Assembly (NCBI RefSeq): GCF_013280595.1
Contig: NZ_JAAATY010000010.1
Coordinates: forward strand, 124,001 to 188,000
From: Kibdelosporangium persicum
Lineage (GTDB): Bacteria > Actinomycetota > Actinomycetes > Mycobacteriales > Pseudonocardiaceae
Length of the DNA stretch: 64,000 nt
Reading direction: 5' to 3'
Shown here one piece after another: positions 1 to 64,000 of the stretch (the first letter of the stretch is position 1; the number at the start of each line of letters is the position of its first letter). Under the pieces are notes generated by a model. It was given only the letters and a program-made list of their open reading frames with translations, had not been told where the DNA came from and did not search any database. The translations under genes were made by a program, and so were the position numbers.

Positions 1-337
1 GGGCCGAGGGTCGTTCCTCGGCGTTCGGCGTGCCGTACATCAGGCGGTAGAAGGCCGGGTGCTGCAGGCCGAACCCGATGTGGTCCGCCCAGCCCCGGCG
101 CAGATCCGCGAGCGGGTCCGCGGAGGGCCTGCGGGTGCGCTTGGTGGCGAGATAGCGCCTGAAGCCCTCCGCCGCCACGGCTTCGAGCAGTTCCTTCTTG
201 TCGCCGAAGTGGTGGTAGACGGTCGGCGCGGTGACTCCGGCCGCCTGGCACACGTCCCTGATCGAGACCTGCTCGGCGCCGACCTGCTCCAGCAGTGCGG
301 CGGTGGCGGCGAGGATCTCCTGCCGGGTGTCGCTCAT
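1..337 (-). CDS. TetR-family regulator, 3' end cut by window edge
   Basis: Reading left from the ATG at 335-337 gives at least 112 residues without a stop; the rest lies beyond base 1. The first ~50 residues form a TetR-type helix-turn-helix: an EILAATAALL helix 1, then VSIRDVCQAAGV and the recognition segment TAPTVYHHFGDKKELL. The start of the variable ligand-binding domain follows (FGLQHPAFYRLMYG). It diverges from the molybdenum hydroxylase operon, so it probably represses that operon through the inverted repeat at 383-401. A TATACT hexamer 9-14 bases upstream of the ATG suggests a nearly leaderless transcript. The family call is firm; the target is inferred from position. Confidence 0.85.
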   Translation of the reverse strand, partial: MSDTRQEILAATAALLEQVGAEQVSIRDVCQAAGVTAPTVYHHFGDKKELLEAVAAEGFRRYLATKRTRRPSADPLADLRRGWADHIGFGLQHPAFYRLMYGTPNAEERPSA

Positions 338-359
338 ATAGCAAGAGTATAAGACTCCC

Positions 360-401
360 TTGTTTTCGCTTTAAGGGTGTTATATACCTAACGACGGTAT
401 A
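360..401 (+). promoter_or_regulatory. Promoter with overlapping TetR-type operator for the Mo-hydroxylase operon
   Basis: TTGTTT (360-365), a 17-base spacer and TATACC (383-388) make a sigma70-like promoter, followed by a ~45-base leader and the ribosome site AGGAG six bases before the GTG at 444. The -10 box is also the left arm of an inverted repeat TATACC-N7-GGTATA (383-401). A repressor bound there would cover the -10 and the start point. Its owner is most likely the divergent TetR gene. Visible sequence supports the repeat; the function is inferred. Confidence 0.55.
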
Positions 402-443
402 GAGCGGCCTGTAACGAAGCTAGCCAACTGGCAGGAGACTTCG

Positions 444-1022
444 GTGACACCTCAGAGATCGGCGTACACTCGCCGCACCGTCCTCAAATCCACCGCCGCG
501 GCCACGGCGGTCACCCACCTCACGTCCGCCCCGGCCATCGCCGACGACGGCGGGACCTCGGAGATCACCCTGTCGGTGAACGGGCAGCGGCACCGTGTCG
601 CCGTCGAGCCGAGGGTGACGCTGCTCGACGCGCTGCGCGAACGGCTCGGCCTGACCGGCACCAAGAAGGGCTGCGACCGGGGCGAGTGCGGCGCGTGCAC
701 GGTCCTGGTCGACGGCGAACGCATCAAGTCCTGCCTGACCTTGGCCGTGATGCGGCAGGGCGCCGAGATCACCACGGTCGAAGGGCTCGCCCGGGGTGAG
801 GAACTGCACCCGGTGCAGGAGGCGTTCATCCGGCGCGACGCGTTCCAGTGCGGCGCCTGCACCCCCGGCCAGATCATGTCCGCCGTGGCCTGCATCAACG
901 AGGGCCACACGGGTTCCGAGGCGGAGATCCGCGAGTGGATGAGCGGCAACCTCTGCCGCTGTGCGGCGTACCAGAACATCGTGGCCGCCGTCGCCGACGC
1001 CGCGAAGGAGACACCACGATGA
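444..1022 (+). CDS. Tat-exported [2Fe-2S] subunit of a molybdenum hydroxylase (PaoA/YagT type)
   Basis: This 192-residue small subunit would shuttle electrons between Moco and FAD in a xanthine-oxidase-family aldehyde or heterocycle oxidoreductase. An N-terminal RRTVLK twin-arginine motif with a hydrophobic stretch ending in APAIA indicates Tat export. The plant-type ferredoxin cysteines are seen in GCDRGECGACTVLVDG, and the second cluster domain in FQCGACTPGQIM and GNLCRC. The GTG start has AGGAG six bases upstream. Its stop overlaps the next ATG (ATGA), so the three subunits are translationally coupled. The layout small-FAD-large matches YagTSR/PaoABC. The substrate cannot be told from sequence. 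Confidence 0.92.
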   Translation: MTPQRSAYTRRTVLKSTAAATAVTHLTSAPAIADDGGTSEITLSVNGQRHRVAVEPRVTLLDALRERLGLTGTKKGCDRGECGACTVLVDGERIKSCLTLAVMRQGAEITTVEGLARGEELHPVQEAFIRRDAFQCGACTPGQIMSAVACINEGHTGSEAEIREWMSGNLCRCAAYQNIVAAVADAAKETPR

Positions 1023-2002
1023 GGAACTTCGGCTACACGGTCGCGAGAACTCCGGAGGACGCGGTGCGGATCGCCGCGGGCACAAGGAACTCGACGTTCG
1101 TGTCGGGCGGCACGGACCTGCTGAACCTGATGCGGGACGGCGCGCAGGCCCACGATCACCTGGTGGACATCAACCGGCTCGACCTCGCCGGGATCGCTGT
1201 CGACCGTCAGGCGCTGCGCATCGGCGCGCTGGCCAGGATGCGCCACGTGGCCGAGCATCCCCTTGTACGCCGGGAGTCCCCGGTGCTGTCGGAGGCGCTG
1301 CTCGCCTCGGCGTCCCCGCAGGTGCGCAATATGGCCGCGATCGGCGGGAACCTGTTGCAGCGCACCAGGTGCGGGTACTTCCGGGACGCGGGCTCGGCGT
1401 GCAACAAGCGTGTCCCCGGGAGCGGGTGCCCGGCGATCACCGGGTACAACAGGGGGCACGCGATCCTCGGTGGCAGCGACCACTGCATCGCCACGCACCC
1501 GTCGGACCTGGCGGTGGCGCTGACCGCGTTGGACGCGACGGTGCACCTGCTCGGTCCGGACGGCGCCCGGGCCGTGCCCATCGCCGACTTCTACCTGCTG
1601 CCCGGGAGCACTCCGGAACGCGAAGTCGCGCTGCGCCCCGGGGAGCTGATCACCCGGGTGGACGTTCCGCGCACCTCCCTCGCCGCGCAGTCGCGCTACC
1701 TGAAGCTGCGTGACCGGGCCACCTTCGAGTTCGCCGTCGTGTCGGTGGCGGCGGCGCTGCAGATGACCGGCCGCACCGTGCGGGACGCGCGGCTGGCGTT
1801 CGGCGGCATCGGCACCCGCCCCTGGCGGGACACCAGGGCCGAGGCGGTGTTACGCGGCCGGCCGCTGACCGAGACGACGATCGCCGAAGCGGGCCGCGTC
1901 CTGGTCCGGGACGCCAAACCGCACAACGACAACAGATTCAAGGTCGAGCTCGTACAGCGTGCGCTGGCACGCGTCCTCAGCGAACTGGGAGGCGTCCGAT
2001 GA
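1019..2002 (+). CDS. FAD-binding subunit of molybdenum hydroxylase (PaoB/YagS type)
   Basis: This 327-residue medium subunit starts at the ATG overlapping the previous stop. FVSGGTDLLNLM and later AAIGGNLLQRTRC are the FAD-binding segments of the family. A cysteine-rich stretch (RCGYFRD, ACNKR, GSGCPAI) resembles the extra [4Fe-4S] loop known in PaoB-like subunits but absent from many xanthine dehydrogenases. HPSDLAVAL and the C-terminal CO-dehydrogenase flavoprotein region (FGGIGTRPWR) follow. It should receive electrons from the 2Fe-2S subunit and pass them to an external acceptor. Only the 2Fe-2S subunit carries a Tat signal, so export would be as a folded complex. Confidence 0.92.
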   Translation: MRNFGYTVARTPEDAVRIAAGTRNSTFVSGGTDLLNLMRDGAQAHDHLVDINRLDLAGIAVDRQALRIGALARMRHVAEHPLVRRESPVLSEALLASASPQVRNMAAIGGNLLQRTRCGYFRDAGSACNKRVPGSGCPAITGYNRGHAILGGSDHCIATHPSDLAVALTALDATVHLLGPDGARAVPIADFYLLPGSTPEREVALRPGELITRVDVPRTSLAAQSRYLKLRDRATFEFAVVSVAAALQMTGRTVRDARLAFGGIGTRPWRDTRAEAVLRGRPLTETTIAEAGRVLVRDAKPHNDNRFKVELVQRALARVLSELGGVR

Positions 2003-4161
2003 CCGGGTTGGTCGGCCGAGGTGTGGCGCGGGTGGACGGCCGGGCGAAGGTCACCGGCGCGGCCCGCTACGCCGCGGACAACGAAGTCACCGGTGTGCTG
2101 CACGGCCACCTGGTGCTCAGCACGGTGGCCCGTGGGGAGATCACCGAAATCGACACGAGCGCGGCGCTGGCGCAGCCCGGCGTCGTCGCGGTCTACACCC
2201 ATCGGGACATGCCGCGGCTGACACTGCCGTCCTTCCCGTTCCTCAAGGGTTTCCTGCCGTTGCAGGATGCCCGGATCCACCACAATGGACAACCAGTCGC
2301 CTACGTGGTGGCCGAAACCCTGGAACAGGCGCAGGAGGCGGCGAACCACGTGCGCGTGCGCTACCGCGCCGAGCGGCCGACCGCGCACCTCGCCGACGCG
2401 CTCGGCGAGGCGTTCCTGCCGCGCCCGTTCCGGGACAGGCCCAACGAGTTCACCCGCGGTGACGCCGCCGCGGCGCTCAAGGCCGCCGAGGTGCGGATCG
2501 AGCAGGACTACACCAGCCCGACGATGCACCACAACCCGATCGAGCCGCACACCAGCACCGCCGTCTGGAACGGTAATTCGCTGACGCTGTACGAAAGCGC
2601 GCAGGGGATCATCTTCACCCGCGGCGTCGTGGCGAAGGCGTTCGAGGGGTTCGGCGTGCGGCTGGAGGACGTCCGGATCATCTCGCCCTACCTGGGCGGC
2701 GGTTTCGGCGCCAAGGGCCCGACCTGGCCGCACACGCTGATCAACGCGGCGGCCGCACGGGCGATCGGCAGGCCGGTCAAGGTCGTGCTGACCCGGGCAC
2801 AGATGTTCACCATGAACGGCCACCGCGCCGAGTACCGCCGAAGCCTGCGGATCGGCGCCACCCGGCAGGGTGTGCTGACGGCCATCGTCGACACCAGCAC
2901 CGGACAGCTGACCCGTACTGAGGAAAGCATCTTCAACACCAGCGATTCCACGCTCAACCTCTACGCCTGTCCGAACGTGCACGTGCGGCAAATGGGCATA
3001 CGGCTGGATCTGCCGTCGTCGAGCTACATGCGATCACCGGAGACGACCGCCCACTTCGGACTCGAGACCGCGATGGACGAACTGGCCCATGAGCTGGGCA
3101 TCGACCCGGTGGAACTCCGGATACGCAACCTCCCGGCCACCGGCAACACCGGCAATCACCTCCAGGAGTGCTACCGGATGGCGGCGAAGGCGTTCGGCTG
3201 GGCCCGGCGCGATCCCCGGCCGCGGTCCATGCGGGACGGGAACGAGTACGTCGGCTGGGGCGTGGCCACCGAGACGCACACGTACTCCGTGTTCCCGTCC
3301 AGCGCGGGACTCACCGTCGGCGTCGACGGCCGGGCGACCCTGCGGGCCGCGACCCAGGAGATCGGGACCGGCACCTACACGGTGATCACCCAGGTCGTCG
3401 CCGACGGGCTCGGCATGCCGATCGAGCACGTCACGACGCTGCTGGGCGACACGACGTATCCCCCGGCGTCCCTGTCCGCGGCGTCGGCCACGATGGCCAG
3501 CGTGATCGGCCCGGCGTCCCACGCGGCACAAAGCGCACGTGACGCCGTGATCGCGCTCGCCGTCGCCGACCCGCGCTCCCCGCTGCACGGCGTGCCCGCG
3601 CAGGACGTCGTGGCCGAGCGCGGGTACCTGTTCCCCCGCGGTGACCGCGGCCGCAGGGACACGTACCACGGCGTCATGTCCCGCCACGGCCGTCCCGTCG
3701 AGGTCACCGGCAGCAAGCAGAACACGGGTGGACGCTCGCACGGTGCGGTGTTCGTGGAGGTCCGGTTCGACCCGCGCCTCGCCGCGTTGCGAGTGAGCCG
3801 GGTGGTCGCCGCCTACGACCCGGGCCGGGTGCTCAACCACCGGACCGCCCACGGGCAGGTGATCGGCGGCGTGACGTGGGGCATCGGCTTCGCGCTGATG
3901 GAGCACACGGTGGTGGACCGCAACACGGCGCGGGTGGTCAACCCGAACCTGTCCACCTACCTGGTGCCGGTCTGCGCGGACACCCCTTCGGTGGAGTCGT
4001 TCTTCGTGGACCGCCCGGCGGAGGACAGCACCGCACTCGGCGCCCGCGGCTTCGGCGAGACGCCGGGAACCGGGGTACCCGCCGCGATCAGCAACGCGAT
4101 CTTCCACGCCACCGGCCGCCGCCTGCGCGACGTCCCGTTCACCCAGGACAAGCTGCTGTGA
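1999..4161 (+). CDS. Molybdopterin-binding catalytic subunit of molybdenum hydroxylase (PaoC/YagR type)
   Basis: This 720-residue large subunit overlaps the FAD gene by ATGA. The N-terminal aldehyde oxidase hammerhead domain (VDGRAKVTGAARYAADN) is followed by the Moco-binding domains. YLGGGFGAKG is the molybdopterin-binding glycine motif. Near the C terminus, ARGFGETPG places the catalytic base glutamate at about residue 687, followed by PAAISNAIFHATG. All hallmark residues are present, so the enzyme should be active. It ends the operon and converges on a secreted hydrolase gene. Such periplasmic-type enzymes oxidise aldehydes to acids; the true substrate is unknown. Confidence 0.92.
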   Translation: MTGLVGRGVARVDGRAKVTGAARYAADNEVTGVLHGHLVLSTVARGEITEIDTSAALAQPGVVAVYTHRDMPRLTLPSFPFLKGFLPLQDARIHHNGQPVAYVVAETLEQAQEAANHVRVRYRAERPTAHLADALGEAFLPRPFRDRPNEFTRGDAAAALKAAEVRIEQDYTSPTMHHNPIEPHTSTAVWNGNSLTLYESAQGIIFTRGVVAKAFEGFGVRLEDVRIISPYLGGGFGAKGPTWPHTLINAAAARAIGRPVKVVLTRAQMFTMNGHRAEYRRSLRIGATRQGVLTAIVDTSTGQLTRTEESIFNTSDSTLNLYACPNVHVRQMGIRLDLPSSSYMRSPETTAHFGLETAMDELAHELGIDPVELRIRNLPATGNTGNHLQECYRMAAKAFGWARRDPRPRSMRDGNEYVGWGVATETHTYSVFPSSAGLTVGVDGRATLRAATQEIGTGTYTVITQVVADGLGMPIEHVTTLLGDTTYPPASLSAASATMASVIGPASHAAQSARDAVIALAVADPRSPLHGVPAQDVVAERGYLFPRGDRGRRDTYHGVMSRHGRPVEVTGSKQNTGGRSHGAVFVEVRFDPRLAALRVSRVVAAYDPGRVLNHRTAHGQVIGGVTWGIGFALMEHTVVDRNTARVVNPNLSTYLVPVCADTPSVESFFVDRPAEDSTALGARGFGETPGTGVPAAISNAIFHATGRRLRDVPFTQDKLL

Positions 4162-4172
4162 CCGCGTCGACG

Positions 4173-4196
4173 TCGCCTTTTGTGGTCAGAAGGCGA
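4173..4196. terminator. Convergent hairpin between Mo-hydroxylase operon and hydrolase
   Basis: A 7-bp inverted repeat TCGCCTT / AAGGCGA (4173-4179 and 4190-4196) sits just after the large-subunit stop and overlaps the final codons of the opposite gene. It is short and lacks a T-run, so termination is only plausible. Confidence 0.35.
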
Positions 4197-5634
4197 TTCC
4201 CACGCCGGCGATCCGGCTCCACGTACGCTCTTGGGCCGCCGTCATGGCCGGCCACGTGACATCGCCCGGCCGGGACCGAACGCGTGTGAAATACGAGGAG
4301 GGACGGTACGCAGGATCGTAGAAACACCCGCCGCCATACGTGTTGTCGAACGTTCCGCATAAGTTCGCGATCGAGTGCGGGGTCGGCTTCCGGCCGGTGC
4401 GTACCCATGTGTCGAGGGCGGCGATGGATGTGGCGTACTCGGACACACTCAGCTCGTCGTGCTCGGATTCCCTGGTGAATGTCTGCACGAGACGGCCGTC
4501 CTGCCGTCCACTGTGGATAGTGGCGTGGTAGGCGGCCTCGTGTTCCACGAAGACCGACGGGTCGTCGATGGCGTGCAGAGTAAGGATCGGAAGGGAGACT
4601 TGGCCGGTAAGGTCGCTGTCGTAGGAGAGGTCACGGCGTGCGGTGGGGTCGGCCGAGAAGCGTGCCGCGCCCGCGTTGAGGGCCCTGTCGTCGTGTGAGC
4701 CCGTGTAGCGCACACCCTCGTTGCTGAACGGGTTACGGCCACCAAGCCGGTTCCACACGATGTCCTGGAACAGGAAGGTCGCGTACTGCAAGTGCGTCGG
4801 CAGCGAACGTTCCGGAATCCTTGTGACGGCGGCGATGTCGTCCAGACTGCGTTGCTGTGACGGAGTTCGCGCGGCCGGTTCGGAGGCGATGCCGGTGCAC
4901 TCCTGGAGACGGTCGAGCACGTCGTCTGGTGTCAGCGTGGAGTCCCGGGGCAGCCCTTGCCACAACGGGTACTGGGGCTCCGTCGGGCGAGGGAGGTTGC
5001 GGCAGTAGTACTGGTAGACCACACGCAGATCCACGCGGTGGTTGTAGCCGCGGGAGCCACCGGCCAGCAGACCGCTGGTCAGCAGGACTCCGTCGTAGGC
5101 GCCGCCCTTTCTGCCGTAGGTCTCGGCGACCTTGGCGGCGACGTTGCCACCGAAGGACTGGCCATGCAGGTAGGTACGGTCGGGCCGGCCGAAACGGTCG
5201 ACGAACAGGCGGCGCACGTTCTCCGTGTCCGCGGCGGCCATCCTGACCCCATAACCGCCGCGGCGGTACGAGGAGCCGGCCCAGGCGTATCCCTCGTGGA
5301 CCATCACCGACCACTCGGCCAAGTCCTCTGTGGTGGTTGAGGGATCGTAGGACGCGGCGGGCCCGCCGTGGGCGTGGACGACGAGCGATCGGTTCCAGCG
5401 CTTCGGTATCGCGATCGTGTAGTAGGCGCCGCTGGTGTCCTGGCCGGTGTAACAGGTGGCCTTGCCTGCCAAGCCGGCCGGACACGCGGTCACCTGTGGT
5501 CGCGTTGTGCTCGCGTGCCCGGGCGTGCCCACCAAAGCGGTGGCGAGTAACGCACCGAGCACCACCTGACGGCGCCAACGGAGAGTCGACTGACCGGATT
5601 TCGTCAAGGAACTACCTTCCGGGAGGCTGATCAT
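4186..5634 (-). CDS. Secreted alpha/beta-hydrolase (tannase/feruloyl-esterase-like fold, substrate unknown)
   Basis: This gene encodes about 482 residues. A signal peptide (WRRQVVLGALLATALVGTPGHAS) precedes the mature protein. The alpha/beta-hydrolase core is seen in VVHAHGGPAASYD (oxyanion region), the nucleophile elbow YLHGQSFGGNVAAK, the acid region LHAIDDPSVFV and the catalytic histidine in SEHDELS. Six or more cysteines in the mature part suggest disulfides, fitting an extracellular enzyme. The start was taken at ATG 5632-5634, which gives a compact signal peptide; an upstream GTG at 5655 is possible. It is a single gene convergent with the Mo operon, and no partner hints at a substrate. 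Confidence 0.75.
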   Translation of the reverse strand: MISLPEGSSLTKSGQSTLRWRRQVVLGALLATALVGTPGHASTTRPQVTACPAGLAGKATCYTGQDTSGAYYTIAIPKRWNRSLVVHAHGGPAASYDPSTTTEDLAEWSVMVHEGYAWAGSSYRRGGYGVRMAAADTENVRRLFVDRFGRPDRTYLHGQSFGGNVAAKVAETYGRKGGAYDGVLLTSGLLAGGSRGYNHRVDLRVVYQYYCRNLPRPTEPQYPLWQGLPRDSTLTPDDVLDRLQECTGIASEPAARTPSQQRSLDDIAAVTRIPERSLPTHLQYATFLFQDIVWNRLGGRNPFSNEGVRYTGSHDDRALNAGAARFSADPTARRDLSYDSDLTGQVSLPILTLHAIDDPSVFVEHEAAYHATIHSGRQDGRLVQTFTRESEHDELSVSEYATSIAALDTWVRTGRKPTPHSIANLCGTFDNTYGGGCFYDPAYRPSSYFTRVRSRPGDVTWPAMTAAQERTWSRIAGVGIAF

Positions 5635-5689
5635 GAGCACTCTCTTGAGGTCCACGACGCGTCGCGGACGGGTCCGTACGAGGACACCG

Positions 5690-6031
5690 TCAGCTCACCG
5701 TCGACGAGCCCGCGCGCCCCGGTATGCGGAGGCGGGCGAGGGGGACGTGGTGCTGTCCCGCGTGGATGTCGCGGTCCCGCAACGATCCCTGGCTGACCGG
5801 GCGGGGGAAGGAGATCTTCACGACGTTGAGCGCCGGGATGCGGAACAGCTGGACCGTGCTCCGCTCGACCCGGTACAGCTCCGCGATCACGCGCTCGTTG
5901 AGGAACGACTCGTCCGCGGCGATCCGGTACCCCTCGGCGTCGCGCATGAAGAGCTCCATGGTGACCCAGAACGGGCCGGCGTTCTTGGAACGGACCTCGT
6001 GGGCGAGGTCCGCGAGGGTGGTCTCAGGCAC
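5690..6031 (-). CDS. DUF4387 protein, AtuA partner
   Basis: This 113-residue protein starts at a GTG overlapping the AtuA-like stop by 8 bases. The central sequence (LADLAHEVRSKNAGPFWVTMELFMRD) is typical of DUF4387, a small domain that nearly always follows or is fused to AtuA/DUF1446 proteins. The overlap implies equimolar synthesis and a two-protein complex. The biochemical role of the pair is not established. It is the last gene of the MFS - dehydrogenase - AtuA - DUF4387 operon. Confidence 0.8.
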   Translation of the reverse strand: MPETTLADLAHEVRSKNAGPFWVTMELFMRDAEGYRIAADESFLNERVIAELYRVERSTVQLFRIPALNVVKISFPRPVSQGSLRDRDIHAGQHHVPLARLRIPGRAGSSTVS

Positions 6032-7406
6032 GGTTCTTCTCCCCCGTCTCGGTGCGGAACAGGCTCGTGGGGCTGGCGCAGTCCACGACGTGGTTGAGTA
6101 CGAACTCGTACGCCGCGCCACGTTCGACCTCGGCGGGCGAGGTCGCGAACGCGAAGCTCGGCAGGTAGTCCATCCCCGGCGTCGGCAGGTGCAGCATCAG
6201 CGGGTTGGCGACCTTGGCGACTGCCGTGGCGGTCGCCTGGTCGGGCGCGTTGACGAGCAGCATGACGCCCACCTCACGCGGCGGCCCGCTCTCCGGCTCC
6301 AGGTCGCCCAGCACCGCGTTGTGGCCGTAGAGGCGCAGATCGAAGGCGTACTCGTCGTCCGCCAGCCCCACTGTCTCGGCCACCCGCTGCTTGATCATCG
6401 TGCGCATCAGGTCCGCCCACGCGTCGATGTCCGCGAGGACGACCGGGTCCCGGACCGCCGAGAACGACATGGTCTCGTAGCCGGTGATCCGGGCGCCTTC
6501 CAGTTTGATCGTGTACTGGTCCGCGACGTGGAACTTCGACCCCTCGACGCGGACGATCCGGTCGTCGACCGCGGTGTAGCGCGCGTCGCGGACGTCGAGC
6601 GTGCCGTCGGGCTCTCGCATCTCGAACGGGTTCGCGGTCTCGTAGAGCATGTGGGCGGCCACCGACATCGGCGTGCACGACACCGTGGGGTCGAGCGGCT
6701 CGATGGTGAAACCGTCGGCGTCGATGGTGGCGAGGACCCCGCCCGCGCGCGGGTTGCTCGTGCACTGACCGCCGCACTCGACGATCTTGGCGGCGTGCCA
6801 CGTGGGCCCGGCGGGCATCCCCACCATGAGCGGGTACGCGGCGGCCACCGCGGTGTCGGTGGCCCGGCCGGCGAACACGACCTGGGCACCGGCGCGGAGC
6901 GCCTCGACGATCGGTTCGTGCCCCATCACCCCGACGATGTGGGTGCAGCTCTCGAGTGTCCCGGCCCGTAACTCCCCCAGCGGTGGCAGCGGGTGGATCC
7001 GGCCCGCGTCGAGGTGTTCCTTCAGGTCGGCCGCGTCCTGCTCGCTGTAGATCCTCGCGACCTTCAGGTCCAGGCCTTCCTCGGCCATCACCTCGGCGGC
7101 GATCCCGGCGACCCAGTCGACGCCGCTGTCGGTGCCGCTCGTGCCGCAGGAGCCCACGATCACGGGTATGCCCGCGCCGGACGCGGCCGTCAGCAGGCTG
7201 CGCAGGTCGCGGGCCACCGCCTTGGCCGTCGTCTTGGGCGTCGCCGTCCCGAGGTAGTAAGGACCCGAGTCCGTGGACCCGCCGTCGATGCTGATGACGT
7301 CGGCACCCAGTGCGATACCGCGCTCGACCGTCGCGTGGTCCCACCCGGCGCCGAGCATGCCGCTCGGCGACAGGATCCGGACCGACTTGACCCGTTGGCT
7401 GTGCAT
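6024..7406 (-). CDS. AtuA/DUF1446 family protein
   Basis: This 460-residue protein is full length for the family. It shows SPSGMLGAGWD near the N terminus, the acidic ISIDGGSTDSGPYYLG segment, GSCGTSGTDSGVDW and CGGQCTSNP. AtuA proteins were named from acyclic terpene (citronellol/geraniol) utilisation in Pseudomonas, but the family is broad and its reaction is unclear. Here it is cotranscribed with a 2-hydroxyacid dehydrogenase and an MFS importer, and is followed by its usual DUF4387 partner. That suggests uptake and breakdown of a small hydroxy- or branched carboxylic acid. No acyl-CoA carboxylase subunits of the full terpene pathway are present. Confidence 0.82.
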   Translation of the reverse strand: MHSQRVKSVRILSPSGMLGAGWDHATVERGIALGADVISIDGGSTDSGPYYLGTATPKTTAKAVARDLRSLLTAASGAGIPVIVGSCGTSGTDSGVDWVAGIAAEVMAEEGLDLKVARIYSEQDAADLKEHLDAGRIHPLPPLGELRAGTLESCTHIVGVMGHEPIVEALRAGAQVVFAGRATDTAVAAAYPLMVGMPAGPTWHAAKIVECGGQCTSNPRAGGVLATIDADGFTIEPLDPTVSCTPMSVAAHMLYETANPFEMREPDGTLDVRDARYTAVDDRIVRVEGSKFHVADQYTIKLEGARITGYETMSFSAVRDPVVLADIDAWADLMRTMIKQRVAETVGLADDEYAFDLRLYGHNAVLGDLEPESGPPREVGVMLLVNAPDQATATAVAKVANPLMLHLPTPGMDYLPSFAFATSPAEVERGAAYEFVLNHVVDCASPTSLFRTETGEKNRA

Positions 7407-7425
7407 GGTCCTCTTTCTGTGCGTT

Positions 7426-8370
7426 TCAGTTCACTGCGAACCGTGGCCGGCCGTCCAGCGCCGCCACGAGTTCCTCGGCCCCACGGCGGCCCGCGGCGGC
7501 TCGTGCCTGCGCCGTCTGCCCTGCCATGTGGGAGTAGACGACGATGCCGTCCACACCGCGTAGCGGACTGCTGGGCGGGAGCGGCTCCTCGCCCACGACG
7601 TCGAGTGCGGCGCCCGCGATTTCTCCCGCCTGTACGGCCGCGACGAGTGCGTCCTCGTCAACGATGGGGCCGCGTGCGGTGTTGATCAGCAACGCCGTCG
7701 GCTTCATCTGCTTGAACGCCGATTCGTCCAGCAAGCCGCGGGTCCGCTCGGTGAGCGCGGTGTGCACCGAGACGTAGTCGGACGTGGCCAGTAATTCCGG
7801 CAGCGCCATGAACTGGACGGCGGGGTCGCTGCGCAGCTGTGCCGGCACGTTGGTGGTGCAGACGACGCGCATGCCGAACGCGGATGCCAATGGCACCACC
7901 GCCCGTGCCGATGCCCCGTAGCCGATCAGTCCGAGCGTTGCGCCGCGCAGTTCGTGTCCGTCCTCGCGTGGCCAGTGTCCTTCTGCCACGCCTTGTGCGG
8001 ATTGCACGAGACGCCGGGCTCCCGCGAGCAGCAGGCCGACGGTGTACTCCGCCACGGCGTTGGCGTTGATACCGGGCAGGTTGCTCACGGTGATCCCGAG
8101 CCGGGCCGCGGCGGCGACATCGATCGAGTCGTAGCCCACGCCTGTCCGGACGATGGCCCGCAGCTGTGGCGCGCGGGCCAGAACGTCTGCTGTCAGCGGT
8201 TCGTTGGCCACCAAGGCCCCATCGATCCCCGCGAGCGCCGCGGCGAGTTCGGCGGGATCACGCCGACCGGCCATGGGCAGGTGCACGGTCTGGAGCCCGG
8301 ACCGTCGCAAGAACAGGTCGACCTCGTCACCGGGACGCAGGTAGTCCGTCGTGATCAGGACGCGAGGCAC
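7426..8370 (-). CDS. D-2-hydroxyacid dehydrogenase (NAD-dependent)
   Basis: This 314-residue protein starts at GTG 8370 with GGGAG five bases upstream. The hydroxyacid dehydrogenase architecture is intact: a substrate domain with VRTGVGYDSIDV, a Rossmann fold with GLIGYGASARAV, the catalytic arginine in NTARGPIVDEDAL, the glutamate in DVVGEEPLPP, and histidine in YSHMAGQTAQ. It would interconvert a 2-keto acid and D-2-hydroxy acid with NAD(H). It sits 10 bases after the MFS gene and 19 before AtuA in the same operon, so the hydroxy acid is probably the imported compound or an intermediate. Confidence 0.87.
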   Translation of the reverse strand: MPRVLITTDYLRPGDEVDLFLRRSGLQTVHLPMAGRRDPAELAAALAGIDGALVANEPLTADVLARAPQLRAIVRTGVGYDSIDVAAAARLGITVSNLPGINANAVAEYTVGLLLAGARRLVQSAQGVAEGHWPREDGHELRGATLGLIGYGASARAVVPLASAFGMRVVCTTNVPAQLRSDPAVQFMALPELLATSDYVSVHTALTERTRGLLDESAFKQMKPTALLINTARGPIVDEDALVAAVQAGEIAGAALDVVGEEPLPPSSPLRGVDGIVVYSHMAGQTAQARAAAGRRGAEELVAALDGRPRFAVN

Positions 8371-8380
8371 GTCTTCTCCC

Positions 8381-9646
8381 TCACAGCACACGATCGGAGG
8401 GAGAACGTCGCTGCAACGCACTGACGCGCGCGACCACCAGCACGGCGAGCATCGCGACGATGGCGACGTTGAGCAGCAGCAGCGACCAGCTCGTCAGGTC
8501 GACCATGCCGCCGACCAGTGCCGGTCCGAGGAAGCCGCCACTCACCCAGCCGACGGTGTACAGCCCGGTGTAGGTCCCGACCACGCGGTCGGACGGGGCG
8601 AGGTTCCACAGCACGACAACCGCGTTGACCAGGAACGAGGACGCGCCCGCGGCCGCCACGCAGAGGCCGACGACGGCGCCGGTCGGCGTCCGCACCACGG
8701 TGCCGATCACCATTCCGGCCGCGAACACCGTCATCCCGACCGTCATCACCCGTAGCCGGCCGAAGCGCTCGGCGAGCCTCGCCACCGGGTAGGCGGCCAC
8801 GATGAAGGCCACTCCGCTGGGCAGGGTCAGCCCGCCCGCCTCGCCGCGGGACATGTCCAGCACCTCCATGCCGTACGGCGTCATGAGCGCCCGTGAGGCG
8901 GCCCACGCACCGCCAAAGAGGAGGATCGACACGATGAGCAGCAACCTGCTGCGGTCCCTGTCCCTGACGATGTCGAGCACCGTGTCCCGCACCCGCACGC
9001 CACGCACTGCCGTACCGCGTTCTTCCTTGATCGTGTTCTGATAGGCAGGCGACCGGCTGTCCCGCACCTTCGCGGCGATCACGGCCAAGGACACCACCAT
9101 CAGCAGCGCGGGGATCGCGAACGACAACTTCGGATAGTCGTCGATCAGGAAGATGCTGATCAGCGCGGCGACCATCACGGTGAGACTCGACGCGATCTTG
9201 ACGACGGCGTTGGCGCGGCTTCGCCGCTCGGGCGGGACGAAGTCCGGGAGCAGGGATTCGGCGATCGGCTTGAACGAGTTCGCGACCAGCGCGTAGCCGA
9301 ACATCACCAGGGCCAGCAGCGGCAGCGAGGCCGCGACGTGCGGGATGGTGAGGAACAGCAGCGCAGCCAACGGCATGCCGACGACGAGATACGGGATACG
9401 CCTGCCCCAGGAGGTGCGGGTGCGGTCCGACCGGTTGCCCATCCACGGCTGGATGAAGATGCCGAGCACGTTGTCCATCCCCATCAGCAGACCGACAACC
9501 GCGGCACTGCCGATGTGCTCACGGAGCAACGGCGGAACCTGTGCGTCGTAGAGGTTCCACGTCGACTCCTGCGCGAAGACCACCAGGGCCACGAAGAACG
9601 TGATCCGGCCCGTTCGCGCTCGTTGTGCGCTCGACGTCGTCGTCAT
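8381..9646 (-). CDS. MFS transporter (GPH/SLC45-like)
   Basis: This 421-residue protein has about 12 membrane segments. NLYDAQVPPLL and GNRSDRTRTSWGRRIPYLVVG (loop 2-3 with the D-R-GRR signature) resemble glycoside-pentoside-hexuronide:cation symporters. It is the first gene of the catabolic operon and probably the importer of its substrate. It is transcribed away from the GntR gene from the promoter at 9688-9717, whose spacer holds a palindrome. Confidence 0.8.
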   Translation of the reverse strand: MTTTSSAQRARTGRITFFVALVVFAQESTWNLYDAQVPPLLREHIGSAAVVGLLMGMDNVLGIFIQPWMGNRSDRTRTSWGRRIPYLVVGMPLAALLFLTIPHVAASLPLLALVMFGYALVANSFKPIAESLLPDFVPPERRSRANAVVKIASSLTVMVAALISIFLIDDYPKLSFAIPALLMVVSLAVIAAKVRDSRSPAYQNTIKEERGTAVRGVRVRDTVLDIVRDRDRSRLLLIVSILLFGGAWAASRALMTPYGMEVLDMSRGEAGGLTLPSGVAFIVAAYPVARLAERFGRLRVMTVGMTVFAAGMVIGTVVRTPTGAVVGLCVAAAGASSFLVNAVVVLWNLAPSDRVVGTYTGLYTVGWVSGGFLGPALVGGMVDLTSWSLLLLNVAIVAMLAVLVVARVSALQRRSPSDRVL

Positions 9647-9687
9647 TCGGCACCTTCCCTGTCACCGCCGCCCGTGCGGCGACCGCC

Positions 9688-9717
9688 AAGGTACTTTTGC
9701 TATAGCAAGAATGTCAA
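9688..9717 (-). promoter_or_regulatory. Promoter with palindromic GntR operator for the MFS-AtuA operon
   Basis: On the minus strand TTGACA (9717-9712), 18 bases and TACCTT (9693-9688) form a promoter reading into the MFS gene. The spacer contains the perfect 12-bp palindrome TTGCTATAGCAA (9697-9708). FadR-subfamily GntR proteins bind short palindromes, and such a gene starts 50 bases away on the other strand. Repressor binding inside the spacer would block polymerase. Inference from sequence only. Confidence 0.55.
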
Positions 9718-9758
9718 GCGTTTCATTAGCTGTTTGCCATTGCCACTAGAGTGGTGCC

Positions 9759-10508
9759 ATGGCGAGTGAGACGTTGAAGGGCCTGGCGGCCGACACGCTG
9801 GCCGACCGCGCGTACCGCGCCATCCGCGACGCGATCACCACCGGCGAGTTGCCGCCGGGGCAGAAGGTCACCGAACGCGGGCTCGCCGAGCGGCTGTCGG
9901 TCAGCCCGACGCCGGTGCGCGAGGCCATCCGGCGCCTGGAACAGGACGGCCTGCTCGAACGGACCGGACCGCGGACGGTGCAGGTGGCGGCCTTCCGCGA
10001 CGCCGCGATCCAGGACCTCGCCGAGGTCGAGGTGGCCCTCCGCGGCATGGTGGCCCGTTTCGCCGCGCGGCACGCGTCCCCGGCGCAGCTGGACCAGCTC
10101 GACGCCATTCTCGACGAGACCGACGACCTGCTGATCGTCATCAAGCAACGCAAGCAGGCCGGGCAGGACGTGGCGCGGCACCTGGACCGGTTACTCGACG
10201 CGATGCAGCGCTTCAACGAGGTCGTCGAGTCGTGCGCGCACAACCCGGTTCTCGTGCGCCTGCTCGGTCAGACCCGGGTGTTCTCCTGGCCGGAGCGGCG
10301 GGCCAGGCTGATCGAGCTGATCGGTGCGAACGACACGTTCGGCCTGGACCGCTACGGCAGCCACCGTGCGCTCGTCCGGGCGCTGCGGGCGGGCGACTCG
10401 GTGCGGGCCGAGGCGCTCGTCATCGAGGACGCCCGTGGCGGACTGGCAGATCTGCTGGCCGCACCCACGACCGAGGCGGCAACGGCATCCTCCGCCGCCC
10501 AGTCCTGA
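9759..10508 (+). CDS. GntR-family regulator, FadR/FCD subfamily
   Basis: This 249-residue protein has an N-terminal winged helix: IRDAITTGELPPGQKVTERGLAERLSVSPTPVREAIRRLEQDGLL in outline. An all-helical FCD effector domain follows. FCD domains usually bind carboxylic acids through histidines and a metal; here candidate ligands include H190s-220s such as GSHRALVRAL. It is divergent from the MFS - AtuA operon and is likely its substrate-responsive repressor. It may also cover the esterase gene 78 bases downstream on the same strand. Confidence 0.9.
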   Translation: MASETLKGLAADTLADRAYRAIRDAITTGELPPGQKVTERGLAERLSVSPTPVREAIRRLEQDGLLERTGPRTVQVAAFRDAAIQDLAEVEVALRGMVARFAARHASPAQLDQLDAILDETDDLLIVIKQRKQAGQDVARHLDRLLDAMQRFNEVVESCAHNPVLVRLLGQTRVFSWPERRARLIELIGANDTFGLDRYGSHRALVRALRAGDSVRAEALVIEDARGGLADLLAAPTTEAATASSAAQS

Positions 10509-10586
10509 AGCGACCACGGTTTCGGCAACCAGAGGGAACGAAGTCGTCGACGCCGAAAATCAGGCTTTGCGGAAGAGGCACCATCC

Positions 10587-11573
10587 GTGGACATCAGTGA
10601 GCGCATCGACCCTCAGATCCGGGAGCGCCTCGAGCACTACCGGCAACTGCTCGGCCCTGACGGCCTCAGCGGTATCACCGACATCCCCGAGCGCCGCCGC
10701 AGGCAGGCCGAACTGACCGCGCAGCGCGCCGGACCGGCCATCCCCGACGACGTCGACGTGCGCGACCTGTCAATCGCGGACGGCGCGCAGCCCCAGGGCG
10801 AGCCGGTGTTGCTGCGTGTGTACCGGCCCCGCACGACAACCCGGCCGGCGCCCTGCGTCTACTACATCCACGGTGGAGGCATGGTGGCGGGCAGTGTCGC
10901 CGGTGATCATGCCAAGATCGCCAGGCTCGCCCAGGCGACCGGCTGCGTCGTCGTCGCGGTCGAGTACCGGCTCGCACCCGAAAACCCTTACCCCGCCGCA
11001 CTCGACGACTGTTACGCGGGACTGGCCGGGATCGCGGGCAGGCACCGGCGACTCGGCATCGATCCCGGCCGGATCGCTCTCTACGGCACCAGTGCGGGTG
11101 GTTGCCTGGCCGCGGCCGTGGCCCTGCTGGCGCGCGACCGCGGCGGGCCGGCCATCGCCCACCAGATGCTCGTCTCCCCCATGCTGGACGACCTGTCGTC
11201 GACCCCTTCCGCCACGGTCAACACCGGGTTCGGCGGATGGAGTCGCGAGGCGAACATCCAGTCCTGGCAGGCGTGGCTCGGCCAGGACTTCGGTACGGAC
11301 CGGATTTCGCCGTACGCCGCCCCGGCCCGCGCCCGCGACCTCGCGGGCCTGCCCCCGGCGTACATCGACGTCGGCGACCTGGATCTGCTGCGGGACGAGG
11401 CGGTCGACTTCGCGCGCAGGCTGTCATGGGCGGGCGTTCCGGTCGAGTTGCACGTCTATCCCGGCGGTATCCACGGCGGCGACAGCCTCGCGCCCGACGC
11501 CGAACTGAGCGTGCGAATCCGTGGATACCGGCGGGACGCGCTGCGCCGGGCACTTCATGGACAGCCGCACTGA
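10587..11573 (+). CDS. Alpha/beta-hydrolase, hormone-sensitive-lipase family esterase
   Basis: This 328-residue protein starts at GTG. The HSL-family HGGG motif (YYIHGGGMVAGS) lies before the nucleophile elbow YGTSAGGCLAAA. The acid is in YIDVGDLDLLRDEA and the histidine in YPGGIHGGDSL, all in canonical order. It is cytoplasmic, without a signal peptide. It follows the GntR gene on the same strand and could hydrolyse an ester that feeds the AtuA operon. The substrate is unknown. Confidence 0.85.
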   Translation: MDISERIDPQIRERLEHYRQLLGPDGLSGITDIPERRRRQAELTAQRAGPAIPDDVDVRDLSIADGAQPQGEPVLLRVYRPRTTTRPAPCVYYIHGGGMVAGSVAGDHAKIARLAQATGCVVVAVEYRLAPENPYPAALDDCYAGLAGIAGRHRRLGIDPGRIALYGTSAGGCLAAAVALLARDRGGPAIAHQMLVSPMLDDLSSTPSATVNTGFGGWSREANIQSWQAWLGQDFGTDRISPYAAPARARDLAGLPPAYIDVGDLDLLRDEAVDFARRLSWAGVPVELHVYPGGIHGGDSLAPDAELSVRIRGYRRDALRRALHGQPH

Positions 11574-11586
11574 CTCCTCGGCTGTC

Positions 11587-11601
11587 CGTCCAGTGTGGAC
11601 G
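11587..11601. terminator. Short hairpin between convergent esterase and SDR genes
   Basis: CGTCCA-GTG-TGGACG forms a 6-bp stem with a 3-base loop in the 42-base gap between two convergent stops. It has no T-run; a weak bidirectional terminator is possible. Confidence 0.3.
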
Positions 11602-11615
11602 TCCGTGTTCCCGGC

Positions 11616-12410
11616 TCAGGCGACCTTGGTGGCGCCCGCGTCGATGGCCCAGTTCGCCCCGATCGTGCTCGGCATCGCCGGGGAGGCCATGAGCACGACC
11701 GCGCGGGCGATCTCCGCGGGGTCGATCAGGGTCTCGGTGAGCATCCCCAGCTGCTTCGGCATGTTCATCAGCAGGGTGTCGTGGTCGATGCCCAAGCTGT
11801 CCGCCACACGCGCGGCGTATCCGTCCTTGCTCGTCAGGATGTCTGTGCGCGTGGCGGACGGCGACACGACGTTGACACGGACACCGGACGCGGCCACTCG
11901 CTCGGCGAGCACTCGGGAGAAGGCGTTCAGGGCGGCCTTCGCGGCGATGTAGGGCAGCGGCGTGTCCGTTGCCACCCGTCGTGCGCTGTCGGAGCTGATG
12001 TTGACCACGGCGGCGTTCCCGGTGGCGACGAGGGCGGGCAGCGCGGCCCTGGTGACCCGCACCGCCGCGGAGAGGTTGAGGTCGAACGCGGCCGCCCAGA
12101 CCTCGTCCCCGCCGTTGAACGTGTCGGTGAGCACGCCGTCCGGCATCTCGCCGCCACCGGCGTTGTTGACCAGGACGTCGAGGCCGCCCGTGCTGGCGAG
12201 CACCGCCTCGACGAGCTGCCGCGGGCCGTCCTTGGTGGCGAGGTCGGCGGCGAAGAACGCGGCTCCCGTGGATTCGAGTTCGGGCGTGGTGCGCCGGGCG
12301 GTCGCGGCCACCGACGCCCCCTCCGCCTGGAACGCCCGAACGATCGCGAGACCGATGCCCTTGCTCGCTCCCGTGACGAGGACACGCTTGCCGGCGAGCT
12401 GAAGATCCAT
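11616..12410 (-). CDS. Short-chain dehydrogenase/reductase
   Basis: This 264-residue classical SDR carries the cofactor motif TGASKGIGLAIV, NNAGGGE, the catalytic serine in ISSDSARR, and YIAAKAALNAF (YxxxK). Arginines after the second strand (TARRTT) favour NADP(H). An AGGAG site lies six bases before the ATG. It diverges from a TetR gene with two large palindromes between them, so it is probably the regulated target. The substrate is not predictable. Confidence 0.87.
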   Translation of the reverse strand: MDLQLAGKRVLVTGASKGIGLAIVRAFQAEGASVAATARRTTPELESTGAAFFAADLATKDGPRQLVEAVLASTGGLDVLVNNAGGGEMPDGVLTDTFNGGDEVWAAAFDLNLSAAVRVTRAALPALVATGNAAVVNISSDSARRVATDTPLPYIAAKAALNAFSRVLAERVAASGVRVNVVSPSATRTDILTSKDGYAARVADSLGIDHDTLLMNMPKQLGMLTETLIDPAEIARAVVLMASPAMPSTIGANWAIDAGATKVA

Positions 12411-12445
12411 GTTGTGCTCCTGTTTCCCAAGGTCTGACCCCTACA

Positions 12446-12495
12446 TGAGACATCATAGTCTCATTTAAGTCAACAGGTGAGTCACTCGTGACTCA
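12446..12495. promoter_or_regulatory. Two 18-bp palindromic operators between SDR and TetR genes
   Basis: Site 1 is TGAGAC-N6-GTCTCA (12446-12463). Site 2 is TGAGTCAC-TC-GTGACTCA (12478-12495). Both are 18 bp, start TGAG and end CTCA, and their centres are 32 bp apart, about three DNA turns. This is the arrangement expected for two TetR dimers on one DNA face controlling both divergent genes. Confidence 0.65.
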
Positions 12496-12554
12496 TTTAT
12501 CAGCGGAAGGCCCAGGACTTGTAGGGTTGGAGCCATCGGGCAAGGAGGTTGGGC

Positions 12555-13178
12555 ATGAGCAGTGGTGGCCCGTCGCGGCGGGTCCGGGCGGACGCCGAGC
12601 GCAGCACGGCCCGAATCCTCGAGGCCGCGGAGGACGTGCTGGCCGAGGACCCCAACGCGCCGCTGGAACGCATCGCCGACGCCGCGGGAGTCGCTCGCGC
12701 CACCGTCCACCGACGGTTCTCCTCGCGCACCGCACTGCTGGACGCTCTGGCCGCTCACCTCAACGAGCGCTACCTGCGCGCCCTCGCCGAGACACGGGTG
12801 GCGACCGCGCCGCCCCTGGTGGCGTTGCAGCGACTCACCGAGACCATCTTCGACCTCAAGCTCTGTCACCGGTTCGCCATTCAGCTCGACGCGGCCATCA
12901 CGCCCGAAGTCCTCGCCGGGGTGGATTTACTCTTCGAACGCCTGCGAGACGCCGGAGTGATCACCTCGGCTGATCCGGTCTGGTGCCGCCGGGTGTATCT
13001 GGCTCTGCTGCACGAAGTCAACGACCTGTCGGCCGACTCCCCGACCCTGACCGCACTGCACGCCGGCAGCGAGGTCGAAGCGAGGATCAACCTGCTCGTC
13101 GGGACGGTGATCGGCGCTCTGGGCGGCACGGACACCACCAACGGGCTGCTCGTCCGGCCGTCGCTGGCCGGTGACTGA
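12555..13178 (+). CDS. TetR-family regulator
   Basis: This 207-residue protein starts at an ATG with AGGAGG six bases upstream. The N-terminal helix-turn-helix reads ARILEAAEDVLAED, then ERIADAAGVARATVHRRFSSRTALLDAL, the full TetR signature. The C-terminal effector domain is unassigned. It is divergent from the SDR gene, and the two palindromes at 12446-12495 are its likely operators. It is probably autorepressed. Confidence 0.88.
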   Translation: MSSGGPSRRVRADAERSTARILEAAEDVLAEDPNAPLERIADAAGVARATVHRRFSSRTALLDALAAHLNERYLRALAETRVATAPPLVALQRLTETIFDLKLCHRFAIQLDAAITPEVLAGVDLLFERLRDAGVITSADPVWCRRVYLALLHEVNDLSADSPTLTALHAGSEVEARINLLVGTVIGALGGTDTTNGLLVRPSLAGD

Positions 13179-13222
13179 TCCGGACTTGACCTTGTAGTTA
13201 CCGCAAAGGCGAACCTTGTCTC

Positions 13223-14056
13223 ATGTTGTCCATCAGCGATTTCAGCGAGATGTGCTGCCTGTCGCCGCAGACGCTGCGGTTCTACCACTCCGAGGGCCTG
13301 CTGGTGCCCGCCGCCGTCAACGAGCAGACCGGCTACCGCTCGTACACGTTCGACCAGATCGAACGAGCCATGCTGATCACCGTTCTGCGCAGCACGGGCA
13401 TGAGCGTCAAGCTGGTCCGGCGTGCCCTCGACGAACCGGACACCGCCAACGTCCTGTTGCAGCAGCACATCGCCGAGGTGCAGCGCCAGCGAGAGGCCCA
13501 GGACGAGGCGATCAGGGACGCGCGCGAACTGCTCACCTCATGGCCTGAGGCCCGTGTCCGGCACGTACCGCGGATGACCGTGGTGTCCAAACTCGTTCCC
13601 GGTCCTTCGGCCGGGCACGACGAGTACGACTGGGACCAGGCCGATGCCGCCATGTCCGCGACAGTTCAGCAGGTCATCGAGACTGTGCGGTCGTGCGGAG
13701 CCGTCGTGTCGGGAACGCCATGGCGAGCCCCGGCCATCGAAACCGCTGAGCAGAAGAACCGGAACCGCACCACCACGGGACCACACTGGCTGGTGAAGGT
13801 TCCGGTCACCGCGGACGAAGAAGCGCTCGCGGCCCTGCCCGGCGACGTCGAGGTGCAGACCTTCGAAGCGCGGACCGAACTGTCCATCCTGGTCCCCGGC
13901 AGGAGTTCGATGGCCAAGTACGGCAGCGCGCTCTCACGCCTGGTCTCATATCCCCTGGAGGGTGCCTTCATCGACTTCTCCCGGATCCGCCAGGTCCTGT
14001 ACGACGACGGCGTGGAGACCACCGTGGCGATCTGCGAGCTCGACGTGGCCAGGTGA
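13223..14056 (+). CDS. MerR-family regulator with GyrI-like effector region
   Basis: This 277-residue protein has a MerR winged helix (ISDFSEMCCLSPQTLRFYHSEGLL, then TGYRSYTFDQIERAMLI), a coiled-coil linker (residues ~80-110, QRQREAQDEAIRDARELL) and a long C-terminal domain. That domain may belong to the multidrug-sensing group (BmrR/TipA-like), but this is not proven. The region just upstream (about 13184-13210) has TTGACC and a CCTT...AAGG repeat with MerR-like spacing, so autoregulation is possible. No target transporter lies beside it. Confidence 0.8.
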   Translation: MLSISDFSEMCCLSPQTLRFYHSEGLLVPAAVNEQTGYRSYTFDQIERAMLITVLRSTGMSVKLVRRALDEPDTANVLLQQHIAEVQRQREAQDEAIRDARELLTSWPEARVRHVPRMTVVSKLVPGPSAGHDEYDWDQADAAMSATVQQVIETVRSCGAVVSGTPWRAPAIETAEQKNRNRTTTGPHWLVKVPVTADEEALAALPGDVEVQTFEARTELSILVPGRSSMAKYGSALSRLVSYPLEGAFIDFSRIRQVLYDDGVETTVAICELDVAR

Positions 14057-14074
14057 GCCGGCGAGCGCAGACGG

Positions 14075-14239
14075 TCAGCTCGCGGCCATGTAGAGGAAAG
14101 CCAGAACGGTTCCCGGGCCGGTCAGAATGCCGACCGCGATCCCACCGTACAGCGGCTTGTCCTTGACGGACATCGCGACCAGCAACCCGATCGCAGCCGC
14201 GACAGCGGCGAGGAACAACACCAGCACCACAACAGACAT
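14075..14239 (-). CDS. Small two-helix membrane protein, 54 residues
   Basis: The ATG at 14237-14239 follows AAGGACGAGAC, a fair ribosome site. The product is almost entirely two hydrophobic helices (VVVLVLFLAAVAAAIGLLVA and GGIAVGILTGPGTVLAFLYM) joined by the polar turn SVKDKPLYG. It resembles the many unnamed small membrane proteins of actinomycetes. The function is unknown. Confidence 0.55.
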   Translation of the reverse strand: MSVVVLVLFLAAVAAAIGLLVAMSVKDKPLYGGIAVGILTGPGTVLAFLYMAAS

Positions 14240-14373
14240 GTCTCGTCCTTCGAAAGTCAGAGCTGTGCCAGGACGTCGCCGACCGCCACCAGGGCACGGC
14301 GAAGCCCTCCCGGACACAGTGCGAGAGAAGAGGATTCGGACGGCGCGGGTGCCTACCGTCCGATGTGGATCTT

Positions 14374-14751
14374 TCAGGCCAGCTCGGTCGGCGGCGCGCG
14401 GCTGGACCGCGGTGCGTGCGCCGACGCCACCGTCGCTACGCTGCGGGCGTTTCTCACGGACAGACGTCCAGGCGGGGCAACCCCATCGCTCGCGGGCAGG
14501 CAGACGGCCCACCACGTGTCCGACCACGTCTGGAGCGAAATTTGGCCTGTCGTCACCGACCCGCGCGGCCGGTCGTGCAGGACTTCGTAATCCGGCAGAG
14601 CCGCTGACACCGAAACGCTGATCGCCGATGCCGCGTGCCGATCGGGATTCTCCTGGCCGGCGCCCGGCACTGTGGGCGCGCTCACTCCGGTCAGTACCAG
14701 CAGCAAGACGAGCAGGAGCCTGAACCGGCTCACCCTCGCCGCTGCCCGCAC
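14374..14751 (-). CDS. Small putative secreted protein
   Basis: This 125-residue protein has a GTG start with GGGAG seven bases upstream. The N terminus (RFRLLLVLLLVLTGVSAPTVPGAG) is a clear signal peptide. The mature part has a single cysteine (WWAVCLPA) and an arginine/serine-rich tail with no recognised domain. Coding bias is acceptable but the lack of a family keeps confidence moderate. Confidence 0.4.
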   Translation of the reverse strand: MRAAARVSRFRLLLVLLLVLTGVSAPTVPGAGQENPDRHAASAISVSVSAALPDYEVLHDRPRGSVTTGQISLQTWSDTWWAVCLPASDGVAPPGRLSVRNARSVATVASAHAPRSSRAPPTELA

Positions 14752-14886
14752 CGCTCAGCTCCCGTCGTACGAAACTACAAAGCGCCCCCAGCTTACGTGC
14801 GTACTCTGACTTCTCGGGTTTCGGCGCCGAACACGGATCGGCGCGAAGCCGTCCGGGACGGTCATGTCCCCTATAAGGTGCTTGTT

Positions 14887-15357
14887 GTGAACGTTGAGGT
14901 GACTCCGCTGCCCGGAACAGGGACCCGTCAGGACTTCGCCATCCGCGCGGGCCGCCGGATCGGCGTGATCGCGCACCGGGACGGCAAGGTCGACCTCGTC
15001 GTCACCAAACAGGACGATCCTGACACCGGCGCCTCGATACCGCTCGCGCCGGACGAAGCGGCGACGTTGGCGGGCCTGCTGGGCGGACCGCAACTGGTGG
15101 TGCACCTCAGCGAGGAACACCATGACGTCAACGGAATCACCACTCACCAGCTGTCCGTCACCGCGTTCGCCAACCGTGTGCTCGGCGACACGGCACTGCG
15201 CACCCGCACCGGTGCGTCCATCGTCGCGGTGCTGCGGTCCGGCGCGGTCCACGCCTCCCCCGGCCCCGAGTTCGTCTTCGAGAACGGCGACCTCGCCGTG
15301 GTGGTCGGCACCACCGCGGGACTCGAAGCCGCCGCCGAGATCCTCACGCACGGATGA
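14887..15357 (+). CDS. KhtT-like cation:proton antiporter regulatory subunit (TrkA-C)
   Basis: This 156-residue protein starts at a GTG. The N-terminal part begins VEVTPLPGTGTRQDFAIRAGRRIGVI, the pattern of KhtT/YhaT-type regulatory subunits. The C-terminal TrkA-C (RCK_C) domain reads SIVAVLRSGAVHASPGPEFVFENGDLAVVVG in two parts. Such proteins normally gate a membrane antiporter encoded next to them, but no KhtU-like gene adjoins. The CPA1 antiporter at 18.9-20.8 kb is on the other strand and of another type. It may act in trans. It is followed by a giant hairpin repeat. Confidence 0.78.
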   Translation: MNVEVTPLPGTGTRQDFAIRAGRRIGVIAHRDGKVDLVVTKQDDPDTGASIPLAPDEAATLAGLLGGPQLVVHLSEEHHDVNGITTHQLSVTAFANRVLGDTALRTRTGASIVAVLRSGAVHASPGPEFVFENGDLAVVVGTTAGLEAAAEILTHG

Positions 15358-15394
15358 GCGGTGTGGTGGCCGTTCGCCGCCAAACCCCCAGCGT

Positions 15395-15448
15395 ACCCCT
15401 CGTGAGTGTTTATCCGTGTTCTAACACCGATAAACACTCACGAGGGGT
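15395..15448. repeat. Long hairpin repeat, copy 1 (bidirectional terminator-like)
   Basis: Arms ACCCCTCGTGAGTGTTTATC (15395-15414) and its exact complement (15429-15448) pair over 20 bp. Inside, GTGTT-CT-AACAC continues the stem after one mismatch. It lies between the convergent KhtT-like and Cip1-like genes. A close relative is found at 53825-53872 with the same outer arm and the same central GTTCTAAC. The position fits a bidirectional terminator; being dispersed, it behaves as a repeat family. Confidence 0.85.
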
Positions 15449-15464
15449 GACCTGCGGCTTCCGG

Positions 15465-16262
15465 TCAGGAGCAGCCGATCCGTGACGGCGCGATCGCGAC
15501 GTCGTCGAACCAGAGGGTGTCGTCACCGCTGCCGTAACTCTCCCAGCCGAGCCGGAGGTCCGCCGGAGCGGGCCGCCACCCGCTCCGGCGGAGCCATTGC
15601 GCGTCGATGTCCGGTGTGGGCGTCGCGTCCACATGCAGGCCCGGCACATCCGCGCCGTTGATCCAGGTCTGCAGTTCGGCGCCGGTGATCCCGAACTCCA
15701 CGCACGTCCATTGGTTCACCGGCAGCGGAACGCTCTGCGCGACCCCTGCCGGGCTCTGTTCGGGCAACGTGGCGTCGTCGGACTCGCGGTTCCATTGCAG
15801 GGCACGGTTCTGGCCGCCCATCCGCAGGTCCTTGCCGCCGTCCGCGGTGTCCTTCAGCGCCGCGAAGGTGACGTGCGCGTCCGGCAGGGCGGTGGTGTGC
15901 CGCACGTACAACCGTGCGTACAGGCCGGATGCCGTCATCCCCTTGGTCGTCTTGAGGAACACGTGGTTGCAGTAGCCCGCGCGGCCGTCGATCCGCACCG
16001 ACTTGCTGCCGCTGTACGCGGTCGAACTGTCGACGGTCGCCGTGCCGGTTCCCTGACAGTTCGGGAAGACCACCGACCAGTCACCGGCAGGCGCCGGCCC
16101 GGTCTGGTTCTCGAAGCCGTCACAGAACGCGCCACTCGGGCAGGAAGCGGGCACCAGCGGTGTCGCGGGCACGGCGGCGTGTCCGCTGACGGGGTTCACC
16201 ACTGCCGCGGCCGTTGCCAGCGTGACCACGGCCGTCACAACACCGCTCGTCTTCCGGCGCAT
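15465..16262 (-). CDS. Secreted Cip1-like carbohydrate-associated protein
   Basis: This 265-residue protein starts at an ATG with AGGAG six bases upstream. A signal peptide (VVTAVVTLATAAAVVNPVSGHAA) is followed by a beta-rich lectin-like domain. FCDGFENQTG, SGSKSVRIDG and the C-terminal WFDDVAI are features of Cip1-like/concanavalin-type jelly rolls found in secreted plant-cell-wall-active proteins. Catalytic activity is not evident. The upstream CebR box (16297-16312) supports a role in cellulose or cello-oligosaccharide use. Confidence 0.65.
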   Translation of the reverse strand: MRRKTSGVVTAVVTLATAAAVVNPVSGHAAVPATPLVPASCPSGAFCDGFENQTGPAPAGDWSVVFPNCQGTGTATVDSSTAYSGSKSVRIDGRAGYCNHVFLKTTKGMTASGLYARLYVRHTTALPDAHVTFAALKDTADGGKDLRMGGQNRALQWNRESDDATLPEQSPAGVAQSVPLPVNQWTCVEFGITGAELQTWINGADVPGLHVDATPTPDIDAQWLRRSGWRPAPADLRLGWESYGSGDDTLWFDDVAIAPSRIGCS

Positions 16263-16296
16263 GCGCTTCTCCTGAGGACTGGGCGACTTTGCCGTT

Positions 16297-16312
16297 CTGG
16301 GAGCGCTCCCAG
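16297..16312. promoter_or_regulatory. Perfect CebR-type operator
   Basis: CTGGGAGCGCTCCCAG is a perfect 16-bp palindrome containing TGGGAGCGCTCCCA, the known CebR (LacI-family cellobiose repressor) box of streptomycetes. It lies 35 bases upstream of the Cip1-like start. The match to the known consensus is exact. Confidence 0.8.
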
Positions 16313-16391
16313 TGCAGACTGTAACCGCCTCGACATCACTTGGCAACCGCTTCAGCGCAGTCACTGCCCGACGGCCGGACGGTGATCGCGC

Positions 16392-16412
16392 TTGACCTTG
16401 ACGCTGGGTCAA
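16392..16412 (+). promoter_or_regulatory. MerR-type promoter/operator for the ABC exporter operon
   Basis: TTGACC (16392-16397) is followed at once by the inverted repeat TTGAC-GCTGG-GTCAA (16398-16412). A -35 box abutting a dyad is the layout used by MerR-type activators, and the operon ends with a MerR gene. No convincing -10 was found. Confidence 0.4.
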
Positions 16413-16445
16413 CCCTCCATCCTGCTGGCACGAAGGAGGCAAACC

Positions 16446-16490
16446 ATGTCCGATGAAGAACCTCGGCGCGCGATGGGACGCCTGTCATGA
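16446..16490 (+). CDS. 14-codon leader ORF coupled to the ABC ATPase gene
   Basis: AAGGAGG lies six bases before ATG 16446 and opens the peptide MSDEEPRRAMGRLS. Its TGA overlaps the ABC ATPase start (ATGA at 16487-16490). The ATPase itself has no ribosome site of this quality, so its translation probably depends on ribosomes ending this leader. It could be a plain coupling device or a drug-sensing leader peptide as known for antibiotic-resistance ABC genes. Confidence 0.55.
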   Translation: MSDEEPRRAMGRLS

Positions 16491-17299
16491 CGGCCGAATC
16501 GACCGCCGGTCCGGCAATTCGTGTGCAGGGCTTGGAGAAGGCGTACGGGGAGCTGGAAGTGCTGCGAGGTGTGGACTTCGACGTGGCACGGGGCAGCATT
16601 TTCGCCCTGCTCGGTTCCAACGGATCAGGCAAAACCACGACCATACGTATCCTCGCCACGCTCCTGAAGGCCGACGCGGGCACAGCCGTCGTCAACGGGT
16701 TCGACGTCGCCACGCGACCGGCGAACGTGCGGGAGTCCATCAGCCTCACCGGGCAGTTCGCGGCCGTCGACGGTGTCCTCAGTGGACGGGAGAATCTTGT
16801 TCTCGTCGCCCGGTTGCGGCATCTGAAGGCTCCCGGCGCGGTCGCGGACGACCTGCTGAGGCGTTTCTCCCTCGCCGACGCGGCCACGCGCAGGGCGTCG
16901 ACGTATTCCGGTGGGATGCGCCGGCGCCTGGACATCGCGATGAGTCTCCTCGGCGATCCGCCGGTGATCTTCCTGGACGAGCCGACTGCCGGGCTCGACC
17001 CGGAGGGGCGCATGGAGGTGTGGCAGACGGTCAAGGAGCTCGCCGGGCACGGCACGACGGTGCTGCTGACCACGCAGCACCTGGACGAGGCCGAACAACT
17101 CGCCGACCGGATCGCGATCCTGCACCAGGGCCGGATCATCGCCAACGGCACCCTCGCCGAGCTCAAGCGGTTGCTGCCGCCCGCCAAGGCCGAGTACGTC
17201 GAAAAACAGCCGACTCTGGAGGAGGTCTTCCTGGCGATCGTCGGCAACGACCACATCCGCCACGTCACCGGCACGAGCAACCAGGGAAACCACGGATGA
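16487..17299 (+). CDS. ABC exporter ATP-binding protein (DrrA-like)
   Basis: This 270-residue protein carries Walker A GSNGSGKTT, the Q-loop in LTGQFAAVDG, signature YSGGMRRRLDIAMSLLG, Walker B VIFLDEPTAGLDPEG and the H-loop TTQHLDEAEQLAD. The sequence from KAYGELEVLRGVDF onward, with a C-terminal extension (PTLEEVFLAIVG), is typical of DrrA-type drug-export ATPases. It overlaps the permease gene by ATGA and is translated after the 14-codon leader. It should form a two-by-two complex with the next gene product. Confidence 0.9.
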   Translation: MTAESTAGPAIRVQGLEKAYGELEVLRGVDFDVARGSIFALLGSNGSGKTTTIRILATLLKADAGTAVVNGFDVATRPANVRESISLTGQFAAVDGVLSGRENLVLVARLRHLKAPGAVADDLLRRFSLADAATRRASTYSGGMRRRLDIAMSLLGDPPVIFLDEPTAGLDPEGRMEVWQTVKELAGHGTTVLLTTQHLDEAEQLADRIAILHQGRIIANGTLAELKRLLPPAKAEYVEKQPTLEEVFLAIVGNDHIRHVTGTSNQGNHG

Positions 17300-18057
17300 C
17301 CACCTACTTCTTCGGCGACACCGCCGTGCTCACGGGACGGACCCTGCGCCATGTCACCCGGAGCGTGGACACCATCATCACCACTGCGATCACCCCTGTC
17401 GCCATGATGCTGATGTTCGTCTACGTGTTCGGCGGCGCGATCGACACCGGTCCGGTCCAGTACGTCGACTACATGCTGCCCGGCATTCTGCTCATCACGA
17501 TCGGGTCCGGCGTCGCCTACACCGCGCTGCGGCTCTTCATCGACATGAGGACCGGGATCTTCGAGCGATTCCAGTCCATGCCGATCGCGCGGTCGGGCGT
17601 GCTGTGGGCGCACGTACTGACCTCGCTGGTCGCCAACCTGATCTCGCTGCTGCTGGTCGTAGCCGTCGCGCTGCTCATGGGTTTCCGCTCGGGCGCGGGA
17701 ATCCTGGCCTGGCTGGCGGTCGCGGGCATCCTGCTCCTGTTCACCCTGGCGCTGACGTGGATCGCCGTGATCGCCGGTCTGACCGCCAAGTCGGCGGAGG
17801 GCGGAGGCGCGTTCTCCTACCCGCTCATCTTCCTGCCGTTCCTCAGTTCGGCGTTCGTGCCCACCGCGACAATGCCAGGCCCAGTGCGCTGGTTCGCCGA
17901 GAACCAGCCGGTGACCTCGATCGTCGACACGATCCGTGACCTGTTCGCCCGGCAACCGGTCGGCGACGACATCGGGATCGCGCTCGCGTGGTGCGCCGGC
18001 ATCCTTGTCGTGGCGTACGGCTTCGCGATGGCCGCCTATCGCCGGAAGATCGCCTGA
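17296..18057 (+). CDS. ABC-2 type exporter permease (DrrB-like)
   Basis: This 253-residue protein has six predicted membrane segments, among them TIITTAITPVAMMLMFVYVF, LISLLLVVAVALLMGF and IALAWCAGILVVAYGFAMAA. The conserved ABC-2 motif is near FSYPLIFLPFLSSAFVPTATMP, followed by WFAENQPVTSIVDTIR. It pairs with the upstream ATPase as a small-molecule exporter. It is cotranscribed with a MerR regulator 15 bases downstream. Confidence 0.9.
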   Translation: MTTYFFGDTAVLTGRTLRHVTRSVDTIITTAITPVAMMLMFVYVFGGAIDTGPVQYVDYMLPGILLITIGSGVAYTALRLFIDMRTGIFERFQSMPIARSGVLWAHVLTSLVANLISLLLVVAVALLMGFRSGAGILAWLAVAGILLLFTLALTWIAVIAGLTAKSAEGGGAFSYPLIFLPFLSSAFVPTATMPGPVRWFAENQPVTSIVDTIRDLFARQPVGDDIGIALAWCAGILVVAYGFAMAAYRRKIA

Positions 18058-18072
18058 GGCAGGCTGAGAGCC

Positions 18073-18888
18073 ATGCTCACCATCAGCCAGCTGGCGGCGT
18101 ACGCCGGGGTGACGGTGCGGGCGGTACGCCACTACCACAAGGTCGGGCTGCTGCCGGAGCCCCAGCGCGACCATTCCGGTTACCGGACCTACGGCCCGGC
18201 CGCGGTGGTACGGCTGATCCGGATCCGCACCCTGGCCGAGGCCGGCGTGCCGCTGGCCCGGGTGCAGCAACTCCTGGACGCGGACCCGGCCGAGTTCGCC
18301 GGCGGCGTCCAGGAGATCGACAGGAACCTGCGCGCCGAAATCCGGCGGCTGAAGGACACCCGCGGACGGCTCGCCAAGCTCGCCGCCGGAGATCACCTGG
18401 CGCTCCCGCGCAGCGTGGTGAGCTACCTCGACCGGCTACGCGGTCTCGGCGTCCAGGAGCGGTACATCGAGTTGGAGCGGGATGCCTGGATCATGGTCGC
18501 CGCCCAGGTGCCGCACCTGATCGACTTCGTGATGGCCCGGAAGCACGAGCAGTTGGACGACCCCGACATGGTGAAGCTCTACGGCTTCCTCACCGAGCTA
18601 CTCGACTGGCCCGCCGACGATCCGCGGATCGTCGAGATCTCCGACATCCTGGAACGCCTGCGGATTCGTGCCCTGCGAAACGGCGAGACCGGCGCCGACG
18701 ACCAGTTCGCCGCCCTGCTCGACGCGACCGTGACCGAGTCCGCACCGGGCGCCAGGCGGATCATGGCGATCCTGGCGGAGCGGGGCTGGCAAGGGTGGAC
18801 GAACATCGAGCGAGTGCCTGCCGACAGACTCGGCCCCCAGCCGGAATCCGTTCATCAACCGAACATCACGGATGATGACGGCTCGTGA
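18073..18888 (+). CDS. MerR-family regulator of the ABC exporter
   Basis: This 271-residue protein starts MLTISQLAAYAGVTVRAVRHYHKVGLLPEPQ, a full MerR helix-turn-helix, then GYRTYGPAAVVRLIRIRTLAEAGVPL and a coiled coil (residues ~85-120). The helical C-terminal region probably senses the exported drug. It is the third gene of the exporter operon. The dyad at 16398-16412 is its likely binding site, giving autoinduced export. Confidence 0.85.
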   Translation: MLTISQLAAYAGVTVRAVRHYHKVGLLPEPQRDHSGYRTYGPAAVVRLIRIRTLAEAGVPLARVQQLLDADPAEFAGGVQEIDRNLRAEIRRLKDTRGRLAKLAAGDHLALPRSVVSYLDRLRGLGVQERYIELERDAWIMVAAQVPHLIDFVMARKHEQLDDPDMVKLYGFLTELLDWPADDPRIVEISDILERLRIRALRNGETGADDQFAALLDATVTESAPGARRIMAILAERGWQGWTNIERVPADRLGPQPESVHQPNITDDDGS

Positions 18889-18909
18889 AAGACGTCCGGC
18901 CACGCGGTG

Positions 18910-20790
18910 TCAGCCGGGTTGGCTGTCGACGAAACACCATCGCCAGTTCTCGCCCGGCTCGTGACTGCGCATGACCGGGTGCCTGGTGTCGTGGAAGTGC
19001 TGGGTCGCGTGCTTTCTCGGGGAGGAGTCGCAACAGGCGACGTTGCCACACTTCAGGCACATCCTCAGGTGAACCCAGGTGGTGCCCTCGGCGACGCACG
19101 CCTCGCACGTGTCCGCGGAGCTGGGCCGGACTTCCTTCCACTCGTGGTCGAGGTGCTTGCACGAGCGCGCCGTGGCCGCGGGGGTGCTGAGTTCCCGGCC
19201 CGTCTCCGGAAGCTCCTCGTCGTCGCGGTCGAGCATCGACTCCTCGATGTCGAGGCGATCGAGCACGCGGCGCAGCACGATGTCGTCCGTGGTGCCGCTG
19301 TCACGGGCACGCAGGCACTCCTGCCGTTCGATCGCGAGCAGCTCCAGCCGGAGGCGACGGTACGCGTCACTCGGTGTGTCCGCGTTCGGGTTCTGCCTGC
19401 CGAGCTGTTCCCAGGCCGAGTCGGTCCGGTCCTGCAGGCGGGCGCGGAGACGGTCCACGACCTCCTGCGGGTCCCCGGGGCGCCGGATATCCTCCAGTTT
19501 AGACAGTGCGCCCCTGGTCATGTCGTTGAGCAGGGCCGCTTCCTGCAGGGCGTCCTCGGCCGGGTCCGGGCCAGGCAGCCGTAGCCTGCGGACCAGGCCG
19601 GGCAACGTCATGCCCTGCAGAGCGAGCGTTCCGGCCACGACCACGAACGCCGCGAGCACGAGCACCGACCGTTGTGGGGTGTCCAGGGGCAGGACGAACG
19701 CCGCGGCGAGCGTCACCACACCGCGCATGCCCGCCCAGGCGATGACCGCTGAGTAGCGCCAGGGCCAGACGTGGCTGGATTTGGTCAGGCCCAGGGCGCG
19801 GTTGACCCGTTTCAGGGTGCCGATCCCGGCCATCCAGAGGATCCGGGTGACGATCGTCGCGGCGAGCACGGCCACGCAGATCACCACGAGCATGCCCAGC
19901 GACAGCCCGGTGTCCCGCACCTCGTCCACGATCCGCCGCAGCTGCAGCCCGATCAGCAGGAAGACGGTGTTCTCCAGCAGGAACTGCACGGTCCGCCAGT
20001 TGTGCCTGCTGGCCACCCGGGACGAGCTGGACATGATGGTCGGCGCCTTGTGCCCGATGATCAGCCCGGCGATGACCACGGCCAGCACGCCCGAACCGTG
20101 CACGATCTCGGCCAGGATGTACGCCACGAACGGGATCGCGAACGACAGCGCGGTGTCCGTGACGGTGTCGGTGATCTTGGAGCGCGTGTAGGACGCGGCC
20201 ACGCCCACCAGCACGCCGGCCACACCGCCGCCCACCAGAGCGATCAGGAAGTCGAGCCCGACCTCCCACAGCGCCACGGAACCGGCGATCGCCGCGATCG
20301 CGGTCCGCAGGGCGACCAGCGCGGCGGCGTCGTTGAACAGGCTTTCGCCTTCGAGCAGCCGCACGAGCTTGCGGGGCATGGCCACCCGGCGGGCGACGGC
20401 GCTCGCCGCGACGGCATCAGGTGGGGCGACGACGGCGCCCAGCGCGATCGCCGCCGCCAGCGGCAGCCCGGGGATGACCAGCCACGCCACCAGACCCACA
20501 CCCAGCGCCGTGAACAGCACAAGACCGACCGACAGCGTGATGATCGGCGCACGCAGCCGCCGGAAGTCCAGCAGGGACGTCTGGATCGACGCCGAGTACA
20601 GCAGCGGCGGCAGCAGCCCGACCAGCACGACCTCCGGATGGAGTTCGTAGGCCGGCATGCCCGGGATGAACGACAGTCCGATCCCGACCGCGATCAGGCA
20701 CAGCGGCTCGGACAACGCCAGCCGCCTGGCGATCGCCGTGACCGCTAGGACGGCCACCACCAACGCCACAATCTCCACCGCGATGTGCAC
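18910..20790 (-). CDS. Na+/H+ antiporter (CPA1) with C-terminal UBP-type zinc finger
   Basis: This 626-residue protein has about 12 membrane segments. The ion-site motifs are GAVVAPPDAVAASAVA and GESLFNDAAALVAL, as in bacterial NhaP/CPA1 antiporters. After a cytoplasmic region (residues ~400-540), the last ~85 residues form a UBP-type zinc finger: CKHLDHEW, TCEACVAEGTTWVHLRMCLKCG, CCDSS, HATQHFHDTRHPVM. In eukaryotes this finger binds ubiquitin tails; bacteria lack ubiquitin, so here it may sense zinc or bind a C-terminal peptide. The fusion recurs in actinobacteria, from memory. Confidence 0.88.
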   Translation of the reverse strand: MHIAVEIVALVVAVLAVTAIARRLALSEPLCLIAVGIGLSFIPGMPAYELHPEVVLVGLLPPLLYSASIQTSLLDFRRLRAPIITLSVGLVLFTALGVGLVAWLVIPGLPLAAAIALGAVVAPPDAVAASAVARRVAMPRKLVRLLEGESLFNDAAALVALRTAIAAIAGSVALWEVGLDFLIALVGGGVAGVLVGVAASYTRSKITDTVTDTALSFAIPFVAYILAEIVHGSGVLAVVIAGLIIGHKAPTIMSSSSRVASRHNWRTVQFLLENTVFLLIGLQLRRIVDEVRDTGLSLGMLVVICVAVLAATIVTRILWMAGIGTLKRVNRALGLTKSSHVWPWRYSAVIAWAGMRGVVTLAAAFVLPLDTPQRSVLVLAAFVVVAGTLALQGMTLPGLVRRLRLPGPDPAEDALQEAALLNDMTRGALSKLEDIRRPGDPQEVVDRLRARLQDRTDSAWEQLGRQNPNADTPSDAYRRLRLELLAIERQECLRARDSGTTDDIVLRRVLDRLDIEESMLDRDDEELPETGRELSTPAATARSCKHLDHEWKEVRPSSADTCEACVAEGTTWVHLRMCLKCGNVACCDSSPRKHATQHFHDTRHPVMRSHEPGENWRWCFVDSQPG

Positions 20791-20950
20791 TCAGGAGTCC
20801 TCGTCTCGGAGCAGTCAGGTCCGCTGAAAAGTTACATGGCCTGATCGCGGATGGACTGTTCCGGCGGCGCGGTGACTCCGGTCACTGCCCCGGATCGGGC
20901 GCAGGCGGTGGACAGTCCCTTGAGGACCGCGCCACGGCACCCGACCACGA

Positions 20951-20980
20951 ACGGGTCCGGCCGTTGTGGGCCGGACCCGT
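20951..20980. terminator. Strong hairpin downstream of the SGNH hydrolase gene
   Basis: ACGGGTCCGGCC-GTTGTG-GGCCGGACCCGT is a perfect 12-bp stem with a 6-base loop, 18 bases past the stop of the SGNH gene. It lies in a 207-base gap before the antiporter start. It is a likely terminator for the minus-strand hydrolase; no T-run, as is common in actinomycetes. Confidence 0.7.
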
Positions 20981-20997
20981 TGGTAGCGCCTGGGGAA

Positions 20998-23130
20998 TCA
21001 GGACGTCAGCGCCGGGTGCGCCGGGGGTGGCGTGGGTGCCCTGGACGGAAGCGGTGGCGTGCCCGCACCACCCGGCGGAGCCGGCGCCCTGGACGGGAGC
21101 GGCGGTGTCGCAGTTCCAGCCGGTTTGCCGCCGCCCAGCGGTGTCTTGCTCCCCGGCGGTGGCGTGAGTCCCGGCACGGTCGGTGGCGGAGGCGGGGTCA
21201 CGCCGAGCAGCCCACCGCCGAGCTGCGAGGCTCCAGGACTGCCCTTCGGGCCGAAATTGGGGTCGAACTTCGGCGTGGACGGCGGCTTCGGAACCGACGG
21301 CATTTTCGGCGACCGCATCGTTGCCGAAGGGACCGCCTGCCGGGACGCGGCGCCGCCCTTGGGCTTCCGCCCCGATCCGGAAGGCGGGTTCACGGCTGGC
21401 TGGGAGCTCTGCGCCGGAGGCGCTGCCGACCGCGGTGGTGCGGGTTGCCTCGGCGATTGCGGCCCGGTCGGCGGCTGAGCCGTCTGCGGCGGGATGGGCT
21501 GTCTCGGCGGTTCCGACCCGGTCCGAGGCGGGGCCGACTGTGGCGGTGGCGCGGCTGGTTGCGGCGTGGGCTGCGGCGGCGTGGGTTGCCTCGGCGGTAG
21601 CGGCCTGGTCGGCGGCTGAGCGGTTTGGGTCGGGGTGGGCGAAGCCGGTGGTTGTGGTCCGGTGTCCGGTCGGCGCGACCCCGGGTTGTCACTGATCGGG
21701 ATCGGGCGTGGCCGGGAATCCGTGCCCCGCTGGTCGATCGGCTGAAGCGGTGCGGGATCGCGCTGCCCGGGCGCCGACTGCGGGATGGGGCGTGGTGGAA
21801 CGATCACGGCGGGAGGCGTCGATCCCGCTCCGGGCTGTGGGCTGCTCTGCTGGCCGGATCCGGGTGCGTCCGGGGTGTTGGGCTTGCGGTCCTTCGTGTT
21901 GGGGACACCGTCGCCGTCCCAGTCCTTGTCCAGGTAGTCGGCCACGCCGTCGTTGTCGGTGTCGGGCGCGGGCGTGTGCTTGAGCCTGATCTTGCTCGTG
22001 TCGGTCTGCCGGTCCTTGCGCGGCTGCGGTGCCGTCAGTCCGAGGTCGCCGGCCAGCGCCTGCGCGAGGGGGTCCGCCATCAGGCCCGCGCCCTTGACGT
22101 TCGGGTGCACCGGTTCGTTCTTCGACCACTGGGTCGCGTCGCCCCAGAGTCCTGTGAAGACGCTGTTGATGCCGGGGTCCGGGGTGTTGAGCTCGCGACC
22201 CTGCAACGCCTGCGAGACGTCGGCGACCGAGGCGCATCCGCACACCTTGGCGGCGTGTTTGATCGCGTTGTTCAGTTGCGTGGCGAAGTCCCTCATCGCC
22301 ACCATGTCGCGCTGGCGCAGCATGTCTCCCGCCGACCACTTCTCCGGATCGACCGCGACCGGATAGGTCTGCAGGATCACCTTGGCGCCCGGCGCCCGGT
22401 CCTTGATCGCCTGCACCACCTGCAGCAACCGGGCGACCAGGGTGGGTGCCCGGCCCGGGATGCCCTTGGCCTGGTCCCGGTAGACCTGGTCGGGTTGCGT
22501 GGAGTCCAGCAACTTGTTCGCCTGGTTTCGCAGCTGGCCAGCCTTGACCGCGTAGTCGTAGACGTACGCCTCGACCAGCGGGCCGAAGAACGCGTCGTTG
22601 CCACCGAGCCCCACGATCACGGCGTCGGCGTCCGCGGGAATCTGGCTGATCTGCGGGAAGTTGACGGCCATGTCGTTCGAGTCGTACCAGGTTCGCATGT
22701 CGGCGCCGTCCTGCGGCCGGTTGCCGGGAGTCGGCTCCAACGGGTCCTTGCGCTGGGTGTTGAACACGTCGGTCGTGGTCGCCCCGGACGACGCCACGAT
22801 GCTCAGTTCCACCTGCACGCCCGGGTTCGCCTCCTGCAACCGGGCCGCCGCCTGCGCGGCCGCGCTCAGCGTCGACTGGTGCCGCGGGTCCCGGGCGTCG
22901 ATGTAACTGTTGCCTTCCGGTCGCTCCCCGGCCGGGTCGATGACGTGGATGCCCTCCCCGGACGAGTACGAGTCGCCCACCACCACGATCTTGAGCACCC
23001 GCTGTTGCTGTTGCTGCTCTGCCGACGGCTGGGCACCGGCGGTTCCGGTCGCGGCTGAGCAGACCACCGCCAGTGCGGCACCGAGCGCCAGGATCCGCCC
23101 GTAGGCACGACCATGGTCACGAGCACGCAT
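20998..23130 (-). CDS. Secreted SGNH hydrolase with Ca-binding repeats and proline-rich tail
   Basis: This 710-residue protein starts at ATG 23130, which has GGAGG eight bases upstream; an in-frame ATG at 23145 overlaps that site. The signal peptide ends near GTAGAQ. The SGNH domain spans about 45-370, with nucleophile VVGDSYSSGEG, GLGGNDAFFG (Asn block) and EPVHPNVKG (catalytic His). Two acidic repeats follow (DTDNDGVADYLDKDWDGDG), of the thrombospondin-3/EF type that bind calcium. The last ~280 residues are almost only Pro, Gln, Gly, Ser, Ala and Arg with PPRQP/PPQ repeats, a probable cell-wall-spanning stalk. It is an esterase or lipase acting outside the cell. Confidence 0.85.
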   Translation of the reverse strand: MRARDHGRAYGRILALGAALAVVCSAATGTAGAQPSAEQQQQQRVLKIVVVGDSYSSGEGIHVIDPAGERPEGNSYIDARDPRHQSTLSAAAQAAARLQEANPGVQVELSIVASSGATTTDVFNTQRKDPLEPTPGNRPQDGADMRTWYDSNDMAVNFPQISQIPADADAVIVGLGGNDAFFGPLVEAYVYDYAVKAGQLRNQANKLLDSTQPDQVYRDQAKGIPGRAPTLVARLLQVVQAIKDRAPGAKVILQTYPVAVDPEKWSAGDMLRQRDMVAMRDFATQLNNAIKHAAKVCGCASVADVSQALQGRELNTPDPGINSVFTGLWGDATQWSKNEPVHPNVKGAGLMADPLAQALAGDLGLTAPQPRKDRQTDTSKIRLKHTPAPDTDNDGVADYLDKDWDGDGVPNTKDRKPNTPDAPGSGQQSSPQPGAGSTPPAVIVPPRPIPQSAPGQRDPAPLQPIDQRGTDSRPRPIPISDNPGSRRPDTGPQPPASPTPTQTAQPPTRPLPPRQPTPPQPTPQPAAPPPQSAPPRTGSEPPRQPIPPQTAQPPTGPQSPRQPAPPRSAAPPAQSSQPAVNPPSGSGRKPKGGAASRQAVPSATMRSPKMPSVPKPPSTPKFDPNFGPKGSPGASQLGGGLLGVTPPPPPTVPGLTPPPGSKTPLGGGKPAGTATPPLPSRAPAPPGGAGTPPLPSRAPTPPPAHPALTS

Positions 23131-23284
23131 CAAACGCACCTCCATCGGATCGGAGTAGGTGACTGCGGATACTCGCCGACGGACACCGGCCGCGGTCAGT
23201 GGAAAATTCCGCTTGCTGAACCGGCTTGATGCGTCCAGCGCCGCGCTTTTGACGACGCGACGCGTCGTGGAACTCGTGCCGAGG

Positions 23285-25195
23285 CTAGGGGAACGGATGA
23301 GGGTGGGGATTGATGTCGATGACGCCTGACCGGTAGCCGAGACGGTGGGGCACAGTGTGCAGCCGGGGCAGGTTCTCGGTACGCCGATTGGCGTGGCCGA
23401 ACGTCATCGGCAAGGCGCCTGGGATGAGGACTTTCACGCAGCTGAAGCCACCAGCCCGGTGCTCGGGCGTGGTCTGGTCGACCACGATGACGTCCATGTC
23501 CGTCATCAGGTATCGGTTGATCAGCTCGGTGAGGTCGTCGCGCAGGTCCGGGTTGCCGAAGGCAGTGGGCGCCGGAAGGTCCGCGAATGCCCGGGTGGTG
23601 CCTGAGTTCGTGAGGAAGTCCAGACGGGAGAACGTGTCCGGGTGCGCGTAGAGCAAGGCGTGGTCGGCCATCACGGTGACACGTGTGGAGTCGGCGGCCA
23701 ACGCGGCAGCCTCGTCGCGCTGGTGCTCGTAGCGGTGGATGAGGTTGGTGAGGATGGGGCCGAGCTCGCTGATCGCGTTCTCGGCGGCGCGTTCGGGATC
23801 GAGATGGGAACCGGCCGCGCACACGATCTTGGGACGGCCGTCGTCGGCCGGGTTCACGGCCATCACCCACACGCAAGGGATTGCTTGCTCCAGGGTGGTG
23901 TCGAACGCCATCAGCCGGTAGCCGGTCTCCGCCCGCATCGCCTCGACGATCAGCGGGATCGTCCGGTCCCGGGCGGAGTCGAGGTCGATGCGCGGCACCG
24001 GCATGCGGGCGTACCAGGTCATCAGGAACGCGTCTCGCTCGGCCACCTCCAGGATTCCGTACAGGATGGCTTCCTCCAGGCAACTGCCCAGCGCGCAGCC
24101 GTTGGAGATCTCGTAGACGAACGGAGGGTGCGGACTGGCGCGGTGCATCCGGTAGTAGGCCAACGTCTCAGGCACGAGGACGGGAGCGCGGCGTGCGAAG
24201 GAATAGCCCCACACCCAACGATATGACGTGTCCGGATCGAACGGACGGTAACGGAACTCCGGCCGATCATAGGACTCGGCGCTGTGGAGCCCGAACGTGC
24301 GGGGATCCACGGCGCTGTCCTGAATCTCGGAATAACTGGCTTGCACGGCCGTGCGCCGGCCGCCTGGCCGTCCCCCACCGTAACGCTCCAGCCCTTCCAG
24401 GACCGCGATGAGCTGGCTGCTCTGGTAGTTGCGGGTGCGCCCGTAACCGCCCTCCACCACACCATCCCGCAGGCCCAGCCTGGCGGCGGCGACCATCAGC
24501 CCGCCCTCGGTGCCGCGGGTCAGCGACCTGATCAGACCGGTCTCGCCGTCCACATAGGTCTCTTTGAGCGCGTCGAACTCCCGGCCGACCGCACGCACCC
24601 GGTAGATGTCCGGGGCGAGTTTGGTCTGGGGCGTCAGGGAGATCCAAGCCGAGGACTCGCTGTCGTCCGGAAGGTCGCCGCAGTCAGGGCATAGCGGCTC
24701 GGGCAGGAAACGGTGTACCCGCACGCTCAGTGTTTCCAGGTCGACGTAGACCATCGCGTTGCGTGTCCTGGCCGATTCCGGTTCCGTGGCAAAGGTCTTG
24801 ATCTCCTCGGCGACCAGCTCCGCGACGAGATCGGCGGCCAGGTTCGTCAGCCACGCCGACGCCCGATCGGCCAGCGCCTGACCGTGTCGGCTCAGCACCG
24901 AGTCGTGTTCCGCGGCATCCTCACGCGCCCGTCCGCGGCGCAAGTCCGCGCACCGCACGCAACCCGGCACACCCGGTAGCTCGACTGGGCCGACCACCAC
25001 CCGCCCCAACTCGGTGCGCACAGGTAGCCACGCCGTCGCCCGCGCCCGGATCTCGGGGTACTCACGGGTGTCCCAGCCGTCGCTGGCGACAACGAGCACC
25101 GGGCTGACAACACCGTCGAGGCGGGCCGCGATCGCCGTTGCCAGCAGCCCAACGCCGTGCACGGTAACAGGCGCGTTGATCATTGTGTCAGTCAT
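23285..25195 (-). CDS. YcaO-domain azoline cyclodehydratase (thiopeptide, TbtG-like)
   Basis: This 636-residue protein uses ATP to cyclise core cysteines (and possibly Ser/Thr) into azolines. The N-terminal ~200 residues hold two zinc-ligand pairs (CVRCADLRR and CPDCGDL). The YcaO domain follows, with ATP-site segments SQLIAVLEGLERYGG, EAILYGILEVAERDAF and AAENAISELGPIL. The protein ends NPHPHPFP, the proline-rich C terminus (PxPxP) characteristic of peptide-modifying YcaO enzymes. Its start overlaps the RRE-partner gene by 8 bases, and it is the last gene of the thiopeptide operon. Its position corresponds to tbtG. Confidence 0.93.
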   Translation of the reverse strand: MTDTMINAPVTVHGVGLLATAIAARLDGVVSPVLVVASDGWDTREYPEIRARATAWLPVRTELGRVVVGPVELPGVPGCVRCADLRRGRAREDAAEHDSVLSRHGQALADRASAWLTNLAADLVAELVAEEIKTFATEPESARTRNAMVYVDLETLSVRVHRFLPEPLCPDCGDLPDDSESSAWISLTPQTKLAPDIYRVRAVGREFDALKETYVDGETGLIRSLTRGTEGGLMVAAARLGLRDGVVEGGYGRTRNYQSSQLIAVLEGLERYGGGRPGGRRTAVQASYSEIQDSAVDPRTFGLHSAESYDRPEFRYRPFDPDTSYRWVWGYSFARRAPVLVPETLAYYRMHRASPHPPFVYEISNGCALGSCLEEAILYGILEVAERDAFLMTWYARMPVPRIDLDSARDRTIPLIVEAMRAETGYRLMAFDTTLEQAIPCVWVMAVNPADDGRPKIVCAAGSHLDPERAAENAISELGPILTNLIHRYEHQRDEAAALAADSTRVTVMADHALLYAHPDTFSRLDFLTNSGTTRAFADLPAPTAFGNPDLRDDLTELINRYLMTDMDVIVVDQTTPEHRAGGFSCVKVLIPGALPMTFGHANRRTENLPRLHTVPHRLGYRSGVIDINPHPHPFP

Positions 25196-26981
25196 CGAGC
25201 AGTACCACCCGGAACGTGTGGGGCAGGATCTCGTGCGCTTCCTGGTCGTGGTCGAGCGGGACCGCGACCGGACGGTGACCGAGGCCGATCAACGCCCGGA
25301 CGGCCGTCGTCAGGTCAACCGAGGCAGGCAGCGGGGCCACAGGGCCGTCCCGTGTCGGCAGAACGGGAGCTGGCGGCGGGGCATACCCGGTCTGACCGTT
25401 CTCCGTCGCCTGGTAGTGGAGAACGGCCTGTTCGAGCGTGTCGGTGAGCGCCGCGAGAGCGTCCAACCTGGAAGCACAGGCAACTGGTCGATCGTCCAGG
25501 TGACACAGCAAGGTCGGTACGCCGAGTGAGCCGGTGATGTCGTAAACCGTCACGGGGTGGCCAATGGCCGCGAGCATGGCCCGGTATCGGTTGCCCGGGC
25601 CGTCAAGCGGCACTGCGGCGAGGTCGATCAGTCGAGGCGGCTGCTGCTCGGTCATGGTCAACTGCCGGCAGTATCCGGCGAGCCCGGCCTCGACCGCCTC
25701 AAGCCAGCTGTAACCGGCAGCGACCCCGATGGGCGGCTCGTACGGAACCGCCGCGCCGTCCAGTACGGGAAAAGCGAGCGAAACAGGCACCAAAACCGGG
25801 TCCATGGACTCCAGCGCGTACCCCGTCACGCACCCGTCCCGCACCCGTCGACGGTCCACCATCAGGGACCCGTAGCAGGCGAACGCACGCAGAGCCGCAC
25901 GATAGCGCGCTGTGGCGAAGTCCAGGCCGACCCCGGTGACCACCGGCGCAAGCGCATCGGCGCCGAGCAGGCCCACCGGGTCGGACACCGTGATCTCACA
26001 GACACGCAACGGGATCTGCGCCAGATCGCGCTCGCTCGGCTCACCGAGTAACCCGATGACGTCGTCGGTGCACACGGCTGCCTGCCGGGAGAACATCTCT
26101 GGATCGACGTCGGCGACGGTGATGTCCGGGGTGGTCGGAACAACTGGTCGCGCCAGCGGATGCGGGACGACCGCGTGCGTTTGATCCTCCAAAGTAGACA
26201 GGTCAATTCCGGTGAGCCGATCTGACCGTGGCTCGTCCAGTCCGGTGACGGCCCGGAAGGTGCCGTGCACCAACCGGGCGGCCACGGCAGTGATGGCCGC
26301 TGTCCCCAGTCCCCGGCCGTCGGGCTCTGCCCGGTGCCACGCGGCCAAGCGCCGCCGAGCCGAGCCCCACAGCTCGGTCTGTCCCGGTCCGGCGACGCCG
26401 AGCCAGGCGTGAGCGCCGCGGAGTACGACCTGCGCGCGCCAACCGTGGTGCCACTGTTCGAGCCGTTCGGCGTCGCTGAACTCGGTGGCAACGTGCAGAA
26501 CCAGGTCCACGCCGTCCACGAGTGCACCACCCATAGTGGACGATCTGACGACATGGGACAGCCCGGACCGCGCCGCCGCATGGACAACAGCGGACGCCAC
26601 CGGGCCTTCACCCAGCACCAGCGCCCGCATGCCCTGATACCTCTCGAATGCCCGGCCGGGATCATCGTCGAAGTATCCGAGGTAAGTGATCTCCGGCCGG
26701 GCCGACGAAGCGTCCACCACCGATGCGGCCGGACTCATGTCACGCACGACGTCGCGATCCCGCAGCATCCCGACCAGCTTGCGCACCGCCTCGGCACGCT
26801 CCGCGGCGAGACCAGCGGTCAGCTCGTCGAGGGTGTGTGAACCGTCCAGATAGGGCGTCAGCCGCTCGATGAACCGGTGCACCGAGTGTCCGGTGAGCCG
26901 GACGGGACCGCGATGGGTCAGCAGATAGGCCCCGTCCTCGGACTCGGCCAGGTAGACGTCAGGTCGCAGCAGTGGACGCAT
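25188..26981 (-). CDS. RRE-containing Ocin-ThiF-like cyclodehydratase partner (TbtF-like)
   Basis: This protein of about 597 residues presents the leader peptide to the YcaO enzyme. The N-terminal ~85 residues look like the winged-helix peptide clamp (RRE): YLAESEDGAYLLTHRGPVRL, then HRFIERLTPYLDG and a helix-rich LVGMLRDRDVV. The middle is a degenerate E1/ThiF-like fold (VLGEGPVASAVVHAAARSGL), and the C-terminal part is specific to Ocin-ThiF proteins. ATG 26981 has GAGGAG eight bases upstream and was preferred over GTG 26990, which overlaps the dehydrogenase stop. Position corresponds to tbtF. Confidence 0.85.
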   Translation of the reverse strand: MRPLLRPDVYLAESEDGAYLLTHRGPVRLTGHSVHRFIERLTPYLDGSHTLDELTAGLAAERAEAVRKLVGMLRDRDVVRDMSPAASVVDASSARPEITYLGYFDDDPGRAFERYQGMRALVLGEGPVASAVVHAAARSGLSHVVRSSTMGGALVDGVDLVLHVATEFSDAERLEQWHHGWRAQVVLRGAHAWLGVAGPGQTELWGSARRRLAAWHRAEPDGRGLGTAAITAVAARLVHGTFRAVTGLDEPRSDRLTGIDLSTLEDQTHAVVPHPLARPVVPTTPDITVADVDPEMFSRQAAVCTDDVIGLLGEPSERDLAQIPLRVCEITVSDPVGLLGADALAPVVTGVGLDFATARYRAALRAFACYGSLMVDRRRVRDGCVTGYALESMDPVLVPVSLAFPVLDGAAVPYEPPIGVAAGYSWLEAVEAGLAGYCRQLTMTEQQPPRLIDLAAVPLDGPGNRYRAMLAAIGHPVTVYDITGSLGVPTLLCHLDDRPVACASRLDALAALTDTLEQAVLHYQATENGQTGYAPPPAPVLPTRDGPVAPLPASVDLTTAVRALIGLGHRPVAVPLDHDQEAHEILPHTFRVVLLDD

Positions 26982-26986
26982 CCTGA

Positions 26987-28369
26987 TCACTCCTCAAGCC
27001 GGCTGCCGAGCATGAACTCCCCCACGCTGCTTTCCGTGGCGTGGTCCAGGCCGGTCGCCTCGGTGAAGGCCGCCGCATCGCCGCCGCCGAGCCCACAGGC
27101 GGCCAGCCCCATGGCGGTGGCTGCCAGATACATGGTCTGGTAGAGCACTCCGACGTGTTTGAGCACCAACGCGTACGGCAGCTCCTCGTAGGTGTACATC
27201 AATCGGCCGAACCGGGCCGCGAGCACGATCAGCACCTGAGGCGGACGCTCCGCGCTCGCCGACAGCGCCGCGGACCGCAGCAGCCGCGCCACCTCGGGGC
27301 CCGGCTCACGGACCAGCCGCAGCCGGTGCTCGTGCCGGTCGTAGTGGTACATGCCGGGATTCAGCCCGGAAGCCAGCCGCACCACTGGGTACAGCTCCAG
27401 TTCGTAGACCGATCCACCGGCGGGGTACGGCAGCTTGAGGTGCTCGACACCATCGGCCTCAAAGGCCCCGCGGACACCCGAGCAGCGATACAGCAGCTCA
27501 CCGAGTTGCTCCGCGGTGATCGGGTGATCGTCGTCGTGATTGCGTCGGCTGCGCCTGTCCTCCACCACCGCGGTCAGCGGAGGATCGTTGTGGCGCAGGT
27601 CATCCAGGTTGGGCCGGGACAACTCGACGGCCGGACCGGGATAAGGGTCGTGGCGCGCGGGTGTCGGGTCGAAGGTTCCCTTGGCCCACTTTGTCCGGCC
27701 GTACCCCATGCCCGCGTACCCGCCGTTGCCCTGCCGGGACCTCCCATGGAACCACAGCTCGTGCGGCCGCCATTGGCGCAGCCGAGGCTCGTCCTCGGCG
27801 TCATCGGCTGGTACGGCCAGCCCGGCGCTCCGCAGGTCCGCCAGTAGCTGAGTCACGAGGTGATCAGGCAGTCCACTGTGGACGGCATTGACCGCGGCGG
27901 TGCTCACCAGCGCGGCGAGCACAGCCGACACCGCCCGATCGTGTACCCGCACGGTCGCCGTCGCCAGCGGTGACTCCACAACCAGGTCATCGCCTTCCCG
28001 GTGCAGGACGGTAAAGCGGGACAGTACAACCGCTTCGTCCGTGGCAGGCACGTCAGGCGATGACCGAAGTGGCTGCACGGTATACAGCGACCGGCCGGCC
28101 CAGCACACGGTCGTCACCAGCCAGCCATCGGCGTGCAGCGTCGCCAGCAGAGTCTTCACCTCGGGGGACTCGCTGCCGGGAAGGTCGGCTACGGCGCAAG
28201 GCCGCTCGGCCAGCAGGCGCAGCGCGGCCCGGCCGTCGTCGCCCAACTGGCCGAGCGACACGCTTTCCGGCCAGTGCTGAAAACGCAGCAACGTCACCGT
28301 CTGCTGCTCGCCGGTCACGCTGTAAACGCCGGGACGCAGTCCATACAGTCGCTCAACGGCAGTGTTCAC
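26987..28369 (-). CDS. SagB-type FMN azoline dehydrogenase (TbtE-like)
   Basis: This protein of about 460 residues oxidises azolines to thiazoles. The start is a GTG overlapping the previous stop (GTGA). The N-terminal half (1-~230) is a domain with little homology. The nitroreductase fold follows: VVEDRRSRRNHD contacts FMN phosphate, SGLNPGMYHYD lies mid-domain, and LKHVGVLYQTMYLAATAMGLAACGLGGGD is the catalytic and FMN-binding stretch, with the Lys-Tyr type residues of McbC-like enzymes likely in LKH and LYQ. It is fourth after the dehydratase in the operon. Confidence 0.9.
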   Translation of the reverse strand: MNTAVERLYGLRPGVYSVTGEQQTVTLLRFQHWPESVSLGQLGDDGRAALRLLAERPCAVADLPGSESPEVKTLLATLHADGWLVTTVCWAGRSLYTVQPLRSSPDVPATDEAVVLSRFTVLHREGDDLVVESPLATATVRVHDRAVSAVLAALVSTAAVNAVHSGLPDHLVTQLLADLRSAGLAVPADDAEDEPRLRQWRPHELWFHGRSRQGNGGYAGMGYGRTKWAKGTFDPTPARHDPYPGPAVELSRPNLDDLRHNDPPLTAVVEDRRSRRNHDDDHPITAEQLGELLYRCSGVRGAFEADGVEHLKLPYPAGGSVYELELYPVVRLASGLNPGMYHYDRHEHRLRLVREPGPEVARLLRSAALSASAERPPQVLIVLAARFGRLMYTYEELPYALVLKHVGVLYQTMYLAATAMGLAACGLGGGDAAAFTEATGLDHATESSVGEFMLGSRLEE

Positions 28370-29418
28370 AGCGCGGCCAGTTCCAGCGCGGACACGTCGT
28401 ACTGGTCCTCCACGGTGTTCGCGGCCAGGTGGCACATCAGGAACCGCTGCCCCGCCGGAACCCCGAGCCTGGTCAGCTGGAGGTACGTGTAGTTGATCAG
28501 CAGCCGGGACAGTGCGAACGCGGTCGAGTCGCGCAGGCGTGCCCATCTCGAACCGGCTACCAGCGCGGCGTGGAACGGGCTCGCCGTGCTCAGACGGGAA
28601 TTCGCACCGGAGTCCAGCGGCGGCAGGGAGAACTCGTACCGGGCCACCAAGTCCTCGGCTCGGCTCCGATAGCGCCGCAACAGATCGACCCACTCCCGTA
28701 CGAACGGAACGGCCTCAGGCGAGCCGTCGACGGTCGCCACGACTCCGGCCAGCCGAGCGGCGAGCGTGGCCGAGTGCAGGCGGTAGTGCCGGTCCCAGCC
28801 GTCGCGCAGCATCGCGTTCTCGGGACGTCCGTTCAGGAACGCCTCCGCGTGCGAGCGCAGTGCGACGAACCCGTCCTTGATGCCCACAGTGGACAATCCG
28901 TGCACTGCCGCGACGATCAGGTCGAACGCGAGCATGAGCCGCTGCCCCCGACCGGACCGTTCGGTCATCCGGAACGAGATCGGCGTCGTGTCGGCGTAGA
29001 AGTCGGCGAGCAGGCCGGCCATCGCCTCGTTGCCGAGCACCTCCACTCGCCGGTCGTAGTGGCCCAGGCGCAAGGAGTTGTTGGCAGGCCACGGTGTCAG
29101 CGGACCGCGCTCGTTCTCCGCCTCGGCGAGCCTGCGATGATCCGCCAGCACCTCAAGCGGATCGAGCCGCCGGGTGGACGGGTTGCGCTCCAGCCAGCCG
29201 CCGACGATCCGCTGAGCCGCCGGGAACACGGAACGGTGCACGGTGTCCTGGTCAGCCCGCACGTTCAGCCTGAGGTGCGGACCTTGCCGCCAGTGCCGTG
29301 TCCACGACAGCGCGCCGACCTGCCCGGCCAGCTTGTCGAACAACGGCCGCACCGCCTCCAGGATCAGCGCGTCCTTGTCGTCGTCGTGGTAGTAGACGTG
29401 GATGGTGTGCCAGTCCAC
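28366..29418 (-). CDS. Thiopeptide pyridine synthase, formal [4+2] enzyme (TbtD-like)
   Basis: This 350-residue protein with a GTG start is a stand-alone LanB C-terminal-like protein. WHTIHVYYHDDDKDALI opens the domain and RHWRQGPHLRLNVRAD is the conserved peptide-binding strand. The C terminus (YTYLQLTRLGVPAGQRFLMCHL) lacks the HL..NR signature kept by its neighbour, so elimination chemistry is unlikely. Position after the elimination gene corresponds to tbtD, whose product joins two dehydroalanines into a pyridine and expels the leader. Assignment between this gene and 29422-30327 rests on order and motif, and could be reversed. Confidence 0.75.
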   Translation of the reverse strand: MDWHTIHVYYHDDDKDALILEAVRPLFDKLAGQVGALSWTRHWRQGPHLRLNVRADQDTVHRSVFPAAQRIVGGWLERNPSTRRLDPLEVLADHRRLAEAENERGPLTPWPANNSLRLGHYDRRVEVLGNEAMAGLLADFYADTTPISFRMTERSGRGQRLMLAFDLIVAAVHGLSTVGIKDGFVALRSHAEAFLNGRPENAMLRDGWDRHYRLHSATLAARLAGVVATVDGSPEAVPFVREWVDLLRRYRSRAEDLVARYEFSLPPLDSGANSRLSTASPFHAALVAGSRWARLRDSTAFALSRLLINYTYLQLTRLGVPAGQRFLMCHLAANTVEDQYDVSALELAAL

Positions 29419-29421
29419 TGC

Positions 29422-30327
29422 TCAGCCCCTTCCCGCGGCGAGCTGCCCGACCGCCTGCGCGGCGCGGCGGCGCAGGACGTCCTCCTCCGCCAGCGATACG
29501 CCCAGCCGGTTGCACACCAGATGGGCGCAACTGTTGAGCACCCGGAACACCCGCCGGGACTGGGCGACACCGGTGTTCTCCAGTTCGCCGGACAGCGTGC
29601 CGACCGATCGTGCCCACCGCAGCAGCATCCCGTCGCCGTCGATGCCTCGCCACTCCCGGGCAAGTACGTACATGCGTTTGGTCAACTCGACGAGCCGCGC
29701 TCGTTGCTCCTCGGTGGCTTCGGCGGGTTCAGGTTGGCCGGTCAACAGCGGGAAATCGCGCGTCCACTCGGCCACCAGCGCCGGGTCGTCCACGGCAGCG
29801 AACCACGCCAGCGGCATCATCGCGGCCGCGGCCGTGCTGCGGTGATCGGCCGTCGGCTCCGTAGCCAGGAAATCAAGCACGATCCGGCTGGATTCGGCGA
29901 AATGACGCTCCACGGCCTCGATGGTCCCGCCGTGGCCGTACTTGGCGTGTTCGCGCTCGTACGGGAAGAACGACAGCGAGTTGTTCGGATACATCTCCGC
30001 CGGGTACGGCGCGTTCTCCACGGCGGACAACCAACGCGCGGTCTCCGAGTACTCGTCGGCCGTCATCCGTTCGGCCGCGGGATTTTCGGCGAAGTACTTC
30101 TCGAAACGTTCGAGCATCAGGCGCCGCACCTCGGCGGCGGATTCGCCGGCCGGCAGCACACGCAGCCGCAGGTGCGGTCCACCGGCCCAGTAGCGGAGGA
30201 AGAAGTGATGCGTGGCCAGTCCGGCGCCGGTCAGCTCGGCGACCAGCGGCGCGGTCACGTCGAGCAGCAGCCGGTCCAGGTCACCGTGGTAGAAGGCATG
30301 TCCGCTCACCCACGCGTTATCCGGCAT
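29422..30327 (-). CDS. LanB-type glutamate elimination enzyme (TbtC-like)
   Basis: This 301-residue protein starts at an ATG overlapping the end of the large dehydratase gene by 11 bases, with GGAG seven bases upstream inside that gene. It carries LanB elimination-domain hallmarks: FFLRYWAGGPHLRLRV, FPYEREHAKYGHGGTIEAVERHF and the C-terminal SCAHLVCNRLG, matching the HM..NR region of NisB. It should remove glutamate from glutamylated Ser/Thr to give dehydroamino acids. It forms a split dehydratase with the next gene upstream. Confidence 0.8.
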   Translation of the reverse strand: MPDNAWVSGHAFYHGDLDRLLLDVTAPLVAELTGAGLATHHFFLRYWAGGPHLRLRVLPAGESAAEVRRLMLERFEKYFAENPAAERMTADEYSETARWLSAVENAPYPAEMYPNNSLSFFPYEREHAKYGHGGTIEAVERHFAESSRIVLDFLATEPTADHRSTAAAAMMPLAWFAAVDDPALVAEWTRDFPLLTGQPEPAEATEEQRARLVELTKRMYVLAREWRGIDGDGMLLRWARSVGTLSGELENTGVAQSRRVFRVLNSCAHLVCNRLGVSLAEEDVLRRRAAQAVGQLAAGRG

Positions 30328-32962
30328 CGCGGTGCTCCGGTTCGGAGAGCTCGACGAGGTACTCGGTGACATGGGATTCGGCTTCCTCCGGGTCCGGTAA
30401 CGCCTCCGCGAACACCACGACGTTGCCCGCGCCCGCCAGCATCCGCTCGAACACCGCGACCAGATACCAGTTGGCGAAGTCGACATAAACGGGCTTGCGT
30501 GATTTGCTGAAACCCCAGGAGAACGGATTTCCTGCCCTTGGCCCCTCGTCGGTACGCATCTGGACGAAGCACCTCAGCGGAATTCCGTTGGTACGCAGCC
30601 AGCCGGTCACCCGCACCCAGTAGTTCGCGTCAGTCTCGCCCTTGTCGCGCCTGGGTACCGCGTCCTCCCGCGCCACCCACCGCGCCCGCTGCAGCACGAC
30701 CCGGCCGACCTCGACCCGCGGCCGGGCGACGACCTGCCGTTCCCCCACCGACTCCACGATCGGCGACAGCATCGACAGCGCCGTCGTGTGCAGATAGTGG
30801 GCCGCACCGAAGGTGTAGGTGAGCAGTCGCGCCGCCGGCGGCAGCATGACGTCGGACATCATGCCCAGGTGCACCGGCCGCACCTGCACTCCCCGACGCT
30901 TCCAGACCAGCCGCACCAGGTCGGTGCGCGGGTCGTGCACCACGACAAGCTCGCCCAGCCGGATCCGCTCGGCGGACGGCCGGTCGCTGACCACGCCTGG
31001 ATAGTCGATCTCATAGGGAAGGCTCGGCGGACGGCGGTTGGCCGACGAGGCGAACGCACCGCGCACCTCGGCGAGCACAGGTTCGCCTCCAGGTGACAGC
31101 CAGGAGCCGTCAGGCGGCGCCACTTCTCCCGCCTGGGTGATGATCTGGCGCACACGGCTACGGCCGCGTCCGTAACCGGTCTGCGCCACGTTGAGCACGA
31201 GCCGAACCGCCTCCCCGTCCGGGATGGCCTGCACGTAGCAGCCGAGCGAACCCGGCGGCATCACCCACTCCGGCCAGCGTGCGACCAGTTCGGCGACCGC
31301 ACCGCCGTCCACCCGGATCACGCCGTCGTCCGGATCGTGGCCGCGCATCGCCTCGCCCGCCTCGCGGCGGATCGCGACCAGCTCCCGCAGGCGTGGCAAC
31401 GGGCTTTTCACCAGCTCGGTGGGCAACATGACCAGGGCGTTGGCCGCCATCGACGCGACCGCCTCGGCCGCCAGCGTCCGTTCGGCTCCCTCGCCGCGGG
31501 TCCGTTCCTCGTGGATCGCGCGGTGCAGCAGGAGGAACGGGATCTCGCTGCCTGGCCCGAACCGTTCGCCGCAGTACGTGCCCAGCGCCAGCCGCCATGG
31601 CATCGCGACGTCGAAGGCACCCGTCCAGCGCCGCACGACGTCCAAATCGGACAGTGCGGTGCGCCAGCGCGAGATCGGCTCCACCACGACGGTTCCGCGG
31701 TAGACCGCGTTGTCGCGGAACTGGTACCGCTCACGGGTCTGCGGCGAGTCCAGACCCGCGAGGCCGGCGAGCTCGCCGACTGCCCGGTGCAGTTCGCTGA
31801 GCCGGGCCTGGTTTCCGTCGACGTCCTCGACGGAAATGGCTTCCCCCATCAGGGTGCGCACACCGGTGGCGGCGGCCGCGAGCTCGGTCCCGGGCTCGCC
31901 ACCCCGTGACAGCCAGGCCGCCAGGTCTCCCAACGGGTCCGGCGCGAGATCGGGCAGCGGGACCAGTCGCTCCAGCAGACCGGCGTCCACCAGACCGTCG
32001 ACGAACCGCTCGACACGCGGCGTCTCGGCGCTTTCCTCGGTCAGCTCGGCGACCAGATCCGCGGCCGGGACAGTCCGGTCGCCGAGGATTCGCAGGGTTT
32101 CCCGGATCACGGGGGCGGCCGGCACGGAGACCACCGGCTCACGGGCCGTCGTGCCGACGAACATCACACGATCGTCGTGCAGGGTGATGCTCGGGTTGGC
32201 ACGCACAGGCATCGCCGCCGACAACCTCGGATCATTACGCAGCCCACGCGTCAGCAGATGCAGCAGCCCGCCGTCCAGTTCGGTGACGCCCACCACGGCG
32301 CCTTCCGGCTTCTGACGTGTGTCGTCGTCGGCTTCGGACCAGGTGCCCAATCCGCTGACAGTGAACGTACTCAGCGGGCTGGTCTTGGCCACCGCCCTGG
32401 CCACGTACTTGGCCAGCCTGATCAGCGACTGCCGCTGCGGGCGCCGCCGGCCCGACAGCCACTTCGACAGTTCACCCGACAGCGCCGGGCTCGCGTGCGC
32501 CAGCGCCCGTTGGAACTGTGGCCGCGCGGCGACGGCACGCAGTTCGAGGTCCTTGGCGGCGAGTTCGGCGACAAAAACGTCCGGCAGCGCTGTGGCTACC
32601 CGTTGCACCGTCCTCAGCGTCACGATCCACTCGCGTACCCGGTCGACAACGTCGGCGGGTAGCGCGGCGACGATCTGTTCGTTCCATTCGCGGCCAGACG
32701 GTGGCCGTACCCGGTGCAACGCGCGGCGCAGACCTACCAGTCGTGGTCTGTCGGCGTCGCCAGCGGTCCCGATGATCGCGTGCAGCTCGTCGGCCAGCGC
32801 GTTTCCCTCGGCGTGCAACCACGCACGGTCTCCGGCAAGCCGGTCGACCAACGCGAAGGATTCCGCGAAACGCAACTGCCGCAAGGCGTTCGCCGGCAAC
32901 CCGGCGGTGCGCACCACGAACGAACCGTCCACACGCGCGCCGGTGGGCAACGTGATGTGCAA
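30317..32962 (-). CDS. tRNA-Glu-dependent Ser/Thr glutamylase, LanB N-terminal type (TbtB-like)
   Basis: This protein of about 881 residues transfers glutamate from Glu-tRNA to core Ser/Thr. Typical Lant_dehydr_N stretches are FAESFALVDRL near the N terminus, AKYVARAVAKTSPLSTFTVSGLG, and a long helical body with FGPGSEIPFLLLHRAIHEE. The best start is TTG 32962, since GAGGAGG lies just upstream and homology begins there; an ATG 126 bases further up would run through the hairpin region into the precursor gene. It lacks the elimination domain, supplied separately by the next gene. Confidence 0.88.
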   Translation of the reverse strand: MHITLPTGARVDGSFVVRTAGLPANALRQLRFAESFALVDRLAGDRAWLHAEGNALADELHAIIGTAGDADRPRLVGLRRALHRVRPPSGREWNEQIVAALPADVVDRVREWIVTLRTVQRVATALPDVFVAELAAKDLELRAVAARPQFQRALAHASPALSGELSKWLSGRRRPQRQSLIRLAKYVARAVAKTSPLSTFTVSGLGTWSEADDDTRQKPEGAVVGVTELDGGLLHLLTRGLRNDPRLSAAMPVRANPSITLHDDRVMFVGTTAREPVVSVPAAPVIRETLRILGDRTVPAADLVAELTEESAETPRVERFVDGLVDAGLLERLVPLPDLAPDPLGDLAAWLSRGGEPGTELAAAATGVRTLMGEAISVEDVDGNQARLSELHRAVGELAGLAGLDSPQTRERYQFRDNAVYRGTVVVEPISRWRTALSDLDVVRRWTGAFDVAMPWRLALGTYCGERFGPGSEIPFLLLHRAIHEERTRGEGAERTLAAEAVASMAANALVMLPTELVKSPLPRLRELVAIRREAGEAMRGHDPDDGVIRVDGGAVAELVARWPEWVMPPGSLGCYVQAIPDGEAVRLVLNVAQTGYGRGRSRVRQIITQAGEVAPPDGSWLSPGGEPVLAEVRGAFASSANRRPPSLPYEIDYPGVVSDRPSAERIRLGELVVVHDPRTDLVRLVWKRRGVQVRPVHLGMMSDVMLPPAARLLTYTFGAAHYLHTTALSMLSPIVESVGERQVVARPRVEVGRVVLQRARWVAREDAVPRRDKGETDANYWVRVTGWLRTNGIPLRCFVQMRTDEGPRAGNPFSWGFSKSRKPVYVDFANWYLVAVFERMLAGAGNVVVFAEALPDPEEAESHVTEYLVELSEPEHRDAG

Positions 32963-32984
32963 CCGTCCTCCTCGGCCGGCAAGG

Positions 32985-33013
32985 GGCCGGGCCGTCCGGC
33001 GGACGGCCCGGCC
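32985..33013 (-). terminator. Hairpin between precursor gene and dehydratase (attenuator/stabiliser)
   Basis: Arms 32985-32997 and 33001-33013 pair perfectly over 13 bp with a 3-base loop, starting 14 bases after the precursor stop and ending 22 bases before the TTG start. No T-run follows on the transcript. In RiPP operons such hairpins let most transcripts stop or be protected after the precursor so that substrate exceeds enzyme. That role is inferred. Confidence 0.65.
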
Positions 33014-33026
33014 TGATCGACTTCGC

Positions 33027-33233
33027 TCAGTCGGTACCGCAGGAACAGCAGCAGTCCCACGTGGTTCCGCTGCAGCCCGAGCAGCCACCGCCAGGCGCGG
33101 AACACGACGCGCCGTTCTCCGCCATGCCGTGTCCCGCGGTCAGCGACTCGACCGTCAAGCCACTGTCCACAATGTCGAACACGTCCATCGGAAGATTCTC
33201 GAGATCGAAGTCCAACCGTCGGGAAGTGCTCAT
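33027..33233 (-). CDS. Thiopeptide precursor peptide, 68 residues
   Basis: ATG 33233 has AGGAG seven bases upstream. Residues 1-42 form a classic thiopeptide leader, including LPMDVFDIVDSGLTVESL and TAGHGM, ending NGA. Residues 43-68 hold the Ser/Cys/Thr-rich region: SCSAPGGGCSGC (43-54) then SGTTWDCCCSCGTD (55-68). The last 14 residues align with the nosiheptide core SCTTCECCCSCSS at Ser1, Thr3, Thr4, acidic 6, Cys7-9, Ser10 and Cys11. Known thiopeptide cores are about 12-18 residues, so a 26-residue region is unusual. It is the first gene of the operon. Confidence 0.93.
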   Translation of the reverse strand: MSTSRRLDFDLENLPMDVFDIVDSGLTVESLTAGHGMAENGASCSAPGGGCSGCSGTTWDCCCSCGTD

Positions 33234-33825
33234 TCCGGTTCTCCTCATCGGTATCAGCGAAGGGAGCTCAGCGAGGACGTCGGAGTCCATGGCGAACCGC
33301 CCCCTTCCCCGGCAAGCACGACCGCAGACAAAGCCCCCACATGACTCCCCCTGACAACCTCCGCGGTGCCCTCACCCGGTTGCCGGGCAACTCCAGGAGG
33401 CTCTTCGATACTCCCCACAACTCAGATCAACTGTCAAGGCGGGCACGGGAAGCCGGGCGGGACCGGATATCCAGTGGTGAACTCAGGTTTCAGGCACCGC
33501 TGAAAGGGATTGCCCCGCACCGCCGCGGATGCTGGGATCGCTTGCGGGGACCACCGGACTGGGAGGAATCATGCGCGGCTGAACCACCGGCGCCGCGAGC
33601 GGACGACAACGTCCACTGGTCCTAATTAGACTGTGTGGCGCGAGCGTAGCCATGCGATGTCGTCGATGTTCAGGTTCACGACTTCGGGGCTCGGCACGGC
33701 TTTTGAGCGTGACGAACTCCAGCCGGGTCAACGTCTTGCTCGCGTGGTGGTGCGACACGTGCCTGCCGAGGTCCGGAGCCGACTTCCTTGGTGTGGGCCC
33801 GTTTTCGCCCGGTGGAGCGAGGTCT
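33234..33825. other. 592-base non-coding region upstream of the thiopeptide operon
   Basis: It holds the candidate operon promoter (33408-33437) and a long leader. Possible reading frames here (for example 33483-33758, minus) have no ribosome site or recognisable family. A small palindrome CTAATTAG lies at 33622-33629. No regulator gene or transposase remnant was recognised. Confidence 0.5.
33408..33437 (-). promoter_or_regulatory. Candidate promoter of the thiopeptide operon
   Basis: On the minus strand TTGACA (33437-33432), 18 bases, then GAGTAT (33413-33408). It would give a ~170-base untranslated leader before the precursor. The -35 is a perfect consensus; the -10 is weak. Confidence 0.5.
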
Positions 33826-34731
33826 TCAGCGACGCCCCGACCACCCTGTGTGGAGCCACTCGGCCAGTTCCGGGGGCGCGAGCTCGGCCACCCGGCGGGT
33901 GTAGCGCTCGATGGCCGCCGGGTCGAGCAGGTCCAGCCACTTGCCGCTGGTGCCGGACCGGAAGAAGTCCTTGTTGTTCCGCCACAGGTTCGCGTCGACG
34001 CCGGGAGCCAGTTCGTCGGCCCGCTCGCGCATGCGGTCGAAGGTCGCCGCGGCGGCGAGGTGGTCGATCCGCCGCGGACTGGCCTCGATCGACAGCGCGG
34101 TGGCGAGACGCCGCAACTGGCCAGGCAGATCGGCCTTGAGGTCCGCGTAGTGGAACAGCGCCACCCGCGGGTCGTCGCGGCGTTCCCAGAACGTCCGTAC
34201 GTGGTGGACCAGGTTGGCCAGCGTCACCCCGAACGTGGCCGATTCGGGGGCGAAGTCCGCCTCGGCCCACAACCAGAACCGCTCAAGCGGATCCGGTGAG
34301 GGTGGCTGGCTGACTTCGGGAGGGAGACCGGCCGACGCCACGGCGTCAGGATGCATGTTGGCGACGGCGTTTTCGAAGGACAGCATGGCATCGCGCGGAT
34401 CACGCGCGACGCAGACGTACGTCACCCCCGCCTCGAACGGCAAGCCGTCGAGCGGCGTGTGCGTCTTGACGAAGCGCCGGTGCTGCTGGCTCTCCAGCTC
34501 GGCCAGAATCGCGGCGGTGTCGAACGTCACCGCGTCCAGCCATGGCGAGAGCTCGGTGAGCGGGCGGCCGAAGTCCGCGGTGTCCAAGATCAGCAACCCG
34601 CACAGCATCTGCATCCAGGTGGTGCCGCACTTCGCCGGGGTGCTGATTACGACGTCCCCGTCGCGGATCCGGAAGTCGGCCCACAGGGCGCTGTCGGACA
34701 CAATCGTTCGATACCGCCGCAAATCAGCCAT
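33826..34731 (-). CDS. PAPS-dependent sulfotransferase
   Basis: This 301-residue protein starts at an ATG with GGAG seven bases upstream. The 5'-phosphosulfate loop is STPAKCGTTWMQ (residues 30-41), the 3'-phosphate site VARDPRDAMLSFENAVANM, and the C-terminal nucleotide loop RSGTSGKWLDLLD. These match Sulfotransfer_1 enzymes that sulfate small-molecule hydroxyls using PAPS. It is on the same strand as, and directly upstream of, the thiopeptide operon, and might sulfate a Thr or Ser side chain of that product or a compound from another pathway. No PAPS synthesis genes are nearby. Confidence 0.87.
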   Translation of the reverse strand: MADLRRYRTIVSDSALWADFRIRDGDVVISTPAKCGTTWMQMLCGLLILDTADFGRPLTELSPWLDAVTFDTAAILAELESQQHRRFVKTHTPLDGLPFEAGVTYVCVARDPRDAMLSFENAVANMHPDAVASAGLPPEVSQPPSPDPLERFWLWAEADFAPESATFGVTLANLVHHVRTFWERRDDPRVALFHYADLKADLPGQLRRLATALSIEASPRRIDHLAAAATFDRMRERADELAPGVDANLWRNNKDFFRSGTSGKWLDLLDPAAIERYTRRVAELAPPELAEWLHTGWSGRR

Positions 34732-35051
34732 CTCAGCTCTCCGACTGCCGGCTCGTCCGCGCTGGACGCGTTTCAGGATGCCACGCCGGTGGCAGGCCGG
34801 CCACCAGGAAAGTGCCGCGGCCGGATCTCTTCGAGGACCTGGCCGGGCGCGAACGTCGTGGAAAATTTCGCAAGCGCAACAGGTCACACGGCAGGCACCT
34901 GATGCGTTCACTGAGGTTCTCGCCGAGAAGGTGGCCGGGCCTGGTCGCTGTCTCCTGGTAGTAGCTCGCCAAGTGGCCCGGCTCGCGGCAAACGCCGTGG
35001 ATCGCCTCGCTGGGCATGGTCCTGCTCGATTCGATCCTCTTCGACAGCCGT
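34732..35051. other. 320-base intergenic stretch, no supported gene
   Basis: A 94-codon minus-strand frame (34733-35017) exists, arginine-rich with two CxxC-like cysteines, but it lacks a good ribosome site and resembles no family I know. I see no strong hairpin or promoter beyond what the downstream sulfotransferase would need. Confidence 0.35.
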
Positions 35052-35417
35052 TCAGGCGGCGACGAACAGTAGTCCGGCGGCGCCTGCCTCGACGACGAAG
35101 TAGAACCAGATCGGGTAGAAACCGGTCGGCGTGTCGAGCAGCCGGGACACGACCCGGCCGAACGCCATCCCTGTCAACGCGAGGCCGACCGTGATGACCA
35201 CGCCGGTGCGGATTCCGTTGACGTCGACGGCAGCGAGCGCCAGCGCGGCTGCGACGGCGATCCCGAACCCGCCATAGACCGCGCGGATCTCCGACCTCGC
35301 CTCCGGGTGGTCGGCGCGGATCCGGAAAGGACGGGCCAGCGCGGCGGGCATTGCCAGCGCGTACCCGCCCATCCCCAGAAAGAAGACACCGATCACGATG
35401 ATCACCGCGCTTGCCAT
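35052..35417 (-). CDS. DUF4345-type small membrane protein
   Basis: This 121-residue protein has four hydrophobic segments (VIIVIGVFFLGMGGYALAM, FGIAVAAALALAAV, TGVVITVGLALTGMAFG, FYFVVEAGAAGLLFVAA). The pattern RADHPEARSEIRAVYGGFGIA in the first loop is typical of DUF4345. Function unknown. It diverges from an AraC regulator and may be its target. Confidence 0.75.
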   Translation of the reverse strand: MASAVIIVIGVFFLGMGGYALAMPAALARPFRIRADHPEARSEIRAVYGGFGIAVAAALALAAVDVNGIRTGVVITVGLALTGMAFGRVVSRLLDTPTGFYPIWFYFVVEAGAAGLLFVAA

Positions 35418-35473
35418 GTCCGCCCCCGCGTCGTGTTTCGCCCGGCTTTTCCCATGATGCGATCATCACGGTC

Positions 35474-36217
35474 GTGGACGATCGACCGCTTCCGGAAACC
35501 TGCTGTCCCGAACAGCCGACGCTGTGGATCCAGCCGGGGCAGGCGACCTATCTGGGCCCGTCCTTCGACCTCGGCCCGCATTCGGGCTCGGTGCACTGTT
35601 TCGCGCTGGGCATCGACGCGCCCTTCGAACTGCACGCGGCCGACATCGGCGAACAGCGCGTGCGGAGCGCGTTCATCCCGGCTCGGACCCGGCATCAAAT
35701 CATCGCGAGAACCGGCCGAATGCTGTTCAGCTACTCACTGTCGAACAACGCCCGGGAACTCATGGCGGTCCGTACCAAGACCGTCGCATACAACCACCGG
35801 GACGAGCGTGCGCTGATCCAGTCCGTTCGCACCGCACCAGCCCCATTACGGCTGACCACGGAAACGAAGCTCGACGAGCGAATCCGTGCGGCGATGCGCG
35901 CGCTACGAGCAGATCCTGATCTCAGTGCGGCGACGCTCGCAGCCAAGACGCACCTCTCCACGTCGCGGTTCCTGCACCTGTTCACCGAAAACGCGGGGAC
36001 AACCCTGCGTCGCTACCGCATGTGGACACGCATGACCCGGGTCGCCGCGGCCATCAGCACCGGCGCGAATCTCACCACAGCCGCCACTGACGCAGGCTTC
36101 GCCTCGGCCAACCACTTCAGCGACACCTTCCGCACCATGTTCGGGCTGACCGCGAGCACGCTGCTCGCCGTCGGCACCCGCATCGTCACCCAACGGTCAG
36201 CGGAAGCCGCCGGGTAG
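35474..36217 (+). CDS. AraC-family regulator
   Basis: About 247 residues from GTG 35474; a start at 35411 would overlap the divergent DUF4345 gene. The N-terminal cupin-like half is followed by a C-terminal double helix-turn-helix: LSAATLAAKTHLSTSRFLHLFTENAGTTLRRYRMW, then LTTAATDAGFASANHFSDTFRTMFG in segments. The second helix-turn-helix has the strong family signature. It probably controls the divergent DUF4345 gene. Confidence 0.85.
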   Translation: MDDRPLPETCCPEQPTLWIQPGQATYLGPSFDLGPHSGSVHCFALGIDAPFELHAADIGEQRVRSAFIPARTRHQIIARTGRMLFSYSLSNNARELMAVRTKTVAYNHRDERALIQSVRTAPAPLRLTTETKLDERIRAAMRALRADPDLSAATLAAKTHLSTSRFLHLFTENAGTTLRRYRMWTRMTRVAAAISTGANLTTAATDAGFASANHFSDTFRTMFGLTASTLLAVGTRIVTQRSAEAAG

Positions 36218-36221
36218 CCGG

Positions 36222-36320
36222 TCAGGACCGGGTGCGGCTCCGGGGCCCAGGCGCTTCGAGGCGTTCCATGCCCAGCACCACTAACATGATCATCAACGGC
36301 GTCACCAATGCGATCCACAT
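36222..36320 (-). CDS. Tiny single-helix membrane peptide, 32 residues
   Basis: The frame begins MWIALVTPLMIMLVVLGMERLE and ends in a basic tail. One transmembrane helix followed by MERLE resembles small unnamed membrane peptides common in actinomycetes. The ribosome site is weak, so this is tentative. Confidence 0.35.
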   Translation of the reverse strand: MWIALVTPLMIMLVVLGMERLEAPGPRSRTRS

Positions 36321-36420
36321 GGCCGGATGAATACCCGCCGAGCAGACTGACAATCCTCCGACGCGGATTTCCGTCGACGAGCCGCGAGGACGACCGCGCC
36401 GTTGCCTTGGGTCGCGCGGA

Positions 36421-37650
36421 TCAAACCGGTTGCGACGTAGTGATACGCCGCGGCAGCAGGAACGGCGTGGCGAGAAGCAGCACCCCTGCCAGGGCGATGG
36501 CCGCACGCGGGCTGGTGACCTGCGCCAGGAGCCCCCACAACATCGTGATCACGGCGATGCTGATGCTGCTGGTGATCGACCAGGCCGTGAGCATTCGGGC
36601 GTGCCGGCCGGCATCGGTGCCGGCCAACCGGTAGGCGGCGAGGACGGGATTGAAGACGCTCATGCAGATGATCAGTCCGAGCTGGGTGGCCATCACGATC
36701 ACCAGCCCAGGCAGCCCTGGCTGGATGAACGCGAGCCCCAGCGGCCAGCAGGCGCGCGACACGCCGAAAACCCGCAGCACTGTCTGTTCGCCACAACGCG
36801 ACGCGATGCGACGGGCGAGTCGTGACCCGATCAGCCCGCCGATACACGGAACAGCGAACGCCAGCCCGTACTGCCACACGGGGAAGCCCAGATCCGAGAG
36901 CATCAGCACCGACAGCAGCGGCTCGGTTGCCGAGATCAGTCCGTTGACCAGCATGACGTTGAGGAAGAACCGGCGCAGCGTGTGGTGGGCGAGGATGTAA
37001 CGCCACCCTTCGACGAGGTCGCTCCACCGGCGTGCTGACGTCTGCCGCGGGCTCGGTGGCGGCTCCGGTTGTCTGATCGCCGCGATGCTCAGTGCCGAGA
37101 GGAGGTAGCTCACGGCATCCATCACCACCGTCGTCACCGGCCCCAGCACCCCGATGGCGGCGCCGCCCAGTGGCGGGCCGACGATCGTGGCCGACCAGGT
37201 GGTGGACTCGAAACGACTGGTGGCCACCAGAAGGCCGTCAGCGGGAACGATGGTCCTCAGGTAGGCGCCGCTGGCGGCTGTGAACGCGATCTTGGCCGCC
37301 GCGGTGACCACGGAGACCACCAGGAGCTGCGCGAAGGACAACGCACCGAACGCGTACGCGAGTGGTACCGAGACCAATGCCGCGGAGCGGATCACGTCCA
37401 TCGTGATCATGACCGGCCGCTTGGCGCGGAACTCCATCCATGGCCCGAGCGGGATCGCCAGCAGCGCGCCGATCACCAGCCCGGATGACGACAGGGCCGC
37501 CACTTCCGCCGAGCCTGCGTTCAGGACCGTGATCGCGACGACCGAGAACGCCCCGAACCCCAGCCCTGTTCCGTAGGCGCTGACGGCGTAGGCGGTCCAC
37601 AACCACCCGAACGACCGGCCCAAGTTCACCTTCCGCCGCGAAACCGGCAT
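36421..37650 (-). CDS. MFS transporter (enterobactin-exporter EntS-like)
   Basis: This 409-residue protein starts at ATG 37650 with GGAG eight bases upstream. Roughly 12 membrane helices are present: SFGWLWTAYAVSAYGTGLGFGAF opens helix 1, GPPLGGAAIGVLG lies mid-protein, and GGLIGSRLARRIASRCGEQTVL is the loop 8-9 motif. The layout resembles EntS/MFS_3 exporters often associated with natural-product export. It lies between the two biosynthetic clusters and diverges from a LysR gene. It could export either product. Confidence 0.82.
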   Translation of the reverse strand: MPVSRRKVNLGRSFGWLWTAYAVSAYGTGLGFGAFSVVAITVLNAGSAEVAALSSSGLVIGALLAIPLGPWMEFRAKRPVMITMDVIRSAALVSVPLAYAFGALSFAQLLVVSVVTAAAKIAFTAASGAYLRTIVPADGLLVATSRFESTTWSATIVGPPLGGAAIGVLGPVTTVVMDAVSYLLSALSIAAIRQPEPPPSPRQTSARRWSDLVEGWRYILAHHTLRRFFLNVMLVNGLISATEPLLSVLMLSDLGFPVWQYGLAFAVPCIGGLIGSRLARRIASRCGEQTVLRVFGVSRACWPLGLAFIQPGLPGLVIVMATQLGLIICMSVFNPVLAAYRLAGTDAGRHARMLTAWSITSSISIAVITMLWGLLAQVTSPRAAIALAGVLLLATPFLLPRRITTSQPV

Positions 37651-37780
37651 TCGCCCCGCTCCCCTGTTCCCGGACAACCCGCTGTTGTCCGCGAGATCCA
37701 AGCCGGAAGGCGGCCGCCACCGCCAACAACGGATCGAGCGGCGTGTCACAACTCCACGTTGTACGGTTACGTTCTGCGTC

Positions 37781-38713
37781 GTGGATGTCGATGCGGTTCG
37801 TACCTTCGTCGCCGTGACCGAGGCCGGTCAGTTCCAGGCCGCCGCCGACGAGCTGGGAATCACCCAGCAGGCCGCCTCAAAACGGGTCGCCAACCTGGAG
37901 CGGAAACTCGGGGTGGTGCTGTTCGCGCGGACCGCCAGGGGCGTCCGGCTCACCGTCGACGGGCAGGCACTGCTCCCGCACGCACGGGAGCTTCTCCGCG
38001 CCGCCGAGCGCGTCACCGCGGCCGTGACGCCCGGCCGCAGGCCCTTGCGGATCGACGTCGTCAGCCGCAGGATCGCGCCCTCCAACATCCTTCAGGCCTT
38101 CTACCAGCAGCACCCCGGCATCGAACTCGACGTCGTCGCGCTGACCAACGCCGACGCCACGGCGGCGCTGGCCGAAGTCAGCGCAGGCACCCTGGACGCC
38201 ACCTTCCGATCCCTGCGAGCCACCGCCCGCACAGTCCCGGCCGGACTCCGGTCGTCACGCGTCGTCGACGACCGGCACGAACTGCTCGTCGGCCCACGGC
38301 ACCCGTTGGCCGACGCCAGGACCGTGACCCCGGCCGAGCTCACCGATCACCCGATCTGGATGCCCGGAATGTCCGACCCCGAGCCAATCGGTTACTACGA
38401 CGATCTGGCGAAGGCGTTCGGACTCACCATCGACACGGTCGGGCCGATGTTCGGCATCGAGGCACTCCTCGCGGAACTCGCGGACTCGACCCGGCTCGCC
38501 ATGTTCGTCGGCGAAGGTTCGCGCTACCTCTGGCCGGAAAGCTACGACCTGCGCAGGATTCCTGTGGTGAACCCGACCCCGGTCTACCCGCTCTCGGTGA
38601 TCTGGCGAGCGGACAATCCACACCCCGTCCTCGCCGATTTCCTCGACTACCTCGAAACGCGGTATCGGGCGACGCTCGGCGAGGACATCTGGACACCGGA
38701 CTGGGCACGCTGA
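37781..38713 (+). CDS. LysR-family regulator
   Basis: This 310-residue protein starts at GTG 37781 (DVDAVRTFVAVTEAGQFQAAADELGITQQAASKRVANLERKLG in outline), a standard LysR winged helix. The C-terminal substrate-binding domain (IDVVSRRIAPSNILQAFY onward) is complete. It diverges from the MFS transporter gene, the usual LysR target arrangement, so it likely activates or represses that exporter. Confidence 0.87.
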   Translation: MDVDAVRTFVAVTEAGQFQAAADELGITQQAASKRVANLERKLGVVLFARTARGVRLTVDGQALLPHARELLRAAERVTAAVTPGRRPLRIDVVSRRIAPSNILQAFYQQHPGIELDVVALTNADATAALAEVSAGTLDATFRSLRATARTVPAGLRSSRVVDDRHELLVGPRHPLADARTVTPAELTDHPIWMPGMSDPEPIGYYDDLAKAFGLTIDTVGPMFGIEALLAELADSTRLAMFVGEGSRYLWPESYDLRRIPVVNPTPVYPLSVIWRADNPHPVLADFLDYLETRYRATLGEDIWTPDWAR

Positions 38714-38725
38714 GGCGAAGATGAC

Positions 38726-39229
38726 ATGGTGAAATGCGTGCACACTGTGGACGAGAACGTGAGCGCCACCCTGACTTTCGCCGTGCCCGCGACGAAGGTG
38801 TTCGCGGTGCTGGCGGACCCGGCGACCCATGCCGCGATCGACGGCACCGGCTGGGTCCAGCAAGCCGCCGACCTCGCGCCGCTGACCGAGGTCGGCCAGG
38901 TCTTCCGGATGTCGATGCACCACGACGATCACCCGGATAAGGGCTACACGACGGCCAACAAGGTCCGGGTGTTCGATCCGCCGCGCGCCATCGGCTGGCT
39001 GACGGGGTACGAGACGGACGACGGTCGGCTGGAGTTCGGCGGTTGGCTGTGGCGTTACGACCTCAGGCCCCTTGGCCCGTCGCAGACCGAGGTCACGCTC
39101 ACCTACGACTGGTCGGCGGTACCGCCGTCCATCCGGGAGTACCTGCGGTTCCCGCCCTTCGGCCCGGACCACCTCACCAACTCGTTGCACCACCTGGCCG
39201 AGATCGCCGCACGGACCTCCCACGCCTGA
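38726..39229 (+). CDS. SRPBCC (START-like) family protein
   Basis: This 167-residue protein matches polyketide-cyclase-like/SRPBCC proteins: VSATLTFAVPATKVFAVLADPATHAAIDG at the N terminus, the central strand region GYTTANKVRVFDPPRAIGWLTG, and a C-terminal helix DHLTNSLHHLAEIAAR. Such folds bind hydrophobic ligands. It is 13 bases after the LysR gene and may be cotranscribed. No pathway role can be given. Confidence 0.75.
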   Translation: MVKCVHTVDENVSATLTFAVPATKVFAVLADPATHAAIDGTGWVQQAADLAPLTEVGQVFRMSMHHDDHPDKGYTTANKVRVFDPPRAIGWLTGYETDDGRLEFGGWLWRYDLRPLGPSQTEVTLTYDWSAVPPSIREYLRFPPFGPDHLTNSLHHLAEIAARTSHA

Positions 39230-39275
39230 ACGCCCGGCCAGCAGGCGCTGACCGAGCGCGTTGGCACGGGGCGGT

Positions 39276-40556
39276 TCACCCGACGGGGCGTACCGCCAGT
39301 TCCGGTTCCGGTTCCGGAGTCGGCGTGGGCCGCTCATCACGACGACGGCGGACGTTGCGCAGCGCCCGCGTGGCCGGGACCTCGACCACGGTGTACAGCA
39401 CCCACGCGGCAAGCACCGACAGACCCAGGTACAGCAGGAACACCGCCACGTTGGCCCAGGCCGGCAGTCCGACGACCGGGCTGTCGATCACGCCGATCCC
39501 GGCCAGCCACTCCCGGGGCAGGTCCATCGCCCCGGTCGGCCCCGGCACGTAGCTCATGCTGAACACGATGAAGAAGATGTGCACCAGGTAGAAGCAGTAC
39601 GAGATCTTGCCGAGGAACACCATCACCGCGGACCGCAACGGGCTCCAGGCACCGGCGAGATCCGCGTTGGCCAGCGCCGCGATGAGCAGCCCGAACGGGA
39701 TCATCACGATCGCCGTCGAACCGAGCATCCCGGGCAGCATCGGGCTCACCGCCAGCGCGGCCACGCTGAGCGACAACGCCACCGGCACGTTGACCGGAAA
39801 CCGCACGCCCTTGCGCACCAGCAGCGCGATGGTGATGCCGAGCACGAACTCGAACAGCCGCATGAGCGGGAACGAGGTGGTGAACCAGTAGCTGAAGCCG
39901 TTCGGGAAACCCACCAGCGGCACCAGCAGCGGCGGCTCCGGCTGGCGGAAGTCGAAGTTCGCGCTGATCAGGTAGGGCAGCACGAACGTGGCCACGACCG
40001 ACCCCGCCGCCGTCCACCACAGTGCCCGCTTCGACGCGCGCGCCAGCATCAGCATCAACGCGGGGAACACCAGGTAGAAGAACACCTCCACGCTCAGCGA
40101 CCAGGTGACCGGGTTGATGTTCAGCGTGTACGCCTGGTCCGGCAGCCACGCCTGGATCAGCAACACCTGCGCCACCAGCACCTTCCAGTCCGGCCAGGCC
40201 CCGATCAGCAGGCCGAAGAGGACAAACCCGGCCAGGATGCTGACCAGGCACGCCGGGTAGATCTTGGCGAACCGGCGCCACCAGAACCGGCCGGCCGGCT
40301 GGTCGGCCGGAGTGGACCAGGTGAGCACAAAACCGCTGAGGATGAAGAAGGCCACGACACCGGCCCCGCCACTGCCGAAGATCATCCCGATGACCGCGTC
40401 GGACCCCTCCGGTTGCGCCGAGCCCACCGGAGTGGACAGGCGTAGCGCCATGAAGTGCAGACCGAAGACGAGAAAGGCCGCTATCGCGCGCAGCCCGGTC
40501 AGCGAAGGCAGTACCCGCGCGGGCGCCGGTTGCTCCTGGTGTGGTGTGGTCAGCAT
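39276..40556 (-). CDS. Membrane O-acyltransferase, OafA/acyltransferase-3 family
   Basis: This 426-residue protein has about ten membrane segments. LPSLTGLRAIAAFLVFGLHF contains the family R-xx-A and the histidine in the first helix. SFSV-like WSLSVEVFFYLVFPAL is the second conserved block with the catalytic-region glutamate. These enzymes acylate sugars or lipids at the membrane, and homologues in macrolide clusters acylate deoxysugars (for example carbomycin 4''-acylation). Next to a glycosyltransferase and PKS cluster, sugar acylation of the product is plausible but not shown. Confidence 0.82.
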   Translation of the reverse strand: MLTTPHQEQPAPARVLPSLTGLRAIAAFLVFGLHFMALRLSTPVGSAQPEGSDAVIGMIFGSGGAGVVAFFILSGFVLTWSTPADQPAGRFWWRRFAKIYPACLVSILAGFVLFGLLIGAWPDWKVLVAQVLLIQAWLPDQAYTLNINPVTWSLSVEVFFYLVFPALMLMLARASKRALWWTAAGSVVATFVLPYLISANFDFRQPEPPLLVPLVGFPNGFSYWFTTSFPLMRLFEFVLGITIALLVRKGVRFPVNVPVALSLSVAALAVSPMLPGMLGSTAIVMIPFGLLIAALANADLAGAWSPLRSAVMVFLGKISYCFYLVHIFFIVFSMSYVPGPTGAMDLPREWLAGIGVIDSPVVGLPAWANVAVFLLYLGLSVLAAWVLYTVVEVPATRALRNVRRRRDERPTPTPEPEPELAVRPVG

Positions 40557-40749
40557 GTTGGTCCGTTCCTGCGTCGGTCACTGGGGAAGCGCGCACGGAC
40601 TCTCCGGGACGACCGGCCGGTCAAAAGGTGAACGTCGGCGAAATCCGCTGCAGTCGGACGGTAACGCGGCGGAAAACCCGCTGCGGACCCCTGATGTGGA
40701 CAATAGGGGCGAAATAGGGGCATCCCGCCCGTCGCCGGGCACGCGCATG

Positions 40750-40810
40750 GACAGGCCCGTCCGCGAGCCGTCCACAGTGAACTGAACGACGGTTCGCGGA
40801 CGAGCCTGTC
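40750..40810. terminator. Large hairpin after the glycosyltransferase gene
   Basis: Arms 40750-40772 and 40788-40810 pair over 23 positions with two mispairs and a 15-base loop, 11 bases beyond the glycosyltransferase stop. It lies in the 264-base gap before the acyltransferase start. It likely terminates the glycosyltransferase transcript and marks the cluster edge. Confidence 0.72.
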
Positions 40811-40820
40811 GGTGGGTGGT

Positions 40821-42062
40821 TCAGCGCGAGGCGAGCGCCTCCAGATCCGGCACGATGTCCGAAAGCGTTGGGGTGTCGAGCATCTCCTGCCGCACTTCGG
40901 CCGCACACCGGGCGAACGACGGCTCGGTGATCAGGCGCTCGACGCCGGACCGGACCGACGAAGCGGTCAGGTCGGCCAGGTCGAGCAGCAGGCCGTAGCC
41001 ACGTTCCTCCTGGGCGAGCGCGGAAGCCCGTTCACTCCAGGTGGTACCGGGGACGATGAGCTGCGGTACGCCGTTGACGACAGCGTTGCCCACGGTCGCG
41101 CCGCCGCCCTGGTGCACGATCGCCGAGCAGCTCGCCAGTGCCTCGTTCATCGGGATGAAGTCGACGGCTCGCACGTTGGCGGGCACTCTGTCCACTGAGG
41201 CCAGTTGGTCGGCGCTCAGCGTGGCGATGACCTCGATGTCCAGCTCGCCCAGGCCATCGAGGAGATCCAGCACCGAGGCCTCCTCGCGGCCGTGCACCTG
41301 CCGGTTCGACACGCCCAGCGTCAGGCAGACCCGAGGCCGCGCCGGTTCCTCCACCACCCACCGGGGAATCGGCAGCGGCCGGTTCACCGGGACGAAGCGC
41401 ACCGGGATGTAGTTCACGTCGAGGTCGTAGCGAATGCAGGACGGGGACGGGTCGATGGTGGCCATCCCGAAGCGCAGCGTCTCGTCGAACTCGCGGCCGT
41501 GCTTGCCCAGCCAGCCGGACATCCACTCCACCAACGGATCGCGCCGCTCGCCGAGTTCCTGGTACTGGAAGCTGATCCGCGCGGTCTGGTCGGCCGCGTA
41601 CAGCATGCGGACATGGGCAGCACCGACCACGTGGGCAACGAGCGGGCCCGCGTACATCAGCGGGTCCCAGACCACCAGATCCGGTTGCCATTGCTTGGCG
41701 AACGACAGCAGCTCGTCCAGCAGTGAGTCGGGAGTGATCCAGCGGAACACGTCCACCCACATCTCGTGCACGGCGCGCACGTACTCCGCGGTGTAGCGTT
41801 CCTGCCGGGTTTCCGACAGCTTGAAGTCGTCGTCCATCGCGTTGGACGAGCCCGTGTCGCCGAGTTTCCGTTCGCGGGCGATGTCCACGTCGTCGCCGAA
41901 CCACATCGCGTCCAGGCCGGTCTCCAGGAACGGCTCGACCTCCGACGGATTGCGAGGGCCGACATAGCGCACCTCGTGCCCGGCTGCGCGCAGTGCCCAG
42001 CCGACCGGTGCCATGCTGTAGACATGTGTTCTGGTCGGGAAGACGATCAGCATGACGCGCAC
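40821..42062 (-). CDS. Macrolide-type glycosyltransferase (GT1; VinC/DesVII-like)
   Basis: This 413-residue protein starts at GTG 42062 with GGAG six bases upstream. The N-terminal acceptor domain has MAPVGWALRAAGHEVRYVG. The C-terminal donor domain has PRVCLTLGVSN, VRAVDFIPMNEALASCSAIVHQGGGATVGNAV in two parts (the HxGGGAT nucleotide-sugar motif) and GVPQLIVPGTTW. It would attach an (amino)deoxysugar to the polyketide aglycone. No deoxysugar synthesis genes are in the window, so they should lie beyond the right edge. It lacks an obvious EryCII-type helper. Confidence 0.88.
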   Translation of the reverse strand: MRVMLIVFPTRTHVYSMAPVGWALRAAGHEVRYVGPRNPSEVEPFLETGLDAMWFGDDVDIARERKLGDTGSSNAMDDDFKLSETRQERYTAEYVRAVHEMWVDVFRWITPDSLLDELLSFAKQWQPDLVVWDPLMYAGPLVAHVVGAAHVRMLYAADQTARISFQYQELGERRDPLVEWMSGWLGKHGREFDETLRFGMATIDPSPSCIRYDLDVNYIPVRFVPVNRPLPIPRWVVEEPARPRVCLTLGVSNRQVHGREEASVLDLLDGLGELDIEVIATLSADQLASVDRVPANVRAVDFIPMNEALASCSAIVHQGGGATVGNAVVNGVPQLIVPGTTWSERASALAQEERGYGLLLDLADLTASSVRSGVERLITEPSFARCAAEVRQEMLDTPTLSDIVPDLEALASR

Positions 42063-42137
42063 GTGACTCTCCAATACTCGGACGTGGTCGCCACGGTAGC
42101 GCCGGCGCACGCCGCCGAAGTCCCCCGGATCAGAGAA

Positions 42138-42161
42138 TAGGGGTGGACGACCCCTTAAGGG
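42138..42161. promoter_or_regulatory. Divergent-promoter dyads between GT and aminopeptidase genes
   Basis: AGGGGT-GGACG-ACCCCT (42139-42155) is a perfect inverted repeat and runs into the palindrome CCCTTAAGGG (42152-42161). It lies in the 142-base gap between the divergent GT and aminopeptidase genes. The heptamer TAGGGGT recurs before several genes of this cluster. A cluster regulator site is possible. Confidence 0.4.
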
Positions 42162-42204
42162 CTGGTGCGCCTCCCTGCCCGGCGCTAGACACAGGGTGGT
42201 GAGC

Positions 42205-43101
42205 ATGGCCGTGGCGCCCACCACCAAGGGGCGGATCGCATTCCGCGAACATCGCACGTGGTACCGGATGACCGGCAGACCGGACGGACGACGGCCGGCC
42301 GTGGTCGTCGTGCACGGCGGACCGGGCAGCACGCACGACTACCTGCTGAACCTGTGTTCGTTGCACGACGCGGGCTGGCCGGTCGTGCACTACGACCAGC
42401 TCGGCAGCGGCGGCTCCACCCATCTCCCGGACGCGGGCCCTGACTTCTGGACTGTCCCGCTGTTCCTCGACGAGCTGGACAACCTGGTGCGGCAGCTGGG
42501 AATCGCCGACGACTACGTGCTCGTCGGGCATTCCTGGGGTGGCGTGCTGGCCGCGCGACACGCCGCGAACCGGCCGGACGGCTTGCGCGGCCTGGTGATC
42601 GCCGACTCCCCCGCCTCGTACCCGCTGTGGCGCCAGGAAATGGCGGTGCTGCGCGCCGGGTTGCCGCCCGAAGTGGACGCGACGCTGCGCAAGCACGAAG
42701 CCGCTGGGACCACGGACAGCAAGGAGTACCACGACGCGGTCCGCGTGTTCAACGACCGGCACGTGTGCCGGATCCAGCCGTGGCCCAAGGAATATCTCGC
42801 CACCACCATGGAGATCTCCGACGATCCGACCGTCTACCACGCGATGAACGGGCCGAGTGAGTTCCATGTGATCGGTACGCTCAAGGACTATTCCGTCGTG
42901 GACTGCCTGCCGGACATCGCCGTGCCGACCTTGGTGATCTCGGGCGAGTACGACGAGGCGACGCCGGTCACCGTGCGGCCGTTCGCCGAACGCATCCCGG
43001 ATGTGCGGTGGGAGATCTTCCCGGAATCCAGTCACATGCCGCACCTTGAGGAGCCGGAACGGTTCCACGCCACACTGGTCGAGTTCCTCGGCACGCTCTA
43101 G
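42205..43101 (+). CDS. Proline iminopeptidase-like hydrolase (VinJ-like deprotection enzyme)
   Basis: This 298-residue protein starts at ATG 42205 with AGGG eight bases upstream. It has peptidase S33 motifs: VVHGGPGSTHDYLL (oxyanion), VLVGHSWGGVLAA (nucleophile Ser110), GEYDEATP (acid) and SSHMPHLEEPE (histidine). In beta-amino-acid-primed macrolactam pathways (vicenistatin VinJ) such enzymes remove the protecting aminoacyl group from the N terminus before macrolactam closure. The neighbours supply every other step of that logic, so the same role is proposed. Confidence 0.85.
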   Translation: MAVAPTTKGRIAFREHRTWYRMTGRPDGRRPAVVVVHGGPGSTHDYLLNLCSLHDAGWPVVHYDQLGSGGSTHLPDAGPDFWTVPLFLDELDNLVRQLGIADDYVLVGHSWGGVLAARHAANRPDGLRGLVIADSPASYPLWRQEMAVLRAGLPPEVDATLRKHEAAGTTDSKEYHDAVRVFNDRHVCRIQPWPKEYLATTMEISDDPTVYHAMNGPSEFHVIGTLKDYSVVDCLPDIAVPTLVISGEYDEATPVTVRPFAERIPDVRWEIFPESSHMPHLEEPERFHATLVEFLGTL

Positions 43102-43139
43102 GGGTTGTGCGGACCGGGCTGGAGTCTAGGCTCGAAGTC

Positions 43140-44498
43140 ATGTCACTGGGGGTCCTGAACTCTGCCGAAGCCACCCGGTTCCGCACGATCGGCCCGCAGC
43201 ACATCGGTGAGGTCGCCGCGCGGTACGGCCTGCCCGCCGACGCTCTCGAAGCGGTCCGCGCGGTCTCGCAGGTGTTGCCTTTCCGCGTCAACGACTACGT
43301 GCTGTCCACTTTGGTCGACTGGCACCGGATCCCGGAGGATCCCCTGTTCCAGCTGGTGTTCCCGCAACGGGGAATGCTCAAGCCGGACGACGAGCGAAAG
43401 CTGATCGAGCTGTCCGGGCGGCGCGGCACCAGGCGGGAGATCGCCGCGGAGGTCAGCCGGATCCGGGCCGAGCTCAACCCGCACCCGTCCGGGCAGAAGC
43501 AGCTGAACGTGCCCGAGCTGGCCGGTACGGAACTGCCTGGCATGCAACACAAGTACCGGGAAACCGTGCTGTACTTCCCGCAGCAGGGCCAGACCTGCCA
43601 CGCCTACTGCACGTACTGCTTCCGGTGGGCGCAGTTCATCGGGGACGCGGACCTCCGGTTCGCCGCGCCCGGACCGGAACTGCTCGTCCGGTACCTGCGC
43701 GGCCATCCGGCCGTGTCGGACGTGCTGATCACCGGCGGCGACCCGATGGTGATGTCCACCGAGCGGTTGCGTAGCCACCTGGAGCCGATCCTGGCGGTGG
43801 ACACCGTGCAGACCATCCGGATCGGCACCAAGTCCGTCGCGTACTGGCCGCACCGGTTCGTCACCGACGCGGACGCCGACGACGTGCTGCGGCTGTTCGA
43901 GCAGGTGGTCGCGTCCGGCCGCAACCTGGCCGTGATGGCGCACTTCAGCCACCCCCGTGAGCTGGAGACCGACATCGCGCGCAAGGCGCTCGCCCGCATC
44001 CGGGCCACCGGGGCGCTGATCTACTGCCAGGCGCCGCTGATCGCGCACGTCAACGACGATCCCCGGGTCTGGGCCGACATGTGGCGGGCCGAGCTCGCCG
44101 CGGGCGCGGTGCCGTACTACATGTTCGTGGAACGGGACACCGGCCCACGGCACTACTTCGAAGTCCCGTTGGCCACCGGCCTGGAGATCTTCCGCACGGC
44201 CTACCGGACCCTGCCTGGGCTTGCCCGGACCGTGCGCGGTCCGGTGATGTCCGCGACGCCGGGAAAGGTCATGGTGGAAGGGGTCGAGGACACCCCGCGG
44301 GGACGGCTCTTCCAGTTGCGGATGCTGCAGGCCCGCGATCCGGAACTGGTGGGCAGGCCGTTCCGGGCCCGGTTCTCCAGCACCGCGGCGTGGCTGGACC
44401 AGCTCGAACTGGACCCGTCAGCCCCCGCCGACATCGCGGCGGCGATCACCGGCGCGATCGGCGCGCAGAAGCCGGCCCTGTCCGGCACCACCCACTGA
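43140..44498 (+). CDS. Radical-SAM 2,3-aminomutase (KamA family), probably glutamate-type
   Basis: This 452-residue protein has a preferred start at 43140; GTG 43107 is less likely. The radical-SAM cluster motif is C153HAYC157TYC160, followed by LITGGDPMVMS (SAM binding) and IRIGTKSVAYWPHR. It is a PLP-dependent KAM-family enzyme converting an alpha- to a beta-amino acid. The lysine-recognition aspartates of lysine 2,3-aminomutase (D293, D330) appear replaced: alignment around HYFEVPL puts Arg332 at the first, and Ser371 or Ala372 at the second. A basic residue there fits a substrate with a side-chain carboxylate such as glutamate, as in incednine IdnL4. It should supply the beta-amino acid starter. 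Confidence 0.85.
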   Translation: MSLGVLNSAEATRFRTIGPQHIGEVAARYGLPADALEAVRAVSQVLPFRVNDYVLSTLVDWHRIPEDPLFQLVFPQRGMLKPDDERKLIELSGRRGTRREIAAEVSRIRAELNPHPSGQKQLNVPELAGTELPGMQHKYRETVLYFPQQGQTCHAYCTYCFRWAQFIGDADLRFAAPGPELLVRYLRGHPAVSDVLITGGDPMVMSTERLRSHLEPILAVDTVQTIRIGTKSVAYWPHRFVTDADADDVLRLFEQVVASGRNLAVMAHFSHPRELETDIARKALARIRATGALIYCQAPLIAHVNDDPRVWADMWRAELAAGAVPYYMFVERDTGPRHYFEVPLATGLEIFRTAYRTLPGLARTVRGPVMSATPGKVMVEGVEDTPRGRLFQLRMLQARDPELVGRPFRARFSSTAAWLDQLELDPSAPADIAAAITGAIGAQKPALSGTTH

Positions 44499-44517
44499 CG
44501 TCACGGAAGGACCCGCG

Positions 44518-45777
44518 ATGGGCCGCCGGAAGGTCTCCCCGAATCTCGCCCTCGACCAGCTTGTCGCACGGCGCCAGGCCGAGGGCGAACGGATCGTGCA
44601 CCTCGGGTTCGGCGAGTCGCGCCTGCCCGTGTTCCCCCCGTTGGCCGACCGGCTGGCCGCAGGGACCGACCGCAACGCCTACGGCCCGGTCGTCGGCGAC
44701 GCCGGGGTCAGGGCGGCGGTGGCAGGGTACTTCGCCCGGCGCGGCCTGCCGACCGAGGCGCACCAGGTGGTCGTGGCGCCCGGCAGCAAGCCGTTGCTGC
44801 TGGCGCTGGACATGGTCCACCCCGGCGACGTGCTGCTGCCCCAGCCATGCTGGGTGACCTACGGTCCACAGGCGACACTCGCGGGCAAGCGCGCGTTCGG
44901 CGTGCCGATCCCGCCGGAATGCGGTGGGGTGCCCGATCCGGACGCGATGCGCGAGACCATCCGCGCCGCACGGGCGCTCGGTCACGATCCCCGCATCGTC
45001 GTGCTGACGTCGCCGGACAATCCCACCGGGACGACCGCGCCACCGGAGATCATCCGGGCGATCTGCGCGGTCGCCGAGGACGAGGACCTGCTGCTGGTCT
45101 CCGACGAGATCTACCGCGACATCCCGCACGATCCGGCGATGCCGTACCTCAGCCCCGCGGAGGTCGTCCCGCATCGCACCATCGTGGTGACCGGGCTGAG
45201 CAAGAGCCTCGCGCTCGGCGGCTGGCGGATCGGCGTTGTGCGCTTCCCCGAAGGGCCTGGGGGCGAGCGGATGCGCGACGACGTCGCCTCGGTCGCCAGC
45301 GAGATATGGTCCACATTGGCCGGTCCGATGCAGGCGGTCGCCGAGTACGCGTTCAGCGAACCGCCCGAGGTGTGCGCGCACCTGCGCGCCAGCGCACGGC
45401 TGCACGGCACGGTCGCCAAAGCGGTGTACGACATCGTTGTGGCCGCGGGCGCGCAGTGCCGTCCGCCGACCGGCGGGTTCTACGTCTACCCGGACTTCGC
45501 TCCGCTGCGGGAATCATTGGCCCGCCTTGGCGTGACGGACGGCGAGTCGTTGCAGCGCCACCTGATCGAGGAACTCGGCATCGCCGTGCTCGCCGGTGTC
45601 CACTTCGGTGACGATCCGCGTGCCCTCCGGTTCCGGGCCGCGACCAGCATGCTCTACGGCCGGACCCGGGGCGGGCAGTGGGCCGCCCTGCGGGCCGAGG
45701 ACCCGCTGAAGCTGCCCCACATCGCCGAAGCGCTCGCCGACATCGAGCGCGGCTTCACCAAGCTGGCCGCGGGCTGA
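44518..45777 (+). CDS. Class I PLP aminotransferase
   Basis: This 419-residue protein starts at an ATG with GGAAGG seven bases upstream. It is fold-type I: YGPVVGDAGVRAAVAGYF, VVAPGSKPLLLAL (phosphate region), SPDNPTGTT, LVSDEIYRD, and the PLP lysine in GLSKSLALGGWRIG. It lies 19 bases after the aminomutase and 14 before the acyltransferase, in one operon. It could make or remove an amino group on the starter unit or supply the capping amino acid. No PLP decarboxylase is visible here to turn beta-glutamate into 3-aminobutyrate, so the final starter is uncertain. Confidence 0.82.
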   Translation: MGRRKVSPNLALDQLVARRQAEGERIVHLGFGESRLPVFPPLADRLAAGTDRNAYGPVVGDAGVRAAVAGYFARRGLPTEAHQVVVAPGSKPLLLALDMVHPGDVLLPQPCWVTYGPQATLAGKRAFGVPIPPECGGVPDPDAMRETIRAARALGHDPRIVVLTSPDNPTGTTAPPEIIRAICAVAEDEDLLLVSDEIYRDIPHDPAMPYLSPAEVVPHRTIVVTGLSKSLALGGWRIGVVRFPEGPGGERMRDDVASVASEIWSTLAGPMQAVAEYAFSEPPEVCAHLRASARLHGTVAKAVYDIVVAAGAQCRPPTGGFYVYPDFAPLRESLARLGVTDGESLQRHLIEELGIAVLAGVHFGDDPRALRFRAATSMLYGRTRGGQWAALRAEDPLKLPHIAEALADIERGFTKLAAG

Positions 45778-45791
45778 AAGGAGTCCGGCTG

Positions 45792-46706
45792 ATGAGCACC
45801 GCGATCGTCTTCCCCGGCATGGGACCCCAGGTCTTCGCCGACGTGGGCAAGTTCCTGCTGATCAACCCGGTGGCCCGGGAGATGGCCGGGCAGGCCTCGG
45901 ACACCGTCGGGTACAACGTGATCGACCGTTACCGCGTCAGCGAGAGCGACTACTCCGAGGCGGCGCAGGTCGCGTTCCTGGTGACGTGCCTGGCCCTCGC
46001 GCGCTGGGCCGAGGAGAACCTGGGCATGGCCGCCCGGTTCTGCGCCGGCCCGAGCTTCGGCGGGAAGGCCGCGGCGACGTACTCGGGCTCGCTGACCTTC
46101 CGCGACGCGGTGTGGCTGACCGCGAAGCTCTCCGAGTACGAGACCAGGTTCTTCACCGAGGACCTGCCCGGGATCGTGACGCACTCGTTCGCGCGCACCC
46201 CACGGGAAAGCCTCAAGGAGATCCTGGCCGAACTGGACGACTGGCACGAGATCTCCTGCCACATCGACCACGACTTCTACATGGTGTCGCTGCGCGAAGA
46301 GCGCCTGGACTGGCTACAGCGGCGAATCCGCGCGGCCGGTGGTCTCCCGCTGTACACAATGGACCCGCCGATGCACTCGAGCACGTTCGCCCCGCTGCGT
46401 GACCGCGTCGAAACGGACCTGTTCGGCGAACTGGAGTTCGCCGACCCGGTGATCCCGGTGGTCGCCGACCAGGACGGCTCGGTCCGCAAGACCGGCGACG
46501 GCGTACGCACGATGCTGCTGGACGGTTTCGTGCGGGCCGTGCAGTGGCCTGAGGTGGTGGACACGTTGTTGGGGCTGGATGTCCAGACCGTGTACGTGTC
46601 CGGACAGGACAGCCTGTTCGGCCGTGTCCCCTGCACGACCCGCAACTTCGACGTCACGCCGGTCGACCTGCGGCTGGCGATGCGCCCGCCCCGGCCTACC
46701 AGGTGA
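45792..46706 (+). CDS. Stand-alone acyltransferase (VinK-like, ACP to PKS transfer)
   Basis: This 304-residue protein starts at an ATG with GGAG eight bases upstream. It has the FabD/malonyltransferase fold: IVFPGMGPQVFAD at the N terminus and a nucleophile elbow AGPSFGGKAA with Ser88. The partner histidine is probably His195 (PPMHSSTF). The usual GHSxG is GPSFG here. Vicenistatin VinK has this type of role: it moves the dipeptidyl starter from the free ACP to the PKS loading ACP. It ends the plus-strand operon and overlaps the convergent P450 gene by 11 bases. Confidence 0.83.
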   Translation: MSTAIVFPGMGPQVFADVGKFLLINPVAREMAGQASDTVGYNVIDRYRVSESDYSEAAQVAFLVTCLALARWAEENLGMAARFCAGPSFGGKAAATYSGSLTFRDAVWLTAKLSEYETRFFTEDLPGIVTHSFARTPRESLKEILAELDDWHEISCHIDHDFYMVSLREERLDWLQRRIRAAGGLPLYTMDPPMHSSTFAPLRDRVETDLFGELEFADPVIPVVADQDGSVRKTGDGVRTMLLDGFVRAVQWPEVVDTLLGLDVQTVYVSGQDSLFGRVPCTTRNFDVTPVDLRLAMRPPRPTR

Positions 46707-47892
46707 TGCGCAACCGGGAGGGGCCGCGGACGATCACGCCGTACTTCCATTCGACGCTCTGCGGGCCGCCGGCCAGGCGCAGCCCGGGGAACCGGGTCAG
46801 CAGCTCGCTCAACGACTCCCGCAGCTCCATCCGGGCCAGCTGAGCCCCGATGCAGTGGTGCGGCCCGTGCCCGAACGTCAGGTGCGGGTTGTTCTTGCGC
46901 GTCAGGTCGATGCTCTCCGGGTTCTCGAAAACCTCCGGATCACGGTTGGCCGCGTGCAACGCGGCCAGCACCGGGTCACCGGTCCGCACCAGCGTGTCGC
47001 CGAACCACACGTCCTCAAGGGCGTACCTGGCGAACATGGCCGCGGTGTTGATCGGCACGTACCGCAGCAACTCCTCCACCGCGGTCGGCATCAACTCCGG
47101 GTCCCGGCGCAGCTGGTCGATCAGCCCGGGCTCGGTGAGCAGGGTGAACACGAAACTGGGCAGCGCCGCGGCCACGGTCTCCACGCCACCGGTGAGCAGC
47201 CCGGCCCCGGCGAGCACGATCAGCTCGTTGTCGCTGAGCTTGTCGCCGTTGTCGCGCGCGTACACGAGGGCACCGAGCAGGTCGTCCGTCGGCTCCTTGC
47301 GGCGCTGCGCGACCAGCGCGGCCATGTAGTCGTCGAGCTCGCCGCCGATCTCGAACAGCACGTCCGCCTTGGCGGTCTCGTCGTTGGTGACGCCCTCGGT
47401 CCACCGCCGGAAGACGTGCCGGTCGGCGAACGGCACCCCGAGCAGGTCGCAGATCACGTTCACCGGCAGCAGCCGCGCGAAGTCCTCCACCAGGTCGGCG
47501 GACCCGCCGTTGGCGATCATGTCGTCGATCAGCCGGGCGGCCAGCGAACGCACGCCGGCGCGCATCTGCTCCATCCGGCGGGCGGTGAAGGCCTTGCCGA
47601 CCAGGCGGCGCAGCCGCGTGTGGTCGGGCGGGTCCATGCCCATGATGCCGTCGCCGGTCGACTGCCTGCGCAGCCGCGGCTGGTCGAGGCCCTGCGCGAT
47701 CGCCCGGCTGAACCGCGGATCGGTCATCACGAGCTTGACGTCGGCGTACCGCGTGGCCAGCCAGGCCTCCTCACCGAAGGGCATCTGCACCCGGCTCATC
47801 GGTTCGGTGTCGCGCAGCTTCGCGTACAGCGACGAGACGCTGGTCTCCCGCATCTCGAACGGGTAGTCGCGGACTCGCGTCGGGACAGTCAT
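46696..47892 (-). CDS. Cytochrome P450 (macrolide-tailoring type)
   Basis: This 398-residue protein starts at an ATG overlapping the acylase stop (ATGA). The heme loop is FGHGPHHCIGAQLAR with Cys347. The I-helix has GLLTGGVETVAAA, the EELLR (ExxR) pair and MGMDPPDHTRLRRLVGKAFTARR are canonical of actinomycete class I P450s. It needs a ferredoxin and reductase from elsewhere. In this cluster it would oxidise the polyketide or the starter. It is coupled to the acylase gene, suggesting linked tailoring. Confidence 0.92.
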   Translation of the reverse strand: MTVPTRVRDYPFEMRETSVSSLYAKLRDTEPMSRVQMPFGEEAWLATRYADVKLVMTDPRFSRAIAQGLDQPRLRRQSTGDGIMGMDPPDHTRLRRLVGKAFTARRMEQMRAGVRSLAARLIDDMIANGGSADLVEDFARLLPVNVICDLLGVPFADRHVFRRWTEGVTNDETAKADVLFEIGGELDDYMAALVAQRRKEPTDDLLGALVYARDNGDKLSDNELIVLAGAGLLTGGVETVAAALPSFVFTLLTEPGLIDQLRRDPELMPTAVEELLRYVPINTAAMFARYALEDVWFGDTLVRTGDPVLAALHAANRDPEVFENPESIDLTRKNNPHLTFGHGPHHCIGAQLARMELRESLSELLTRFPGLRLAGGPQSVEWKYGVIVRGPSRLRITW

Positions 47893-50240
47893 CGGTTCTC
47901 CTGGTGCGGCTTGAGCTGGATCGTGCTCCGCGCGTTCTTGTCGATGGCTTCTTTGCCGTAGAGCAACGGGAACGTCCCGCCTTCGGTCCACGACTGGGCA
48001 AGGTCGCGGTAGTGCGGGCTGCGCTGGTCGCCGGACTGACCGGGCGCGTTGATCGCGCGCGAGTTGTCCCAGGCGCCGACGTCCAGGGCCATCTTGAAGG
48101 TCGGGCCGAGGACCTCGGCCGAAGGGAACACGGCGTAGTAGTAGAACGACGTGCGCACGGTGTGGAACGAGCCGCCCTTCTCGACCGGGCCCACGTTCGG
48201 GCCGCCGAGCGGGTGCATGAACATGTGGATGTGCATCGCGCCCCACCGCCAGGTGCCGGGGTCGGCGCCGAGTTTCGAGCTGACGTCCTGATAGGCCTGG
48301 GTGACGGTGTCCAGCAGCAGCTTGTCCCTGGCCGCGGCGCCGTTCCGGCCGAACCAGCCGTCCGGGTGGGCGAAGGAGTCGGCGACGATCCGGAAGTCCG
48401 GGTCGAAGCTGGCCGCGACCAGCTCGTCGGCGACCGGTGCGGGCAGCACGGCGTGCGCCCAAGCCGGGTGCAGGAACCGCATCAGCCAGGTTTCGAACAG
48501 CGCGGCCGCCGCGGAGTCCTTGCTGGTGACGCCGTCATACGAACGCAGCAGCGCCAGCGCCTTGCCGGTCGTCGGGTCAGTCGAGCTGAGCTTCGTGAGG
48601 TACGGCAGCAACATCGTGGCGACGCGGGACTTCTCGTCGTTCTGCAGGGTCACGGTGTCCTGGATGGTGACCGGCCGCTGGGCAAGGACCTCGTCGATCC
48701 GCTTCTTGCGGTAGTCCTCCGCCCATTCGTAGCCGGGCAGGGCCGGGTGGCCGGGCGGGAAGTTGTAGTCGTTGGCCGAGACGAAGGTCTGCGGGTTGTA
48801 CGAGAGCGGCAGGGCGCCGTGGAAGCCGTTCCACTCGTATCGTCCGTCTCCGGGCACCGGGAGCAGGCCGTCGTAACCGGTCCGCCGGGGGATGATCGCG
48901 CCGGGAACCCAGCCGATGTCGCCTCGCGTGTCCGCGTAGACCAGGTTCGAGCTCGGCGTCTTCCAGACCCGCATGGCGTGCGCGAAGGCGCCGAAGTTGG
49001 TGGCCCGCTGGAAATTGAGGCTGCCGAGGTACGGCGACGTGCCCGGCTGTGTCCACACTGTACGCACCGCGTAGGCGCGGTTTCCGTCGATCTTGACGAC
49101 CGGACCGTGCCGGGTGTACGACAATTCGGTCCTGCGCGGTGAGCCGCCCGCCACCGGGACGTCCTCGGTGATGGTCTTCATCCGCTCCCAGCCGTCGCGG
49201 TAGCGGTACCGGGTGGGGTCGTCGGGGTCGAGCTCGTAGACGTACAAGTCGGTCTGGTCGGTCGGCAGGTTGGTCAGCCCGAACGCGATGCTCCCGTTGT
49301 GCCCCATGCTGATGCCCGGGTTCCACGGTTCGCCCGCGCCGATGATGTTGAGGCCGGGTGCGGAGAGGTGCGCGATGTACCGGTTCGCGGGCGCCATGTA
49401 GTTCTCGCGGTGCGGGTCACCGGCGAGGATCGGCCTGCCGGTCGCCGTCCTTTCCGGTGAAACGGCCCACGCGTTGCTGCCGGTCAGCGTTTTCAACCGC
49501 TCCGGCAACGTTTCCATCCTGCCGTTGGCGAACGTCACCGGCGCCGTGGCGAGGTTGTAGACCTGGATGACGTCATCGGGGATCGCGCACGGGTCGAGCC
49601 CGTCCGGCACTCGTGCCGTGTGCTCCGGTTCGAGCTTGCGGAAGTACCTGCTGACGTCCGGCCCGCCGCTGCACACGAGCTTGGCGCGGGAGACCTCCGA
49701 CCCCAGGTTGTTGCCGATCGCGTGGGTGCGGATGCGGACCACGTCCTCGGGGTTCCAGCGTGCGGGCCGGTAGCCGAGCTGGCGGAACTCCTCCGGCAGG
49801 GCGGCCGGGTTCCGGTCGAGCCAGTCGACGTACGCGTTGATGCCCGCCGCGAACCGGGTGGCCGCGGATCGCGCCTCCGGGCCGTAGCTCGCCCATTCCG
49901 CCGCCATGTCGCCGCGGTACAGGAACAGCCGGGCGGCCCGGTCCTGCTCGGCGTAGCCGGGGCCGAGCACCTCGCTGAGCCGGCCGAGGCCACGCCGCCG
50001 CCAGGTGTCGATCTGGAACAGCCGGTCCCGTGCGGCGTTGAACCCCTGGGCCAGGAACAGATCACTGGTGTTGGCCGCGAAGATGTGCGGCACACCCCAT
50101 TTGTCGACGGTCATGGTGACTGGCTGCCGCAGTCCGGGCACGACGATTGCTTGGTCGGCGGACACTGTCATCGGCACTGTCACGGACGCCGACGCGGAAA
50201 GCACAGCCGCGACGACCAATAACTTCCAACGCGGCCTCAT
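47889..50240 (-). CDS. Secreted penicillin-acylase-family Ntn hydrolase
   Basis: This 783-residue protein has a signal peptide (WKLLVVAAVLSASASVTVPMTVSA). The alpha region begins VTVDKWGVPHIFA-like (MTVDKWGVPHIFAANTSD), and self-cleavage before SNAWAVSPERTATG would expose Ser255 as the catalytic N terminus of the beta subunit. GDPHRENYMAPANRY, MGHNGSIAFGLTN and YVDWLDRNPAALP are further family marks. The family hydrolyses N-acyl amides (penicillin, AHL, echinocandin acylases). It is coupled by ATGA overlaps to an adenylation gene and a P450, so it may remove an N-acyl cap outside the cell. It overlaps both neighbours by 4 bases. Confidence 0.9.
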   Translation of the reverse strand: MRPRWKLLVVAAVLSASASVTVPMTVSADQAIVVPGLRQPVTMTVDKWGVPHIFAANTSDLFLAQGFNAARDRLFQIDTWRRRGLGRLSEVLGPGYAEQDRAARLFLYRGDMAAEWASYGPEARSAATRFAAGINAYVDWLDRNPAALPEEFRQLGYRPARWNPEDVVRIRTHAIGNNLGSEVSRAKLVCSGGPDVSRYFRKLEPEHTARVPDGLDPCAIPDDVIQVYNLATAPVTFANGRMETLPERLKTLTGSNAWAVSPERTATGRPILAGDPHRENYMAPANRYIAHLSAPGLNIIGAGEPWNPGISMGHNGSIAFGLTNLPTDQTDLYVYELDPDDPTRYRYRDGWERMKTITEDVPVAGGSPRRTELSYTRHGPVVKIDGNRAYAVRTVWTQPGTSPYLGSLNFQRATNFGAFAHAMRVWKTPSSNLVYADTRGDIGWVPGAIIPRRTGYDGLLPVPGDGRYEWNGFHGALPLSYNPQTFVSANDYNFPPGHPALPGYEWAEDYRKKRIDEVLAQRPVTIQDTVTLQNDEKSRVATMLLPYLTKLSSTDPTTGKALALLRSYDGVTSKDSAAAALFETWLMRFLHPAWAHAVLPAPVADELVAASFDPDFRIVADSFAHPDGWFGRNGAAARDKLLLDTVTQAYQDVSSKLGADPGTWRWGAMHIHMFMHPLGGPNVGPVEKGGSFHTVRTSFYYYAVFPSAEVLGPTFKMALDVGAWDNSRAINAPGQSGDQRSPHYRDLAQSWTEGGTFPLLYGKEAIDKNARSTIQLKPHQENR

Positions 50241-51781
50241 GCCGGCAAGCTATCGCGCGTGGGCTGGGCTGCCACACCCCTAGCTTGGCCGTGTTCCGCG
50301 GCCTGGGTGGTCAGCCGCAACCGGTCGACCTTCCGGTTGGAGTTCAACGGGAACTCGGTCAGGTGGTGGTAACGCTTGGGCAGCACGCCGTCCGGCAGCA
50401 GCTTGCGCAGCCGCCGGACCAGTTCGACGGTCGCCATCCGGTCGCCGGTGTAGAACGCGACCAGCTCGGTACTGCCGCCGGCGGTCACGCCGACGACCAC
50501 CGCGTCCGCCACGCCGCACTCGCGCAGCGCGTGTTCGACCTCGGCCGGTTCGACCCGCCAGCCTTGCACCTGGATCTGCGAGTCGCGGCGGCCCAGGTAA
50601 CCAAGCTCGCCGTCGCGGAGCCGCCGGACGCGATCACCGGTGCGATACCAGCGTTGCCCGTCGCGCTCGAAGAACCGGCCTTGTTCGTCGCGCGGGTCCA
50701 GATACCCGGCCGCGAGTTGCGGTCCGGCGACGGCCAGCTCTCCTTCGGTCTCGGTGGATTGTCCGTCGTCGTCCAGCAGTAGGTAGTCATGGCCGTCGTG
50801 CACGGCGCCGATCGGCGCGACCCCGTTGATCGCGTTGCCCGGGGAGTGCTTTTCGGACCATCGGTGCGCGGCCACCGTAATGGTCAGTTCCGTGGGGCCG
50901 TAGAGGTTTTCCAGCGTCGAACCTGATGCGGCCCGTAGCCAGTCGTCGGCGTCACGGCACTTGAGCGCCTCCCCGGCGAAGAAACTCCACCGCAGGCCGG
51001 GCATCGCGTGGTCGGTGAGACTACCCATCCGCCGGATCAGATCGATCACGCTCGGCGTGGAAAACCATACCGACATCCGTTGCTCGGCAAGGAAGTCGGG
51101 CAGTTCCCGGTAGGCCTGCGCGGGGATCGGCACCACAGTGGCGCCCGCGTTCCACGCGCAGAACATGTCGAACACCGAACAGTCGAAGTTCAGGTCGAAC
51201 GCCTGCGAGAACACGTCGTCCGGGGTGAAGTCGTAGCGCTCGTCCTGCAGCCGGAAGTAGTGATCCATGCCTCCATGGCCGAGGACCACGCCCTTGGGGC
51301 GCCCGGTCGACCCGGACGTGAACAGGATGTATGCGGTGTCACCGGGTTTGACGTGGGCGGGCTCGTCCAGCGCGTCCCGCTCGGGCACCGCGGTCTCAGG
51401 GGAGATCACCGTGAAGTCATCGCGGTCACCGAGCACGTCCGCCAGCAGCGACTGTCCTTTGTGGTCGACCACCATCGTGGTGGCACCGGACGCGTCCAGC
51501 ATCTGGCGGGTGCGGGCCGCGGGGAAATCCGGTCGCAACGGCACGACAGTCGCACCCGCGTAGAGCGTCGCGAGGATTCCCGTGTACGCGGTGATGCCCT
51601 TGGTGGCGAGGACGCCCACGGCGGGGGACGTGGACCGGGCCAGCGCGCCGCCCCACAACAGCGCCTGCTCGTGCATTCGCCGGTAGGTGATGGCCTCGCG
51701 CCCCGCCCGCACCGCGACACCGTCCGGCGCCTTCGCCAAGCCGCGGAGAAATCGTGCATGCAGCCCGTGCGTGTCGTCCAT
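50237..51781 (-). CDS. Stand-alone adenylation enzyme, amino acid:ACP ligase (VinM-like)
   Basis: This 514-residue ANL-family enzyme has A3 YILFTSGSTGRPKGVVLGHGG, A4 FDLNFDCSVFDMF (Asp contacting an amino group), A5 LENLYGPTELT, A7 RWYRTGDRV and A10 LNSNRKVDRLRL (lysine). It has no carrier domain, so it loads a separate protein, probably the ACP at 51903. In vicenistatin-type pathways one such ligase activates the capping amino acid (VinM, alanine). Which of the two here has that role is not settled. It is first in a coupled trio with acylase and P450. Confidence 0.82.
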   Translation of the reverse strand: MDDTHGLHARFLRGLAKAPDGVAVRAGREAITYRRMHEQALLWGGALARSTSPAVGVLATKGITAYTGILATLYAGATVVPLRPDFPAARTRQMLDASGATTMVVDHKGQSLLADVLGDRDDFTVISPETAVPERDALDEPAHVKPGDTAYILFTSGSTGRPKGVVLGHGGMDHYFRLQDERYDFTPDDVFSQAFDLNFDCSVFDMFCAWNAGATVVPIPAQAYRELPDFLAEQRMSVWFSTPSVIDLIRRMGSLTDHAMPGLRWSFFAGEALKCRDADDWLRAASGSTLENLYGPTELTITVAAHRWSEKHSPGNAINGVAPIGAVHDGHDYLLLDDDGQSTETEGELAVAGPQLAAGYLDPRDEQGRFFERDGQRWYRTGDRVRRLRDGELGYLGRRDSQIQVQGWRVEPAEVEHALRECGVADAVVVGVTAGGSTELVAFYTGDRMATVELVRRLRKLLPDGVLPKRYHHLTEFPLNSNRKVDRLRLTTQAAEHGQARGVAAQPTRDSLPA

Positions 51782-51902
51782 GCCGGACCTCCGTGTGGAT
51801 TAGGGGTTGTTGAGCGGCGAGGAAACCTGGTGCGCTAACCGAAGTCGACAATCGGGCGTGCCGGCCGTGATGGCAACCCTTGATTCTGATTCCGGAGTGA
51901 CC

Positions 51903-52139
51903 ATGTGGGACGACCAGTTCGAAGAGTTGCTGCGCGGCCACCTGCCCTATCTGGCCGCGGACGAACCGCTCGACGAGCACACACCGCTGCGTGAACTGGG
52001 GCTGGACTCGCTGGCCATGGTGGAGGTGCTCTCCTCGGTGGAGAAGCTGTACCAGGTCCGGCTCGCCGACGACGCGCTGACGCTGGAGAACTTCGAGACG
52101 CCCGGCCGGTTGTGGCGGACGCTCGAGTCGGTCAGGTAG
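51903..52139 (+). CDS. Free acyl carrier protein (VinL-like)
   Basis: This 78-residue protein starts at ATG 51903 with GGAG seven bases upstream; an ATG at 51870 is weaker. The phosphopantetheine serine is Ser36 in ELGLDSLAMVEV. The acidic helix and QVRLADDALTLENFETPGRL are normal for ACPs. It lies directly before an adenylation gene and 121 bases from the other. It is the proposed carrier on which the beta-amino acid and its capping residue are joined. Confidence 0.9.
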   Translation: MWDDQFEELLRGHLPYLAADEPLDEHTPLRELGLDSLAMVEVLSSVEKLYQVRLADDALTLENFETPGRLWRTLESVR

Positions 52140-52179
52140 GGGTGCGGGTGATGAAGGGCTGGATAGGGGTGACGCGGAC

Positions 52180-53757
52180 ATGAGCCGTGAAGTATTCGCG
52201 CGGGCGCACAATTCCGTCGAGACGTTGCATGAATTCCTTCTGCTCGGCGCACGGCTGACCCCGGACAAGGCGGCGGTCGTCGAATTCGCGGGCAACGAGG
52301 CCGGGACGATCTCCTACCGGCAACTCCAGCGCCGGGTCGAGGAATGCGTGCGGACCCTGGGCGAGCTGGGCCTGGACATGGGCGACCGGATCATCCTGGA
52401 ATCGAACACCTCGCCGTCGGCGATCGCGACGTTCCTGGCGTGCTCGTCGCTGGGCCTGCCGTTCGTTCCGGTCAGCCCGGAGATCCCGGCGCAACGGCTG
52501 CTGTCGATCATCGAGGCGACCGGTCCCGCGCTCTACCTGCAGCCGGACGACGGCCGCCGGGACGGCATCCCGGCCGAGGTCGGCACCGGACGGTTCGGGC
52601 CGGACGGCGTGACCATCGACCGTGCGCCCCAGCCCCGCGGGCAGTTCCGCCGCGAGATCGTCTCGGCCGATCCGGCGTACATGGTCTTCACGTCGGGCAC
52701 CACCGGGCGGCCCAAGGGCGTGGTGATGAGCCACCGCGGCATCCTCGCGTTCTACCGGGGCATGCTGCAGCACGGCATCGTCGGGCCGGAGAGCCGTGTC
52801 GCCACCACCTCGCCGTTCCACTTCGACTTCTCCCTGCTCGACATCGGCCTCGCGCTGGGCAGCGGCGCGACGGTGGTACCGGTGCCGCGGCCCCTGCTGC
52901 GCTGGCCACGGCGGTTCGTGAAGTTCCTGCGTGACACCGGAGCGACCCAGGTGAACGGCGTGCCGTCGATCTGGCGTTCGGTGCTGAAGCACGAGCCCGA
53001 GCAGCTGGGTGAGCTCGGCGAGCAGATCCGTGGCGTGTTGTTCTCCGGCGAGCCGTTCCCGTTGCCGGAGTTGCGTCAGCTGCAGGGCCTGCTGCCGGCG
53101 GCGCGGATCGTGAACTGCTTCGGCAGCACCGAGTCGGTCGCGTCCTCGTTCACCGACGTGCCCCGCCCGATCCCGGCGGACATGGAGCGGCTGTCCATCG
53201 GATTCGCCCACCCCGGCGCCGAGATGATGCTGCTCGACGACGACAACCGGCACGTCGCCGAACCCGGCGTGGTCGGCAACATCTACCTGCGCAGCTCCGC
53301 ACTGTTCACGGCGTACTGGGGCGACCCGGCGGCGACGGCGAAGGCACTGGTGCCTGACCCGACCAATCCGCTGACCGGCCAGACGGTGTACCGCACCGGC
53401 GACCTCGCCTACCGTGGCGAGGGCGGCGAACTGTACTTCGTCGGCCGCGCCGACTCCCTGGTCAAGATCCGCGGCAACCGCGTCGAACTGGCCGAAGTGG
53501 AGCGGCGCGTGGCGCAGTTCCCCGGCGTCGCGGCGGCCTGCGCGCTGCTGCTGCCCGCGGACGTCGATCCGGCACTCGCGGTGTTCGTCGTGCTGGCGCA
53601 GGACGTGGAGTCCGTCGACGAGCTGGAGCTGGCGGCGTTCTGCATGGAGGCACTGCCGGACTACATGGTGCCGCGGGAGATCCGCGTGCTGGACGAGCTG
53701 CCGGTCACCGTGAACGGCAAGGTGGACCGGGCCGCCCTCGCCGAAGTAGTCGCCTGA
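52180..53757 (+). CDS. Stand-alone adenylation enzyme, beta-amino acid:ACP ligase (VinN-like)
   Basis: This 525-residue ANL enzyme has A3 YMVFTSGTTGRPKGVVMSH, A4 FHFDFSLLDIGLALG (Asp for the amino group), A5 IVNCFGSTES, A7 VYRTGDLAY, A8 DSLVKIRGNRVELAEVE, and A10 VTVNGKVDRAAL. It follows the ACP gene by 40 bases on the same strand. By analogy with vicenistatin, incednine and hitachimycin pathways it would activate the beta-amino acid and load it on the ACP. The specificity pocket was not modelled. The gene ends 68 bases before the hairpin repeat shared with the convergent PKS. Confidence 0.82.
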   Translation: MSREVFARAHNSVETLHEFLLLGARLTPDKAAVVEFAGNEAGTISYRQLQRRVEECVRTLGELGLDMGDRIILESNTSPSAIATFLACSSLGLPFVPVSPEIPAQRLLSIIEATGPALYLQPDDGRRDGIPAEVGTGRFGPDGVTIDRAPQPRGQFRREIVSADPAYMVFTSGTTGRPKGVVMSHRGILAFYRGMLQHGIVGPESRVATTSPFHFDFSLLDIGLALGSGATVVPVPRPLLRWPRRFVKFLRDTGATQVNGVPSIWRSVLKHEPEQLGELGEQIRGVLFSGEPFPLPELRQLQGLLPAARIVNCFGSTESVASSFTDVPRPIPADMERLSIGFAHPGAEMMLLDDDNRHVAEPGVVGNIYLRSSALFTAYWGDPAATAKALVPDPTNPLTGQTVYRTGDLAYRGEGGELYFVGRADSLVKIRGNRVELAEVERRVAQFPGVAAACALLLPADVDPALAVFVVLAQDVESVDELELAAFCMEALPDYMVPREIRVLDELPVTVNGKVDRAALAEVVA

Positions 53758-53824
53758 CCCGGTAAACGTAATCGATGCGGTGGCCACATCCATGTGGCCA
53801 CCGCATCAGTCTGCCCAGGTCAAA

Positions 53825-53872
53825 CCTCGTGAGTGTTTATCAGGGTTCTAACCCTGACAAACACTCACGAGG
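53825..53872. repeat. Long hairpin repeat, copy 2, overlapping the PKS stop
   Basis: CCTCGTGAGTGTTT (53825-53838) pairs with its complement (53859-53872). After one mismatch, TCAGGGTT pairs with AACCCTGA around a CT tip. The outer arm extended to CCTCGTGAGTGTTTATC is identical to copy 1 over 17 bases and the centre GTTCTAAC is the same. It sits between convergent genes and its right arm supplies the last PKS codons and stop (53865-53870). Confidence 0.85.
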
Positions 53873-56800
53873 GGTTGGTGGGGGTTTCGAATTCGCTGTC
53901 GAGGATGTCGAACAGTTCGTCGGCGCTGGCGGATTCGAGCCATTCCTCGTTGGACGGCGTGTCCGCCCCGTCGGTCCACTTCGCGGTCATCACACGCAGC
54001 CGGGCCAGGATCTTCGTGTGCTGGTCGTCGCCCGGCTGGGCGGCGGTGAGGGCTGCCTCGATCGCCGACAGCTCCTCGTCCAGCGGTGAGGCCTGCTCGT
54101 CGACCAGTTCCTCCAGCAGGAGACCGGCGATGGCGGCCGGGGTCGGGTAGTCGTACGTGAGCGTCGCCGGCAGGCGGATCTCGGCCACCTTGGCGAGCCG
54201 GTTGCGCAGTTCGAGCGCGGCGAGTGAGTCCACGCCGAGTTCCACGAAACCACGAGTCGGTTCGATGGCACGCGGCCCGTCGTGACCGAGCACGATGGCG
54301 ACGTGGGTGCGCACGAGCTCCAGCAGGTACGGGGCACGTTCCTTGGCCTGCAACGCCGTGAGGCGCTCGGACAACGGCACCTCGACCGGCTCCGCGGCCG
54401 CGGTCCGGCGCTGCGGCGTGCTGCGCACCAGGCCTCGCAACATCGCGGGCGCGGGCTGGTCGATCACGGCGGTGTCCAGTCGCATCGGCAACACCACGGC
54501 GGCATCCAGGCCCAAGGCGGCGTCGAACAACGCCAGTCCGTCCTCTGTGGACAACGCCTTCATGCCCGCGCGGCTCATCCGTCGCAGGTCCGCCTCATCG
54601 AGCGCGCCCGCCATGCCCGTGCGCTCCGCCCACAGCCCCCACGGGAGGGATGTCGCGGGCAGCCCGAGGGCGCGCCGGTGAGTGGCCAGTGCGTCGAGGA
54701 AGCCGTTGGCGGCCGCGTAGTTGCCCTGTCCGGCGCCGTCGAACGTGCCCGCGGCGGACGAGAACAGCGCGAACATCGAGACCTCGCCGACGAGCTCGTG
54801 CAGGTTCCAGGCGGCGTCGACCTTCGGTCGCAGGACGGCGTCGAGCCGCTCGGGTGTCAGCGACCCGATCAGGCCGTCGTCGACAACGCCCGCCGCGTGA
54901 ACGACACCGCTCACCGGGTGCTCGGCCAACAGTTTGGCGACGGCGTAACGGTCGGCGACGTCGCATGCCACCACTACCGCCTCGGTACCGAGCTCGGTGA
55001 GCTCGGAGACGAGCCGGTCCGCGCCCGACACGGCCGGGCCACGGCGGCTGACCAGCACGAGTTTGCGGACGCCGGGCCGCGCCGCGAGGTGCCGGGCGAC
55101 CGCGGCGCCGAGCCCGCCCGTACCTCCGGTGATCAGAACCGTGTCGCCCGGTTCGAGCGGCCGACCGCTTCCTGTCGCCGGAGTGAGCCGCGGGGCGCGC
55201 AGTTCGCCGGGTCGCACGTGCAGTTCCGGTTCGCCGGAGCTCAGTGCGGCAGGCAACTCGGCGTAGGCGTCACCTTCGAGGTGCACGAGCACGATCCGGC
55301 CGGGGTTCTCGGCCTGCGCGGCACGAACGAGGCCGGTGACGGCTCCGTCGATCAGCTCGGATCGCCCGGTGACCACGACCAGTGTCGCGGAGGCACAGCG
55401 GTCATCGGCAAGCCATTCGGTGAGCAACGCCAAAACGTCCGCGGTCACCGAATGCACTGCGGTGACCACATCGTCCACAGTGGGCGAAGGGAAGTACAAC
55501 ACCTTGTCGGGACACGGATCGGTGAGCAGCGAGGACAGGTTCGGATAGGCGGGCGAGTCCAGGGGCGCGTCGCCGATGACCGCCCATCGCTCCTCAGCTG
55601 CCTGCCCACCTGGCACCGGGATCAGGTCGACCGTGAACAGGTCGCGAGTGCTGACCCGGTTGTCGACGGGGCGCACCACGAGTTCGTCCACAGTGATCAC
55701 CGGGGCACCGGCCGGGTCGGTCGCGGTGATCGAGCGGCTGGTGGCGCCGGAGCCGGTGAGCCGGACCCGCAACTGGGTGGCACCGGTCGCGTGCAGGGTG
55801 ACTCCGCGCCAGGCGAACGGCATCGTCAGCTCGTTGTCCTCGGCGAACAGTTCGGCCGGGTGCAGCGTGGCGTCCAGCAGGGCGGGATGGATGCCGAACC
55901 CGGTCGTGGTCGCGTTCTCGGGCAGACCGACCTCGGCGAAGATCTCCTCGCCACGTCGCCACACGGCACGCAACCCGGTGAAGAGCGGGCCGTAGTCGTA
56001 GCCCTGACCGGCGAGAAGTTCGTACAGTTCGCCGATCTCGACGGGTGTGGCGTCCTCCGGTGGCCACGTGAGGGCGGGAGCGGGCGTCGCCTGGGGCGCA
56101 AGGAATCCGCTCGCGTGTTTGGTCCATGTCTGCTCGCGCTCGGCGCGGGCGTACACGGTCACGGCACGGCGAGCTTGCGCGTCTGGCTCGCCGACGACCA
56201 CCTGGAGCCGCACAGCTTCGCGGTCGGTGAGCGAAAGCGGCGCTTCGAGCGTGAGTTCGTCAACGCGGGGGCACTGGACTTCGTCACCCGCGCGGATCAC
56301 GAGTTCCACGAACGCGGCACCGGGCAGGATGACTGAGCCGCCCAACCGGTGCTCGGCGAGCCATGGCTGGTTGCGTACGGACAGTTGTCCAGTCAGGGTG
56401 ACTGTGTCGGCCTCGGGCGAATGCACCACGGCCGCGAGCATCGGGTGGTCCGCGGCATCCTGTCCCGACGACGTCACGTCACCCGCGCTGGGTGCTGGTT
56501 CGAGCCAGTAGCGGCGGTGCTGGAACGGGTAGGTCGGCAGGTCCGCCAGCCCGGTGCCCGGCACCAGGGCGGCCCAGTCCACGTTGACCCCGCGCGCCCA
56601 GGCTTGTCCGACCGCGCTCACGACCGTCTGGACCTGATCACGATCACGGCGCTGCACCGGCACGAACGCAACGTCTTTGCCTTGCACGCATTCCGGACCC
56701 ATGCCCGACAGCACCGCGTCCGGCCCGATCTCCAGGAACGTCGTGACGCCCCGGTCGGCCATCCGCCGGAGCGTATCCATGAACAGCACCGGCTCCCGCA

Positions 56801-59800
56801 CATGCGACACCCAAAACTCAGGACTCGTCACATCTCCAGCAGCAATCACCGGCAGCATCGGCGCACCGAACGCGACCTTCTCCACCGTCCGACGGAACTC
56901 GTCCACCATCGGGTCCATCAACGACGAATGAAAAGCATGCGACACCCGCAACCGCTTCCACTTACACCCCAACCGCCCGACCACAGCCAAAACCGCGTCC
57001 TCCACACCAGACAACACCACCGACACCGGACCGTTCACCGCCGCAATCGACACACCCTCACCCAACAACGGCACAACCTCAGACTCACCAGCCTGCACAG
57101 CAACCATCACACCACCCGCGGGCAACGCCTGCATCAACTTGCCGCGAGCACTCACCAGGGCACAGGCGTCGTCCAACGACAACACACCCGCCACATGCGC
57201 CGCCGCAATCTCACCAATCGAATGCCCACCAACACAATCCGGACGCACACCCCACGACTCCAACAACCGGAACAACGCCACCTCAACCGCAAACAACGCA
57301 GGCTGAGTGAAGCCAGTCTGATTCAACGCCTCAGCATCATCACCCCACATCACCGACCGCAAACCACCATCCAAACGCGACAACACGTCATCCAGAGCCC
57401 CAGCGAACACCGCGAACCGGCCGGACAACTCACGCCCCATCCCCACCCACTGCGAACCCTGACCCGAGAACACAAAACCCACGCCGCCACCGGACACCGA
57501 ACCACGCGCCACACCCGCGATCTCGCGGCCTTCGGCAAGCGCGGCCAGCCCGGCTCGCAGCTCCGCACGGTCGCCTCCGGTCACCGCCGCACGGTGTTCG
57601 AACCCGGTTCGCCTGGTCAACGCCCGGCTGACGTCCGCGGCCCGTGCACTGTCGACCACCGGGAGCAACCGCCCTGCCTGGTCCAGCACCGCCTGCTCGG
57701 TCTTGCCGGACAGGATCAACGGCACCACCGGCGGATCGGCGGTCTCCGCCACCGCGTCGGCAGCGGGCGGCTCTTCGAGGATCACGTGCGCGTTGGTGCC
57801 GCTGATCCCGAACGACGACACTCCGGCGCGGCGCGGCCGGTCGGCGTCCCAGGAGACGGCCTCGGTCAGCAGCTCCACCGCTCCCTCGGTCCAGTCCACG
57901 TGTGTCGAGGGCCGGTCCACGTGCAGCGTCTTCGGCAGCATCCGGTGCCGCATGGCCATGATCATCTTGATCACACCGGCGACGCCCGCCGCGGCCTGCG
58001 CGTGCCCGAGGTTCGACTTGATCGACCCCAGCCACAGCGGCTTTTCTCGATCCTGGCCGTAGGTCGCCAGCAACGCCTGCGCCTCGATCGGATCACCCAA
58101 CGTGGTGCCAGTGCCGTGTGCCTCCACTGCGTCCACATCGGACACAGTGAGCCCGGCGTCGGCCAGCGCTGCCCGGATCACCCGCTGCTGCGACGGCCCG
58201 TTCGGCGCCGTCATCCCGTTCGACGCACCATCCTGGTTCACCGCCGAACCACGCACGACACCCAGCACCCGATGCCCGTTGCGGCGCGCGTCGGACAGCC
58301 GCTCCAACAGCAGGATTCCGGCGCCTTCGGACCACGCGGCACCGTCCGCCGCGGCCGCGAACGACTTGCACCGCGCGTCCGGGGCGAGCCCGCGCTGCTG
58401 GCTGAAGTCCACGAAGATGTCCGGCGTGGACATCACCGTCACACCGGCGGCCAACGCCAGCGAACACTCACCAGACCGCAGTGACCGCATCGCCCAGTGC
58501 AACGCCACCAGAGACGACGAACACGCCGTGTCCACTGTGACCGCAGGGCCTTCCAGGCCGAAGGTGTACGCGATGCGGCCGGACACCAGGCTGCCACCGC
58601 TGCTGCTGCCCACGTAGTCGTGGTGCATCAGCCCGGCGAACACACCGGTCTGGCTGCCGCGCAGCGAGGCCGGGTCGATCCCGGCGCGCTCGAACGCCTC
58701 CCACGACAGCTCCAGCAGCAACCGTTGCTGCGGGTCCATTTCCAGCGCCTCACGCGGCGAGATCCCGAACAGGCCGGGGTCGAAGGCGGCCACGTCCTCG
58801 AGGAACCCACCCTGGCGGACGTACGACTTGCCCGGCACACCCGGCTCGGGGTCGTACACGCCGTCGACGTCCCAGCCACGATCCCGCGGGAACCCGGAAA
58901 TCGCGTCCACCCCGCCGGAGACCAGCCGCCACAAGTCCTCCGGCGACGTGATCCCGCCGGGGTACCGGCAGCTCATCGCCACGATCACGATCGGATCCTC
59001 GGTGGACTTGACGGTGGCCGAGACCGGCGCGGGCGTGCTCTCGACCGAGCCGAGCAGCTCGTCCCGCAGGAATCCGGCGAGCACGAGCGGCGACGGGTAG
59101 TCGAACACCAGCGTCGCGGGCAGCCGCAGGTCGGTGGCGGTGTTGAGCCGGTTGCGCAGCTCCACGGCGGTCAGTGAGTCGAATCCCAGTTCCTTGAACG
59201 CCCGGTTCGGCTCGATGGCGTCGCCGCTGCCGTGGCCGAGCACGGCGGCGACGTGCGTGCGTACCAGGTTGAGCAGCTGGCGCTCACGTTCGGCTTCGGG
59301 CAATCCCGCCAGACTGCGGCGCAACGAGTCGACGTCGGCCGGCGCGCCGGCGACGCCACGGCGCGTGACGGGCACCAGGCCACGGAAGATGGGCGGAAGG
59401 TCCGCGCCTTGCGCGCGCAGACCAGCCAGGTCAAGCCGGACGGGTGCGACGACCGGATCGCTCTGCGACACCGCGGCGCCGAACAACGCCAGGCCGTCCT
59501 CTGTGGACAGTGCGGTGACCCCGTCGCGGCTGATCCTGGCGTGGTCGGCGGCGTCGAGGTGGCCGGTCATGCCGCTGGCCTGCGCCCAGAATCCCCACGC
59601 GAGCGACTGCGCGGCCAGCCCGTGCCGCCTGCGGTGGCGAGCGAGCGCGTCGAGGTAGGTGTTCGCGGCGGCGTAATTGGCCTGCCCGGCGCTGCCGGTG
59701 ATCCCGGCGAACGACGAGAACAGCACAAACTGCGCCAGGTCCAGATGCTGCGTGAGCTCGTGCAGGTGCCAGGCGGCGTCGATCTTCGGGCGCATCACGG

Positions 59801-62800
59801 CGTCCAGCCGGTCCGCCGTGAGGGAGCCGATCATTCCGTCGTCAAGCACACCGGCCGTGTGCACGACGGCGGTGAGCGGGTGCTCGGCCGGAATCGACGC
59901 GAGGACCTCGGCAAGCGCTGCCCGGTCGGTGACGTCGCACGCCACCGTTCGCACGTCGGACGGGAGATCAGCGGGGCCGGTGCCGCTTCGGCTGAGCAGC
60001 AACAGATGGCGCACACCAAGTTCGGTGACCAGATGGCGGGCGACCAGCCCGGCCAGGGTGCCGCTGGCGCCGGTGATCAGGACGGTGCCGTTCGGGTCCC
60101 ACTCGTCCGAGGTGCTGGTCTCGTGAATCCGGGCCAGCCGGGGCACGCTGACGGCACCCGCCCGCAGTGCGGCCTCTGGCTCTTCGAGCCCGGTCACGGC
60201 GGGCAGCAGGCGGACGGACTCGTCGTGCTCGTCGTGGTCGACCAGCAGGATTCGGCCGGGGTTCTCCGCCTGCGCGGTGCGCACCAGCCCTGATACGGCC
60301 GCTCCGGCCAAGTCGGTGCCGTCAATGGCGCCGTGGGTCAGGACGAGCAGCTTGGTGTTCGCGAACTGCTCGTCGGACAACCACGATTGCAGGGTCGTCA
60401 GGACCTGTGCGGTCGCTTCGCGTGCGGTCCGTGGGTCGGTTCCCGTGCGGCACGGCACCACGACCACGTCCGCCGCGGTGATCGCGTCAAGGCCGGCCAC
60501 CAACTCCAGTCCGGCGACGTTCGAGGCGAGCACGTCGGCGAGCTCGGTCGCCCTCGGGTCTACGACCACCCACCGCTCGGCGCTCATCTCCTCGTCGAGC
60601 GGCACGGTGTTCCACTCGACCCGGAACAACGAGTCCTGCCGCGGACTGCCCGCTGCCGCGAGTTGTTCCGTGTTCACCGAACGCAGGACCAGCGAGCCGA
60701 TCGATGCCACCGGTGTCCCCGTGGCATCCGCGAGCTCGATGGACACCGCGTCACGGGCGGCGGGCAGCACACGCACGCGAAGATCGGTGGCCGCCGCCGC
60801 GAACAGCTCGACGTGTTGCCACGCGAACGGCAACTCGGCCCCGTCACTCGCCTTCCCGAGGCCGATCGCGTGCAGCGCCGCGTCGAGGAGTGCCGGGTGG
60901 ATGCCGAACTGCCCGGCCCGGTCCCGGACCGGTGCCGGCAACGTGATCTCCGCGAATGTCTCCGCGCCCCGCCGCCAGGCGGCTCGCAGCCCCTGGAACG
61001 CGGGCCCGTACTCGAGTCCGGCCTGGGCGAGCTGGTCGTAGCATTCCGTGACCGCAACGGGCTCGGCTTCCGACGGCGGCCAGTGCGTGAAGTCGAAACC
61101 GGGCTGAGTGTGCCCCGGGCTGAGCGTCGCGATGGCGTGTTTGGTCCACGGCAGGCCGGTCGGTGCTTCTTCCGGCCGGGAGTAGATGGCGCAACCGCGA
61201 CGGCCGTCCTCACCGGGCGCGTCGACGTGGACCTGCACGACCACGGCGCCGCCAGTGGGCAGCACGAGCGGGGCGGTGATGGTGAGTTCTTCGAGCAGAA
61301 CGTGGCCGACCTCGTCACCGGCGCGGACCGCCAGCTCGACAAAACCCGTGCCGGGGAAGAGGATCTGCCCTTCCACCACGTGGTCGGCGAGCCACTGGTG
61401 CGTGGTGAGCGCGATCCGGCCCGTCAGCGTCACGCCCGCACCGTCGGCGCGCTCCACGGCCGCACCGACGAACGGGTGTCCGGTGGCGAGCAGTCCCGCC
61501 GACGCCACATCGCCGACCGTGCCGATGTCGTCCAGCCAGTACCTCTGCCGGTCGAACGCGTACGTCGGCAGATCGACCTGCCGTGCGTCTTCGGGAAACG
61601 CCGTGCCCCAGTCGATTTCGACGCCACCGGCCCACAGGTCCCCGGCCGACCGGAGGAACCGGTCCAGGCCGCCGTCGTCACGGCGCAGCGTCCCGGTCAC
61701 CACGCCGTCCTGCTTGAGCGCGTCCAGTGTCTCGGTGATCCCGGGCGTCAGCACCGGGTGCGAGCTCGACTCGACGAACCCGGTGAATCCCGCGCCCGCC
61801 AGCGATTCGATCGTGTCGGCGAACAACACCCGCTGCCGCAGGTTGCGGTACCAGTACTCGGCGTCCAGCCGCTCCTCCCACTGCCCCGTCACCGTCGAAC
61901 GGAACGGAATCCGCGGTACCAGCGGCGTGATCGGCGCCAGGACGTCGAGCAGTTCGTCCCGCAGCCGCTCCACGTGCGCGGAGTGCGAGGCGTAGTCCAC
62001 CGCGATCCGGCGGACCCGCACCTGAGCGGCCGACAGTTCCTCGTGCAACGCGTCCAGTTCGGCCGGATCACCCGACACCACAACGGACTTCGGGCCGTTC
62101 ACGGCCGCGATCGAGACCCCGGGCCGAAGCCTGGGCTCCACCTCGGCGACCGGGAGCCCGATCGACATCATCCCGCCCGCCCCGGCCAAGGTCCGGGCAA
62201 TGGCCTGGGAGCGCAGCGCGACGACCCGTGCTCCGTCCTCAAGGGACAGTGCACCCGCGACGACGGCGGCGGCGATCTCGCCCTGCGAGTGTCCCACCAC
62301 CGCGTTCGGCTGCACGCCGTAGGAATCCCAGAGCGCCGCGAGCGACACCATGACGGCGAACGAGACCGGCTGCACGACGTCCACCCGGTCCAGGCTCTCG
62401 GCGCCGCGCACCACGTCCAGCAGCGACCAGTCCACGTACGGCTCCAGCGCCGCCGCACACTCGGCCAGCCGCCGGGCGAACACGGGCGACTCCTCGGCCA
62501 GGCGTGCGCCCATCCCGACCCACTGTGATCCCTGGCCTGGGAACACCAGCGCCACCTTGCCGCCGATCAACGCGGCACGGACCGGCGCGTCGCCCTCGGC
62601 GAGGTCCGCCAGCCCCGCACGCATTTGCTCGAGATCCCGGCCGACCACCACAGCTCGCCGGTCGAACGCCGCCCGGCACGTTGCGAGCGTGTACCCGACG
62701 TCCACCGGGTCCTGATCCGCAACGAACGACAGCAACCGGGCGGCCTGTCCCCGCAGCGCGCCTTCGCTCGCGCCCGACAGCACCCAGGGCACGACGCTCG

Positions 62801-64000
62801 GTTCCCGCTGCGCCGCCACGCTTTCCTCAACGGGAGGTTGCTCCAGGACCACGTGCGAGTTGGTGCCGCTGATACCGAACGACGACACGGCGGCCCGTCG
62901 CGGGCCGTCGGTGTCCCATGGCACCGCGTCAGTCAGCAGCTCGACCTGCCCGGCGGTCCAGTCCACGTGTGGCGACGGCGCGTCCACGTGCAGTGTCCGC
63001 GGCAGCACGCCGTGCCGCATCGCCATCACCATCTTGATCACACCGGCGACACCGGCGGCCGCCTGGGTGTGCCCGAGGTTGGACTTGACCGATCCCAGCC
63101 ACAACGGCCGTTCCCGCTCCTTGCCGTACGTCGCCAGGAGAGCCTGTGCTTCGATCGGATCGCCGAGAGTCGTACCGGTGCCGTGCGCCTCCACGGCGTC
63201 CACATCGGACGGTTTGAGCCGGGCGTCGGCCAGCGCTGCCCGGATCACCCGCTGTTGCGACGGGCCGTTCGGGGCGGTGAGCCCGCTGGAGGCGCCGTCC
63301 TGGTTCACCGCGGTTCCCCGCACGACGCCGAGCACCCGGTGCCCGTTGCGCCGTGCGTCGGAAAGCCGTTCCAGGAGCAGAATCCCGGCGCCTTCGCCCC
63401 ACGCGGTGCCGTCCGCGGCGGCCGCGAAGGCCTTGCACCGGGCGTCGGCCGCCAGCCCGCGCTGCAAGCTGAAGTCGATGAACGTTTCCGGTGTGGACAT
63501 CACCGTCACACCACCGGCCAACGCCAGCGAACACTCCCCCGACCGCAACGACCGCACCGCCCAGTGCAACGCCACCAACGACGACGAACACGCCGTATCC
63601 ACAGTGACCGCAGGGCCTTCGAGGCCGAGCGTGTAGGCGATCCGGCCGGACAGGACGCTTCCCGCAACGCCGTTGCCGATGAATCCGGCGACCTCCTCGG
63701 GAATATCGCGCATCCACGAGCCGTAGTCGTGGTACATGACACCGGCGAACACCCCGGTGGCCGTGCCGCGCAACGAGCCCGGATCGACACCGGCCCGTTC
63801 GAACGCCTCCCAGCACACCTCCAGCAGCAGCCGCTGCTGCGGGTCCATCGCCACGGCCTCACGCGGCGAGATGCCGAAGAACGCCGGATCGAAGTCCGCC
63901 GCGTCGTGCAGGAAGCCGCCCTCGCGCACGTACGACTTGCCGGCCTTGCCCGGCTCCGGGTCGTACAAGCCGTCGACGTCCCAGCCGCGATCGGCCGGGA
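53865..64000 (-). CDS. Type I polyketide synthase, two complete-to-near-complete modules, 5' end beyond window
   Basis: At least 3,370 residues are encoded. First module: KS (about 64000-62840; [22 protein letters not shown]), AT (62560-61650; GHSQGE and YASHS, methylmalonyl type), DH (61480-60650; [20 protein letters not shown]), KR (60110-59560; LDD, so B-type; SSFAG, NYAAAN), ACP (about 59180; GFDSL). Second module: KS (59015-57760), AT (57500-56600; GHSIGE and HAFHS, malonyl type), DH (56460-55650; [17 protein letters not shown]), KR (55150-54600; VDD), ACP (about 54230; GVDSL). The tail (54090-53868) is a docking domain, with no thioesterase. All active-site residues seen are intact, so each module should give a trans double bond; the pair predicts a methylated diene. 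Open at the right edge. Confidence 0.95.

Follow-up and report, generated by a model that had tools for sequence, protein, structure and literature searches.

The 64,000-nucleotide stretch of DNA analyzed here (the window) almost certainly contains an intact thiopeptide cluster. We give an even chance to the account that best explains it, a complete thiomuracin-type cluster with an oversized core that would be closed between Ser43 and Ser64 into a 62-atom macrocycle. On ring size, we favor 62 members over either 35 or 26, with the chances for and against it about balanced.

The precursor peptide gene (A) lies on the minus strand at 33233..33027 and encodes 68 residues that read MSTSRRLDFDLENLPMDVFDIVDSGLTVESLTAGHGMAENGA and then SCSAPGGGCSGCSGTTWDCCCSCGTD before the stop codon. 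Translation begins at an ATG at 33233, seven bases downstream of an AGGAG, and ends at a TGA at 33027-33029; a longer open reading frame from 33290 is probably the same frame, merely starting at an earlier in-frame ATG. Residues 1-42 form the leader and residues 43-68 a 26-residue core (33027..33107 with the stop codon, minus strand), whose start was placed by the Ala-Ser junction of relatives. The precursor matched NF033399, the NCBIfam model for the thiomuracin/GE37468 family precursor, at 65.5 bits (cut-off 29). Its core is long for that family because 58 precursor residues span 50 profile positions in the alignment. The precursor is single in its genome, where the sole further match at E up to 1 had an E of 0.26 and an internal stop. 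Serines occur in the core at positions 43, 45, 52, 55 and 64. Cys stands before Ser52, Ser55 and Ser64 alike; the next residue is Cys again for Ser64 but Gly for Ser52 and Ser55. When re-read from the sequence, the residues, coordinates and serine spacings given in the initial annotation were all correct. Its view that the gene encodes a precursor of thiopeptide type, unusual in its core and located near a pyridine synthase, was supported. It had also raised the prospect of a sequencing error. Neither of the two remaining reading frames across the core region encodes a Cys-rich core, so no simple frameshift conceals an ordinary core, and we rejected a frameshift or sequencing error as the source of the odd core. 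The third position is G or C in 20/26 core codons.

Downstream of A, genes B to G follow on the minus strand in the order A-B-C-D-E-F-G with little or no gap, in a compact set of about 10 kb. Gene B (30317..32962; start codon uncertain) encodes a TbtB-like tRNA-Glu-dependent glutamylation protein (PF04738, 7.2e-34) that has 25-48% identity to the B proteins of relatives and no NCBIfam match at 0.001. Gene C (29422..30321) encodes a TbtC-like elimination protein (PF14028, 8e-39; TIGR03891, 106.4 bits, cut-off 48.45), D (28366..29418) a TbtD-like pyridine synthase of 350 residues (NF045556, 449.9 bits, cut-off 325) and E (26987..28387; start uncertain) a SagB/TbtE-like azoline dehydrogenase (TIGR03605, 153.4 bits, cut-off 78.4). 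The product of F (25188..26990) is an ocin-ThiF/TbtF-like F-protein that matched TIGR03693 below its cut-off (2.2e-23); it is 27-48% identical to the F proteins of relatives with the same gene order and is probably the leader binder. Finally, G (23285..25195) encodes a YcaO/TbtG-like cyclodehydratase (TIGR03604, 376.4 bits, cut-off 219.25) that is 60% identical to its homolog in L036, an Allokutzneria. The same B-G genes co-occur in many relatives. Judged as a pyridine-containing thiopeptide cluster, the locus has azole enzymes (YcaO and SagB-type proteins over their cut-offs, the F-protein under that of TIGR03693), a split LanB dehydratase (PF04738 and PF14028, with TIGR03891 over cut-off), a leader-core precursor (NF033399 over cut-off) and a [4+2] pyridine synthase with conserved residues (the NF045556 equivalog over cut-off).

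The synthase aligned over its full length with TbtD (5wa3; 2e-72) and with PbtD (2.4e-56). In an alignment of loci up to L110, with L042 left out, it retained all 33 positions that 27 or more of the 28 relatives share, including Tyr312. This Tyr312 matches TbtD Tyr319, a residue reported to be key to TbtD catalysis (PMC12018205), and aligns with Tyr319 of the synthase of L100, which has a thiomuracin-type core. The closest synthase was that of L096 (54%). We dropped a synthase tree as a guide to ring size because the window's synthase had no supported place in it. Thiomuracin and GE2270 clusters (Tbt, Pbt) share with the window the leader type, an NF033399 precursor, the enzyme set and a TbtD/PbtD-type synthase; however, cores of thiomuracin/GE2270-type relatives have 15-16 residues, whereas that of the window has 26, lacks a C-S-C at residue 11 and carries a Gly-rich stretch near its front.

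To place the start of the core, we turned to the precursors of relatives, which were gathered with a leader profile and whose neighborhoods were each scored for D. A serine directly follows the leader-end alanine in 40/40 precursors from clusters with a synthase and in 2/8 from clusters without one; the profile was seeded with Ala-Ser-type leaders, which may inflate the 40/40, although the same profile also found the synthase-less set. This count rests on 50 loci. Precursors, 50 in all, came from 46 of them (40 in clusters with synthase, 8 in clusters without and 2 assigned to neither group); the other four loci (L121, L124, L125 and L126) gave none at E up to 1e-4. L108 was assigned its synthase by hand, as the gene sits on the neighboring stretch L121. 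Of the two precursors in neither group, one comes from L094, which has an internal deletion and lacks a synthase, and the other from L110, a lactazole-type locus whose synthase had diverged beyond the threshold; both have Ala-Ser. Left out of the count were second copies of the same genome stretch (L044, L048, L051, L053, L054, L055 and L056), overlapping stretches (L122 and L123), truncated loci (L047 and L112) and precursors known only from 3-kb loci, the last because their neighborhoods were not fetched. Ten distinct precursors came from 3-kb loci, and in four of them the residue before Ser is other than Ala; the L127 precursor has Thr before Ser at its leader end. In L094 (genome G921), the precursor is followed by a remnant similar to B residues 3-172 joined directly to G residues 430-636, as if the middle of the cluster had been deleted.

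The Ala-Ser junction in 40/40 synthase-bearing relatives led us to take Ser43 as the N-terminal pyridine serine, which on sequence grounds it very probably is. That Ser43 is the first residue of the product is likewise well supported and agrees with thiopeptide cyclization, in which the leader is eliminated as an amide (PMC7210931). Since Ser43 is the serine after the leader alanine, residues 43-54 would most likely stay in the product, as part of the ring rather than of a discarded leader. The model with 12 extra leader residues that are thrown away, one of two in the initial annotation, is disfavored both by the Ala-Ser junction and by the alignment of all 26 residues with the core of the relative L041.

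The partner of Ser43 would then set the size of the ring. Closure at Ser64 (+21) gives 3 x 21 - 1 = 62 atoms, at Ser55 (+12) 35 and at Ser52 (+9) 26; a Ser55-Ser64 pair (+9) would also give a 26-membered ring. The sole C-S-C of the window core is centered on Ser64, core residue 22. Among the 40 synthase-bearing relatives, a strict C-S-C is present in 27/40 cores, [CS]S[CS] in 33/40 and neither in 7/40. Exactly one C-S-C is found in 19/40, at residue 6-14, several of these being near-identical GE2270-type cores; in 6 of the 19 (residue 6-9), the motif serine is probably not the true ring serine. Because Cys-Ser-Cys occurs in only 27/40 relatives, there is room for closure of Ser43 with Ser55 or Ser52. 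The persiathiacin core SCTTCECSCSCSS has Ser8 as well as Ser10 in C-S-C (PMC11406533, in excerpt), and the motif is thus a guide rather than proof, a rule that can mislead. Furthermore, for LazC an azole preceding the second Dha may be sufficient (PMC7210931), which weakens the C-S-C argument because Ser52, Ser55 and Ser64 can all have a preceding azole. The initial annotation had suggested, as its other model, a ring at another serine pair; it was right in kind, although the best-supported pair, Ser43-Ser64, was absent from its list.

All thiopeptides known in 2020 were reported to have 26- to 35-membered rings (PMC7210931). The literature searched, mostly titles and the starts of abstracts, named no natural thiopeptide ring larger than 35 atoms, which is weak evidence of absence given its thin coverage of subscription journals. 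Formation of a 62-membered ring is nonetheless feasible, because lactazole and Mro enzymes have made rings that large. Lactazole enzymes built one from a 10-residue insertion, although ring formation in vitro dropped as ring size rose (PMC7210931); this variant of the engineered lactazole scaffold (FIT-Laz) has the size predicted here, whereas the excerpts give the natural lactazole ring as 32-membered. Pyritide enzymes (MroA-D), whose synthase is of the same class, built 62- and 68-membered pyritides and tolerated 14-68-membered rings in vitro (excerpts of PMC9247985). The natural pyritides A1 and A2 are described there as 14- and 17-membered, and the window cluster differs from a pyritide set of B, C and D in also having the azole enzymes E, F and G. 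One relative, L118, has B, C and D with no E, F or G found within the 20 kb examined, and is possibly pyritide-like.

Other relatives also have C-S-C motifs far into their cores. The synthase of L096 (genome G963) serves two different precursors that lie near it, both with C-S-C at residue 14, which would give 38 atoms if used. Five Kutzneria loci (L032-L034, L038 and L039) have long Gly/Ser/Cys-rich cores beside pyridine synthases, with Gly/His/Trp-rich tails in 4/5. The first C-S-C is at residue 22 in K. viridogrisea L032 and at residue 11 in the other four; that of L032 may be there by chance because its core is Ser-rich.

The alternative that survives best, though we consider it unlikely, pairs Ser43 with Ser55 in a 35-membered ring with a 13-residue thiazole-rich tail. 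Cys54 precedes Ser55, which may suffice for a LazC-like synthase, and 35 atoms is within the natural range, equal to the largest natural rings reported in the excerpts; engineered lactazoles have accepted tails of up to 18 residues (PMC7210931). However, Ser55 is followed by Gly, whereas Ser64 has Cys on both sides. The precedent of thiostrepton and nosiheptide also counts against closure at Ser55: in both, a second Dha, located in the tail and preceded by a thiazole, is left out of the ring.

The initial annotation had put first a nosiheptide-like, 26-membered ring between Ser55 and Ser64, with the leader and 12 further residues expelled. The last 14 residues of the core resemble nosiheptide SCTTCECCCSCSS (Ser, Thr-Thr, an acidic residue, CCCSC), with SGTTWDCCCSC in register with SCTTCECCCSC. 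An azole at ring position 2 appears dispensable, as lactazole is described without one there (excerpts of PMC7210931). The window core departs from the SCTTCE of series e (nosiheptide, persiathiacin), however, in having Gly for Cys2, Trp for Cys5 and Asp for Glu6, with 12 residues before. In a shuffling comparison of the window core with 39 chosen cores, the highest ranks went, in descending order, to L041 (z 3.8), L107 (3.7), L105 (2.9) and nosiheptide (2.9); the p value for nosiheptide, 0.010, carries no correction for the 39 comparisons. The likeness to nosiheptide is therefore real but modest, fourth after three relatives whose clusters lack D. Moreover, the L041 core aligns with the full 26 residues of the window core and not just with the final 14. 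The 26 residues thus act as a single core, and there is nothing special about the nosiheptide match. Further objections are the Ala-Ser junction in all 40 precursors counted from synthase-bearing clusters and the contig's lack of a radical SAM match, and a Ser55-Ser64 ring is improbable.

The draft genome has 30 Radical_SAM matches, none of them on the precursor's contig, whereas series e is expected to have radical SAM indolic-acid genes nearby; we rejected the cluster as a nosiheptide relative on this ground. The sole P450 match in the window is some 13 kb away, surrounded by genes of the polyketide cluster. Among the translated matches, a subset of those obtained from the genome families, the class and genome_contigs (14 loci), none had a core nearer to that of the window than the ones named here. 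The genomes covered were 390 of the window's family and 394 of its class, and 341, 394 and 354 of the families of G578, G705 and G1437, respectively, in partly overlapping sets. PLSDB plasmids gave no match, and 12 matches in viral contigs to a nucleotide pattern encoding CCCSCGTD were taken for chance.

A Ser43-Ser52 ring, 26-membered with a 16-residue tail, is slightly less probable than the Ser55-Ser64 ring. Cys51 precedes Ser52, and 26 atoms is among the natural sizes given in excerpts of PMC3917276, but Gly follows Ser52 and more residues would fall in the tail than in the ring. The three cores most similar by shuffling come from synthase-less clusters (only azole enzymes were found for L041), and the L105 and window cores have CSGTT..C.SC.TD in common. 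Given this likeness, the core could have been taken over from a linear peptide and might not be a substrate of the synthase. Nevertheless, a linear product without pyridine, carrying azoles and dehydroalanines while the synthase stays inactive on this core, is the least probable outcome, as the synthase exceeds its family cut-off, keeps every conserved position and is placed inside the gene row, and Ser43 is kept. Goadsporin-type linear peptides share YcaO azoles and split-LanB dehydration with the window cluster but lack the pyridine synthase that is present here. Four relatives (L105, L106, L107 and L114) have B, C, E, F and G with no pyridine synthase found and acidic C-terminal precursor tails; their products are probably linear azole/dehydroalanine peptides.

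For the preferred Ser43-Ser64 ring, the synthase, with its conserved residues retained, and the full enzyme set are encoded. By analogy with the family's known pathway, the YcaO protein, F-protein and dehydrogenase would convert Cys to thiazoles, the split dehydratase would yield dehydroalanines, and the pyridine synthase would couple two of these and expel the leader as an amide. Ser43 would be the N-terminal partner and Ser64, with a thiazole on both sides, the second. With these partners, the 12 extra residues would lie inside the 62-atom macrocycle, leaving a short Thz-Gly-Thr-Asp tail.

That the product is a natural 62-membered trithiazolylpyridine thiopeptide, one of a set of actinobacterial clusters (L032, L096 and others) with synthases closing rings of more than 35 atoms, falls somewhat short of an even chance. 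If true, natural thiopeptide ring size would be far less restricted than isolated compounds suggest, and the cluster would offer enzymes that evolved to make large peptide rings; in the literature excerpts, such rings came from enzymes working outside their natural range. Ring size is reported to track target, with 26-membered rings acting on the ribosome/L11, 29-membered rings on EF-Tu and 35-membered rings on a target unknown in 2014 (excerpts of PMC3917276). A natural ring of ~62 atoms would be shaped differently and might act on another target.

A separate polyketide cluster adjoins at 36421-63968. It includes a PKS protein of at least two modules (53865-63968), which may extend beyond the window, together with a penicillin-amidase-like hydrolase, an AMP-binding enzyme, an EryCIII-like glycosyltransferase, an aminotransferase and the P450 match (~46.8-47.3 kb), and its product is possibly a glycosylated macrolactam. 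A sulfotransferase domain (PF00685, 6.3e-36) at 33826-35469, upstream of gene A and likewise on the minus strand, could belong to either the thiopeptide or the polyketide cluster.
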